Source: Marivita geojedonensis
Lineage (GTDB): Bacteria > Pseudomonadota > Alphaproteobacteria > Rhodobacterales > Rhodobacteraceae
NCBI RefSeq assembly: GCF_002115805.1
Contig: NZ_JFKC01000027.1
Location: 1 to 47,380 of the forward strand
Direction of reading: 5' to 3'
DNA length: 47,380 bases
Part shown: positions 1-47,380 of the stretch, piece by piece
Layout: every line of letters begins with the position of its first letter
Numbering within the stretch: the first letter of the stretch is position 1
Translations under genes and position numbers: made by a program
The notes under the pieces: model-generated
Told to the model about the DNA's origin: nothing
The model's input: the letters and a program-made list of their open reading frames with translations, nothing else
Database searches by the model: none

Positions 1-39
1 GGTAACAATGGGAATAACGGTAACAATGGGAATAAGTGA
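1..39 (+). CDS. 3' end of the repeat-rich exported protein gene that starts at 46307
   Basis: Read from base 1 in frame 1, the codons give Gly-Asn-Asn repeats ending in Gly-Asn-Lys and a TGA at 37-39. The gene starting at 46307 reaches base 47380 exactly at a codon end, also in Gly-Asn-Asn repeats, so the two pieces join in phase without any missing base. The joined gene would encode 370 residues. The simplest explanation is a circular molecule cut inside this repeat. A break caused by misassembly of the repeat is the alternative. The terminator at 78-105 lies just downstream, as expected for a genuine gene end. Confidence 0.8.
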   Translation, partial: GNNGNNGNNGNK

Positions 40-77
40 ATTGTCGTAGAGTAATCCCTTCATAGTATGACCGCGTT

Positions 78-105
78 AAATGGGGCCCTTTTGGGCCCCA
101 TTTTT
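78..105 (+). terminator. Rho-independent terminator
   Basis: A perfect 11-bp stem (78-88 with 93-103, AAATGGGGCCC and its complement) encloses a TTTT loop, and the 3' arm runs into five T residues. It lies 39 bases after the stop codon at 37-39 and would end the repeat-protein transcript that crosses the window junction. Confidence 0.9.
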
Positions 106-315
106 ATACTTCGCGAGATAGCCTCAGTAGCTCCAGCCCTGATCTTGCAGGCTTCATTTCAACACTAAATCGCTCCTCCAAATCCGATGCACTGAACATC
201 AGGACATGGAAATCCAGTTTCACATGACAACTACTATTGCTTAGTAAACCAGCACCACGTCTCATGTGTCAGTGTAGAATTATGACGTCATGCATCACCC
301 ATTGTGGAGCCATCC

Positions 316-1053
316 ATGCCAAACCTTATCAAGATCAACACACTACCAGGCCGACAGATCGACATAAGACCTGCTAGCGTCAAACGGGAGTGGATGGAGA
401 ATTCTCCAGACCGCTTTGCTTATCGCTGTCTTCCTCTCAATATCGCTAACGCTCACGGGTGGACCATCGCATGCAGCTCGCGATTTAGCGTACGGTGGAA
501 CGGAAGCGACGCCCTGGAAGCATTAGAGTTCGTTTATGAAAATGAGGCTGACCCACCTGCGATTTCACACTTTGGATCAGGTATTCTAACGTTTCACATC
601 AACGCCATTGTGACAACAGAGCCAGGGGTATCGATACTTGCTAGCGGTCCTTTTAACGATCCGCGAGCTCATATCTCCCCGCTAACTGGAATCATCGAGA
701 CCGATTGGCTGTCGTTCACGTTCACAATGAACTGGAAGATGACTTCGCCAAATGAATGGGTGACCTTTGAGAAGGGTGCGCCATTCTGTATGATCTTTCC
801 TGTGCGCTTAGATGACATTGAAGCATATGAACTTGAAGTTACACCTCTTGATGAGGAATCAGATTTGATGAAACGCTACGCTGCATATTCGGCTTCGCGA
901 AATGAGTTTAATGAAAAGCTCAAGGTTGGGGATCCCGAGGCGGTATCACGCGGCTGGCAGAAGGATTATTTTCAGGGACGAGACGATGATGCCAAAATCA
1001 GCCACCATCGAACTGGGCTCAAGCTATCAAAACCAGTGTTTCGGGGCGTTTAA
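316..1053 (+). CDS. DUF6065 family protein
   Basis: A 245-residue protein without signal peptide or membrane segment, so probably cytoplasmic. The N-terminal part, with FAYRCLPLNIANAHGW at about residues 34-49, matches my memory of DUF6065, a family of unknown function. The C-terminal 50 residues are charged and end in a basic stretch. ATG 316 is chosen because GGAG at 306-309 sits six bases upstream. An in-frame GTG at 304 overlaps that ribosome site and is less likely. The gene stands between the two paralogous four-cysteine exported proteins (46307 across the junction, and 1382) in the same orientation, so it may work with them, but nothing in the sequence shows its activity. Confidence 0.65.
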   Translation: MPNLIKINTLPGRQIDIRPASVKREWMENSPDRFAYRCLPLNIANAHGWTIACSSRFSVRWNGSDALEALEFVYENEADPPAISHFGSGILTFHINAIVTTEPGVSILASGPFNDPRAHISPLTGIIETDWLSFTFTMNWKMTSPNEWVTFEKGAPFCMIFPVRLDDIEAYELEVTPLDEESDLMKRYAAYSASRNEFNEKLKVGDPEAVSRGWQKDYFQGRDDDAKISHHRTGLKLSKPVFRGV

Positions 1054-1381
1054 GTCTACACACCCTTGGATAGTATGATTGCTTCTCAAACAGCTTAAGT
1101 GATTTCTGGCCATGTTGGGACCGCGACAACTCTGCGGCTGAAGGCTGTGTACAGGGTCCAAGTGTCTCTCGAAATACAAGCAGTGATACCTCAGCAGGAG
1201 ATAGTACGGTAAAAACAAGGCTGCCAGAAAATAAAATTTTTCAACTGAATCAATAATTTATTCACTTATTTGGAAATCACATTCCGAGTCTCGAATGCTT
1301 TTGACCTAGATCAATGTGAAGTTTGCTCAAAAGGTGAACAATCCCTTGGTTCTGACTTTTGAGGAAGGGGAGTGTCTCGAG
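1054..1381. other. Intergenic region, probable promoter of the 1382 gene
   Basis: These 328 bases contain no convincing gene. The right half (about 1228-1280) is strongly AT-rich and would suit a promoter for the exported protein at 1382. I see no clear terminator for the DUF6065 gene and no recognisable operator. GGGGAG at 1367-1372 is the likely ribosome binding site for ATG 1382. Confidence 0.4.
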
Positions 1382-2434
1382 ATGACAGGCAGGAATTTCT
1401 TTAAGAACTCTGTATCAAAGTTGTGTGTCGGCTTGTTTGCTGTGGTGAGTTTGGCTGGTGTTCCTGATTTTGCAAGAGCGCAAAGTTCGGAGTCCGGAAA
1501 TGTTCTGAGAGTGCCAGAAGGTTTGTGCACATGGGATTGGTCTAAGCCGAGTACACGGCAGATCCTTGCAAAATTGGCAGAACGTCCAACGTTCCATACA
1601 AACATGCGGTATGTGTCGGAGGAATGTCCTCTTGTATTTTGCGAGATAGATACTGACGGCGATGCATTGCTGATTGCAGATCTTATGCAAGGTCGCACTT
1701 ACTACCCTGATCTCATCACAACTCTGGAAAACGCCTGTCCTCAGGTAGCGTTGGCTTTCGCAGAAGGGGCAACCGCCAGTGGGCAACAGAGCAACTTGGC
1801 CGCAGCAGACCGCGCCAGAACGCCCGAGCAAGGTGGTCAGGTTGTGAGTGATGACGACGACAGTGGTGGAAATAACGAGCCCGGCCCTGGTAATGAGCCC
1901 GGTCCCGGTAATGAGCCCGGCCCTGGTAATGAGCCCGGTCCCGGTAACGAACCCGGTCCCGGTAACGAGCCCGGCCCTGGTAATGAGCCCGGTCCCGGTA
2001 ACGAGCCCGGTCCCGGTAACGAGCCCGGCCCTGGTAACGAGCCCGGCCCTGGTAATGAGCCCGGCCCTGGTAATGAGCCCGGCCCTGGTAATGAGCCCGG
2101 TCCTGGTAACGAACCTGGTCCCGGCAACGAACCGGGTCCAGGACAAGGTCAGAATCCGGGCAATGACAAGGACGTCGGAAATTCCAAATATGACGGCGTA
2201 CGGGGTGAGGAGCCCTCAGGAAAAGACAAGGATACACCTCCGGGCCAAGAAGATAAGGGAACACCCCCGGGGCAAGCGGACAAAGACACGCCTCCAGGCC
2301 AAGAGGATAAAGGCACACCTCCTGGAAAAGGTGGCACACCTCCCGGCCAAGCAGATGCTGGGGATTTGGAAGACGGCGAGTCCATCTTGGTCTGTGAAGT
2401 CGAGCTGTCTGAAGATGAGTGCTTCGAACTTTGA
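1382..2434 (+). CDS. Exported four-cysteine protein with NEPGPG repeats
   Basis: A 350-residue secreted protein of unknown function. Residues 1-33 form a signal peptide ending Ala-Arg-Ala before Gln34. A compact domain at about 40-125 carries Cys49, Cys82, Cys87 and Cys119, which could form two disulfides. Residues 165-254 are 15 copies of a six-residue Asn-Glu-Pro-Gly-Pro-Gly unit. Several Thr-Pro-Pro-Gly units with Lys/Asp follow, then an acidic tail with two more cysteines. The same domain with matching cysteine spacing occurs in the gene starting at 46307, so the two are paralogues with different repeats. ATG 1382 is chosen over the upstream GTG 1316 because it begins the signal peptide and has GGGGAG nine bases upstream. 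A matrix or surface-coat role is inferred from composition only. Confidence 0.8.
   Translation: MTGRNFFKNSVSKLCVGLFAVVSLAGVPDFARAQSSESGNVLRVPEGLCTWDWSKPSTRQILAKLAERPTFHTNMRYVSEECPLVFCEIDTDGDALLIADLMQGRTYYPDLITTLENACPQVALAFAEGATASGQQSNLAAADRARTPEQGGQVVSDDDDSGGNNEPGPGNEPGPGNEPGPGNEPGPGNEPGPGNEPGPGNEPGPGNEPGPGNEPGPGNEPGPGNEPGPGNEPGPGNEPGPGNEPGPGNEPGPGQGQNPGNDKDVGNSKYDGVRGEEPSGKDKDTPPGQEDKGTPPGQADKDTPPGQEDKGTPPGKGGTPPGQADAGDLEDGESILVCEVELSEDECFEL
1874..2143 (+). repeat. Fifteen 18-bp tandem repeats coding for NEPGPG
   Basis: The 270 bases are exactly 15 units of 18 bp, each coding Asn-Glu-Pro-Gly-Pro-Gly. Units differ only at third codon positions (for example GGC/GGT, CCC/CCT and AAT/AAC), so the peptide is kept constant while the DNA drifts. 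Copy number is likely to vary by slippage or recombination. Confidence 0.95.
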
Positions 2435-2472
2435 GAAAACGGCTTCTTGGAAAGCGTGTTTCTAAGAATAGG

Positions 2473-2508
2473 AGTGCGGGGCTCGAGAGGGTCCCGCACT
2501 GCGTTTTC
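2473..2508 (+). terminator. Terminator after the NEPGPG protein gene
   Basis: AGTGCGGG at 2473-2480 pairs perfectly with CCCGCACT at 2493-2500 around a 12-base loop. GCGTTTTC follows. It begins 39 bases after the stop codon. The T run is short, so termination may be partial. Confidence 0.65.
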
Positions 2509-2569
2509 AGCTAGGGCAAAATACTCTTTGCCCACCTTGCTGCATCGAACGTCACCAAGGACGTAAAAA

Positions 2570-3718
2570 GTGATGATATTCAGAATTCGCCCATCCGCCA
2601 AAAATCTGATCTTCGTGATTGCCAATCTGCTGATTGCAGCGGGAGCCACAGCCGAAACACAAAACCCCTATGCGCTCAACACAACTTGGGAGACAAAATA
2701 CAAAACATTCAACATGTCTTCCTTCGCCTACATGGATCGCAACGAAAACGGTTCCTATGACCTTGGTGATCAACCTCTTGCAGGTATCATCTTTGTTTTG
2801 GAGAAGGATGGCCAAGAGCTTTGGCGCGTTGCTTCCAATGAAAACGGGTTTGCCAATTTCGCGGGCTCCCGAGTAACCGACGAAGCGCCGATATACGAAC
2901 TCGGAGACTACAGCTTTACCGCTCTGGTTCCGCCTGACTGGCGTGTTACGTCGGGGAATACATCGCAGATCAGGAAATTTATCGATGTCCCAGGAGCCTC
3001 GATGGGCGGTGGTCTGGATGAAATGATGAACCCAGTTGGGTTGGTTCCACCGAAGGAAATCCGGGGGCGGGCCGAAGTGGGTACAGAGCTAAGAATCTCA
3101 GGTCCTGGTTTTTCGTCACATCCAATCGAAATTTCAGAGACAGGACAGTTTCGCATCACAGTTCCTGAGCGTGGGCGTTACGAGTTGACGTCGGGAACTT
3201 TCAAGCGGCTGGTTGAGATTGAGGAGTATCCGGTCAATATTGGAAACCTTCGGGAAACAGAGCCAGTTTCAGGTCGCCTCCTGACGCTCACGTTTGACGA
3301 AATCTCCCAGAATGAGCTTAGGAAAGTGCCTTCAGGATATGGCGGGCTGGAGTGGTTCAACTTCAATGCAATGATTAACGTCTTCGCAAAGTCCAGCCGT
3401 GGCTATGTGAATGGCGCCACTTCAGGCAGTTTCATAGCTTACAACAGTTCTGGCCATCCAGGACGGATCAGTCATCCTGACGGCTATGATTTTGTCGAAG
3501 TTCATCTCACGGGAGCCTGGCCTGATTCAGAGGGGGAAACGGCAATTTTCGAGTTCTGGCGTGGAGATAAGAAGGTCGCAGAAGATCAAGTAACGCTAAG
3601 CGCCTATTCTCCGGTGCGGTATGCGCCGCACATGTCCAACATCACCAGTGTCCGCATCTCTACGCAGCATTACTGGCAGATGGTGCTCGACGATCTTATC
3701 GTGGGTTTAGCGCCTTAA
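2570..3718 (+). CDS. Exported protein with SdrD-B-like and lectin-like domains
   Basis: A 382-residue protein beginning with a signal peptide (hydrophobic core at about 12-25, likely cut after Ala-Thr-Ala near residue 28). Residues 50-130 resemble a Cna-B/SdrD-B type repeat: an Asp-Arg-Asn-Glu-Asn-Gly start, a PLAG turn and a later DYSFTA strand. The last 125 residues look like a jelly-roll module of the kind found in PEP-CTERM proteins, with VNGATSGSF, a HLTGAW strand and a final DDL. Both domain calls are by pattern memory. Start is GTG 2570 or ATG 2573; AAGGA at 2557-2561 is eight bases from the GTG. The gene follows the NEPGPG protein, suggesting a shared surface role. Its stop overlaps the convergent gene at 3715 by four bases. 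Confidence 0.6.
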   Translation: MMIFRIRPSAKNLIFVIANLLIAAGATAETQNPYALNTTWETKYKTFNMSSFAYMDRNENGSYDLGDQPLAGIIFVLEKDGQELWRVASNENGFANFAGSRVTDEAPIYELGDYSFTALVPPDWRVTSGNTSQIRKFIDVPGASMGGGLDEMMNPVGLVPPKEIRGRAEVGTELRISGPGFSSHPIEISETGQFRITVPERGRYELTSGTFKRLVEIEEYPVNIGNLRETEPVSGRLLTLTFDEISQNELRKVPSGYGGLEWFNFNAMINVFAKSSRGYVNGATSGSFIAYNSSGHPGRISHPDGYDFVEVHLTGAWPDSEGETAIFEFWRGDKKVAEDQVTLSAYSPVRYAPHMSNITSVRISTQHYWQMVLDDLIVGLAP

Positions 3719-4461
3719 GACTCTGCTGCCTTCCCAACGAGAGCATCTGCCCGTGCGGTGGTGGTATCCATGAAACAGCGTAGTGCTTCTCGCGTTGCTT
3801 CCAGCTCAGCTCCAGTGGCACGGCGGGGCAGGGTGCCGTCAAACCGGGCGAACACCTTTGCCCCTCGGCCAAAAGGCAAAGGCACAAGCATCTTATCCCA
3901 AGTGTTGAGCTGCCGCCCGCGCGTGGTGGAAAACGCATAGCAGAAGACCGGTGCCCCCAGCGTACGCGCCCAGTCGAGCGGCGCATCGAGCACCTCATGC
4001 GCTGGACCCAGCGGACCATCCCCGGTCATGCCAATGCTAACACCGTCACGAAAGCGTCGCAGTACCTCGCGCGAGGCACTGCGGTTCGACCGGGTGCGTG
4101 ACATCTCCACCGCTTGCAAACCAGCTCGGCGCTGCACCGCGCCTGAGATGCGTCCCACCGGTGAGCGGTTGTAGAGACTGGAGAGCGGTCCATCTGCAAC
4201 CGGCCAATGGATGGCTCCCATCACTGACCGGCTATGCCACATCACCAGCAGGATCGGGCCTTCGGACAAGGCATCCTGTAGATCTGTAAGACCTTCAACC
4301 TGCCAATCCGTGTTTCTGTCACAAAAGGCCAGATAACCCCAACCAAGGGCGCCCAGACCCGCCGCAACCGTTTTAGATGTCTCGATCCGTCTGCGCAGGG
4401 ACACGGGAGTTTGCCTAAAGAATTCGTAGAGCCGTTTGTTTTGGAGGTTTTTGCCCTTCAA
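3715..4461 (-). CDS. DUF374 family lysophospholipid acyltransferase-like protein
   Basis: A protein of up to 248 residues of the DUF374 family, related to acyltransferases that act on lipid A or lysophospholipids at the inner membrane. Visible features are a hydrophobic N-terminal segment, MWHSR (the H-containing acyltransferase motif position), the conserved SRSVMG and YNRSPVGR segments, and the DGPLGP motif typical of DUF374. The reading frame starts with TTG at 4461, without a clear ribosome site. A GTG at 4404, giving a VSLRRRIETSK start after an AGG, fits the usual family start better and would give 229 residues. It is divergent from the MsbA-like exporter at 4540, with about 80 bases between, which suggests a shared role in lipid-linked surface glycan or lipid A modification. 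Confidence 0.75.
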   Translation of the reverse strand: MKGKNLQNKRLYEFFRQTPVSLRRRIETSKTVAAGLGALGWGYLAFCDRNTDWQVEGLTDLQDALSEGPILLVMWHSRSVMGAIHWPVADGPLSSLYNRSPVGRISGAVQRRAGLQAVEMSRTRSNRSASREVLRRFRDGVSIGMTGDGPLGPAHEVLDAPLDWARTLGAPVFCYAFSTTRGRQLNTWDKMLVPLPFGRGAKVFARFDGTLPRRATGAELEATREALRCFMDTTTARADALVGKAAES

Positions 4462-4539
4462 GACAAGACTGCACCAACGCCATGACAGGAGGGGGCTGAC
4501 CTCTATACCAAATCACTGTAGAGGCAGGCGTAAGACCCA

Positions 4540-6351
4540 ATGGAATCCTGCATGGCCCTGTTAGCCGCTTCAAAGAAACCGAAAGACGCCAAAGAGAAAC
4601 GGCCAATGTTCAGTGAACAGGACCGCGATAATATCGCATGGTTCTGGCGTAACTACCTCAAGTCCAAAACACCTTGGCTTTTTGTGGTACTGGGCATGAT
4701 AACCATTCAAGGGGTGGTCTATCAGCAATTTCTCTCTCTGACAGAAGACGGATTAAGGGTGATCTTCGACAGCGGCGCAATGTCCGACCTGATCGAGGTC
4801 TGCGCAATCGTCTTTGGCCTCTTCACCACGCGTGCAATCATCTCCTACCTGATCCCGCGTTTGTCTGTGCGATTGGCAAGTGACGCAGTAATGAAGCTGC
4901 GACGCGATCTAATCGACCACCTGATGACACTTGATCTGGCGTTTTTTGAGCGTACTCAGTCTGGCGAGATCATCCTGCGGTTGGTCAACCAAGCGCAGGG
5001 ACTAAGCCTCTTCGTGGGGCAGGCCACGGTCAATGCGGTGCGAGACGCTGCAACGGTCATCATCGTTTCGGGCTATCTGATTTACAAATCACCGCTTCTG
5101 TTCACTGCTGCTCTGATCATCCTGCCAACAATTCTACTTTTGTTGCAGCATGTGTCCGCAAAGATAAAAGAGGTCCAAGCTACGTCAGAAAACGCCATGG
5201 GCGCCTATATGACAGGCATTGACGAGATGTCCTCAGGCATGCGCACTGTAAAAATTGCGGGGCAGGAGCCTATCGAGCGCGAACGTCTCGTAGAAGCCAC
5301 CAAAAATCTACGCAAACTATCAATACGCCTACAGAGCGCTCAAGCTGTTGTCGTCCCCGCCATCGACATGATGGCAGCTTTTGTTTACGTGCTGTTAATC
5401 GGCGGTGGCGGCTACATGGTGCTGTCTGGAAGCTTTGGCCTCGATGGGGCTGGGATCATTGCATATCTACTTGGGCTTGTCCTGGTTTTTGATCCAGCAA
5501 GATCGCTGGCCAGCTTCTTTGCAAAACTGCAGGCCAATTTGATTATTCTCAACGGAGTGCGAAGTCTTCATCGGGAGAAACCGACCATTTTCGACAGAGA
5601 GAATGCGCATACGGATTTCAACACGGACGGTGACATCGTGCTCGAAAACGTCCGCTTCAGCTACGATCGTAAGCATCCACTTTTTGACGACCTTTCGATG
5701 CGCTTTGAAGGTGGCAAGGTGACAGCCATCGTCGGTGCCACTGGCTCCGGTAAGACCACGGTGCTAAGCCTGCTGACCCGGCTTTACGACGTCGAACACG
5801 GTCAGGTAACTATCGACGGCACGCCAATTACGGATCTAAAGATCAAAAACTGGCGCTCTTCTTTCTCAGTGGTGGCCCAGGATATTGTAATCTTCAACAG
5901 CTCGCTGAAAGACAACATCCGTTACGTGCGTCCAGATGCAAGTGACGAAGAAGTACGTGCCGCCGCAGAAGCCGCTGAAATCGCAGAGTTGATGGATGCT
6001 CGTGGAGACAAGCCACTTGGTCCTAAAGGCAGTCAACTATCAGGTGGGCAGAAACAACGCATCGCAATCGCTCGTGCCTTCTTGCGGGCCTCACCAATCC
6101 TGCTGCTTGACGAGGCAACCTCTGCCCTTGATCAGAAAACTGAAGACAAGGTCAAACATGCCTTGAACCGCCTCTCAAAAGGCAAAACCACTCTTATTGT
6201 AGCTCATCGTTTGTCGGCAATTACCCATGCGGACTGGATATACGTGCTAGATGCCGGAAAAGTGGTCGAACAAGGCACCCACAAAGATCTTTTGGCACAA
6301 GCAGGCCTCTATGCTGGAATGTATGGAGCACAAAAAAAGAGCTACCGATAG
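4540..6351 (+). CDS. ABC exporter, MsbA-like (permease fused to ATPase)
   Basis: A 603-residue half-transporter with an N-terminal membrane domain (residues about 40-330, several hydrophobic helices) and a C-terminal ATPase domain. The ATPase has Walker A GATGSGKT at 399-406, signature LSGGQKQR at 500-507, Walker B ILLLDEA at 520-526, and the H-loop histidine in IVAHRLS. Length and layout fit homodimeric exporters of the MsbA/lipid flippase type. It probably flips a lipid or lipid-linked glycan across the inner membrane. The substrate cannot be read from sequence; the nearby DUF374 acyltransferase, sulfotransferase and cytidylyltransferase suggest a modified lipid or glycan. ATG 4540 is preceded by GAGG and GCAGG; ATG 4552 and ATG 4606 are alternatives. 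It differs from the type I secretion ATPase at 33530, which has a PrtD-like membrane domain. Confidence 0.9.
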   Translation: MESCMALLAASKKPKDAKEKRPMFSEQDRDNIAWFWRNYLKSKTPWLFVVLGMITIQGVVYQQFLSLTEDGLRVIFDSGAMSDLIEVCAIVFGLFTTRAIISYLIPRLSVRLASDAVMKLRRDLIDHLMTLDLAFFERTQSGEIILRLVNQAQGLSLFVGQATVNAVRDAATVIIVSGYLIYKSPLLFTAALIILPTILLLLQHVSAKIKEVQATSENAMGAYMTGIDEMSSGMRTVKIAGQEPIERERLVEATKNLRKLSIRLQSAQAVVVPAIDMMAAFVYVLLIGGGGYMVLSGSFGLDGAGIIAYLLGLVLVFDPARSLASFFAKLQANLIILNGVRSLHREKPTIFDRENAHTDFNTDGDIVLENVRFSYDRKHPLFDDLSMRFEGGKVTAIVGATGSGKTTVLSLLTRLYDVEHGQVTIDGTPITDLKIKNWRSSFSVVAQDIVIFNSSLKDNIRYVRPDASDEEVRAAAEAAEIAELMDARGDKPLGPKGSQLSGGQKQRIAIARAFLRASPILLLDEATSALDQKTEDKVKHALNRLSKGKTTLIVAHRLSAITHADWIYVLDAGKVVEQGTHKDLLAQAGLYAGMYGAQKKSYR

Positions 6352-6469
6352 GAACAGCGTTCATTGGTGCACTTTGGTCTACGGCGTCAACACGACAAAT
6401 CACCAGGAAGAACAAGCCAGAAAACGGAACTCCGTGTGGTTGCTGGGCGCGGCAGATCGGCAGACCAGT

Positions 6470-7492
6470 CTAATTTTCTGACATTGAGCAAAGCATATTA
6501 TAGAAGCTGATTTCATCTCGAAAGTGGGCCTTGAACTCATTGCTTCCACAAAAGGCCTGCTCTTCTATGGTGAAAGCATTGGCCTTGTTTTGGGTACGGT
6601 TAAGGGTACTAAGACCACCAACATGGTTCCTGGTTTGCCGGAGATACTCAGTCAGTGGCGCAAGATTGGACTGGTCAAAAATCTTGATCTGACCGCTTCT
6701 GACGTAGTCTTCCGCTAAAGAAAATCGCTCTTCAAGAGTGGAGCCATCCCTGCTGGGATGTCCGAGCATCCAACTGGTTTGGGCAATCTCAACCCCCGCG
6801 AATTTTGTATCCATAAACTCCGGGAGGGACATTGTCCGCATGGCCTTCATGCTGGGGCCAAAGCTTTCGGGGTTTTCCTCAGCCCGACGGGCATGCCCAA
6901 CTGCAGACAAAAAACGATCAACCGGGTTGCGGATAACAGTGAATACATCACCCGCGTTTGAACCACGTTTTTCAAGCAGCTTCGAGAGATAAAAATGGCC
7001 TGCAACTGTCGAATATACGTTGATGTCTGTGCAAGCTGTAAGCTCTTGATGGGTCGAAAAATACTGATATCCGATAGATTTGGAGCGCAGAACCTGTGTG
7101 ATTGAGGTGCCCGCAGTTTTAGGAATGTGCACGAAATCAAGTTGTGCGCTCAAGCCTGAGACACGATGCATGATTTCCGTCATATGTGCCTGTGCAACGG
7201 AAGTCGCGAGCTGAAATCGACCTTCGGTTCTAGGACGTCTCAGTACGAAAAAAACACTGTTCTCCAAAACCGTTTCATACTCAGCCAGTCTAGCGACAAG
7301 CCACCGAGGAAACGAGAGCAGAGCGTCCTTGTGGGCAACGATAACTTCGTAATCTGTTGTTGAGCTTATCTGGCTGTAAGGGGTGACACCAGCCTCACCA
7401 AAGGCTTCGGGTACAAGGACAGGGCCGTTTCCAGCCACACGAAGGGCTTTTTCATAGGCTACCTGCCAGTAGGTGTCTGGATATATGGCCAA
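6470..7492 (-). CDS. Sulfotransferase family protein
   Basis: A 340-residue protein. Residues 121-130 (VHIPKTAGTS) form the 5'-phosphosulfate-binding loop and 187-200 (IRNPVDRFLS...) the 3'-phosphate-binding motif of PAPS-dependent sulfotransferases of the Golgi-type carbohydrate family. It probably transfers sulfate to a surface glycan. The first 110 residues form an extra domain that I do not recognise. The start is a TTG at 7492, strongly supported by AAAAAGGAG ending seven bases upstream; no ATG is suitably placed. The gene is downstream of the IspD-like gene on the same strand with a 100-base gap, so the two may be co-transcribed. PAPS-synthesising genes are not on this plasmid and must be chromosomal. 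Confidence 0.85.
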   Translation of the reverse strand: MAIYPDTYWQVAYEKALRVAGNGPVLVPEAFGEAGVTPYSQISSTTDYEVIVAHKDALLSFPRWLVARLAEYETVLENSVFFVLRRPRTEGRFQLATSVAQAHMTEIMHRVSGLSAQLDFVHIPKTAGTSITQVLRSKSIGYQYFSTHQELTACTDINVYSTVAGHFYLSKLLEKRGSNAGDVFTVIRNPVDRFLSAVGHARRAEENPESFGPSMKAMRTMSLPEFMDTKFAGVEIAQTSWMLGHPSRDGSTLEERFSLAEDYVRSGQIKIFDQSNLAPLTEYLRQTRNHVGGLSTLNRTQNKANAFTIEEQAFCGSNEFKAHFRDEISFYNMLCSMSEN

Positions 7493-7592
7493 GAAGGCGC
7501 TCCTTTTTATGACTTTCTACCGCAGCGTCACATCACACACCGTGGGGGTTTTTCTATGTCACGGCGTTGCATGGATTGTTTGAGCAGGGACG

Positions 7593-8273
7593 TCATCTCG
7601 TCCAATCGGATATCAGTCGCTCAGCTCGCTCAAAATCGCGCGGTGAAGTTATCTTGAAGTTGTCTTCGTGTCCTTCGACTACACATATACGAAGTCCGGC
7701 TTTGCAGGCGATTTCCACGTCATCAGCCGCATCGGCATCTCCATCAGCATGGGCTGCCATGATGGCGCCAAAGCGAAAGGCCTGCGGGGTCTGTGCTCTC
7801 CAAAGGCCATCACGCGACACAGATGTCATTGCTTCAGAACCGTCAGTTCTCCAAAGAGCATCGACAACTGGTAAGCCAGCAAATGCTCCGTCAAATTCCG
7901 GCAACGGCCGCAGAACCGCCCGTATCAATTCCTGCGCACAAAAAGGGCGTGCCGCATCGTGGATCAGCACATTTGCAGGAGCCTGATTGCGCAACCCTTC
8001 AAGACCCAAGCGCACGGAAGCCGCCCTTGATGACCCTCCTTGGACTGGAGGCAAGAGTCTGGGATCATCGAGCCCGGCGATGGCGGCATCATACTTGCTC
8101 CGATCATTTTCATGGATCACGACACAAACGTGATCGATGTCGGAGGAAGCAAGAAAAGCCTGTACCGTGTGCCACAGAACCGCACGCCCTTCTAACAACA
8201 AGTATTGCTTGGGTGTCATTTGCATCATGCGGCTGCCTCGGCCCGCAGCAACGATTAGCGCGGCATTTGTCAT
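7593..8273 (-). CDS. ispD: IspD-like cytidylyltransferase (2-C-methyl-D-erythritol 4-phosphate cytidylyltransferase)
   Basis: A 226-residue nucleotidyltransferase with the IspD motifs: AAGRGSR at 9-15, PK at 21-22, the HDAARP loop at 105-110, ADDVE at 183-187 and NFKIT with Lys208. IspD couples CTP with methylerythritol phosphate in isoprenoid synthesis. Many alphaproteobacteria carry an IspD-IspF fusion; here only the IspD part exists and no ispF follows. Related enzymes make CDP-ribitol or CDP-glycerol for surface polymers, which would fit the surrounding glycan genes, so the true substrate is open. ATG 8273 is chosen because AGAGGA lies eight bases upstream; the frame extends further upstream without a matching family sequence. 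A redundant plasmid copy of a core gene is unusual. Confidence 0.8.
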   Translation of the reverse strand: MTNAALIVAAGRGSRMMQMTPKQYLLLEGRAVLWHTVQAFLASSDIDHVCVVIHENDRSKYDAAIAGLDDPRLLPPVQGGSSRAASVRLGLEGLRNQAPANVLIHDAARPFCAQELIRAVLRPLPEFDGAFAGLPVVDALWRTDGSEAMTSVSRDGLWRAQTPQAFRFGAIMAAHADGDADAADDVEIACKAGLRICVVEGHEDNFKITSPRDFERAERLISDWTR

Positions 8274-8490
8274 ACCTGGTTTTCCTCTGGCTTGGCTGCA
8301 CGGCAGTTGTAATCCTAGGCTGCTTTTACTGCTCAAAGCGGTATTGCCAAGTCCTCCGAGCGATGCAGTGTCCGATGCATGAAAAGGACAAATTTTACAT
8401 AATCATAATTATGCGTAAAACGAATTGTGCGGGACACATTCTGAACTGAGTTTAGACATCTTCCCTATCTTACGGAAAAGCATAGTGCAC

Positions 8491-8532
8491 AAACATCATC
8501 CACACAGAGCTGGCTCTGTGTGGATGATGTTT
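8491..8532. terminator. 20-bp perfect inverted repeat downstream of the 8592 gene
   Basis: AAACATCATCCACACAGAGC at 8491-8510 is perfectly complementary to 8513-8532, with only two bases between. It lies 60 bases past the stop codon of the minus-strand gene at 8592-9761. A TTT ends the stem on both strands, but the T run is short. It is probably a bidirectional terminator between this gene and the IspD gene. The stem is unusually long and perfect, so a protein-binding palindrome is possible. Confidence 0.6.
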
Positions 8533-8591
8533 AAACTTTTCAAATGCTTAGCCCAAACGTGCTGGCCGAAAGCATCTATTGTTTCGCGGTC

Positions 8592-9761
8592 TTACGACGA
8601 TCTGAGAAGCACCTTGTTGGAACTGATTGAAGCAGCCACTGTTTGATACAAAAGAGCTTTCGAAGAACTGTTGGCTGCCGACCTCAGCAAAACAGTTTCG
8701 GCCTCTTCAAGTATATTTGCGGCTTCACGCTTCAGTTCAGCGGTTTTGTCTTCTCGTACGGCCCGCATTGGGGGCGTAGAGAGGATTTTTTCTTGGTTCG
8801 ATGGATCTGTTAGGTGGGCACGAAGCGGCGTCTTTTGACGGTCCAAATTGTTCCTGACCAATGCATCCAGCTTACGCGCTGCGTCAGAGAGAGTTTCTCG
8901 TACCAGCTCATCACCTCCAGCTTCTTCGATAGCATCGGCCAAGTCACGATACGTTGTCGCAAAGCAATCAACCTTATAAGGCTCATCCATCGAGTTACAG
9001 ATCGCTTCGATTTGCCCCAAGCGCTCAGCAATCACGGAAGCTTCATTTGTTTCTGTCAAAACAAGCCCACTGATCACCGTCGATCCAGATGCCGCCCCAC
9101 CATCAAGGTTCGACCTACCAGAAAGATTCAGTGCCCTTTCACGACGTGGACCATCATCGTCGTCCGATACAAATCTAAATGACGGCGGAGAGTCATCATC
9201 ACTGCTGTTTCCGGGGGATGGAGGCTCATCGTCATCCGGTGTCGGAGGAGCATCGTCGCCATCATCTGGAGGCGGTGGTGGAGGAGGAGGAGGTGGTGGT
9301 GGTGGAACATCGTCACCATCATCTGGAGGTGGTGGAGGTGGCGGAACATCGTCGCCATCATCCGGTGGAGGAGCATCAAAAAGGGAGAATCCCGGCAACT
9401 GGCCAGAGTCGGCTCCTGGCTCAGGACCAGTCCATTGAACCTGATATTCTCCGTTTTCATTGATCGTGCCGGAAAACTGTCCCGAGAAAGGCTGCGTAAA
9501 ACTCTGCTCGCTATCACTGAAGGTCGTAGTCCCCTGAAAACTACCGGATATGGTACCATCAGGAGAAATACTCCCGGAGAGGTCAGTGCTGCTGAACTCC
9601 TGGTACCCTGGCTCGGAATAGCTCTCCTGCAGACTACCCGAAATCTGGCCATCAGGACTAATGCTGACTGATCCGCCCGGAACGTCATATGTTTGCGCAT
9701 GGGCCGCAAATGCGGATGTTGCAGCCAAAAAAGTAAATGATTTTAGAAGATGACGTCTCAT
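8592..9761 (-). CDS. Exported protein with poly-proline/acidic linker and shared C-terminal domain
   Basis: A 389-residue secreted protein of unknown function. The signal peptide (MRRHLLKSFTFLAATSAFA...) likely ends at Ala-His-Ala before Gln. Residues about 30-120 contain two or three repeats of a Gly-Ser-Ile-Ser-Pro-Asp-Gly type strand. A linker of Pro runs separated by Asp-Asp-Gly-Asp-Asp follows. The C-terminal 180 residues match the C-terminal part of the protein at 44802-45773, including FRF(V/L)SD, two conserved cysteines, DAARKLDALV, RAHLT and a final KVLLRSS. ATG 9761 is chosen because AAGGAC sits seven to eight bases upstream and it starts the signal peptide; the frame opens 21 bases earlier. 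It could be a matrix or surface protein, judged only by composition and context. Confidence 0.75.
   Translation of the reverse strand: MRRHLLKSFTFLAATSAFAAHAQTYDVPGGSVSISPDGQISGSLQESYSEPGYQEFSSTDLSGSISPDGTISGSFQGTTTFSDSEQSFTQPFSGQFSGTINENGEYQVQWTGPEPGADSGQLPGFSLFDAPPPDDGDDVPPPPPPPDDGDDVPPPPPPPPPPPPPDDGDDAPPTPDDDEPPSPGNSSDDDSPPSFRFVSDDDDGPRRERALNLSGRSNLDGGAASGSTVISGLVLTETNEASVIAERLGQIEAICNSMDEPYKVDCFATTYRDLADAIEEAGGDELVRETLSDAARKLDALVRNNLDRQKTPLRAHLTDPSNQEKILSTPPMRAVREDKTAELKREAANILEEAETVLLRSAANSSSKALLYQTVAASISSNKVLLRSS
9222..9375 (-). repeat. Imperfect tandem repeats coding for Pro runs and DDGDD
   Basis: On the minus strand this stretch codes for blocks of 3 to 13 prolines separated by Asp-Asp-Gly-Asp-Asp. 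The DNA is a GGT/GGA-rich imperfect tandem repeat. It forms the linker between the N-terminal strand repeats and the conserved C-terminal domain of the exported protein. Confidence 0.85.
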
Positions 9762-9885
9762 AGTGCCGTCCTTGCTGAGCAATGTATGTAGCAGAAGCCT
9801 AACGGCGATTGGTCAATTCTGTCAAAGACGACCGGCACGTGGGAAGAGCAGTGAGCCGCCCTGCCCTACTCAAACGGTTGGCGAA

Positions 9886-9945
9886 AAGTAGAGCCAAGTA
9901 GAAACCTAAAGCCTGAGCAAGTAGAAAAAGTTGAACTCAAGTAGA
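9886..9945. repeat. Four AAGTAGA direct repeats
   Basis: AAGTAGA occurs at 9886, 9896, 9919 and 9939, three of the four preceded by C. The spacings of 10, 23 and 20 bases are close to whole helical turns, so the copies would face the same side of the DNA. They lie between the promoter side of the 9761 gene and the phage-derived fragment. A protein-binding site array is possible; no function can be assigned. Confidence 0.4.
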
Positions 9946-9995
9946 ATTTGAGCAGAAGCATCAGGATTGGCTGTTTGGCTTTAGGTTCTCTTTAG

Positions 9996-11594
9996 GCCGG
10001 TGGAAAATCCGCCTATCGCCAAGGTGTGGCACAGACCGTTCACTCCACCTACCAAGGCGTCGATCCGCGTACAGGATGGAGCCAGACAGGGGAGATGGCA
10101 GGCTACATCTACGGAGCCAAGGCAGATCGGGTTCGTAAGAACATCCGACGGATACAGAATGACCTCTCTGCAGATACCCACCTGATCCCGATCTTCAACG
10201 CTCAAGGCAATGTGGTGGCCTATGAGAGAACCATGGATCCCAAGAAGCGGGAGGTTCTCCAGCAGGATAAACACATGGCTCGTATGTTGGGTGTCTGGTC
10301 TGGTCGTATCGTGGAAGAGACCCAGTCCGACATGTTCAACAAGCAACTGGTTCAGACGCTCAAAGACACTTGGGAAGAAGCTCGGAAGAATGGCGAAGAG
10401 AGCCAGTTCATCAATGTGGCTGATCCCAAGGTGAAAGATCAGGTCATCCGGGATGCTTGGGATACGATGGGCTACAAGCTCAAGGAAAATGCAGCAGAGC
10501 TCTTCGGGGAAGATACCCTCATGATCCGTAAGGACATGGTGAATGATGCTCTGGGCTTCCACCAAGCGTCTGTGCGGGATGCCTGGACCGGTGTCAGCCG
10601 GTGGTCTCCTGAGGCTCAGAACGCCATCAAGGAGGCTGCTACGGTCATCATGGGGGACAATGCCTACAAGTACATGGTGAAGGCAGAGACGGCTGTTACA
10701 GAGGTTGTGAGCATGGCCAAGACCACCATCGTGGTGCGGTCTCTGACGGTCATCTGGGAAAACCTGATCTCGAACAACCTTCACTTGATGACATGGGGTG
10801 TTGGTCCTCTGCAGTTGGTGAAGCAGCAGCGAGCCAAGTTCCTTGAGATCAACCAGTATGTTCAGAACCAGAGCAAGATCCTGGAGCTGAACGCTGAGCT
10901 GGCTGCCAATATCGACAATCCTGCCAAGGCACGTCGGATCAACGCCGAATTGCAAGTCCTCGAAGATGCCAACAACAACCTCTCGATCAAACCTCTGCTC
11001 GATGCCGGTGAGTTCAGCACAGTCTCTGAGAGCTTGACTGAGCAGGATCAGGCTTTGCGTGAGGGTAAGCTCGAAGAGTACCTCGATTGGGCTGCAGACA
11101 AGCTTCCTGGGCCTGCACAGACAGCGTTCAAGAACTTTGTCATCACGAAGGACTCTGCCCTCTTCCAAGGGCTCAACAGGGCTGTTCAGTACGGTGACTT
11201 TGTGGCCAAGGCTGTTCTCTACGATCACCTGATCAAAGAGAAGGGATACTCGGAAGAAGATGCCATGCGAGTGATTGCGGAAGAGTTCGTGAACTACAAC
11301 CGTCTTGCAGGCAGGGATCGGGATTACCTTGAGAGCACAGGCATGCTGTGGTTCTGGAACTACAAGATCCGGATCATGAAGGTATTGGCTCGGATGGCCA
11401 GAGAGAGACCGGCGTCACTCGTATTGTGGACTGGGGGAGTTGGTCCCATGCTGGATGTCGACTCCGCAGCAAGCGGGTCACTTCTCGGAGCATGGAACAA
11501 GGGGACCTTGGGATATTCGATAGGTCCGGAGATGGGCATCGATTCACTGACGATGAACCCATGGAATAGCTTTTACCTTTTAGATGCTTTTTAG
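9996..11594 (+). pseudogene. Phage virion protein fragment (5'-truncated, solitary)
   Basis: The frame opens right after a TAG at 9993 and could start at GTG 10026 (522 residues), but codons from 9996 already read like the interior of a protein (Gly-Gly-Lys-Ser-Ala-Tyr-Arg-Gln-Gly), and there is no ribosome site. The sequence is soluble, Gln/Asn/Glu-rich and helical, with FINVADPKVKDQVIRDAW and a STGMLWFWNYKIRIMKVLAR segment near the end. From memory this resembles the C-terminal part of a very large virion protein of N4-like podoviruses, possibly the virion RNA polymerase, but I cannot confirm it. No other phage gene is nearby. It is most likely a dead fragment captured by recombination. The long open frame on the opposite strand is a codon-bias shadow. 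Confidence 0.5.
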
Positions 11595-11777
11595 CCGAAA
11601 TCGGGGTTCTACACCAAATTGGCCTTTAGATCTTAACTTTTAAGTTGAACTCTTCCAACCTGCCAAATCCATTAACCGAAGACAAAAAAGCCATCACCGA
11701 TGTCGATGCTGACCAAATATACCCCTAAAAACCAAAAAGTTAAAATCGCCTTCAACAGAGTACCCTCGCTGGGCGGC

Positions 11778-11817
11778 TAGAACAGGTCGGCTCAGGCACG
11801 GGAGCCGGCCTGTTCTA
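11778..11817 (-). terminator. Hairpin downstream of the 11837 RTX gene
   Basis: Positions 11778-11793 pair with 11802-11817 in a 16-bp stem with one T-G wobble and an eight-base loop. It starts 20 bases past the stop codon of the minus-strand gene at 11837. No T run follows on the minus strand, so it may protect the mRNA 3' end or act as a weak terminator. Confidence 0.55.
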
Positions 11818-11836
11818 CCTAATGTACAGACTTATT

Positions 11837-14401
11837 TTAGAACGTATATTCGACGAAATCTGTGTTTGACAATCCAGTCAACTCGACCAGCGAGTCGATG
11901 TTGTCAAACACAGCCGTTTGTGACCGGCTAGTTGTCGTTGACCAATCCGTGTCAAACCAGAGCTCGCCTTTTCCAGACGTCGAATTGAAGACCAAAATAT
12001 AGCTTTGCAGCGCGCTACCTGTTTGGTTTTCGATTTGGTCCTGAGACAGGGCAGTCTGAAGCTCGACAATCCGCAGAGTTTCAGCATTCGACAACCCGGT
12101 AATCGACGCAACATTTTCAATGTAATCGTCAGTACTGACTACGGTACCAGCTTGCGTTTCGGTGGTGTTTCCAAAAGCAACGCGTTGTAGACCTACAGTG
12201 TCTTCTCCAGCCGTGAAGTCTTGGATTGTTGACGTGCCGGACCAATTGGAGAAACGGAATTGGTCCGATCCCTCATTGCCCGTCAGAACATTGTCCCCGC
12301 CCAAACCATAGAGGACGTCATTCCCAGACCCACCCTGGATCACATCTGCGGCCCCAGAACCGGCAATACGCAGGTCCCCTGTGGCATTAGACCCGTCAAG
12401 ATTGACAGCCCCTTCAAATCCTCGTTCGTCAGAGGCCGCGTTCAAGTTCACACCCGTTTCAGCGGTGATGGTCAGCGCTTGAGATCCAGAAATGGTGAAA
12501 TTGGTTGGCCCATTTTGGTTGTCAAATGCATAATATAAGTCGCTTCCATTATCCTCAGACCGGATGACGTTCGCGGCGGCATTGCTGCCACTGGAAATGA
12601 TCTCAACCGAAGAAATATTGGAGTTGCCAAACCCGATAGCGGCATTGTCATTACCCGAGTTTGTATCGGTCACAATCCGGATTTCCCCACCTGTGCCGCT
12701 CTGAGCCTCCAGTTCAAATGACAGGGAAGTACCCGCATTCTGGCCAGAGAACCGAACCGTCTCATCCCCTTGACCCTGATCCGACGTGAATATGAAGTGA
12801 TCGTCGTTTTGGATACCTGTGATATTGAGGCGATTGCCATTTGATGTTTGGCCCGCAAAGATAAAGGTGTCGATGTTTGTGTAGTTGTTTGCGACAAGAC
12901 TTGAGACGGCATTTGAGGCTTCCAGCATCTCGAAGCTGGTAACTTGGTTGATCGAAGATGGGGACAGATTGGTGAACGTCTCCACGATCAACGTGTCCAT
13001 GCCGCCTCCCCCGTTCAGAGACAGGGTGTTTGCACTGTTAAACAGTGAATTGTTCAGCTCCAACGAATCCGCTTGTCCACTCCCTGTAAAGGAGAATGAG
13101 GACACAGTGCTCCCTTCAGCATTGATGGCCAACCCGCCAGCTGTCATCCCACTCGCATCCACAGATTGAAGCGTACTGAAACTGTCGTCTGTATCTTCAA
13201 GGAAAAGCTTTTGGTCTCCTGTGATAACAAGAGACAGAAGTTCCATGCCCTGTAAGTCCAAAACAGATGGGCCCGTGCCACCAGTTTCAATATTTGCAAT
13301 CTCGAAAGTAGTATCAGATGTCGGTGCAGTGGTAGCTGCGTAGAAGATCGCACTGTCTTCCAGAACTCCGGAGTTCTCAACATAAAGGTCAATAACATCA
13401 TTGGTTGAGGCGCTTCGATCCCCTTTGAAGGAAGCGGTCGTTTCACCATTCATATTGACCAGTCTGATCTGTGTACCTTCATCAAGATTGGTAAAATCAG
13501 TAAATATGGCATTCGTTGAGCTGCTCATCGTGGAGGTCACCGACATCTCACCTTCAATCGCGACGAAATTGAAAATGAAAGTGCCATTTTGGGCCTGATT
13601 ATCCACGGAAATTTCTTCAAGACCTGTGGCCGCAGGGGCTACCGTTTCGGTATTATTTAAAGAAATCACACGCACCGCGAGTGTGTCTGTTCCTCCACCC
13701 GCCGCGATCACATCATTGTCTTGCAAGGTACCAGCGCCATTGGCTGAGATTGTTGCAGAGTAAGTGTCATCATTCCCAGTACCTTGGGTATCTGTACCTC
13801 CGCCGCCGCCGCCAGGCTGGTCCTGGCTTGTTGTCAGATTAATTGTGTTACCCGCAACTGGGAACGCTGCTGTGATTGTCGCTGTGGCGGTGTCAACGGA
13901 CGCCTGTGTACCATCAACATTGTCTAGAATGGTGTCTTTCAGAGCGCCGGTGCCATTGTCACCAACAGCCTCCGCAGCAGCAACATATGCAGTAGCAACA
14001 TCGATCTTGTTGGTCAGAACTGCCAGATCATTACCTTGAGCACCGCTCATGATGTTCAGGATCACCTGACCAACCTCAGCGCCTGGCTTTAACACTTCTT
14101 TAACCCAGAAGTTATCAGGCCCAATGTTGCTTGGATCACGGTTGAACAGATTGTTGAATACATCCGTCACGAGTTTAATCGCGTCGGCCTGGCTAATCAC
14201 GGCACTATTTACTGATGGATAGAGGTTAAGCGTCTCAGTTTGTGGAACAAACGATCTGGCAACTTGTGCAGGCGTCTGACCGTTCGAAAAATCAGTGACA
14301 TACGCATCCTTACCAGGAACCGCAGGAGCCCTGTTATAATACCCAATGAAAATAGCTGAAACTCGATCTTCAAAACTTAGTGTGGAGAAAACTAGGGCCA
14401 T
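11837..14401 (-). CDS. DUF4214 and RTX domain protein, likely type I secretion substrate
   Basis: An 854-residue extracellular protein. Residues 1-182 are a DUF4214 module (YYNRAPAVPG at 21-30, FNNLFNRDPSNIGPDNFW at 82-99) that aligns without gaps to the 1253-residue protein at 26318. A Gly-rich linker with GTD follows at about 198-240, then a long Thr/Ser/Asn-rich beta region. RTX calcium-binding nonapeptides (GGSGNDVLYGLGGDNVLTG) lie near residue 705. The last 60 residues lack cysteine and are likely to hold the type I export signal. There is no Sec signal peptide. ATG 14401 is chosen because it gives the same N-terminus as the paralogue and has AAAGG eight bases upstream; the frame extends 15 codons further. 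It probably acts as a surface adhesin or matrix protein exported by the 33530/35351 transporter. Confidence 0.85.
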   Translation of the reverse strand: MALVFSTLSFEDRVSAIFIGYYNRAPAVPGKDAYVTDFSNGQTPAQVARSFVPQTETLNLYPSVNSAVISQADAIKLVTDVFNNLFNRDPSNIGPDNFWVKEVLKPGAEVGQVILNIMSGAQGNDLAVLTNKIDVATAYVAAAEAVGDNGTGALKDTILDNVDGTQASVDTATATITAAFPVAGNTINLTTSQDQPGGGGGGTDTQGTGNDDTYSATISANGAGTLQDNDVIAAGGGTDTLAVRVISLNNTETVAPAATGLEEISVDNQAQNGTFIFNFVAIEGEMSVTSTMSSSTNAIFTDFTNLDEGTQIRLVNMNGETTASFKGDRSASTNDVIDLYVENSGVLEDSAIFYAATTAPTSDTTFEIANIETGGTGPSVLDLQGMELLSLVITGDQKLFLEDTDDSFSTLQSVDASGMTAGGLAINAEGSTVSSFSFTGSGQADSLELNNSLFNSANTLSLNGGGGMDTLIVETFTNLSPSSINQVTSFEMLEASNAVSSLVANNYTNIDTFIFAGQTSNGNRLNITGIQNDDHFIFTSDQGQGDETVRFSGQNAGTSLSFELEAQSGTGGEIRIVTDTNSGNDNAAIGFGNSNISSVEIISSGSNAAANVIRSEDNGSDLYYAFDNQNGPTNFTISGSQALTITAETGVNLNAASDERGFEGAVNLDGSNATGDLRIAGSGAADVIQGGSGNDVLYGLGGDNVLTGNEGSDQFRFSNWSGTSTIQDFTAGEDTVGLQRVAFGNTTETQAGTVVSTDDYIENVASITGLSNAETLRIVELQTALSQDQIENQTGSALQSYILVFNSTSGKGELWFDTDWSTTTSRSQTAVFDNIDSLVELTGLSNTDFVEYTF

Positions 14402-14607
14402 GAGACATACCTTTTTTAAAACCGAGACACAAAGTTGGCTCGACATTGGGAGTTGTGTGTTGGCCTGATAAATCCGCTATAGGTAGATCTATGGCGATCA
14501 ACATGATGAACTGCGACTACGGTCACTACATTAAAATAACATTTTGATCTTAGACAGTTTTTCGATTCGTTCCAGTGCCTGTTGCCCAGTCTAAAATTTG
14601 CAGCTGC

Positions 14608-15543
14608 TTACTTCTGATCCGACTTCCAAAATCTTCCAAACCAGTTAAGAAATCTTCCCACTTCAATATGCGTCCCGTCATCTTCAGGTTCGCGCACGGG
14701 CTCAACAGATTGACTAACGCTAATGGGGCCAAGATTTATGCCAAGGCCCTGTAATGTCTCGAACTTCCCGTCCTGATCTTTTGGTGAATTCGGATGGCAG
14801 ACGATGGCATGTTGACAGAAGCCTTTCTTCGTTCCATGTCGCTGATAAAATGAATGGCCCAATGCAGCCAAAGTCAGGCCCGTCCGTTCACAACGGCCAA
14901 GAACAGGCTTCGTCCACCCATCCTTTATTGCACAATGCTCCCAAGCTTCGGGCCTCTCTGACCAGTCAATATGATAGTTGTTCAGAAGAACCTGGTTGAG
15001 AGTACGCTGATCATCTCCATCGAAACTTGAACGAACAGTATCTGCGAAAGCTGCTGCCTGAGGGCTCGGCCGCATTAGAAAGAAACCGGTACATGCAGAA
15101 AATCCCCAAAGCTTCTTTGCGTCGTCAGGAAATGATCCAGGCTGGAACAGGAAATCCGCGTCGATTGACTTTAGGTCGGCCAGTGGGTTTTTGAGCCAAA
15201 TCGCATCGACGTCGCTATACAAGATCGTATATCCTGATTTCAAATATTCAGATGCCACTTCAAGCTTTAGAGAGATCGTAAATACGGCTTTCTCAGTCGG
15301 AAAATGTATCTCCCCATAGTTCTTTTCTTCCGGCGCGAAGTTCGCTTCTACAAACGCATACTTGGTACAAGGAAACCTATGAGATTTCAGATACCTGAAT
15401 GACTCTTCATCTGAACAAACAAAATGGGGCTTTATCCCGGTTACCTCCTTCACCTGAAGCCCCCAAGCCAAGCCTAGTTTGGCGTATTCTTCACTGATCA
15501 CCGTAAACAGGAAAAGCTTCTCTTTGTCTTTTGAGGTTATCAT
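14608..15543 (-). CDS. Nucleotide-diphospho-sugar transferase (GT77-like, PF03407 type)
   Basis: A 311-residue putative glycosyltransferase with a GT-A fold. The DxD metal and sugar-nucleotide motif is Asp111-Val-Asp113 in ILYSDVDAIWLKNP, and a FSACTGFFLMRPS segment follows, as in the PF03407 family. It has no membrane segment and probably acts in the cytoplasm on a surface glycan or glycoprotein. The start may be ATG 15543 or GTG 15558; neither has a well-spaced ribosome site. It is divergent from the GT4 enzyme at 15882. The two are probably part of the same glycan pathway. Confidence 0.75.
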   Translation of the reverse strand: MITSKDKEKLFLFTVISEEYAKLGLAWGLQVKEVTGIKPHFVCSDEESFRYLKSHRFPCTKYAFVEANFAPEEKNYGEIHFPTEKAVFTISLKLEVASEYLKSGYTILYSDVDAIWLKNPLADLKSIDADFLFQPGSFPDDAKKLWGFSACTGFFLMRPSPQAAAFADTVRSSFDGDDQRTLNQVLLNNYHIDWSERPEAWEHCAIKDGWTKPVLGRCERTGLTLAALGHSFYQRHGTKKGFCQHAIVCHPNSPKDQDGKFETLQGLGINLGPISVSQSVEPVREPEDDGTHIEVGRFLNWFGRFWKSDQK

Positions 15544-15881
15544 TGGCTGTGGTGCCACCCTTGTTTTTCATACTCATTTTTGTTCGATTGACTGTCTCAG
15601 TAGTGACTTTGGCTCCGGCAATGCAAGAGCCATCAGGCTTGGGCCATCGATATCGACAACGGGCTCGGCGAGAGACATGTATCTATGCAGGAAGCCTTGC
15701 CTTCATGACAGGCTTATCCTCGATCCAAGCAACCACAGGGCGGAGCAGACCGGGGTCTGGAAGACTGATGGAGGAAGACCCTGACACTGGCACGTGGCTA
15801 GGTGTCGTTCCTGATTGACTACGTTGAATGGACGCCATAGTCACGCCAAGACCTCAGCTAGCATCTTGGAAGCATGTAATA
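15544..15881. other. Divergent intergenic region between two glycosyltransferase genes
   Basis: About 338 bases separate the start codons of the genes at 14608-15543 and 15882-17393. Short open frames here have no ribosome sites and no recognisable product. It must hold the promoters for both genes, but I cannot pick out convincing boxes. Confidence 0.35.
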
Positions 15882-17393
15882 ATGACTGATGAAGTTCGTC
15901 TTTTCTTTGACGTATCGTCCTTGCTCAACCACATTCGGCATGCACGTCACTACACAGGCATCCAACGGGTTGTCTCGATGTTGGTTTCCGAGATTAGCGA
16001 AATTCATTCTCCTTCAAATGTATATGTCTCTTACTATGATCGAAAAGACAGAAACCACAAATGTTTATCCCTTGAGGATCTGACAGCGGACGTCTTAAAA
16101 TCCCCTACCCGACTTCAATCTGTCTTTTTTGAAGACCGGAGCGTTCATACGTCAAATACAGTGTTGAAGCGCTATGAGCACAATTCTATCAAAAAAGCGT
16201 TTTACAAGATACAGTTCGATTTTTTTGCAAAAATGGGGAAGAACCGGAAATTTAAAAGATTTGGAATTACTGCTGCAGATTGGATCAAAATAAGAGAGAA
16301 TGAAAAAAATTCGTCTGTGAATAAGAAATTAAACTCCATGCCGGCACTTGAAGTGATGAAGCCAGGTGACAAGCTGGTTCTACTCGATTCAACATGGAAT
16401 GAGAGATATTTTGCATTCTTTAAGGATGCTCGAAATATGGGGTGCCATGTTTATACCTTGGTTCATGATTTGATACCCATTATCACCCCTGAGACAACAC
16501 CAGGGTTTGTCCCGCTCGATTTCAAAAACTGGCTAACAGGATCTCTCGATTTTACCGACTCTTATTTGGCTGTTTCAGATGCAACCCGGAAAGATCTTGA
16601 ATTGTTTCTAGATCAGTTTGATGAAGATCGTGAGATCGAGGTCATCAGATTGGCGCAAGCTCAGTTTGCAGACGAACCTAGAACTGAAACCCCTCCCTCT
16701 CCGAGAACTTACACGGAGTTGAAGGCCCCACACGACCGTTTGAAAAAACTGTCGGATGTCGGTCCAATCATCCATTTGCCCGACGCCACCCGTGAGGCGC
16801 TTGGCTCACCTTTCGTTTTGTGTGTAGGAACCATCGAACCACGGAAAAACGTCTGGCGGCTTGCGCTGGCGTGGAAATCCCTGATTGATCAAGGGCATGT
16901 TGACCTTCCGAGGCTGGTTATCGCTGGCAAGGAGAGTGTCATGGTGCAGTCTCTTAAGGACCTGCTAAACGCAACCGGCAATGTCTACGGATATGTGTCG
17001 GTTCTCGATAGCCCAAGTGAAGACGCCTTGAGGCGTCTTTACGAAAACTGCCTGTTTCTCGCTATGCCAAGCCTGTTTGAAGGATGGGGGCTTCCTGTCG
17101 GCGAGGCCTTAAGCTTCGGAAAGACAGCTGTCGTTTCCAATACATCTTCCTTGCCTGAGGTAGGGGAGAATTTGGTCGAGTATTGTGATCCTGAATCTGT
17201 CAAAAGCATTGCGGATGCAATCATGCGGCTCGTTGGTGACTCTGATCACCGTGCCAATCTAGAAGCCCGCATTCGTGAAACGGAGCTGCGCTCCTGGCAT
17301 ACAGTCGCAAAAGAGCTGCATGATATTGTTGTCAGTGAGAATAGCGCAAAGCCCAGACTTGCGTCGTCTCCAATGATGCATCCTGCCAGTTAG
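15882..17393 (+). CDS. Glycosyltransferase family 4 (GT-B fold)
   Basis: A 503-residue GT4-type enzyme. The N-terminal half starts with LFFDVSSLL and HYTGIQRVV, common in bacterial mannosyl or rhamnosyl transferases of this class. The C-terminal half has VGTIEPRKN, the start of the GT-1 domain, and SLFEGWGLPVGEAL with the catalytic E-x7-E pair at Glu400 and Glu408. It transfers a sugar from a nucleotide donor to a glycan in the cytoplasm. ATG 15882 is chosen because a GGAAG lies about ten bases upstream and the family sequence begins there; the frame opens 18 codons earlier. The donor and acceptor are unknown. Confidence 0.85.
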   Translation: MTDEVRLFFDVSSLLNHIRHARHYTGIQRVVSMLVSEISEIHSPSNVYVSYYDRKDRNHKCLSLEDLTADVLKSPTRLQSVFFEDRSVHTSNTVLKRYEHNSIKKAFYKIQFDFFAKMGKNRKFKRFGITAADWIKIRENEKNSSVNKKLNSMPALEVMKPGDKLVLLDSTWNERYFAFFKDARNMGCHVYTLVHDLIPIITPETTPGFVPLDFKNWLTGSLDFTDSYLAVSDATRKDLELFLDQFDEDREIEVIRLAQAQFADEPRTETPPSPRTYTELKAPHDRLKKLSDVGPIIHLPDATREALGSPFVLCVGTIEPRKNVWRLALAWKSLIDQGHVDLPRLVIAGKESVMVQSLKDLLNATGNVYGYVSVLDSPSEDALRRLYENCLFLAMPSLFEGWGLPVGEALSFGKTAVVSNTSSLPEVGENLVEYCDPESVKSIADAIMRLVGDSDHRANLEARIRETELRSWHTVAKELHDIVVSENSAKPRLASSPMMHPAS

Positions 17394-17569
17394 TTGGCGT
17401 CTGAAAACTCGATAAGATCCAATTGTAATGGAGTGTACCCTTCTAAATTTCGCTGGATACATGCCGTTACGAAGATCCGCAGGATCGGCGATTTCGATGC
17501 AGCACTCATGATCAGCTTAAACCGTGCAGAGGTACTGTTTTCAGACTAGCAGGTCACAGGCTGACTGCC

Positions 17570-18607
17570 CTACCCTTCCCCACGTTGCTGAGCCCACTTC
17601 TTGCAGAAGCCCAGGAACGCCATTTCCGGATTACGGGGCGTCGTGCTGGCCCAGGCACGCCAATCTGCCTCGATTGCGTGAACATCCCAGCCGGGGGCAG
17701 CGGCGCGAGCCATATCGTAGACGTCCGGGTCGAGTGGAGGGATGTCGACCGCCTCAGATGGGTCGGCCCCTACGGTGCCGCGGGAGCGGGCAATGAGCTG
17801 GTCTTTGGCGTCGTCGATGCGGATCTGGTAATCCGGCATGTGATTGTACTCGGCATCCTCCTTGGCGATGGTCGCCACGAGGCGGCGGAATTCGCGCAGG
17901 GTCGATCCCGAGCCGCATTTCTTCTGCAGCACTTCCATCGAGACGCGCCATTCCTTCTGGCGGCCGCAGTGTTTGCGCGCCAGTTCGTAGATGCGCCGTT
18001 CAAGCGGTTTGCGCAGGCGGAAATACTCGCGGCTGAGGGTCAGCACCTCCTGCGCGCGGATGGCGTTGAAGACCCAGTCCGACAGCTTGACCTCCACCTC
18101 CTGCATCCGCCCGTCGCGGGTCTCGCGGACGATCCTGGCGCGTTCGATGAGGCCGAAGGTCTCGAAGATCTCCTTGCCACCGGTGGTGATGTTGGTCGAG
18201 ATCCGGGTGCCGGCGAGGCGCTCCATCGCGGCCTTCAGGAGGTTGTAGCCGCGCCCGGTGGTCATGCGGTTGGTGGCCTTGAGCAGGTCGGCGGCCTGAA
18301 AGCGGATCACCTGCTGGGGTTCCTTGCCTTCGTTCATGCCCTTGATGAGCGAGGAGATGCAGTAGATCAGCACGTCGCGGTCATGCACCGTGGCCAGCCC
18401 GTCGACCGAGGGTTTGATGTCGATGGTGACACCGTTGTGTTCATAGCGCCGGGGCCGGGTGTCGGGCTTGGTGCTCAGGGAAAAGATAGGGTGTTCCATC
18501 GAGCCCATGTCGCCCTTGGGGGCGGCATCGAGGATGTCACAGACAAAGAAATCCCCCTGCGGATGGCGATCCGGCAGCAGCGGATAGGCGGTTGTCGCCG
18601 ATGACAT
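17570..18607 (-). CDS. repA: Plasmid replication initiator RepA (RPA family)
   Basis: A 345-residue initiator of the RPA family (PF10134 type) common on alphaproteobacterial plasmids. The N-terminal winged-helix region contains MEHPIFSLSTKPDTR and a GRGYNLLKAAMERLAGTRI segment; a second one has RKPLERRIYELARKHCG. It should bind the iterons just upstream and open the origin. ATG 18607 is chosen because AGAGGAG lies eight bases upstream; the frame runs 47 codons further, but that stretch is the iterons and gives a meaningless Cys-Val-Lys-Cys repeat. The gene is visibly GC-rich (40 of 60 bases at 18001-18060) compared with most of the cargo, so the replicon and cargo have different histories. 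Confidence 0.93.
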   Translation of the reverse strand: MSSATTAYPLLPDRHPQGDFFVCDILDAAPKGDMGSMEHPIFSLSTKPDTRPRRYEHNGVTIDIKPSVDGLATVHDRDVLIYCISSLIKGMNEGKEPQQVIRFQAADLLKATNRMTTGRGYNLLKAAMERLAGTRISTNITTGGKEIFETFGLIERARIVRETRDGRMQEVEVKLSDWVFNAIRAQEVLTLSREYFRLRKPLERRIYELARKHCGRQKEWRVSMEVLQKKCGSGSTLREFRRLVATIAKEDAEYNHMPDYQIRIDDAKDQLIARSRGTVGADPSEAVDIPPLDPDVYDMARAAAPGWDVHAIEADWRAWASTTPRNPEMAFLGFCKKWAQQRGEG

Positions 18608-18623
18608 GAGGCACGCTCCTCTA

Positions 18624-18719
18624 CGACACTTCACACACGCAGCACCGTACAACGACATTTCACACACGCCAAGGGGAAAACGACACTTCACACACAGGGC
18701 TTTCGACACTTCACACACG
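18624..18719. repeat. Iteron family 1, four copies of CGACAYTTCACACACR
   Basis: Copies lie at 18624-18639, 18653-18668, 18681-18696 and 18704-18719. Start-to-start distances are 29, 28 and 23 bases. They begin 17 bases upstream of the repA start codon, so they may serve both for initiation and for repA autoregulation. Confidence 0.92.
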
Positions 18720-18792
18720 GTGCGTGCCGAAAAGACGAGTCGCCGCAAGGGGTTATCGGGCAGGTTTCAGGGGGATCAGCGGCTTGATTCGG

Positions 18793-18856
18793 GAATCACC
18801 ACTCTACACACGGTGAATCACCACTTTACACACGCAGAATCACCACTTTACACACA
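18793..18856. repeat. Iteron family 2, three copies of GAATCACCACTYTACACACR
   Basis: Copies lie at 18793-18812, 18815-18834 and 18837-18856 with an exact 22-base period, about two helical turns. They share the ACACAC(R) end with family 1 but differ in the first half. They are likely the core RepA-binding array of the origin. Confidence 0.92.
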
Positions 18857-19028
18857 GGGGGTGCTCGGAAGGCTTTGAGAAAGCTAGGAAAAAGCAGCCT
18901 GATAGGTGCCTTAACACGAGTCTAACACTTATTAACACTCTCGAGGCTGGTGATTGTTCACAGATCAGGATGAGACCACTGATGATTCCCGTTCAATCAC
19001 GCAGAGAAGATAGAGCAGGACCTCGTAG

Positions 19029-19286
19029 CTACTGCTTTCCTTCAAAGTGCGTGATCAAGATATCGAGCATATCGGCATATGTACGGCGATCTTCTTTGCA
19101 AAGCGCTTTGAACCTTTGGATGGTGGTCATAGGGCCTTTGATACTGATCTGACCATCAATGCTTGCTTCCCGACTGGGCCAGCGTTCCATCGCATAAGGT
19201 TGTCGTGTCTCGTGTTCATTGCGGAGAGGTTCAGATTTGGAAGGTTCAAATTGTTTCAGTCTGTCGAGATCCAACGATTTAGGCAT
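19029..19286 (-). CDS. Small partition protein (ParB/centromere-binding type)
   Basis: An 85-residue protein translated right after parA, with its ATG (19286) overlapping the parA end by eight bases, which implies translational coupling. The N-terminal half is charged and probably disordered. The C-terminal half (ISIKGPMTTIQRFKALCKEDRRTYADMLDILI) could fold as a ribbon-helix-helix or short helical DNA-binding unit. By position it should be the centromere-binding partner of ParA and act on the palindromes at 20035-20145. The identification rests on context. The frame extends 28 codons upstream inside parA, but that part is a shadow. Confidence 0.7.
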   Translation of the reverse strand: MPKSLDLDRLKQFEPSKSEPLRNEHETRQPYAMERWPSREASIDGQISIKGPMTTIQRFKALCKEDRRTYADMLDILITHFEGKQ

Positions 19287-19947
19287 TTTGTGTTTCCTCG
19301 AGCAATTCGACAACCTCGGCAGCAAATGCTTGAGCGTTTGCAATGGCTTTATCAACACCATTGACGTCACTACGATCTAACTGACGCAATCCTCCTCCTG
19401 CATTATGCAATGAAGAAAACGCTGTGCGGCGATGAAGTTCAGTTTCAAAAACACGCCCTGCCCTCTTCAATTCAGAGTGTATGTGTTTTTCAAGTCTGCT
19501 CTTCACCGCGGCAGAAGTTCTTGCCAGCAAAATCGCTGCAGGAATGGGCCTGCGGCGAGCACGGCTCTCCATGGCAATTTCTGCTAAGGTATCTATCGCT
19601 GCATCCGCATCCTGCTGCTCTTCACCAGATGGAATGATGACAAAGTCAGACTCAGAAATTGCGAAAGACGTGAGTCGGCTGGCTGAACCCTCAAGATCGA
19701 TCAAAACAAAAGCTGCTTTGCTTTTTGCATCATCGATCTCAGATTGAATGCTTCGCTCTCCTCCACTCGAAATAACATCGAGAGAGGGGTGTGCCGGAGA
19801 CAATGATGCCCATCGTTTGAGACGTTGCGCGGGATCCGCATCAATCATGATGACACTTGTACCTTCAGCAAGCTCGGTGCCGAGAATGATTGCTGAGGTG
19901 GTTTTTCCCGCTCCACCTTTGGAGCTCGCAAATGAGATAACCGGCAT
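19279..19947 (-). CDS. parA: ParA partition ATPase
   Basis: A 222-residue ParA/Soj-type ATPase. The deviant Walker A KGGAGKTT is at residues 10-17 with the signature Lys10 and Lys15, followed by the DADPAQ A' motif and FVLIDLEGSA as Walker B. It lacks an N-terminal DNA-binding extension, so it is a type Ib-like short ParA that works with a small centromere-binding protein. It drives segregation of plasmid copies on the nucleoid. GAGGAG lies three bases before ATG 19947, a rather close spacing. It is on the same strand as repA and upstream of it, but separated by the origin. Confidence 0.92.
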   Translation of the reverse strand: MPVISFASSKGGAGKTTSAIILGTELAEGTSVIMIDADPAQRLKRWASLSPAHPSLDVISSGGERSIQSEIDDAKSKAAFVLIDLEGSASRLTSFAISESDFVIIPSGEEQQDADAAIDTLAEIAMESRARRRPIPAAILLARTSAAVKSRLEKHIHSELKRAGRVFETELHRRTAFSSLHNAGGGLRQLDRSDVNGVDKAIANAQAFAAEVVELLEETQNA

Positions 19948-20034
19948 AGACTCCTCTATAAAGTAGCTGCAAGTATAGTACTTATGCCTAGAGTATCCAA
20001 CTCATGTCAACCAATGAGTAGATTTGTAATGTCG

Positions 20035-20091
20035 TAGGTATAGTAGATATACCTATAGTACCTTATGGTACCCTACTCTACCTGTGGGTAG
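20035..20091. promoter_or_regulatory. Palindrome cluster, probable centromere or parA operator
   Basis: Three short palindromes lie within 57 bases: TAGGTATA-5-TATACCTA (20035-20055), GTACC-4-GGTAC (20058-20071) and CTACC-4-GGTAG (20078-20091). All carry a GTA(G/C)C-like core. They are 88-144 bases upstream of the parA start codon. Similar GTA-rich sequence continues at 19976-20000. This is where a parS site and a self-repression operator would be expected. Confidence 0.65.
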
Positions 20092-20106
20092 TTAATCGAA
20101 GCATGC

Positions 20107-20145
20107 TTGTGTGCTGTGGATAGCTCGACTACGCACAGCACACAA
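20107..20145. repeat. 12-bp perfect inverted repeat
   Basis: TTGTGTGCTGTG at 20107-20118 is perfectly complementary to CACAGCACACAA at 20134-20145, with 15 bases between. It lies between the parA palindrome cluster and the gene at 20209. It could be part of the partition site or a hairpin; the arms contain CACAC as in the iterons. Confidence 0.6.
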
Positions 20146-20208
20146 CACATCCGAGAACTTCGTTTTTAGCCCAAACTCAATCTCCCAAAACGGCAGCGTA
20201 CAAACCCC

Positions 20209-21147
20209 ATGCCTAGACTATTGGTATCGACATTCAGACGACTGCTGGACGTGACGCTTACAGAACCGGGTGAGCTTCAATCCATCAAGGTCGTAAGCGA
20301 CAAACACGGTGTCTACTTCGGTCTTGCACGGAAGGGGCCGATTGTTTTCGTTGCCGAACGCAACGCGGATATCGATCAAAAGCCAATTACGCCTGGTGAT
20401 CCGGTAGACGTTATTCGTGTTTATGTGATGTTGCCTGGCGGGCGGTTGCTACCAACACCTATCCGGTATGGACATAAAGACTTCTACGATCTTCATGAAA
20501 TTGAGGCAGACCAGAATTCCCTGTTTGTTACAGTGAGTAAGTATCCGTTTTTATTGAAGAAAAGCATTATTGGGTCAGATCAGCCCCTTCCGGTCAATGA
20601 AGCTGTCCCGTCGCATCTCAAGCGCCATGACGATCATACTTTTGACGCGTACCACATCAATTGTGCAAGCAGGGGAGGGGACCACCTATACGTTCTTGCC
20701 CACAACTGGGATGATCCGAGTTTTGCAATGCGTCTATCTCTCAAAGAGGCGCATCAAGGGCGCGTTGTCTGTACGAGAGTCTATGAAAATCTGGGGTCTT
20801 GTTGCCATGACATCGTGCCTATGGGCGATGTGTTTTGGACGCTCGACAGTCGGGGTTCAGCGCTCGTGAGAGTCAGCATCGAAACGGGGAAACAAGATAG
20901 ATTTCTTCTGGAAAGCCCCTCTGACCCTGATCTCCTGGGTTCTGGAGAGACCATTGGCATCCCATTTCCTCGGGGATTGGCTCGATTCGGAGACCTGCTC
21001 GCGGTGAGTTATGGGTTCAATGAAGACCGTGCAGACCGCATGGATAGCAACGCTATGCTTGCGGTGTTCGACCTCAAGAAAGAGATTTTCACTAACCATA
21101 TCCATTTGGGGAAACATGGAAACACTTGCGCAGTGTTGAGCCTCTAA
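20209..21147 (+). CDS. Hypothetical protein, probably beta-propeller
   Basis: A 312-residue protein with no signal peptide or membrane segment. It is rich in alternating beta-strand segments of a propeller-like pattern (YFGLARKGPIVFVAER, LFVTVSKYPFLLKK, DHLYVLAHNWDD, VFWTLDSRGSALVRV, GLARFGDLLAVSYG), spaced about 40-50 residues apart. The HDIVPMGDVFWTLDS and PRGLARFGDLLAVSYG segments recall a family of propeller proteins encoded beside glycosyltransferases, but I cannot name it with certainty. No clear ribosome site precedes ATG 20209. It is convergent with the large glycosyltransferase at 21219. Role unknown; glycan or sugar binding is a guess from context. Confidence 0.6.
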   Translation: MPRLLVSTFRRLLDVTLTEPGELQSIKVVSDKHGVYFGLARKGPIVFVAERNADIDQKPITPGDPVDVIRVYVMLPGGRLLPTPIRYGHKDFYDLHEIEADQNSLFVTVSKYPFLLKKSIIGSDQPLPVNEAVPSHLKRHDDHTFDAYHINCASRGGDHLYVLAHNWDDPSFAMRLSLKEAHQGRVVCTRVYENLGSCCHDIVPMGDVFWTLDSRGSALVRVSIETGKQDRFLLESPSDPDLLGSGETIGIPFPRGLARFGDLLAVSYGFNEDRADRMDSNAMLAVFDLKKEIFTNHIHLGKHGNTCAVLSL

Positions 21148-21218
21148 GGCACTGGAAAATATGATTTTTGCAGACTGATTGAGCCTCGTGGAGTGGAGGT
21201 TCGATCAGATGCGCTTGG

Positions 21219-24200
21219 CTAAGAAGTCAGGGAGCAAATCTGACGCCACAAGCGGGGGCCGAGTACTTGATACGCGTGGCTCTGTCGCCAGCGATTTGCG
21301 TTCTCACGTATTGTGTTCAGTTGTCTTGCCGTGGTGGGCTCGGTTTCAGGATCTCGCAATGCTCGGATCACAGGTTTGAGCCCTTGCGCAATCGCTTCAG
21401 CCGTCGTGCCGGGGAGGCGCATGATCAAAGGTTCCACGTCATCAAAAATGCGCAAGGGCGTTGCCAGAACGGGGCGATCCAAGGCCAGAGCCTGCCGGAT
21501 TGCGCCAGAGGCGGACTCGGCTGTTTTCTGATAGGAAAAGACCAGCGCGTCTGCCCGAGCAAGACGTGAGAAGCTCTCTTCATCATCCAGAAATCCTGTT
21601 TCCAGGTTCACATATTGGTCCAGCTCCAATGCTCGGATTTGCTGCCTCGCCGCACCAATGGCTTCTGCGGAATCCTTAATCGGGAACTCCGCGTTGATCA
21701 TTTCCAAAGCGACATTCTCACCCTGGTTTCGCAGCTGTGCGACAGCTTCTATCAGTCGATCCAGACCTTTCGGGGGCAGGAAGAATCCGTAGGTTCCCAA
21801 TACCACTGGTCGGTCAGGGGTTATGGGGGGAGAAGGAGGTACCTTTGCGTATGGTACACCATGGGGGAAAAGAGCAACATTCTCAACTAAACCTAATGAT
21901 TTTAAATGGTTAAGGTCATGATGTGAGTGAACCAATAAGCGATCGCACGCCTCGAGCGCAGGGCGAATGCGGGCAAGATGCCGTTCTGGAGGGACGGGAG
22001 TATCATCCGTCGCATGCAGCATCATCACCACATTTCGCCCCTCTGCTTTGGCGCGTAAGATCAAAGCGCCCAGATGCGGAAAGTTGAAAAACCCATAGTT
22101 GAACTGGATCACCAAAACCTGTGGGTCACTGGTGCGGATTTCAGCCTGCAGATGAGCAAGAGTGTCATGGCCATCTTGTCGCCAGCAGCGTCGAATATTG
22201 GCCTCATCCGAGGTGATGCGATCCTCAGAGTGAGATGCAAAAACAGTGACCTCATCCGGAAAGGTGCCGATCAGATGCGCAGAGTACGTCGCGATGCCGC
22301 AGCGCGTATTGTAGCTTGAAATCCATCCCACTTTGGGGGGAGGGCAGGGGGCTCGGGACGCAATGTGCCGAACGGCGGTGTCTGATCGCTTCGCAACCTG
22401 TTCCCATGAATGCTGTGACAGAATTTCGTTTGCTGCTTTTTCACAATCGTCCGGGCCGGGCTTTGGCGTGGTTCTGAACGCCTTGAGTTTTTGCACCAAG
22501 TCAGCGGTGTCCGGTTCTGCCCAGACAGAATCCCATGTGTCCAGATGGCTCTGCGCCGGTTCGAATTTATAGTCTATGAAGTGAACCAAGGGGTTGCCGG
22601 AAAAGACTTTTTGCCCGCCCCAACCAGTGGTCAAAACAGGTGTTCCGGCCAACACGGCCTCTGCCACGGGCAAGCAGTAGCCCTCTGCACGGGAGGGGGC
22701 GATGAGAAGATCTGAAGCGACATACAGGCTCCGCATCTGTCCGGGTGTAAGCGCGTCGTCCAGGATCGTGATCTGGGGCAGATCGGGGTGGGTCTTTTTC
22801 AGGGTTCTGATCTGGCTGGCTATATCGTTATGTGGGTTTGGAAACGTCTTGATGAGGAGTTGCACACCGTCATCGCCTGCAAAGGCTTCGGCGAAAGCCT
22901 TCAGTAAGACATCTGCACCCTTGCGGGGGAAGCAAGAGGAGACGTGCAGGCACGTCAGCTCCGCTTGCGGCAGGGCAAAGGGCAGCGCCTCGTGTGGCAC
23001 ATCCAAATGATCCACCCCATTGCCAACGACATGAACCGGCAAGCCAACTCCAGCATCTTCAAAGAGTTTTTTGACATGAGGGGAGGTGACCAGAAGCCCT
23101 TGTAGATGGTCTGTCATGTCTCGGGTAAACGCTTGCGGCAGGCCGGTCTCTTCCCATGCATATCCATGAAGCAAGTTAAGTGGCGCTCGCATGTCAGAGA
23201 CGCGTGGCGGGAACATATTCCGGCTGACAATATCAGCGGCTTCCGGGGTGATTTTGTCTCCAGATCTGTGCAACATCGCGAGATCGGAATGCTCGTGCAG
23301 AAAATCGGGATCAGGATCGAACGGGCCGTCTCCTTCGGCAGAGACAAGAGCCACGTTGATACCCCGTTTTTCCAAAGCGCGTGCTGTTTCGCGGTTTACA
23401 GATGCAAGGCTGTAAGTGCTGTCAAAGGGGCCTTCGAGTCGCCAGTTCAGGTCCGTCTTCTTCAGGTCGCGTGGACGCCAGAAATCTTCCGCCGTCTTTC
23501 GTGTTCGGGCAAGGGCGCGGGCCAGATCCTTGTGGTCCTGGTCGCGCATCCCGGTCCCTGGCCGGGGAAGGCGCTTTAGTGCAGTGATGGCATGATCTTC
23601 CAGTGCATCAAGCCGTGTTTGTGTGGCAGTCCAGGCCGGTTCGGTCGTTTGGGTCTGCGCGTATTCTGAAAAGACGGAAAGAGCCTTCTGCGCTGTCATT
23701 TGCCAAGAAAATTGAGCGCTATGGCGTTTCTGCCGGTCCTGCATCACGGCCCTGAAGTCCTTATGTGTCAGGCTCTTCAAGATCAGGGAGGACAGTTGTG
23801 AGCTGTCCATGGGCTCAAACAAGGTCTCACTGGTGCCAATCACGTCTGGCAGGCCGGAACAGTTTGCCCCAAGCGTCAGTGTCCCACAGCGAATGGCTTC
23901 CAGGGCCTGTCGACCAAAATGTTCCCCTGAGCACGGCGCTATGAAAAGTTCAGCCAGTCCATATAATCCGGGAAGGTCTGCGTCTGAGACATGTGTGAGG
24001 ATACGTATGTGCGCAGCATCAACTGCGTGCGACTTTGCCACTCGGTGCAGGCTGTTGGCACCTTCTCCGGACAGGTCGCCGATGATCACCAGTGCGTGGC
24101 GTTCGATCATTCCCTTCGGTAAAGCGCCATATGCAGCGATGAGGTTTGCCATGCTGTCTGCGCAGTCATCGGCTGCAACACAAAGCATGTAAGGCCGATG

Positions 24201-24878
24201 CAGCGCATGCCGTGCGCGCAGATGTGCCATATCGTCCAGAGACATGTGATCGGGTGGGGCGAACTGGGGGCCGACATCCTGGGAGATGATATGAAGGTTT
24301 TCCGCGGGAAAAGCCGAGGCTTCCAACGCGTCTTGATAAGCGGTCTCGGACAGGACCATCATCCCATCACTGGCTGAAAGCACTCTTTGCACGGCGGCGG
24401 GATGGTTTTCGAAGTTAGGATTGGTATCCGAATTGGACTTCAGAATTTCCTTAAACCCTGGATCTTGAAGGAGCATCAGGTTGGGAGTGTTTGATAAGAC
24501 CAAGCCGCTCCCTACACCCGTTATCTGGCCCTCTGTGGCCGGAACCGGGCTGACAATCAGATCAGGTGACAGGCCGGCAATTGCGAAGTCACGAATGAGC
24601 GCGGATGCTGCGGACCGCCAAGCCTCGATGTCTTGCTGCGTGTGTGTCTTCTGCAGACCATCAAAGACATGGATACGACGGGTTTTACAGAGATCTGGAT
24701 AGCGCCGTTGCAGAACGGGGACGGTCTTTGGAAACGCGCTGTTGAGCAACAGCTGGACGTCATGCCCAGCAGTTGTCGAGGCGGGAAGGAGAGCGTCCAC
24801 AAAACCCAGGAGAAAGCTTCCCATTCTGTGATGCAGCGGCTCATACTGCACGCATTGAAGATCGATCAGGACACGCAT
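21219..24878 (-). CDS. Three-domain GT4 glycosyltransferase
   Basis: A 1219-residue protein with three GT-B glycosyltransferase units in tandem: about 1-400, 485-850 and 855-1215. Unit 1 has a GEHFGRQALEA catalytic loop (about residue 318), unit 2 AEGYCLPVAEAV (about 730), and unit 3 starts with KVGWISSYNTRCGIATYSA but has a changed loop (AESASGAIRQAL, about 1121). Multi-domain enzymes of this kind, such as WbdA, build repeating surface polysaccharides from GDP-sugars. It sits three bases after the stop of the methyltransferase-like coiled-coil gene, so the two form an operon. It probably polymerises the main surface glycan of this plasmid. Sugar type cannot be read from the sequence. Confidence 0.88.
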   Translation of the reverse strand: MRVLIDLQCVQYEPLHHRMGSFLLGFVDALLPASTTAGHDVQLLLNSAFPKTVPVLQRRYPDLCKTRRIHVFDGLQKTHTQQDIEAWRSAASALIRDFAIAGLSPDLIVSPVPATEGQITGVGSGLVLSNTPNLMLLQDPGFKEILKSNSDTNPNFENHPAAVQRVLSASDGMMVLSETAYQDALEASAFPAENLHIISQDVGPQFAPPDHMSLDDMAHLRARHALHRPYMLCVAADDCADSMANLIAAYGALPKGMIERHALVIIGDLSGEGANSLHRVAKSHAVDAAHIRILTHVSDADLPGLYGLAELFIAPCSGEHFGRQALEAIRCGTLTLGANCSGLPDVIGTSETLFEPMDSSQLSSLILKSLTHKDFRAVMQDRQKRHSAQFSWQMTAQKALSVFSEYAQTQTTEPAWTATQTRLDALEDHAITALKRLPRPGTGMRDQDHKDLARALARTRKTAEDFWRPRDLKKTDLNWRLEGPFDSTYSLASVNRETARALEKRGINVALVSAEGDGPFDPDPDFLHEHSDLAMLHRSGDKITPEAADIVSRNMFPPRVSDMRAPLNLLHGYAWEETGLPQAFTRDMTDHLQGLLVTSPHVKKLFEDAGVGLPVHVVGNGVDHLDVPHEALPFALPQAELTCLHVSSCFPRKGADVLLKAFAEAFAGDDGVQLLIKTFPNPHNDIASQIRTLKKTHPDLPQITILDDALTPGQMRSLYVASDLLIAPSRAEGYCLPVAEAVLAGTPVLTTGWGGQKVFSGNPLVHFIDYKFEPAQSHLDTWDSVWAEPDTADLVQKLKAFRTTPKPGPDDCEKAANEILSQHSWEQVAKRSDTAVRHIASRAPCPPPKVGWISSYNTRCGIATYSAHLIGTFPDEVTVFASHSEDRITSDEANIRRCWRQDGHDTLAHLQAEIRTSDPQVLVIQFNYGFFNFPHLGALILRAKAEGRNVVMMLHATDDTPVPPERHLARIRPALEACDRLLVHSHHDLNHLKSLGLVENVALFPHGVPYAKVPPSPPITPDRPVVLGTYGFFLPPKGLDRLIEAVAQLRNQGENVALEMINAEFPIKDSAEAIGAARQQIRALELDQYVNLETGFLDDEESFSRLARADALVFSYQKTAESASGAIRQALALDRPVLATPLRIFDDVEPLIMRLPGTTAEAIAQGLKPVIRALRDPETEPTTARQLNTIRENANRWRQSHAYQVLGPRLWRQICSLTS

Positions 24879-24881
24879 GGT

Positions 24882-25856
24882 TTACTCGGCTTCTGGTTCA
24901 AGCAAACGATTGCGTATCGCGACCTCACGGGAGGACAACGGGATCGGATCCAGCGTTGGCGGCGCAGCAGGGTTGGCAGCGTGTGCAATCCTTTCAGGGA
25001 TCTGAGCCCCTGATGAAATGTCTCCCTCCTTCTTCACTACCGATGAAAATGCACGTGTCTCGGTTTTCGAGCGCCATTTGCTTTTGAGGTCGAACACCAG
25101 TTTGCGCAGTCCTCTGCGACGTGTTGCACGTTTCAGCTTCGTCTCCAGTGCGGCCACATGTTCTCGGAGGTGATTGATTTCCGCAGCCTGTTTTTGCAAC
25201 GCGCTGTCGAGGTGACACAGACGGTTTTGCAGGGTGGAGTCAACATCCTGGACTTTGGCGTCAACATCGAAAAAGTGTTGCTGCAGCCTGAGATCAGCAC
25301 GCTTTATGCGGTCCAGAGAGGGAATTTCCGGAGCCATGGAAAACGGGGCTGAGAAGACATCAAAAGGTTTCCCGTAGGCTTTGGTTTGCCCCACGATGGC
25401 ATATCTTCGGCTGATCCCGTACAGGTCCGACAAAAATCTCTCGTCCGTGGTGTCCACGATTGGATCAATGATGCGGATGCGCTCCACACCAGCGGCGCGC
25501 AAAAATTCAACTCCTTCGATTTGCGGAAGCGTGCCGGTCGGGGCTTCTGGGTGGTTCGGATTATCTCCTCCTAGAACCAGAATGGCGCCAGGCCTGCAGC
25601 GTTGGACCAATGTCAGCGCCCAGGCTTTCAGTTCGTCGCGAGGCAATCTGTCCAGCGCATCGAAATCCGTTATGACTGCACAGTGTTCCGGAAGCTGGTC
25701 AAAGCCTGTCCGCATCCGGATTCCCAAGCCAGCCAAGATGTTGTCCCAGCCGTCGGTCTTGGAAGATATGACTTCCAGATCCGGGTCCATTTCTGTCCAG
25801 GCTGTTACAAACGGCAGGATGGCGGCGTGTACGGCCATGGCATCGACGGCTGTCAT
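24882..25856 (-). CDS. Methyltransferase-like protein with coiled coil, possible glycan chain-length regulator
   Basis: A 324-residue protein. Residues about 1-165 look like the later half of a class I SAM-methyltransferase fold (AVITDFDALDRLP, CRPGAILVLGG, GVERIRIIDP), but the glycine-rich SAM-binding loop is not evident, so activity is doubtful. Residues about 190-240 form a heptad coiled coil (LQQHFFDVDAKVQDVDSTL... and INHLREHVAALETKL). A basic stretch (KRATRRRGLRKLVFDLKSKWR) follows and could bind membrane. WbdD, the terminator of polymannose O antigens, joins a methyltransferase, a coiled-coil ruler and a membrane anchor and works with a multi-domain GT. The same gene pair arrangement here suggests a similar role. 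GAGG lies four bases before ATG 25856. Confidence 0.6.
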   Translation of the reverse strand: MTAVDAMAVHAAILPFVTAWTEMDPDLEVISSKTDGWDNILAGLGIRMRTGFDQLPEHCAVITDFDALDRLPRDELKAWALTLVQRCRPGAILVLGGDNPNHPEAPTGTLPQIEGVEFLRAAGVERIRIIDPIVDTTDERFLSDLYGISRRYAIVGQTKAYGKPFDVFSAPFSMAPEIPSLDRIKRADLRLQQHFFDVDAKVQDVDSTLQNRLCHLDSALQKQAAEINHLREHVAALETKLKRATRRRGLRKLVFDLKSKWRSKTETRAFSSVVKKEGDISSGAQIPERIAHAANPAAPPTLDPIPLSSREVAIRNRLLEPEAE

Positions 25857-26317
25857 AAAACCTCTTTCGTGGGTGTTGGGTGGCCGTACATATGATTATG
25901 GGCCGACTCTCCCATTCTGAACCCATCAAGGTCGGGACTGTCAGTGAAATCGGGGGAGCTGTCAAATCGAGAAAAGGTTCATTCAGCGCATGGTTTCGTT
26001 TTGAATCAAGGGTTTGCAAGGGCCCTGTATGCTGCGCGCAGCGCCGGTTGTGAGAGGTCATTTGAGCACGATTTGCGCAATGCGTGATCGCATCCGGATC
26101 CTCGGAAAACAAAATATGTAGCAAAAACACAATAGTAAGCATGATTTTAGGGGGAGTATAAAAATCACGCTACATCTCTTCTTGTCGGTGGAGTGCGAAG
26201 GCTGTAACACCGTGCCAATTGATTGTCTTGCGCCTGCTGTTTTTGTGGGTGCGAGCAGCAATTGCGTCGAACCCATGTCGAGGCGTTTTGTTGCCTCGGA
26301 GCAAAAAGGAATAACCC
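25857..26317. other. Promoter and leader region of the 26318 adhesin gene
   Basis: These 461 bases lie between divergent genes. At 26136-26149 and 26162-26173 there is an imperfect inverted repeat (GTAAGCATGATTTT against AAAATCACGCTAC). CGAGGC and GCCTCG at 26279-26298 form a six-bp hairpin just before the ribosome site AAAAAGGAA, which could influence translation. The AT-rich stretch at 26105-26165 is the likeliest promoter. No gene is supported. Confidence 0.45.
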
Positions 26318-29300
26318 ATGGCTCTGGATTTCTCCACGCTAACACCTGAAGAGCAGGTTACAGCCATCTTTGTTGGCTACTACAACCGCGCGCCCGCGGT
26401 GCCCGGCCTGAACGCATATGTCGCTGACCTGGCTGCAGGACAGTCGCTGGCTGACGTTGCGCGGTCGTTTGTCCCGCAGGCTGAAACGCTTGCGCTCTAT
26501 CCGTCGCTTGGCTCCGCGCAAATCAGCGAAGCTGATGCCATCCAGCTCGTCACGGATGTCTTCAACAACCTGTTTGGTCGTGACCCGAGCAACATCGGCC
26601 CGGACAACTTCTGGGTTCAGGAGCTTCTGACCCCGGGTGCGGAAGTTGGCCAGGTTATCCTGAACATCATGAGCGGTGCTCAGGGCGATGACCTGCTGGT
26701 CCTGAACAACAAGATTGCTGTTGGTTCGGCTTATGTCGAAGCTGCAATCGCAGCGGGTGTTGATGGCACCGGCGATCTGAAAGACACCATCCTTGATGAT
26801 GTTGATGGCACGCAGAACTCCGTCAACGACGCACTGGACGCAATCGCAGCGGCCTTCCCGGTCACTGAACCGTCGGTTCCCGGCGAAGAGCGCCTTCTGA
26901 CATCCGGCACCGATGTGCTGGATGGCACAGAGAACGATGACATGTTCAATGCCTATATCCAGCAGAATCCGTTTGCTGGTGGTGTGTCGAACTCCCTGTC
27001 ATCTGCTGATCGCCTGGATGGCAAAGGCGGCTATGACACTCTCTATGCTGAACTCAGCTTTGAGCTCTTTGGTGTCAGCAACCTCGGCGTGACAGATGTT
27101 CAGCCGCGGGTGAAAAACATCGAAGAAATTCTGATCGAAGCGCGTGACTTCGGGGACCGCGACAATGATCAAGAATTCCCGTTCGATGGGGATGATGAGT
27201 GGGATGAGGACGAACTGGCCGTCGTCGTTGACGCTAAGCACATCACAGACCATGTGAAAATTGGTTCTTACTATTCCGATGGCGATCTGAAAATCGAGAA
27301 CGTGACCACGCTGACCAGCGATGGTTCGGTTCGGAATACGGATGCCATCACTGTGGTGATGGATCACACAGACAACTTTAACTCCGATGACGATGCGTCG
27401 GATCTCGTTGTTCTCTTTGACGAAGACTATCTTCTGTCCGGCCAGGATTCCGCTGGCGAGGCTGTGTTCTTCCTGTTGGACCAGGATGCCGAGCTGCGTC
27501 TGAAGCGTGGTCAGGCGGCGGAAGGTCGTCTTGATGAGATCGACAAGAACGGTATCCGCGTTCTGGTCAATGGTAGTGAAGTCGATATCAGCTTCGCAGA
27601 TGAGCTGCTTGACGAAGCCAACCCGAACGAAGTGAACTCGCATGACGCGTTTATCGCAGCACTGCAAGCTCCGCTGCAGGATGCGATTGCCGCGGGTCTG
27701 CTTCCGGCAGGATCGACAATCGAAAAGCGCGACTACAGCACTGTTTTGCTTGATGACGAAGGTCTGCCGCTCAACCAGGCTGCCCTGCAGGATGGGTCGT
27801 TCTCTGAATTGATCCCGGGCATCGTCTTCACATCTGGTGACGGTTCTGAAGTGACGGCTCTTGGCTTCACCGCGCCGGACGAACTGACCGGCGAGTTCAA
27901 CGTGTTCGGTCGCTTCGATGATGATTTCGCAATTGAAGACCAGCCGATCTCCGTCAACATCGAACTTGAAAAAGTCGGTCGTGAAGGTGAGGGTGGTGAT
28001 CTCATCGTTGGTAGTAAAGTTGTTGACAACAGCGATGAAGGTATGGGCATCGAGGTGTTCCATGTCTCTGTCAAAGGCGAAGACAACAAGCCTTCGAACC
28101 TCACCCAGCTTGCGACAACAAACTCCTATCTGGACGCAATCTACGTCAAAACTCACGAAGATTTCGTGGATGCAGACAGCCATGCAAGCCTTACCATTCG
28201 TGGTGGCTCCGATGGTAGCAACGACTCCCCTGACCAAGATAATGAAGCCTTCGGTCAGAGTTCGTTGAACCTGTTTGATGCATCGGCGTTCCTTGGTGAC
28301 CTGACCCTGGGCAATGATGAAGACATCGACGATCTGATCACACTTATTGCCGATGGTGGCGGTGATGTGACGTTCTTCGGTGAGGTTGATCTGGAGGCCA
28401 ATCACAGCATCCTCACAGGTGCTGGAAATGACCTGATCGATCTGAACATTGATGGAGACGCCGTCGATGTCATCGGAACAAGCCACATCACAAACACCGG
28501 TGCAGGTGACGATGAAGTGATCGTGAGCACTGAAAGCGGTGTTTCCCAAGAGACAATGTTCCTGTTGGACAACCTCGATATCAACACTGGAAGCGGTGAA
28601 GATCTCGTCGAGATCAATGGGTATATGCGCTTCGAGATTGATGCCGGCGATGATAGCGACTTTGTCATTCTCAACGCATCGAGTGGCAGCAACGAAAGCC
28701 GTGACATCGGTGATGGGACCGGTATTCAGGACTTCGCTCCGCGTGTTCTGTATCAGGCCGAGCTGACAGTGATGTTTGCAGGCTTCGAGGAGACGGTTCG
28801 CGTTAACACCACGGCTGGTAACAACTATGTTGCAACCCAGTTGGACATTAATGCGGCGATTGCGGCGGCCATTGCGAATAACCCGGAACTGGCCCGTCTT
28901 CTGACTGTCACTGAACTGGACGGTCTGCAGGAGATCCGCGTTCAGTCTACAGTCGAAGGCGAAAATGAGTTCGGTATCTCGCTTTATCAGCCGGGTGTTG
29001 TGGCTTCTGCGCCGGGTGAAGGTCAAGTCGTACTGTCCAGCACGTCCGATTGGCAGGCGGTTGCACGTGGCCTTATCCAGACTGGTGAAGTCGACAACTC
29101 GATTCCGGTTGACACTGCAGATGAGACGCGTGGTGTGCTGAACAATATTGCAGGGTCGTTGAATGAAGACGGCACTGTCGGCACAGAAGATGCGCTGGGA
29201 ACAGGCCAGCATACCTATGACTTCATTTACGATGGAGATTTTGGTAGCAATGCTTCTTCCAGCTCTTCTGACACCAGCCTCAACCATTCCGAAGTTGATA

Positions 29301-30079
29301 TGGGCGATGGCAGCAACGACCTGCTTGTTCTTGACTCCAATCCGTTGAGTGCAAGCACGCTGCAAATCACGCAGGAGTTTGGCAAGGTCAGTGTTGTTAA
29401 CTTCTTCACGGACGTTTCCAACCCGAGCTTTGTTTCTGGTTCTGCGCCGGCAACGCTCTATGATGAAGAAGGTGACGTGGGTCGCCACGCTCTCGACTTC
29501 ACGGCATATCTCGACAACATGGTTGATCCGTCGGACAACGACAATGCGTGGTCGACAGTTATGTCTCCGGTCGAGTTGAGCGGTGATACGGGTGGCTTCG
29601 GTATTGATCTCGCTGCTGATGACGCATCGGCCAACTCCGTCAGCTTCCTGAGCTTCGATGAAACTGTAACGGACTCGATCTCCTTTGCCAGCCTGACAGG
29701 CAGCCAGCTTATTGCGGCTCTGAACGGCTCGGCAGGGACCACTGTGACAGGTGGCTTGGTTGATGCGGATCTCGATGCGATCGCGACTGCAAACCTCATC
29801 GGTACTGTTCAAGACCACATCGTTATGGTTGAGAATGAGCAGAATCTGGGTGAATTCAAGGTCTTCTACCTGACCTCGACACTGGGCTCCGATGGCAACA
29901 TCACTGCCGGGGGTGATTTCACCACAGGCCAGCTTCTGGGAACCATCGACTTCGGTGCAACATTCACCGTTGGAGATTCCCCAAGCGGTGACTTTGGATC
30001 GTCCACCTTGTTCACCGAGGCGAACCTTATTGGTTCGGTCAAGGCGGATGCAGAAACAGACGCTTGGCTTAATCTCTAA
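26318..30079 (+). CDS. Large DUF4214 surface protein, likely type I secretion substrate
   Basis: A 1253-residue acidic protein with no cysteine-rich region and no Sec signal. Residues 1-182 are a DUF4214 module nearly identical in layout to that of the 854-residue protein at 11837 (YYNRAPAVPG at 21-30, RDPSNIGPDNFW at 88-99). The rest is Asp/Asn/Gly/Ser-rich beta sequence with calcium-binding-like clusters (DDDDASDLV, NDLIDLNIDGD) and a TAGNNYVATQ segment but no canonical RTX nonapeptide array. The C-terminus ends DAWLNL. It is probably the main adhesin or an S-layer-like protein and exported by the 33530/35351 system. AAAAGGAA precedes ATG 26318. The next gene is a GT41 enzyme, which may glycosylate it. 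A 939-codon open frame on the other strand is a shadow of its codon use. Confidence 0.85.
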   Translation: MALDFSTLTPEEQVTAIFVGYYNRAPAVPGLNAYVADLAAGQSLADVARSFVPQAETLALYPSLGSAQISEADAIQLVTDVFNNLFGRDPSNIGPDNFWVQELLTPGAEVGQVILNIMSGAQGDDLLVLNNKIAVGSAYVEAAIAAGVDGTGDLKDTILDDVDGTQNSVNDALDAIAAAFPVTEPSVPGEERLLTSGTDVLDGTENDDMFNAYIQQNPFAGGVSNSLSSADRLDGKGGYDTLYAELSFELFGVSNLGVTDVQPRVKNIEEILIEARDFGDRDNDQEFPFDGDDEWDEDELAVVVDAKHITDHVKIGSYYSDGDLKIENVTTLTSDGSVRNTDAITVVMDHTDNFNSDDDASDLVVLFDEDYLLSGQDSAGEAVFFLLDQDAELRLKRGQAAEGRLDEIDKNGIRVLVNGSEVDISFADELLDEANPNEVNSHDAFIAALQAPLQDAIAAGLLPAGSTIEKRDYSTVLLDDEGLPLNQAALQDGSFSELIPGIVFTSGDGSEVTALGFTAPDELTGEFNVFGRFDDDFAIEDQPISVNIELEKVGREGEGGDLIVGSKVVDNSDEGMGIEVFHVSVKGEDNKPSNLTQLATTNSYLDAIYVKTHEDFVDADSHASLTIRGGSDGSNDSPDQDNEAFGQSSLNLFDASAFLGDLTLGNDEDIDDLITLIADGGGDVTFFGEVDLEANHSILTGAGNDLIDLNIDGDAVDVIGTSHITNTGAGDDEVIVSTESGVSQETMFLLDNLDINTGSGEDLVEINGYMRFEIDAGDDSDFVILNASSGSNESRDIGDGTGIQDFAPRVLYQAELTVMFAGFEETVRVNTTAGNNYVATQLDINAAIAAAIANNPELARLLTVTELDGLQEIRVQSTVEGENEFGISLYQPGVVASAPGEGQVVLSSTSDWQAVARGLIQTGEVDNSIPVDTADETRGVLNNIAGSLNEDGTVGTEDALGTGQHTYDFIYDGDFGSNASSSSSDTSLNHSEVDMGDGSNDLLVLDSNPLSASTLQITQEFGKVSVVNFFTDVSNPSFVSGSAPATLYDEEGDVGRHALDFTAYLDNMVDPSDNDNAWSTVMSPVELSGDTGGFGIDLAADDASANSVSFLSFDETVTDSISFASLTGSQLIAALNGSAGTTVTGGLVDADLDAIATANLIGTVQDHIVMVENEQNLGEFKVFYLTSTLGSDGNITAGGDFTTGQLLGTIDFGATFTVGDSPSGDFGSSTLFTEANLIGSVKADAETDAWLNL

Positions 30080-30085
30080 GCACAG

Positions 30086-30114
30086 TTAGGAGGCTGAAAA
30101 GCTTGGCCTCCTAA
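30086..30114 (+). terminator. First hairpin after the 26318 gene
   Basis: TTAGGAGGC at 30086-30094 pairs with GCCTCCTAA at 30106-30114 around an 11-base loop. It starts seven bases after the stop codon. AAAG follows rather than T, so this may be an mRNA-stabilising hairpin ahead of the true terminator at 30155. Confidence 0.55.
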
Positions 30115-30154
30115 AGAAACCACTGATTAGGATATTATTCCTGACGTGGTCTGA

Positions 30155-30186
30155 CCCCGCACTGGATTTCCAGTGCGGGGTTTTTT
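30155..30186 (+). terminator. Rho-independent terminator after the 26318 gene
   Basis: A perfect 11-bp stem, CCCCGCACTGG at 30155-30165 and its complement at 30170-30180, has an ATTT loop and is followed by six T. It separates the adhesin from the GT41 gene at 30227. Confidence 0.95.
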
Positions 30187-30226
30187 ATGGATTGGTCTTG
30201 ATCATTTAGGCCATTAAAGAAGAGCA

Positions 30227-32137
30227 GTGACGGATCGGAAATTATCCATAAACATGGCGCTCGAGCTGGTTAATGCTCAGCCCAAGAATGCAGAAGCATG
30301 GGCTGCTCTTGCGGCTCAATATTGTGCCGGCTCTCTCTATGTCGAAGGCGCTCGCAGTTTTCGGCGTGCGGCAAAACTCACAAAGGGTGAGAAAGCGGCT
30401 GACAATTGGACCGAGGCAGGGGCTGCTGCGGTGCTGGCGAAAAAGCCAAAAGCGGCTCTGTCGGATTATGCGAACGCGTTAAAAGCCAACAAACATCATG
30501 AGCAAGCAATCACCAATCGTATGGTGCTTTCATTTGATCTTGGAGATCAGACATCTGCTTTGAGCGATGCCAGGCTGATAAAAAGCGTCGCCTACAAGCT
30601 TGAAAACCTGCTCAAAGCCTATCGTGTGTTTATTGTTAACAAACAGTATCTCGATGCAGCGCAAACCATGGTGCGGGCATTCTCGCTGCATAAGAAGGAA
30701 AAAATCCGCTGGGCAATGGACCTAAGTGATTGGGTGGAGAAGATGGAATGGGAAGCGGTACAAACGCTGACCCGTGAAATTTACGCGCTTTATCGAGATG
30801 GGTGCACGTATTCTATTGGGGAGCCACACTTCGTTCATCTTAACGTTTCGGATGATCCAGATCTTTACATTAAAATGGCCAAGCAACTGAGCAATGTTCT
30901 TTTTGGTCAAACGGACCCAAAAACAGTCTCCAAACCTATAGATTCAACGAAGCGCCTTAAAATAGGATACCTATCCAGTGATTTCACTGATCACCCCTTG
31001 AATATAATTTTGATTGGCGCTCTGGAGTATCATGATAAGCATAAGTTCGAATTTTACTTTTACGATAATTCGCAGGATCTCCGTCCAACATCTTATCGGA
31101 AAAGGTTTCTGCAACTATCTGAAAATATTAGATATATTGGGAAAATGGCTGACCCAGAGGTTGTGAGCTTAATCAAAAAGGACGAGATCGATATTCTGGT
31201 CGATTTGAATGGCCACACGAAGCATAATCGACTGAGTGTCTTGAAAGATAGACCTGCTCCGATACAGGCTTCATATTTGGGTTTTCCGGGCACTCTTGGT
31301 ACCAATTTTGTTGACTATATGATTACTGACAAAGTTGTGACACCCGATGGGAGCGAAAACTGTTTTTCGGAGAAACTTGTAAGACTCCCCGAGACTTATT
31401 TTTGCTCTGACAACAAGAGACTTGTTGCGAAGAACCGTCCTAGTAGGGCTGATGTTGGTTTGGATGAAAGTGCCTTTGTTTTTTGCTCATTCAATAGATC
31501 GATAAAGATTAGCCAGGCGTGTTTTGAAGGATGGGCTCATGCCCTCAAGGTAGTCGACAATTCTCAAATCTGGTTGAATGTCCGCCAAGAACAGATCCGG
31601 AATACCATTTTATCAAGATTTGGCGAGCATGGAATTTCACGCGACCGCGTTGTTTTTGCTCATTTGGAACCCTTACCCATACATATTTCTCGTTTGGGTT
31701 TGGCAGATCTGGGTTTGGATACCTATCCGTATAATGGTCACACAACAACGTCAGACCTTTTATGGGCCGGTGTGCCAATCGTCGGTTTTCCGGGTAATCA
31801 ATTTGCATCAAGGGTAACAGTCAGTTTGCTCAAAGCAGCTTGGTTGGAGGAACTGATCGCGTCCGACCGAGATGATGCGCTACGTCTGACCATCGAGCTG
31901 GCGCAAGATAAGGAGCGCCTTTCTCGGATCAGGGCCAAGTTGATTATGAACAGATTGTCGTGCCCTTTGTTTGATACGGAACGGTTTACACGGCATCTAG
32001 AAGCGGCATATCTGGCTATGGCAGCGGATGCTGGCTCAGAGAAAGCGCCTCTTGACATTTCTGCGTTACCAGCAAGGCAACACTTGCATACATCGACCTT
32101 TCCCTTTGTAAATATCAATGCTGTTCATGTTGATTAA
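30227..32137 (+). CDS. TPR-containing GT41 glycosyltransferase (O-GlcNAc transferase/SPINDLY-like)
   Basis: A 636-residue protein. Residues about 10-210 are degenerate TPR-like helices. Residues 240-610 match the GT41 catalytic region: IGYLSSDFTDHPL, ILVDLNGHT, QASYLGFPGTLG, DYMITDKVVTP, KLVRLPETYF, and LDTYPYNGHTTTSDLLWAGVPIV with the ASRV that follows. Such enzymes transfer GlcNAc or another sugar to Ser, Thr or Asn of proteins in the cytoplasm, before export; bacterial relatives glycosylate adhesins or flagellins. It lies immediately downstream of the 1253-residue adhesin, a likely substrate. The first codon is GTG at 30227 with a poorly spaced GAAGAG; ATG 30254 is the alternative. The stretch around 30850-31400 is visibly AT-richer than the adhesin gene. 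Confidence 0.88.
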   Translation: MTDRKLSINMALELVNAQPKNAEAWAALAAQYCAGSLYVEGARSFRRAAKLTKGEKAADNWTEAGAAAVLAKKPKAALSDYANALKANKHHEQAITNRMVLSFDLGDQTSALSDARLIKSVAYKLENLLKAYRVFIVNKQYLDAAQTMVRAFSLHKKEKIRWAMDLSDWVEKMEWEAVQTLTREIYALYRDGCTYSIGEPHFVHLNVSDDPDLYIKMAKQLSNVLFGQTDPKTVSKPIDSTKRLKIGYLSSDFTDHPLNIILIGALEYHDKHKFEFYFYDNSQDLRPTSYRKRFLQLSENIRYIGKMADPEVVSLIKKDEIDILVDLNGHTKHNRLSVLKDRPAPIQASYLGFPGTLGTNFVDYMITDKVVTPDGSENCFSEKLVRLPETYFCSDNKRLVAKNRPSRADVGLDESAFVFCSFNRSIKISQACFEGWAHALKVVDNSQIWLNVRQEQIRNTILSRFGEHGISRDRVVFAHLEPLPIHISRLGLADLGLDTYPYNGHTTTSDLLWAGVPIVGFPGNQFASRVTVSLLKAAWLEELIASDRDDALRLTIELAQDKERLSRIRAKLIMNRLSCPLFDTERFTRHLEAAYLAMAADAGSEKAPLDISALPARQHLHTSTFPFVNINAVHVD

Positions 32138-32333
32138 TAACGGTGGCTGTCAGACACTCATCCTTTCAAACCCATTGAGCTTATAAGGATGTGCTCTCAA
32201 GGGATCTGCAAATACCCAGCGTTGATTGGGGTGTCGAGGTGGGGGATCTTATGAAGATTTTCCGCATTGTAAGAACATCCTTAGTTTTTTGGGGCTTTTG
32301 AATGGCTCGTCAGAGAGTAGGTTGGGTATCTGA

Positions 32334-32972
32334 TTGACCAAGACCAAAGCTGAAGCGTCTCAAATACAGCCGGTCCTCGTGATTTCCTCCTACAGCAGTG
32401 GGTCCACGGCGGTAACAGGCTTCCTGGAGCGCTGTGGCGCCTACACTTGCCCGCCCCACACACGTACCAATGATGTTTTGACCCCTAATCCGCATGAGCC
32501 TGTGGCTTATAAAGAAGCTCTGTTGAAGCTCATCAACGAAGTGACACTGGAACCTGTTGGAAGACCAGCGGATTTCACCAGGTTTTTTGAAATTTGGTGG
32601 CAAGGTGAATGTGACAAAGCCAAAGCGCTTGGGCGGTCTCATATCGTTCTGAAACATGCTCTTCAGACTTTTGTCTTGCCGTATCTGAACCGTCGGCTTG
32701 CCCCAAAGTATGTCTTTGTAACTCGACCATTGAAGCATATCGAGGCAACGCGGGTACGGCGGAAGTGGCATCCTGTGCACGGCCAAACTGGCGCGCAAGC
32801 GATCTATCAGGCGTCTCACAATTTTCTGATAGAGAACTCCTGCCCATTTATCTCTGTTCCGTTTGAAGCCTTCCGCAAAGACGCGGCGCTGCGACAGAAC
32901 GTTTTGGACTATATCGGCCTTGAACCGACCCCAGATGCGCTGAAAACAGCCGAAACCTTCATACGATCGTAA
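32334..32972 (+). CDS. Sulfotransferase-like protein
   Basis: A 212-residue protein. Residues 14-32 (VLVISSYSSGSTAVTGFLE) form a P-loop of the PAPS-binding type, with Ser/Gly/Ser-Thr as in small bacterial sulfotransferases, and VFVTRPLKHIEATR (about 127-140) matches the 3'-phosphate-binding region. The reading frame has no ATG. The start is TTG 32334, directly after an in-frame TGA. A short frame ATG 32302 to TGA 32337, preceded by GGGG, ends on that TTG, so translation may be coupled from it. The protein probably sulfates a glycan or a glycosylated adhesin. It is in the same direction as the GT41 gene, with 196 bases between. Confidence 0.65.
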   Translation: MTKTKAEASQIQPVLVISSYSSGSTAVTGFLERCGAYTCPPHTRTNDVLTPNPHEPVAYKEALLKLINEVTLEPVGRPADFTRFFEIWWQGECDKAKALGRSHIVLKHALQTFVLPYLNRRLAPKYVFVTRPLKHIEATRVRRKWHPVHGQTGAQAIYQASHNFLIENSCPFISVPFEAFRKDAALRQNVLDYIGLEPTPDALKTAETFIRS

Positions 32973-33153
32973 ACTGATCTTCTCACCACCTCCCAAAGCC
33001 TCAAGGCGCCCCTGGCAGCCATGTTCGGCCCCGACCTCGGGCGGATCGTGTCAATTTGATGCAGTCAGACATGACCTCATGGGCAGAGCTTTTATTCATG
33101 GTTTTGGAGATGTATGTGGTGTCCCAAAGGTGTAATGACGAAAGGAGAACCTC

Positions 33154-33345
33154 ATGGCCAAGGTGACGATCGACGGCAAGGAATACGATACAGAAATGCT
33201 GTCTGAAGAGGCACGAAACAATATTCAGAACATCCAATATTGTGAGCAGAGGCTCGCCGAGCTTAAGCGTGAAATGGCTCTCGCGCAGACTGCGCGCAAT
33301 GCGTATGCACGCGTCTTGGCAAGCGCGCTGCCCAAAGATGCGTGA
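33154..33345 (+). CDS. DUF6447 family small protein
   Basis: A 63-residue protein with an MAKVTIDGKEYD start, then a helical region (AEELK-like, AELKREMALAQTARNAYARVL). The start and the TARNAYAR segment fit DUF6447 as I remember it; its function is unknown. AAAGGAG lies six bases before ATG 33154. It is 184 bases upstream of the type I secretion ATPase in the same direction, and such small proteins are often near type I secretion genes, so a chaperone or regulatory role is possible but not shown. Confidence 0.75.
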   Translation: MAKVTIDGKEYDTEMLSEEARNNIQNIQYCEQRLAELKREMALAQTARNAYARVLASALPKDA

Positions 33346-33529
33346 CTGGCTCTCTCGAGGTTGTCTGCCTTGCCTGCCTCACTAGAGTACGGACCTTTCA
33401 TCGAACGGTAAGGGGAGGTGCCGTTCAATTGCATCATACATCGCGCTGATGTATGAATTTGCAAGTTTGTCGGTGCCCGAGCAGTTAAGAAATGGTACCG
33501 TTTAGAACACAGCGAAAGGATGTTCGTGA

Positions 33530-35302
33530 ATGAAACCCACGTCACCTCTAAAAAGAGCATATGGGCGGTTCAAAGCGATCATCTTCGCTACGGTCGTGTT
33601 CAGCTTCTTCTCCAACCTGTTGATGTTTGTAGGGCCGCTCTACATGCTGCAGGTTTACGACCGGGTGCTTGCGAGCCGGAATGAATTCACGCTCCTGATG
33701 ATTAGCGCAATTGCCGTTGCGCTGCTTGTCACATACGGTCTGCTCGAGTTCATTCGTTCGAAAATGCTGGTTAGGGCCGGACTTCAGTTTGATGATATGC
33801 TCGCCAACCCCGCCTTCAATCGGGTCGTTCGCAAGCAACTTCTGGCCCCGAATTCTGGCGCTCACGTGACACTATACGACATTGATCGTGTGCGTGAATT
33901 TCTGACGGGGCAGGGCATTCTTTCCTTTTTTGATGCTCCTTGGGTTCCTCTGTTCCTGGCGTTGTGTTTTGCATTCCATCCCTGGTTGGGATGGGTGGCC
34001 ACCGGTGGTGCGCTGATCATTTTTGTGCTCGCCGTTGCTAATGAATTCGCGACGCGCAAGCTGTTGCAAGAGGCGGGCGGTGCAAGTCAGGGGGCCTCGC
34101 ATTTTGTAAATACTACTATGCAGAACGCTGAAGTCATCCGCGCTTTGGGTATGGAGCGCCAGCTGACGAAGCGGTGGCTCCAGCAACACGATCATGCACT
34201 GGATGTGCAGGCCCGAGCGAGTGCAAGATCCGGCGCGATTGTAGCATCAACCAAGTTCGTGCGCATGAGCTTACAGATCGCGATCCTCGGGACTGGTGCG
34301 TATCTTGCTATCCAGCAGCAGATTTCGCCCGGTATTATGATCGCGGCCTCGATCGTTATGGGCCGTGCCTTGGCGCCGGTAGAGCAGGCTGTAGGTCAGT
34401 GGAAGCAATTTGTTGGTGCCCGTGAAGCACATAAGAGACTGACCGAAGTGTTCGAAGCTCTTGATGACGAAGAAGATCGCATGGAGCTTCCTGCGCCAAA
34501 GGGCAATATTGTGGTCCAGGGCTTGATTGCAACAGCCCCGGGGGGCAAGGCTCCCATCTTGAAGGGAATTTCTTTCGGTGTATCCCAAGGCGAAGTTCTG
34601 GCAGTCATTGGTCCAAGTGGTTCCGGAAAGTCGACACTGGTTCGCCATTTGGTTGGTGCCATGCGGCCTCAGGCCGGTGCTGTGCGCCTGGAGGGCACGG
34701 AGCTTCATCACTGGGATAGCGAGCAACTTGGTCGCTACATGGGGTATATGCCACAGGACGTGAAGCTTTTCCGAGGAACAGTCTCGGAGAATATTTCCCG
34801 GTTTTCTGACAATGTAGATGACAATGAGATTGTCGCCGCAGCCGTTCTGTCTGGCGCACATGAGATGATCACCACCTTGTCGGACGGGTATGACACGGAT
34901 GTTGGTGATGGCGGGAACGGGCTTTCGGGTGGCCAGCGTCAACGCGTGGGATTGGCTCGAGCCGTATTCCGGGAGCCGAGTGTGATCGTCCTTGATGAGC
35001 CCAATTCAAATCTGGATGCACATGGTGAGCAGGCGCTGGCCAATTGTATTCAAGAGCTGAAAAAACGTGGCAAGACCATCATTCTTGTCACGCACAAAGC
35101 CAATCTTTTGGCGGCGTCAGACAAGACTTTGATGTTGGTCAACGGTCAAATCGAGAAGTTTGGCCCGACGCGTGAACTCTTTGCTCAAGCTCAGCAACAG
35201 GCAGGATCTGCTGCTGAGCAAAAGACGGGTCAAACGATAGCCAAGCCCGCAGCAGAAGCTGGCTCGGCCGTCGTACATATGACGGACAGCAAACGCAGCT
35301 AA
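33530..35302 (+). CDS. Type I secretion system permease/ATPase (PrtD/LapB-like)
   Basis: A 590-residue ABC transporter. Membrane domain at about 15-300, opening with SFFSNLLMFVGPLYMLQVYDRVL, the hallmark of the PrtD/HasD type. ATPase domain: Walker A GPSGSGKS at 361-368, signature LSGGQRQR at 465-472, Walker B VIVLDEP at 485-491 with NSNLDAHGE as D-loop. No N-terminal C39 peptidase-like domain, in keeping with RTX rather than bacteriocin substrates. It should export the DUF4214/RTX proteins of this plasmid across both membranes together with the adaptor at 35351 and a TolC-like channel. No TolC gene is present, so the host must supply it. AGGATG upstream of ATG 33530 may be the ribosome site. 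Confidence 0.95.
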   Translation: MKPTSPLKRAYGRFKAIIFATVVFSFFSNLLMFVGPLYMLQVYDRVLASRNEFTLLMISAIAVALLVTYGLLEFIRSKMLVRAGLQFDDMLANPAFNRVVRKQLLAPNSGAHVTLYDIDRVREFLTGQGILSFFDAPWVPLFLALCFAFHPWLGWVATGGALIIFVLAVANEFATRKLLQEAGGASQGASHFVNTTMQNAEVIRALGMERQLTKRWLQQHDHALDVQARASARSGAIVASTKFVRMSLQIAILGTGAYLAIQQQISPGIMIAASIVMGRALAPVEQAVGQWKQFVGAREAHKRLTEVFEALDDEEDRMELPAPKGNIVVQGLIATAPGGKAPILKGISFGVSQGEVLAVIGPSGSGKSTLVRHLVGAMRPQAGAVRLEGTELHHWDSEQLGRYMGYMPQDVKLFRGTVSENISRFSDNVDDNEIVAAAVLSGAHEMITTLSDGYDTDVGDGGNGLSGGQRQRVGLARAVFREPSVIVLDEPNSNLDAHGEQALANCIQELKKRGKTIILVTHKANLLAASDKTLMLVNGQIEKFGPTRELFAQAQQQAGSAAEQKTGQTIAKPAAEAGSAVVHMTDSKRS

Positions 35303-35350
35303 TTCTGTCGAGAAAACAAAATCTGTTGCTCTTTGAGGAGCCAATTACCG

Positions 35351-36643
35351 ATGGACAAGAAACCAAGTCCAAGACCCGTTGTTTTGGCAGGATATGTTCT
35401 AATCTTTCTGACTTTTGGAGTGCTGGGAAGTTGGGCAGCTGTGGCCAAACTTGACAGTGCGGTTGTGGCACCAGCGACAATTTCGTTGGAAGGTAATCGA
35501 CGTGTCGTACAGCACTTTGAAGGCGGGATCGTTGAAGAGATCCTCGTCTCTGAAGCTGATGAGGTGGAAGAAGGAGAGGTTCTCTTGCGCCTTAGTGCAG
35601 TCGAAGCGAGATCCAACCTGGAAGTGCTGTCGTCTCGACTTGATGTTGCCCGTCTGACTGAGGCGCGCCTTCTGGCTGAACGCGCCTTGTCGGACAAGAT
35701 CGATTTTCCCCAGGATCTCTTGTCAGAAGATCTCGATATGATGGGAGATGTGATTGCTGATCAGCGTGATCTGTTTGAGGATCGTCGATCCATCCTAAAG
35801 TCTCAGCAAGACATATTGACGGCGCGTGTGGAGCAGATCGAAGTCCAAATCGAGGGTCTCAATTTGCAGAAATCTGCATTTGAGCGCCGGATTGCCAACT
35901 ACTCTGAGATGCTGGATCGCATGCGGGATGGTGAAAGTCGCGGATTGATTCAGTCCAACCAGCTGTCGCAACGCGAAGATGAACTGATTGAGATTGAAGC
36001 CAATCTTGGGCAGGTGATTTCAGATATTGCTCAAGCGCAGGCCAGCATCGGCGAAACCAAACTTCAAGCGCTCCAGATGACCCAGGAATACCGGGAGCGC
36101 GCCAATACAGAGTTGGATGACATCCGAACAGAGATCAGTGAGCTGCAGGAGCGCCGCAAAGTTGCACAGGACGTGCTTGACCGAACGGAAATTCGTTCTC
36201 CTGGGTCCGGCACCATTCAGAATCTCAAGGTGCATACAGTTGGGTCTGTCGTTCGCCAGGGCGAGATCTTAATGGAGTTGGTACCTGAGGATGAAGAACT
36301 CATCATAAACGCACGTGTGTCTCCAATCGATAAGGATAATGTCGCTCCGGGTTTGGAAACTGAAGTCCGCTTTACAGCTTTTAAAACCAAGTTGACACCG
36401 ATCATGTTGGGTGCTGTCGAGACGGTTTCAGGAGATGTCATTACGCCGGAGAATTCTAACGAAGCGCCGTATTATCTTGCACGTGTGGTTGTCGACGAAA
36501 AAGATATTCCTCTTGAGATCAAAGATCGACTGACAGCAGGGATGCCGGCGGATGTGATCATAACAACCGGTGAACGTACTGTCGCAAATTACATCGTGTC
36601 GCCGCTTCTCGATGCCGTGCGTAAAAGCATGATCGAAGAATGA
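35351..36643 (+). CDS. Type I secretion membrane fusion protein (HlyD/PrtE-like)
   Basis: A 430-residue periplasmic adaptor. One N-terminal membrane helix (PVVLAGYVLIFLTFGVLGSW, about 10-30), a lipoyl-like half (VVQHFEGGIVEEILVSEADEVEEGEVLL), a long coiled-coil hairpin (about 85-270) and a beta-barrel region with the second lipoyl half (IRSPGSGTIQNLKVHTVG). It links the inner membrane transporter at 33530 to a TolC-like outer channel. ATG 35351 is chosen because GAGGAG is ten bases upstream; the frame opens 18 bases earlier with TTG. The gene starts 48 bases after the ATPase gene, clearly in one operon, and ends at a good terminator. Confidence 0.95.
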   Translation: MDKKPSPRPVVLAGYVLIFLTFGVLGSWAAVAKLDSAVVAPATISLEGNRRVVQHFEGGIVEEILVSEADEVEEGEVLLRLSAVEARSNLEVLSSRLDVARLTEARLLAERALSDKIDFPQDLLSEDLDMMGDVIADQRDLFEDRRSILKSQQDILTARVEQIEVQIEGLNLQKSAFERRIANYSEMLDRMRDGESRGLIQSNQLSQREDELIEIEANLGQVISDIAQAQASIGETKLQALQMTQEYRERANTELDDIRTEISELQERRKVAQDVLDRTEIRSPGSGTIQNLKVHTVGSVVRQGEILMELVPEDEELIINARVSPIDKDNVAPGLETEVRFTAFKTKLTPIMLGAVETVSGDVITPENSNEAPYYLARVVVDEKDIPLEIKDRLTAGMPADVIITTGERTVANYIVSPLLDAVRKSMIEE

Positions 36644-36675
36644 GATATTAGAGCAGACGCTACCGCTTAGTGACC

Positions 36676-36710
36676 AAGGACCGATGCATTGCGTCGGTCC
36701 TTCTTATTTC
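36676..36710 (+). terminator. Terminator of the type I secretion operon
   Basis: AAGGACCGA at 36676-36684 pairs with TCGGTCCTT at 36694-36702 around nine bases, then CTTATTTC. It lies 32 bases past the adaptor stop codon and between convergent genes, so it may work in both directions. Confidence 0.75.
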
Positions 36711-36735
36711 TGCGTATGAAAATCGCCTGTTCGGA

Positions 36736-38427
36736 TCAAGCGATCATATCAACGTCCCGAATATCGTCCTGAACGCCTATCAGGGAAACAATCTTCCCAT
36801 TGTCTGCTTCCCATTGGACATATTCGTAGTCTCCTTGGGCAACAGCTTGCTTGTCAATGAAGACAATGCCTCCGTTCCGGAGCTCCATGATGCCGAAGTC
36901 TCCGCTTTTACTCTGCATAAACTCCAGAACGCGTTGCGTTATAGCATCGAAATCATGGAGTTGAGTGGACTGGCTATCTATGTTTGTTGGTGCTTCAATC
37001 CATTCAAACAGATCAAATGCTTCATTCTTGTTGAGATTTGAGCTTATCCAAACGGATTCCTGTTCGAACTGGATTTTCTCCATTTCGAATTTTTGAGCCA
37101 ATATTGTATTTGCGAGCAAGGAAGAAGGTGCTTCATCCGTTTGCTCAGTTTCGAGAGCAGATGTCGCCTGATTCATATTTTCGTCAGGTGACGCCTGTTT
37201 TTCACTTGATACAGCAGTTATGTCGACTGCCTGAGACGAGGGATCCGATGAAGCTTCGTTCTTTCGTGGCGGAGATGCTCTTTCTGCCCCAGACGACGCC
37301 TCTTTGAAATTATCTAACAGATGATCCAGAACACTTGGGTTTTGTTGCTCAGATGATTGAACTGCCCGCGAGTTTGCATGCGCGCCGGATATGTCATTGT
37401 CTTGCCCAAGCTCGACACCAACAAATTCAGCAAGCATCTCGATAAGGCCATCCGGAACCTCTTGTGCATCAACATCGAGAGTTGCTGTTTTGTGAGTGGT
37501 ATCGTGTTGGTCGAGAAGTTCCAGCATCTCGAGGTTCTTTAGGACCTGACGTTGATTCTCGAGCAGTACAGTTTCTGACATGAACCCCATGGCAATCGCG
37601 ATTGTGCTTAACCCAATCGCGAAACCGTTCGTACTCAACGACAAACCCTGATGATGGTGCCCGTCACGTGACTGCAAGTGATCCTCAGACATCGCATGCC
37701 CATGGCCGTCATCAAGGAATGCCAAATCCGATGCATCTATGATATCAAGAGGCTCAATCTCGAGAAGCAGTTCCGGGTCGGCATTGTTGCTGCTACTGAC
37801 TTCAAACATCCCGCCGAAGTCAAAAGAAACACCATCTTCATTGTCCGCGTCTTCAGGCGCGAAGAGCACCAACTCTTCTGAAGCGAGGAACAAAGTCCAT
37901 ATTAGTGCAGCCAACATAGCAGATGGGTGCAAGCGTACTTTACCACCACGCTCCAAACGTATGATACGACGTTCAATGCCGTCTTGTGACTGCTGCTCTG
38001 GCAACGCTTGGTTTGTAAAGTCTGCTATCAGTTCGCCAAAATTTGCTCCTCTCAGGGGCCGTAGAACATTCGGGCTGTCCAAAAAGTACAGGCCATCGAT
38101 GCGGCAGAGGTGTATAAACACGTCACCATTGGCGTGGCAAAAAACAAACCAAGGATCACCCTCATCGGTAACGCCCCGGTCCGTCTCGACAGGTACATTT
38201 GCTTTGCTCAGCAGCTGCCTTACCCGGAACAGATCCGCAAGTTCCTGATTGCTCCAGTCCTTCTTGGGATCTGGTTGAGGGTTAGAAAAAGCAGGTTGTG
38301 AAAACCCACCTAGGCTGATCTCACCATCCTCATTTGTCTGAAACGACAAGGTTTGCTGCTCGTCCGCCAGAAAAGCCTGATCGGAGGAAGCGTTCTTTTT
38401 GTTCCGAAAGTCGAGGATTTTCGCCAT
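36736..38427 (-). CDS. Hypothetical protein with two membrane segments, next to type I secretion genes
   Basis: A 563-residue protein that I do not recognise. Residues about 58-140 form a globular domain (LFRVRQLLSKANVP, WFVFCHANGDVFIHLCRID, LYFLDSPNVLR). Two hydrophobic segments at about 169-189 and 268-283 likely cross the membrane, enclosing an acidic/His-rich loop (HGHAMSEDHLQSRDGHHH). Residues 330-450 are Ser/Glu/Gln-rich and disordered, and a folded end follows (FGIMELRNGGIVFIDKQAVAQGDYEYV). No signal peptide. It is convergent with the secretion operon and lies 74 bases downstream of an XRE regulator on the same strand. It may be a sensor or accessory factor for secretion; this is context only. 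Confidence 0.6.
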   Translation of the reverse strand: MAKILDFRNKKNASSDQAFLADEQQTLSFQTNEDGEISLGGFSQPAFSNPQPDPKKDWSNQELADLFRVRQLLSKANVPVETDRGVTDEGDPWFVFCHANGDVFIHLCRIDGLYFLDSPNVLRPLRGANFGELIADFTNQALPEQQSQDGIERRIIRLERGGKVRLHPSAMLAALIWTLFLASEELVLFAPEDADNEDGVSFDFGGMFEVSSSNNADPELLLEIEPLDIIDASDLAFLDDGHGHAMSEDHLQSRDGHHHQGLSLSTNGFAIGLSTIAIAMGFMSETVLLENQRQVLKNLEMLELLDQHDTTHKTATLDVDAQEVPDGLIEMLAEFVGVELGQDNDISGAHANSRAVQSSEQQNPSVLDHLLDNFKEASSGAERASPPRKNEASSDPSSQAVDITAVSSEKQASPDENMNQATSALETEQTDEAPSSLLANTILAQKFEMEKIQFEQESVWISSNLNKNEAFDLFEWIEAPTNIDSQSTQLHDFDAITQRVLEFMQSKSGDFGIMELRNGGIVFIDKQAVAQGDYEYVQWEADNGKIVSLIGVQDDIRDVDMIA

Positions 38428-38501
38428 AGGATAGCTGTCCCGATCAGTCTAAATCGTCACTTATCTTACTTCTGATCGGTCCTGCGATCTAGTGAAGATC
38501 A

Positions 38502-38807
38502 TCAGCCAGCGACGTCTTCGAACAGGATCTGATAGGTAAGAGGCTCGTAGTAGCGAAGCAGTTCGCGCACAAAGCTTTTGGGATCCTGCCCGAGTGCAAC
38601 AGCCCATTCCGCATAACGGTGCGCCGGAATCTTGCCACGCCCATTCTCGAGCTGAGAGATGAAGGTGTAGTAATCCAGCGACAAGCGGTCAGCCAGGTCC
38701 CGTTGGGACAAACCTTCAGCTTCGCGCAATGATTTGAGCCAAAGCCCAAGAGTAACGCGTTGTTCCTTGGCTTCTTCAGGTGTCGATTTGTGCAGCTCAG
38801 CAAGCAT
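38502..38807 (-). CDS. XRE family transcriptional regulator
   Basis: A 101-residue protein with a helix-turn-helix of the Cro/C1 (XRE) type at about 20-75: LKSLREAEGLSQRDLADRLSLDYYTFISQLENGRGKIP. The last 25 residues are a short extension. GAGG lies eight bases before ATG 38807. It probably regulates its own promoter, the membrane protein gene downstream (36736) and perhaps the adhesin-type gene at 39306, which lies divergently 498 bases away. No operator could be identified. Confidence 0.88.
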   Translation of the reverse strand: MLAELHKSTPEEAKEQRVTLGLWLKSLREAEGLSQRDLADRLSLDYYTFISQLENGRGKIPAHRYAEWAVALGQDPKSFVRELLRYYEPLTYQILFEDVAG

Positions 38808-39305
38808 AGCAAATCCTCTATTGGCAGCGGCGAGGGACCCAAGCGATCAGTATGCAGGGGTGTTTAGTACTTCACTATATAGCAGGATTTTGCCTATGGC
38901 AAACAGCATTGCTGCTTTTGAGTTGAGCGGCGCTGAATTAGCGACTACTGCAATAATACAAGGCAAGATCTGAAAAAATGTCCCCAAAAAGGGGCGGGTG
39001 TTTGGGCCACTAGCAGTGATTGAACACGTGAACTTCTGCGACTTGCGGCAATCCCGTAAGGCACATGTGCTGTCGCCGGACGGATTGGGCTGCAAAAAGA
39101 GCGCGTTCATTGCTGCGGATACGTCTGAAAAATCATCCCGCATATGGTATGACTGAGGCGAACAGCATTAATATGACGCCGCTTTCTTCTGTGGCTCATG
39201 AGCCCGTGGCTCTCGTAAATCACCCCAATTTGGACACATGCACTCCCGGTTGTCGCCCAAGTCTCGTTTTAGAGATCAGGCGGGGCTTGAACTGGAGAGT
39301 TTGAG
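38808..39305. other. Divergent intergenic region between the XRE and CAP-RTX genes
   Basis: The 498 bases hold no convincing gene. Open frames of up to 98 codons here have no ribosome site or recognisable sequence. A TATA-rich stretch at about 38870-38882 may be part of the XRE promoter. The region must carry the promoter of the 39306 gene and is the first place to look for XRE binding sites. Confidence 0.35.
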
Positions 39306-40748
39306 ATGTCTGCTGCCACCGCCAGTGATCTGGAAAGGTACATGTTAGACCTCGTGAACGAGGAGCGTATCAGCCGCGGCTTGAATGCTCTTGTTCTCGA
39401 TAAAGTCTTGAACGCGTCTGCGGATGCGCATTCGTTGTGGATGCTGGAGAACAACATCTTCAGCCATACCGGCGTCGATGGCTCGACGCCGACCGAACGC
39501 ATGACCGCAGAGGGATTCGATCTCTCTGGCTCATGGCGCACAGCCGAAAATATCGCTGCGCAAAGCGAGCGGGGGGCTCAAGGCCTGTTCGATGATGTGT
39601 ACGACCTGCACATTGCTTTGATGAACAGCCCAGGGCACCGCGAGAACATTCTCATGCCTGATCTGGAAGTGGTCGGCATCGGCATCCAGACCGGAACCTA
39701 CCGCTACGAAAGTGGCACATATTACTCAGTTATGGTGACGCAGAACTTTGCGATGACCGGCGGTCAGACAACGCCGGATGTTGCTAATGAAACGTCTGTT
39801 CCTCCCGCCGACTCCAATACGTCTCAGGATTTAACGGGTGTTCTTGTCGGAACCGCAACCGTTGAAAACTTGGTTGGGACCGTGCAACGGGACTTAATTG
39901 AAGGGTTGGGTGGTAACGACACTTTGACGGGTGGCCTTGGGGATGACTTGATTGATGGAGGCGCAGGTGTAGATACGGCAGTCTATTCCGGAGAGCGGTC
40001 TTCTTACACTGTGCAAATCTCATCAACCGGTGTGGTGATCACGGACCGGCGGCCATCACAAGACGGCACCGATACGCTCATCGATATCGAAAACCTACGA
40101 TTTGCCGATGGTGACTTCGATCTTGGTATCAGGTCAGGAGCTGCAGGCTTGTCGACAGAAGACTTCGCTGCAATTGTCGAGCTCTATATTGCCTATTTCA
40201 ATCGAGCACCTGCCGCACAAGGGTTGCTTTATTGGGCAACGCGTCTTGAAGATGGAATGACACTTCCAGAAATCGCAGAAAGCTTTTTTGGACAACCTGA
40301 GACGCAAAGAACTTATGCTTCATACTTGAACTCGGATGGCAGTCTGCAAGACACTGAAGCCTTTGTATCAGCTGTATTCAACAATGTACTCGGCCGGGAT
40401 CCTTCAGGACCATACTGGGTCAATGAACTGAACAACAATCCCGAAATAACACCGGCGATATTTATCTTGTCTGTTTTAAATGGCGCGAGAGCTGCCTCCG
40501 GAGGAGCAGGGGATGTCGCCTATCTCCAAGACAAAACAGATATCGGGGTCTATTTTTCAGCCATTAAAGGCCTGTCAGATTTCAGTGATACGATTTCTGT
40601 CATGGAGCTCTACAATGGCACACGGTCTAGCGTCAGCAATGCCGTCTCGGTAATCGATGAGATTCATGCGGATGCGCTCGATCCGATGTCTGGTGAATTT
40701 TTGATGCCTCTAGTCGGCGTTATTGATGATCCATTCGCCATTTCTTGA
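39306..40748 (+). CDS. CAP-domain, RTX and DUF4214 protein, likely type I secretion substrate
   Basis: A 480-residue multi-domain extracellular protein. Residues about 6-150 form a CAP/SCP domain with the cavity residues His54 (FSHTGVDG), Glu81 (AENIA) and His111 (SPGHRENIL). Residues about 188-225 carry RTX calcium-binding repeats (GLGGNDTLTGGLGDDLIDGG). Residues about 275-420 are a DUF4214 module (YIAYFNRAPAAQGLLYW, FNNVLGRDPSG). There is no Sec signal, in keeping with type I export. CAP proteins with this cavity bind metals or lipids, and some act as proteases; no specific activity can be claimed. GGAGAG is upstream of ATG 39306. Compared with the other two DUF4214 proteins, the module is at the C-terminus here. 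Confidence 0.88.
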   Translation: MSAATASDLERYMLDLVNEERISRGLNALVLDKVLNASADAHSLWMLENNIFSHTGVDGSTPTERMTAEGFDLSGSWRTAENIAAQSERGAQGLFDDVYDLHIALMNSPGHRENILMPDLEVVGIGIQTGTYRYESGTYYSVMVTQNFAMTGGQTTPDVANETSVPPADSNTSQDLTGVLVGTATVENLVGTVQRDLIEGLGGNDTLTGGLGDDLIDGGAGVDTAVYSGERSSYTVQISSTGVVITDRRPSQDGTDTLIDIENLRFADGDFDLGIRSGAAGLSTEDFAAIVELYIAYFNRAPAAQGLLYWATRLEDGMTLPEIAESFFGQPETQRTYASYLNSDGSLQDTEAFVSAVFNNVLGRDPSGPYWVNELNNNPEITPAIFILSVLNGARAASGGAGDVAYLQDKTDIGVYFSAIKGLSDFSDTISVMELYNGTRSSVSNAVSVIDEIHADALDPMSGEFLMPLVGVIDDPFAIS

Positions 40749-40776
40749 GTGATAAGAGCGATAATGGGAAGCGGCC

Positions 40777-41733
40777 TTACTGATCAGGTAAGTGATCTAG
40801 AACTTCAACCATACGCTGCGCAATTGTGTCATATGAAGAGAACTGAGAATGCAAAGCCTCTGCACCAAGCTGGTTTCTTACAGCCCCACACAGCGGTGCA
40901 CTCAATAAGCAAAGGTTCCCCTGATTAACCTCAAGGCAATAGATACGTCGCGTATTTTTACATCGCACCATGTCGATGCTCAGCACACATGTTTCGGGGA
41001 ACAAAGAGGCGATCCATGATGCCATTTCAACCATCTCGGAGTCATTAACAAGTTCGCACATACGGTTATCAGAAAAATTTGACGTTGCCTCACCACCAAC
41101 CAAACCGTCTATGTCTTTAACAAAAAAATCGTTAGGGGCTATTGTTTTGAAGCACATAATCGGGGCCCCAAGAAAAGTTGTCACCCGTGTACTTTCTGGC
41201 CGCTTACCTGTTTCGATATATTTCTGAAATATTGGCATAAATCTGGATTGGATATCCGATTTAAAAACATGCAAAATTTTTTCTCGTAATTTTTCAAAAT
41301 CCATTGATCTAAATACAAAAATACCCTTTGCCCTAACTGTTCCTGGCGCAGTGGTTTTCACGGCAATAAATTCCCCAAGATCCTCTAATTCCATATTCCT
41401 ATCCGGCTCAAAGAACACACTCGATGGCACGGGTACACCCGCAGTCTGAAGGTCACTAAATAGTTCAGTCTTCAATTTTTGATTAGAGAAAAATTTTGGT
41501 CCTGGAATGAAATCAAAAATTTGAGGTTGAAGATTGCTGTCCAGAGTGAATGTTGTGGTCTTGGATGATTCTATATTTGCAAGGTCAACCGGCACTATTT
41601 CACTGTCAAATGAGAAAAGTCGAATATCTGAAGTTCTTCTATAGAGAGCTTCTCGAATACACGAAATATCAGAAATCGTTGTGCGTTCATGGGTGTATGG
41701 CAATATCACTAGCGCTTGCTCATTTCTTTTCAT
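40777..41733 (-). CDS. ATP-grasp enzyme, RimK-like
   Basis: A 318-residue protein with a likely ATP-grasp fold. The N-terminal third (about 1-95) is a pre-ATP-grasp domain. LGEFIAVKTTAPGTVRAKGIFVF holds the first nucleotide-binding Lys, and CVLSIDMVRCKNTRRIYCLEVNQG has the Asp and Glu-x-Asn of the metal site near the end. Such enzymes join an acid to an amine or thiol using ATP. AGAGG precedes ATG 41733. It follows the CphA-like gene by 26 bases, so the two are an operon and probably act on the same product. No precursor peptide was recognised. The region is AT-rich, suggesting recent transfer. Confidence 0.7.
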   Translation of the reverse strand: MKRNEQALVILPYTHERTTISDISCIREALYRRTSDIRLFSFDSEIVPVDLANIESSKTTTFTLDSNLQPQIFDFIPGPKFFSNQKLKTELFSDLQTAGVPVPSSVFFEPDRNMELEDLGEFIAVKTTAPGTVRAKGIFVFRSMDFEKLREKILHVFKSDIQSRFMPIFQKYIETGKRPESTRVTTFLGAPIMCFKTIAPNDFFVKDIDGLVGGEATSNFSDNRMCELVNDSEMVEMASWIASLFPETCVLSIDMVRCKNTRRIYCLEVNQGNLCLLSAPLCGAVRNQLGAEALHSQFSSYDTIAQRMVEVLDHLPDQ

Positions 41734-41759
41734 CTGGATGCCTCTGTTGTAAACAAACT

Positions 41760-43667
41760 CTAATTAGATGCAGAGCGCAGGACTTCCAATGCACTCCTTA
41801 GATATTTGTCCTTGATTCTTTCACGAAATTGGTTTGCGTCTAATATTTCAAAATTTGAAGACATCGCACCTCTAATTGCATGGTTGTTCTTTGGAGAAAA
41901 TATTCCTTCCCGTACATGTGGAGAAATTAGCTCCAACACATTATATAGATCGGTGAGATCGCCGCTCCATTCAGAAACAAATATCACATCACACATATCT
42001 ATAGGCAGGCCACGCCTCAGCAAATCTTGATGATCGCAGATTAAAATAACGCCCTCAACCTCTGTGTCCATTAGTGAGGGAAGAATCTTCCCTTGAAGGT
42101 CGCTTGGTGACGTCGAGATTTGGTTCAGTGTATCGATTATATGTATCTCTTGGTTCGCCAATTTGGAGCGTATTTCATTTGAAATGATTTTTGCGTGACT
42201 TTTTATGTTCGTAAGGATTAATGATATGGGAATGCGGCCCTGTCCATCAATGTACGACTCGAATATCATATCAATTGATTCAGGGTAAATGGAGCCCATT
42301 TGAGGCGTTGCATTTACCTCGCAAATGGCAGCTCCATTTTCTTTCCAAGACTTTTTGTGGTTACTGGTAATAAAATCAATCCCTGCTATGTCCAGGCGTA
42401 AAAGGCGAGCGGCTTTTATACATAGATCAATGTTATCTTGATGAATTTCTTCGGATACCCGCTCTTTTGTGCCTCCTGCTGAGCTGTTTGGCAAGCGTCG
42501 TAGTTTAACAGTTTGGCCCTTTCTGGGTATTGAAAACTTGCTTAGGTTCTGGAGCTCCAAAAATCTTTCAACTTCTGTATCTATTTTTATTTTATACAGT
42601 CCAAACGTTCCCCGTCGTGTTCGCTGCGGGTTAGAATTGACCTCTTCGATAAGCTGTTCGATCGTTTTTTCCCCGTCACCCGTGACGCGGGCGGGATGTC
42701 GGGCCCAAGCACAGGCAAACTTTCCCTTGATTACTTCTACACGTACATCATATCCATCGATATGTCTCTCGATGAGTACATCTTTGCCAATCTTGCTAAT
42801 TTCCTGAAAAGCATCTTGGAGCTCAAATTCGTTGTTGAGATTGGGTTTAACTCCCTGTCCTTTTGCAAGATTTGGAGCCTTTACAACAACAGGGTATCCA
42901 TATTTTTCTACAAAATCGAGAGCGTGTTGGATGGATTGGACGCGTCTTTGCTCGGGGACCGACACATTCCCCATTTTGAGCAATCTGTTGATGTTTGCCT
43001 TCTGTTTTGCCCAGCTTACACTTATCGCGGGGCTGTCATCACTTATTGTGCTCCGAAAAAGCCGTGAATTTTTTGCCCAACCAAACTGCCAGACACCATC
43101 TGGAAGACCAATCATAGGTATGTTTCGTTTAAATGCGACATCAATCAGCTTGGGAGGGTTGCTCGCTTTTGGAGATGCTTTATCAAGATCATCAAGAATT
43201 CTATTCAGATTTATTATTTGCTCATTTTTCGAGTCTATACGCGAAGTGACGTCTATTTCTTTTTGGACTTCCTCTAAAAGTTTGGCGAGTAAAAAATTTG
43301 TTATTTTGGGAGCATACGTTGGCAGGGCCAATGTATAGATAATTCCAGATATATCTTTATATACACTTTTTGTCTCAACAATTTTTCCAGACTCGCATGT
43401 GGGAATTCTGCTGATATCCTGCAATACTTTTATTGCGTAGCATATTGCTTGAAGCAAATTTTCGCGATCGTTACCAGCCCAGTATGGTGGTTCATTTTGA
43501 ATATTTGAGCCTACTATTTCAGAAATGCAGTTGCTTAAATACACTGGCAGTGAACTTTGAATTTGCCTGTCAATTGGAAAGTGTAACTCACAATGGAGAA
43601 AGTATTGCTTTAATCCATACTTGTAACCGATATTCATGCGGGATTGGAGTATTTTGATTTCGTTCAT
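41760..43667 (-). CDS. Cyanophycin-synthetase-like ATP-grasp protein with decayed Mur-ligase end
   Basis: A 635-residue protein. Residues about 1-200 match the N-terminal part of cyanophycin synthetase. Residues 210-460 are a full ATP-grasp domain: VVVKAPNLAKGQGV (260-273), DVRVEVIKGK and ARHPARVTGDGEKTIEQLI (322-340), and LDIAGIDFI with CEVNATPQM (449-457). After GRIP (477-480), where CphA has the Mur-ligase P-loop, this protein has ILTNIKSHAK without the GKT motif; DLLRRGLPIDMCDVIFVSEWSGD (548-570) is the later Mur-like strand. The usual length of CphA is near 870, so the Mur domain is short and without ATP site. ATG 43667 is chosen; the frame opens 75 bases earlier with TTG. It should ligate amino acids or peptides using ATP, and is unlikely to make normal cyanophycin. 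AT-rich: 20 G/C of 60 bases at 43201. Confidence 0.75.
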   Translation of the reverse strand: MNEIKILQSRMNIGYKYGLKQYFLHCELHFPIDRQIQSSLPVYLSNCISEIVGSNIQNEPPYWAGNDRENLLQAICYAIKVLQDISRIPTCESGKIVETKSVYKDISGIIYTLALPTYAPKITNFLLAKLLEEVQKEIDVTSRIDSKNEQIINLNRILDDLDKASPKASNPPKLIDVAFKRNIPMIGLPDGVWQFGWAKNSRLFRSTISDDSPAISVSWAKQKANINRLLKMGNVSVPEQRRVQSIQHALDFVEKYGYPVVVKAPNLAKGQGVKPNLNNEFELQDAFQEISKIGKDVLIERHIDGYDVRVEVIKGKFACAWARHPARVTGDGEKTIEQLIEEVNSNPQRTRRGTFGLYKIKIDTEVERFLELQNLSKFSIPRKGQTVKLRRLPNSSAGGTKERVSEEIHQDNIDLCIKAARLLRLDIAGIDFITSNHKKSWKENGAAICEVNATPQMGSIYPESIDMIFESYIDGQGRIPISLILTNIKSHAKIISNEIRSKLANQEIHIIDTLNQISTSPSDLQGKILPSLMDTEVEGVILICDHQDLLRRGLPIDMCDVIFVSEWSGDLTDLYNVLELISPHVREGIFSPKNNHAIRGAMSSNFEILDANQFRERIKDKYLRSALEVLRSASN

Positions 43668-43953
43668 GCGTTTTATTGAATTCCGGCTCTTTTCTGTATG
43701 GTGCACAATTGAATCTGTATCCTTAGCTGGAGTGGTCCGCAATACAGTTGCCCGGCAAAAACCACGTCTTGGACGTCAAAGCGCCGGAATTCACCTGTAG
43801 TTCTTTTGAGCCTGTATGATGTTTGCGACCTGATGCTGGGGTCTGGCGGTGATCCAGAGGTGCGGGGAAAACGTACCAAGCGTGTTCGATGTCAACCCTT
43901 GGTCGGGCGAACCTAATACAGAGCGGCTGATCTAACAGCTTTTGAGGCAGAAA

Positions 43954-44601
43954 ATGCATGAAACCTGGAGTCGCTTGCGAGCGTTCAAATTAACTGTGTG
44001 TAAAATGGCGGGGCGTAGGGTCGACTTTACCCGTGCTTTGGCTGTTTCCATAGCCCTTATGCTTCCATCCATAGTTGATGCGGCAGGGCAGTTTCACGGT
44101 CCTCACCTAGTTGCGAAGTTCGCTGCCGATCCTCCAAGAGGCGCTGTGGACCTCTGCGTGCGCTATCAATGGGCGTGTAGTCCGAAGTGGGGAGCGGGCC
44201 CGTTGCCTCCCGACATACTGAAACTTGCAAAGCAGATTAACAATGACATCAATCGAAGGGTCCGCCAGATCGAAGACCAGCGACAGTATGGTCGCAAGGA
44301 GTACTGGTCTCTACCGACAAAGCGGGGGGGAGATTGTGAAGACTTCGCGCTTCTGAAAAAAGCGGCATTGATGCAGAGGGGAATTTCACCTGAGAACCTC
44401 CTGATAGCCACTGTTCTGGACCACAGACGCAACAACCATGCAGTTTTGGTTCTACGAACCACGGCCGGTGATTATGTCTTGGATAATGTGACCAATCGAA
44501 TTCTCTTATGGTCCAAGACACGGTATTCTTTCCTGAAAATGCAAGATCCAAATGCACCTCACAAATGGCACGCGTTGCTGGCGGGTGGCGTATTTAATTA
44601 A
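43954..44601 (+). CDS. LapG-like transglutaminase-like cysteine protease
   Basis: A 215-residue periplasmic protease of the bacterial transglutaminase-like cysteine peptidase family (Peptidase C93, BTLCP). The triad is Cys128 (GGDCEDFA), His162 (NNHAVLV) and Asp177 (YVLDNV); Glu129 and Asp130 stand where LapG binds calcium. A signal peptide with hydrophobic core at about 28-42 probably ends at Val-Asp-Ala; the long N-region suggests an alternative start at ATG 44005. ATG 43954 has GAGG six bases upstream. LapG clips the N-terminal anchor of RTX adhesins to release cells from surfaces, held back by the c-di-GMP receptor LapD. No LapD gene lies here, so control must come from the chromosome. 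The DUF4214/RTX proteins on this plasmid are candidate substrates. Confidence 0.88.
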   Translation: MHETWSRLRAFKLTVCKMAGRRVDFTRALAVSIALMLPSIVDAAGQFHGPHLVAKFAADPPRGAVDLCVRYQWACSPKWGAGPLPPDILKLAKQINNDINRRVRQIEDQRQYGRKEYWSLPTKRGGDCEDFALLKKAALMQRGISPENLLIATVLDHRRNNHAVLVLRTTAGDYVLDNVTNRILLWSKTRYSFLKMQDPNAPHKWHALLAGGVFN

Positions 44602-44680
44602 CGCATGCCGTGTCCCGCAGCCGTCGCGAACTCGCTGCCGTGCTTGTGTGGGAATGGTGTGCCAGTTCGTTTCTGCACGC

Positions 44681-44724
44681 ATGATCCTCCGACAGATGGG
44701 GTAAGTCATCGGTTGGAGGATCAT
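44681..44724 (+). terminator. Hairpin after the LapG-like gene
   Basis: Positions 44681-44698 pair with 44707-44724 in an 18-bp stem with two mismatches and an eight-base loop. It begins 79 bases after the stop codon. No T run follows directly. It probably ends or stabilises the protease transcript before the gene at 44802. Confidence 0.55.
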
Positions 44725-44801
44725 CGCAAGGCAGGCAAAGAAAAATTCTGAGGTCACTCAATTTTTCAATTATACTGAGAGTCTCTTCTGAGAGGCTTGT
44801 C

Positions 44802-45773
44802 ATGAGATTTTCTTATTCAACATCAATCCTGGTCCTTTCATTGGCTATGGCCCCGACACTACACGCTCAGGAATGCGATGAGTGCGAGTGCTACGAGTGC
44901 GATGATTACGAACCTGAACCTTCACCGGCACAGAACGCTTACAGGGACTACCGGGATCGTGATTCAAGGACGCCTCCAAACACTCCTGAGCCTCCCCGTC
45001 CTGGGATTATAATTCCAACGGACCCGCCGGAGCCAGTGGATCCACCAGAGCCAGTGGACCCGCCAGAGCCAGTGGACCCGCCAGAGCCAGTGGACCCGCC
45101 AGAGCCAGTGGACCCGCCAGAGCCAGCGGACCCGCCAGAGCCAGTGGACCCGCCAGAGCCAGTGGACCCGCCAGAGCCAGCGGACCCGCCAGAGCCAGTG
45201 GACCCGCCAGAGCCAACATTCAGATTTTTGTCAGATTCTGAAGATGGCCCGCTGCGCGAACGTCGCCTGAAGTCATTGAAAAAACAGTCGTCGCAAGGGT
45301 CGTCTTTTTCCGCAAACTCGCTTGATACAGACGCGATTGTCGAACGCCTCGAGCAGATGGAGCGTATATGCAAGCGAGTTCCGGATGAATACATCGTTGC
45401 ATGTTTTGCTGCGGCGTATCGTGAGTTGGCAAACGACATCCGTTCCAGTGGAGGGGATGAAGAAGTTCAAAAAGCTCTTTTGGATGCCGCTCGCAAACTT
45501 GACGCTCTGGTTGCGGGCAATCTGGATACAGAAAAACCTGCAGTTCGTGCACACCTGACATCGCCATCGGGGCAGAGATTGCGCTCTACACCACCGTTGC
45601 GCCCTGTACGCCCAAACACAGTCGAAAATGTGAAGCAGCAGGCAGCGAACGTTCTCGAAGAAGTGGAAACCGTTTTATTGCGATCCGCCTCGGACGACTC
45701 GTCAAGGGCGTTGTCCTATCAGAGAATAGCTGCCGCAGTGGGGTCGCATAAAGTTCTGCTTCGGTCTTCGTAA
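44802..45773 (+). CDS. Exported protein with VDPPEP repeats and shared C-terminal domain
   Basis: A 323-residue secreted protein of unknown function. The signal peptide (residues 1-22) ends at Leu-His-Ala before Gln. A short Cys cluster follows (CDECECYEC), which could bind metal or cross-link. Residues 74-138 are 11 copies of a six-residue Asp-Pro-Pro-Glu-Pro-Val/Ala unit. The C-terminal 180 residues match those of the protein at 8592-9761, with a shared FRFLSD, DAARKLDALV, RAHLT and final KVLLRSS. The two are paralogues with different N-termini and linkers. GAGAGG lies about eight bases before ATG 44802. It is in the same direction as the four-cysteine repeat protein at 46307, so all four repeat proteins cluster in two groups on the plasmid. 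Confidence 0.8.
   Translation: MRFSYSTSILVLSLAMAPTLHAQECDECECYECDDYEPEPSPAQNAYRDYRDRDSRTPPNTPEPPRPGIIIPTDPPEPVDPPEPVDPPEPVDPPEPVDPPEPVDPPEPADPPEPVDPPEPVDPPEPADPPEPVDPPEPTFRFLSDSEDGPLRERRLKSLKKQSSQGSSFSANSLDTDAIVERLEQMERICKRVPDEYIVACFAAAYRELANDIRSSGGDEEVQKALLDAARKLDALVAGNLDTEKPAVRAHLTSPSGQRLRSTPPLRPVRPNTVENVKQQAANVLEEVETVLLRSASDDSSRALSYQRIAAAVGSHKVLLRSS
45021..45215 (+). repeat. Eleven 18-bp tandem repeats coding for DPPEP(V/A)
   Basis: The unit codes Asp-Pro-Pro-Glu-Pro-Val, with Ala in a few copies and Thr in the last. Most copies are almost identical in DNA (GACCCGCCAGAGCCAGTG), unlike the more diverged repeat at 1874, which suggests recent expansion. Confidence 0.95.
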
Positions 45774-46306
45774 TGTCAGCGCAGCCTCTAAAAACTTAGA
45801 GGCTGCGGGCTGTATGTTCAGGGCTGATTTCCTTAAGGCGGCGAGCATGTCTCATCGCACACGTGTTGGCGTGCTTCATGCTAACCGGAGCCGGCTGGAA
45901 AGAATGGGTTCATAAACGATGTGATGCAATCGGTAGACGTGGAATGGTTCACCGACTGGAATAGACTCACCCTGTAACTGACAGTCCATTTTGGAGATAA
46001 TCTCACCCCAAGACCACGACCCGAAGACGCAATCGAGTTTGACCGATTCGCTGGCTTCTGTCAGAAGTTGTACTCATTTTTGGTTAACAATCTGCCTGAG
46101 AGGCGGATATTTTTCAAGTTCTGGAAAATGTGAGAACCACTCGCTTCCCCAGAATATATCAAAACAATTCAAATATTTACCAAGAACCTCAATGGCCTCA
46201 TGCGCTCTTGGAGGGGAGATTGTAATCAAACAATGAAAAATCTGTCATTTTTTGGGCTAACATACGCTGATTAAGACCTTTTTGTGTCCTATGGAGGGCA
46301 GCGTAA
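45774..46306. other. Intergenic region ahead of the 46307 gene
   Basis: Beyond the hairpin at 45780-45807 these 533 bases show no supported gene. An 81-codon frame at 45991-46236 has no ribosome site and a composition unlike the neighbours. GGAGGG at 46293-46298 is the ribosome site of the 46307 gene. The AT-rich part at 46220-46275 is the likely promoter. Confidence 0.4.
45780..45807 (+). terminator. Hairpin after the VDPPEP protein gene
   Basis: CGCAGCCTCTAA at 45780-45791 pairs perfectly with 45796-45807 around AAAC. It starts six bases after the stop codon. No T run follows, so it may be a weak terminator or stabilising hairpin. Confidence 0.6.
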
Positions 46307-47380
46307 ATGCGAAAATTTTGCTTTCTTAAACGATCTGTATCAACACTTGCAGTCGGTCTGATCGCCTTTGGGGGCTGGGTGAATGTTCCCGGAAGTGTTG
46401 CGGCTGGAAACCTAAAAGGTGTTTCTGATCCCGTTGTGCGGCCTTATGCCAAGCAAGGGCGTACACTCACAGTACCATCCGGCCTTTGCACTTGGAATTG
46501 GGCCCACCCTTCTACATCTCAGGTAGTTGCAAGTTTGGCTGAGAGTCCAACATTCCATCGAAATATGCGTTATGTGGCAGAGCAGTGTCCGACAGTACTC
46601 TGCGATGCAGATTGGAACAGCAACTCCTTGAACTCCGCCGCAGAATTGATGCAAGGGCGGCGTTACTACCAATCACTTGTGCAATCTTTGCAAACTGCGT
46701 GCCCGAGGATTGCGCTGGTTCTTTCTGACAATGCGACAGCATCGATAGGAGACAGCCGCAACCCTGCTGCTGAAGGCCGTGCACGGGGTCCGGACGAAGA
46801 CCGGATCGTTGGCGGGGACACTTCAGGACCAAATGGTCCACCGAGTGAGCCGCCAGTTGGTCCGCCGCCGTCACCACCGCCGTCGCCACCGGGGTCACCA
46901 CCTTCGCCACCGGGGTCACCACCTTCGCCACCGGGGTCGCCACCGTCGCCACCGGGGTCGCCACCGTCGCCACCGGGGTCACCGCCGTCGCCACCGGGGT
47001 CACCACCGTCGCCACCGGGGTCACCACCGTCACCACCGGGGTCGCCACCGTCACCACCGGGGTCGCCACCGTCGCCACCGGGGTCACCACCGTCGCCACC
47101 GTCACCACCGGGGTCGCCACCGTCGCCACCGGGGTCGCCACCGTCACCACCGGGGTCGCCACCGTCACCACCGGGGTCGCCACCGTCACCACCGGGCAAC
47201 AGTGGCTGCAGAAGTGACTGCAACAATGGCTTCGGGAATGATGATCAGGCTGCACCCGGTGGTTCAGCTGAGAATAACAAAGCTGAGAATGAAGGAGCTA
47301 CCGACGATACCAATCCTGATGGCACAGGCACTCAGGGTAACAATGGGAATAACGGCAACAATGGTAACAATGGCAACAAT
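46307..47380 (+). CDS. Exported four-cysteine protein with PPSPPGS and GNN repeats (continues at base 1)
   Basis: The frame is open to the end of the window and continues in phase at bases 1-39, giving 370 residues. A signal peptide (hydrophobic core about 12-22, likely cut near Ala32-Ala33) is followed by the same domain as in the gene at 1382: Cys61, Cys94, Cys99 and Cys132 with spacings of 33, 5 and 33 (33, 5 and 32 in the paralogue), plus shared NMRYV and LMQGR segments. Residues about 190-300 are Pro-Pro-Ser-Pro-Pro-Gly-Ser repeats; a short two-cysteine segment (CRSDC) and Gly-Asn-Asn repeats close the protein. ATG 46307 has GGAGGG eight bases upstream. It is secreted; function unknown, probably matrix or surface. 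Confidence 0.85.
   Translation, partial: MRKFCFLKRSVSTLAVGLIAFGGWVNVPGSVAAGNLKGVSDPVVRPYAKQGRTLTVPSGLCTWNWAHPSTSQVVASLAESPTFHRNMRYVAEQCPTVLCDADWNSNSLNSAAELMQGRRYYQSLVQSLQTACPRIALVLSDNATASIGDSRNPAAEGRARGPDEDRIVGGDTSGPNGPPSEPPVGPPPSPPPSPPGSPPSPPGSPPSPPGSPPSPPGSPPSPPGSPPSPPGSPPSPPGSPPSPPGSPPSPPGSPPSPPGSPPSPPSPPGSPPSPPGSPPSPPGSPPSPPGSPPSPPGNSGCRSDCNNGFGNDDQAAPGGSAENNKAENEGATDDTNPDGTGTQGNNGNNGNNGNNGNN
46889..47197 (+). repeat. Fourteen-unit 21-bp tandem repeat coding for PGSPPSP
   Basis: GGGTC(G/A)CCACC(G/T)TC(G/A)CCACC-type units of 21 bp recur 14 times; one interval is 30 bp. Both strands are open across it, which explains several false open frames on the minus strand. Together with the GNN repeat at 47339-47380 and 1-36 it makes this gene a natural breakpoint for assembly. 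Confidence 0.93.

Follow-up and report, generated by a model that had tools for sequence, protein, structure and literature searches.

Two kinds of known replicon bear on the sequence analysed here. Roseobacter biofilm plasmids are extrachromosomal replicons with cell-surface genes, and those described in one published account carry a rhamnose operon (PMC9426580). Closed plasmids of Sagittula and Roseivivax encode RepA proteins that are 79-84% identical to the RepA reported below. Two of these, from Sagittula sp. P11 (38.6 kb, RepA 79% identical) and Sagittula sp. MA-2 (72.6 kb, RepA 84% identical), are recorded as circular.

The window, by which we mean the whole stretch of 47,380 bases analysed, resembles the biofilm plasmids in being, very probably, an extrachromosomal replicon with cell-surface genes, and it shares with both Sagittula plasmids a parA or parA-like gene followed by a small overlapping hypothetical gene, as well as a cargo of surface polysaccharide genes. 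In contrast to the biofilm plasmids, it lacks a rhamnose operon: no rfbABCD-type family (rfb/rml) was among the Pfam matches of the 30 larger open reading frames (ORFs) scanned. The Sagittula plasmids do have such genes, rfbABCD in MA-2 and rfbC in P11. Conversely, neither a type I secretion system (T1SS) nor a DUF4214 gene, both present in the window, appears in the Sagittula gene tables, which are incomplete (49.0 of 72.6 kb in the case of MA-2). The same Pfam matches of 30 ORFs contained no relaxase or type IV secretion genes.

The replication initiator RepA of the window (17570-18748, minus strand) matches PF10134 with an E value of 1.9e-86 and 289.7 bits against a cut-off of 27, and is the sole PF10134 match in the genome. 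Beside it lie iteron-like direct repeats (18623-18855), with copies of ~16-17 bp at 18623-18719 and three 22-bp copies at 18793-18855; they are conserved with relatives, where like repeats adjoin repA of the congener contigs G015:C15 and G010:C9, and are putative RepA sites. A ParA-like partition ATPase (19279-19947, minus strand) was recognized by profile match to the VirC1/ParA families, at 106 of the 180 bits set as the NCBIfam ParA_partition cut-off. The end of its gene is overlapped by an 85-aa ORF (19029-19286, minus strand), which had no NCBIfam match and whose position makes it a possible partition partner. The first-pass annotation had named repA, iterons and parA; the former two hold, and the third is better described as a ParA-like ATPase below cut-off. 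A closed plasmid of the PF10134/iteron type is a known kind in this bacterial group, and related replicons exist in the genus. On the comparisons set out below, we regard the window as very probably a closed circular RepA/iteron plasmid of ~47.4 kb, closed in one form or another. Its relatives suggest that the host is probably an alphaproteobacterium of the Roseobacter group.

The window corresponds to an entire contig (C20, NZ_JFKC01000027.1, bases 1-47380) of a draft genome (G000; 4,313,167 bases, 73 contigs, completeness 100), and both window ends are contig ends. An ORF on the plus strand (46307-47380) starts with an ATG preceded by GGAGG and is still open after 358 codons, where the window stops. 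Bases 1-39 of the same strand read GNNGNNGNNGNK* and continue its frame, as the earlier reading of bases 1-39 had proposed, supplying the last four Gly-Asn-Asn/Lys units and a TGA. Joining the ends thus gives a Gly-Asn-Asn tract of nine 9-bp units plus TGA (84 bp) within a single ORF, A1, of 1113 nt (370 aa) with one stop. The longest open stretch across the junction in the other five reading frames is 226 aa, against 370 aa in the A1 frame. An intrinsic-terminator-like site follows on the plus strand 38 bases past the stop, its 11-pair stem leading into TTATACTTCG; the site proposed before at 78-105 is present, with the stem at 78-103. A1 is split between the two ends and recovered only by circular treatment, which agrees with the remark that the joined gene is invisible in a linear annotation.

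How much weight the reading frame carries is limited by the repeat itself. That the last gene ends at base 47380 on a codon boundary was correctly noted, and this is partly forced: a cut at any boundary of a 9-bp unit keeps the frame. Because the unit preserves frame, continuity taken alone is weak evidence. Matching unit phase at both contig ends would be expected by chance in about 1 in 9 cases. The two ends resemble each other closely: bases 1-35 are 91% identical to 47336-47370 (genome search, E 6e-7; window self-comparison, E 2e-6), and a 20-bp maximal repeat shared with 47336-47355 begins exactly at base 1. The contig has an exact suffix-prefix overlap of 0 bases and so lacks the customary sign of circularity, which counts against closure.

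The place of the break is informative in its own right. A random cut would hit the 84-bp tract of a 47,380-bp molecule with a chance of 0.0018, so the place is not random and the repeat was probably involved. Longer exact repeats on the same contig, namely 60-mers at 45045-45215 and 50-mers in the proline tract of A1, were assembled through, and the longest exact internal repeat of the Gly-Asn-Asn tract, if joined exactly, is 20 bp. That the assembler passed longer repeats yet stopped here leaves room for missing units: the molecule could be circular while the contig has lost Gly-Asn-Asn units, either because the true A1 is longer or because plasmid copies differ in their number of units, which would then be why the assembler stopped. 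A slip of 9 bp would leave the frame intact. On the other hand, the two ends agree in unit phase, and the order of units across the 47380/1 junction repeats the order found at 47354-47373. We consider a loss of units possible but the less likely case, and an exact closure with nothing lost reasonably probable. Under closure, the assembler would have broken the circle within the Gly-Asn-Asn stretch of A1 and so divided the gene, and 46307-47380 joined to 1-39 would be transcribed as a single unit up to the terminator at 78-103.

Both halves of A1 are unique in the draft. A three-unit Gly-Asn-Asn pattern allowing up to 2 mismatches matched the genome at five places, each of them at one or the other end of C20; the pattern run backwards as a control had three matches in the genome, which counts against closure. 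The N-terminal 171 aa of A1 matched twice in the genome, to A1 itself and to its paralogue A2, both on C20, and the matches of bases 1-300 were confined to C20. Taken together, the pattern and N-terminal searches indicate that the draft holds one head without a tail and one tail without a head, and neither A1 half was found on any other contig of the draft.

We also compared the contig tips with those of other contigs (n = 47, 2 masked), comprising 35 of 72 starts and 12 of 72 ends. Twenty of the 47 end in 5-11 bases of TAGGGTCAGGA, which resembles an insertion-sequence end. The tips of C20 are free of TAGGGTCAGGA, have 20 bases in common with each other, and share no stretch of at least 20 bases with the 47 other tips. 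It seems that one dispersed repeat, perhaps an insertion sequence, lies behind many breaks in this draft. Many of its contigs stop just inside that repeat; C20 stopped in a microrepeat of its own. Elsewhere in the same comparison, the ends of contigs C1 and C25 were found to share 82 bases.

The arrangement of backbone genes in related contigs provides a separate line of evidence. The backbone genes considered comprise a T1SS ABC transporter with its HlyD adaptor (33530-36643, plus strand), which is shared with congener contigs; a 563-aa protein of unknown function (36736-38427, minus strand); and ABC1, an MsbA-like ABC transporter (4540-6351, plus strand) that scores below the MsbA cut-off. 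A search with the T1SS ABC protein covered 21 genomes (the own genome, 12 of the 16 congeners, and 8 from the class) and gave strong matches on four congener contigs: G003:C15 (86%), G010:C9 (84%), G015:C15 (84%) and G016:C20 (71%). These four were fetched in full and are thus a sample chosen by the T1SS ABC match, not a random one.

The most similar of them, G015:C15 (34,689 bp), has identical ends of 77 bases, across which its T1SS gene runs; the identical ends of the other three contigs amount to 1-3 bases. Its RepA is 88% identical to that of the window, and like repeats stand beside its repA. Read as a circle, it carries in turn ABC1, a CAP gene, RepA, two GT genes, ParA, a 312-aa protein, DUF4214, T1SS, HlyD, the 563-aa protein and a CAP fragment before returning to ABC1. 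From ParA to ABC1, the genes for ParA, the 312-aa protein, DUF4214, T1SS, HlyD, the 563-aa protein and ABC1 follow the same circular order in the window, and the full order, GT and CAP genes apart, arises there only with the ends joined. G015:C15 differs from the window in being 12.7 kb shorter, in having no A or B genes that we could find, in the placement and orientation of its two GT genes near repA, and in having two CAP/DUF4214 matches, one of them partial.

The distance from the 563-aa gene to ABC1 is 2.7 kb in G015:C15, 0.6 kb in G016:C20 and 14.3 kb in G003:C15. In the window the two genes lie far apart linearly, and 13.5 kb apart through the junction only. In G010:C9 they are separated by 50 kb along the contig (27 kb the other way round, if it is circular). 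Three of the four related contigs thus appear to support the neighbourhood created by joining the ends, and one does not. ABC1 has the same orientation relative to T1SS as in the window in G015:C15 only, being inverted in the other three; in G010:C9 repA is inverted too, which counts against a shared order, and G003:C15 gave no match to RepA. Since genes in these replicons clearly change their order, we take the neighbourhood as support, not proof. A near-identity search of the plasmids collection with bases 30000-47380 returned pieces of 1% of the query or less in 32 records. The DUF4214 protein gave no more than partial matches, and the DUF6065 gene (304-1053) matched 63 records, 61 of them from Sinorhizobium, which is of no help for the junction.

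These data bear on whether the contig might instead be a linear piece of a larger replicon whose ends belong to two different genes with similar tails. A draft in 73 contigs and the missing end overlap would suit such an arrangement. It sits poorly with the finding that no other contig carries such a Gly-Asn-Asn stretch or a further A gene, with the proximity of genes from the two arms of the window in three of four related contigs, and with the absence from the C20 tips of the sequence present at 20 of 47 other tips; we judge it improbable. Integration into the chromosome, or a linear replicon, is more improbable still, given the contig's own initiator, iteron-like repeats and ParA-like gene and the identical ends of a related contig. 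We return to closure as the preferred reading, supported by the window being a complete contig, by the absence of the A1 halves from other contigs and by the neighbourhood in relatives. The complete circle proposed in the first-pass annotation is supported in this respect; less certain is the exact figure of 47,380 bp, because the contig was cut inside the 84-bp tract and does not reveal how many copies of the unit there really are.

The gene interrupted by the contig ends belongs to one of two pairs of paralogues with repeat tails. A1 begins with a signal-peptide-like N-terminus (judged by eye) and a conserved domain of ~130 aa, followed by a (PPSPPGS)n tract at 46865-47196 and the Gly-Asn-Asn tract, whose first part occupies 47336-47380. 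Its paralogue A2 (1382-2434, plus strand, with the ATG chosen by eye) has the same domain at 45-50% identity and a (NEPGPG)n tract. Between the two genes, across the junction, a 41-bp stretch (1119-1159, plus strand) is similar to A1 46751-46791 and may be a decayed A1-like remnant. When the region 1054-1384 was compared with three stretches and their scores with those of shuffled sequences, its score against A1 was above all of the shuffles (0 of 300 reached it), and its scores against the stretch upstream of A1 (101 of 300) and against A2 (210 of 300) were not. The A family thus straddles the junction, and the possible remnant and A2 beyond it would fit a local duplication across the junction.

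The second pair consists of B1 (44802-45773, plus strand), which combines a (VDPPEP)n tract with a C-terminal domain of ~190 aa, and B2 (8592-9782, minus strand), which is 50% identical to B1 over that domain. Within each pair, the domain is kept (~50% identical) and the low-complexity repeat tract differs. A1, B1 and B2 matched no Pfam family. Gene A had no relatives in 16 congeners, in the plasmids collection or in viral_contigs. A draw of 394 genomes of the family, the own genome included, gave two weak matches besides the own ones (41% over 63 aa, E 3e-4; 37% over 57 aa, E 7e-4), which we attribute to chance from their surrounding ORFs; the only match in genome_contigs, from Pseudomonas (33% over 48 aa), was also judged to be chance. 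The collections searched hence offer no convincing A relative outside the own genome, and with it no uncut homologue against which the junction could be checked. An AlphaFold2 model of the A domain built from two sequences had a mean pLDDT of 49 and was not used. Most likely A1 is exported and combines a single small domain with long tails of low complexity, and the A and B proteins together are most likely exported surface or matrix proteins in which the tails serve as spacers.

Besides A and B, the plasmid carries a type I secretion system, RTX/DUF4214-type proteins and glycosyltransferases, a combination that makes a role at the cell surface likely. Two of the RTX/DUF4214-type proteins (11837-14446 and 26318-30079) are 57% identical over their first ~270 residues and not alignable beyond. 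Co-resident with these proteins and the T1SS is a gene for a Peptidase_C93 protein of the LapG family (43942-44601, plus strand), which reaches 42 of the 320 bits of the LapG equivalog.

An orphan ORF of 522 aa (10026-11594, plus strand) matches phrog_2206, the virion RNA polymerase family of N4-type phages (E 2e-191), at the C-terminal end only (2879-3402 of 3406). Matches were found in 465 of 50,697 phage records, the best at ~42% in Rhizobium and Sinorhizobium phages, and in 2 of 72,556 plasmid records, at 27% over 18% of the query. The congener contig G016:C20 ends within a partial homologue (55%). The C-terminal domain of the virion RNA polymerase is linked to encapsidation in a passage that cites unpublished data (PMC4496689, ref. 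78). The plasmid ORF could be a relic, or could act as a decoy or in interference against N4-like phages.

The region 7593-8336 (minus strand) contains an IspD-family gene scoring 195.9 bits against the TIGR00453 cut-off of 181.3. No other full-length IspD-family gene was found in the genome, in which ispF is on contig C23. This raises the thought that isoprenoid synthesis depends on a 47-kb plasmid, which would then be indispensable; we consider this rather unlikely. In the genus, 8 of 17 genomes have ispF but no IspD that exceeds the TIGR00453 cut-off, showing only partial PF01128 matches such as those in 460-aa frames resembling GlmU, so another or more divergent enzyme probably catalyses this reaction there. 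The plasmid copy may function in making surface sugars.

Treated as a circle, the contig yields A1 together with its terminator and settles which genes surround the A and B paralogues. It is probably a complete plasmid, of a type also present elsewhere in the genus, and what it carries is of wider interest than its circularity.
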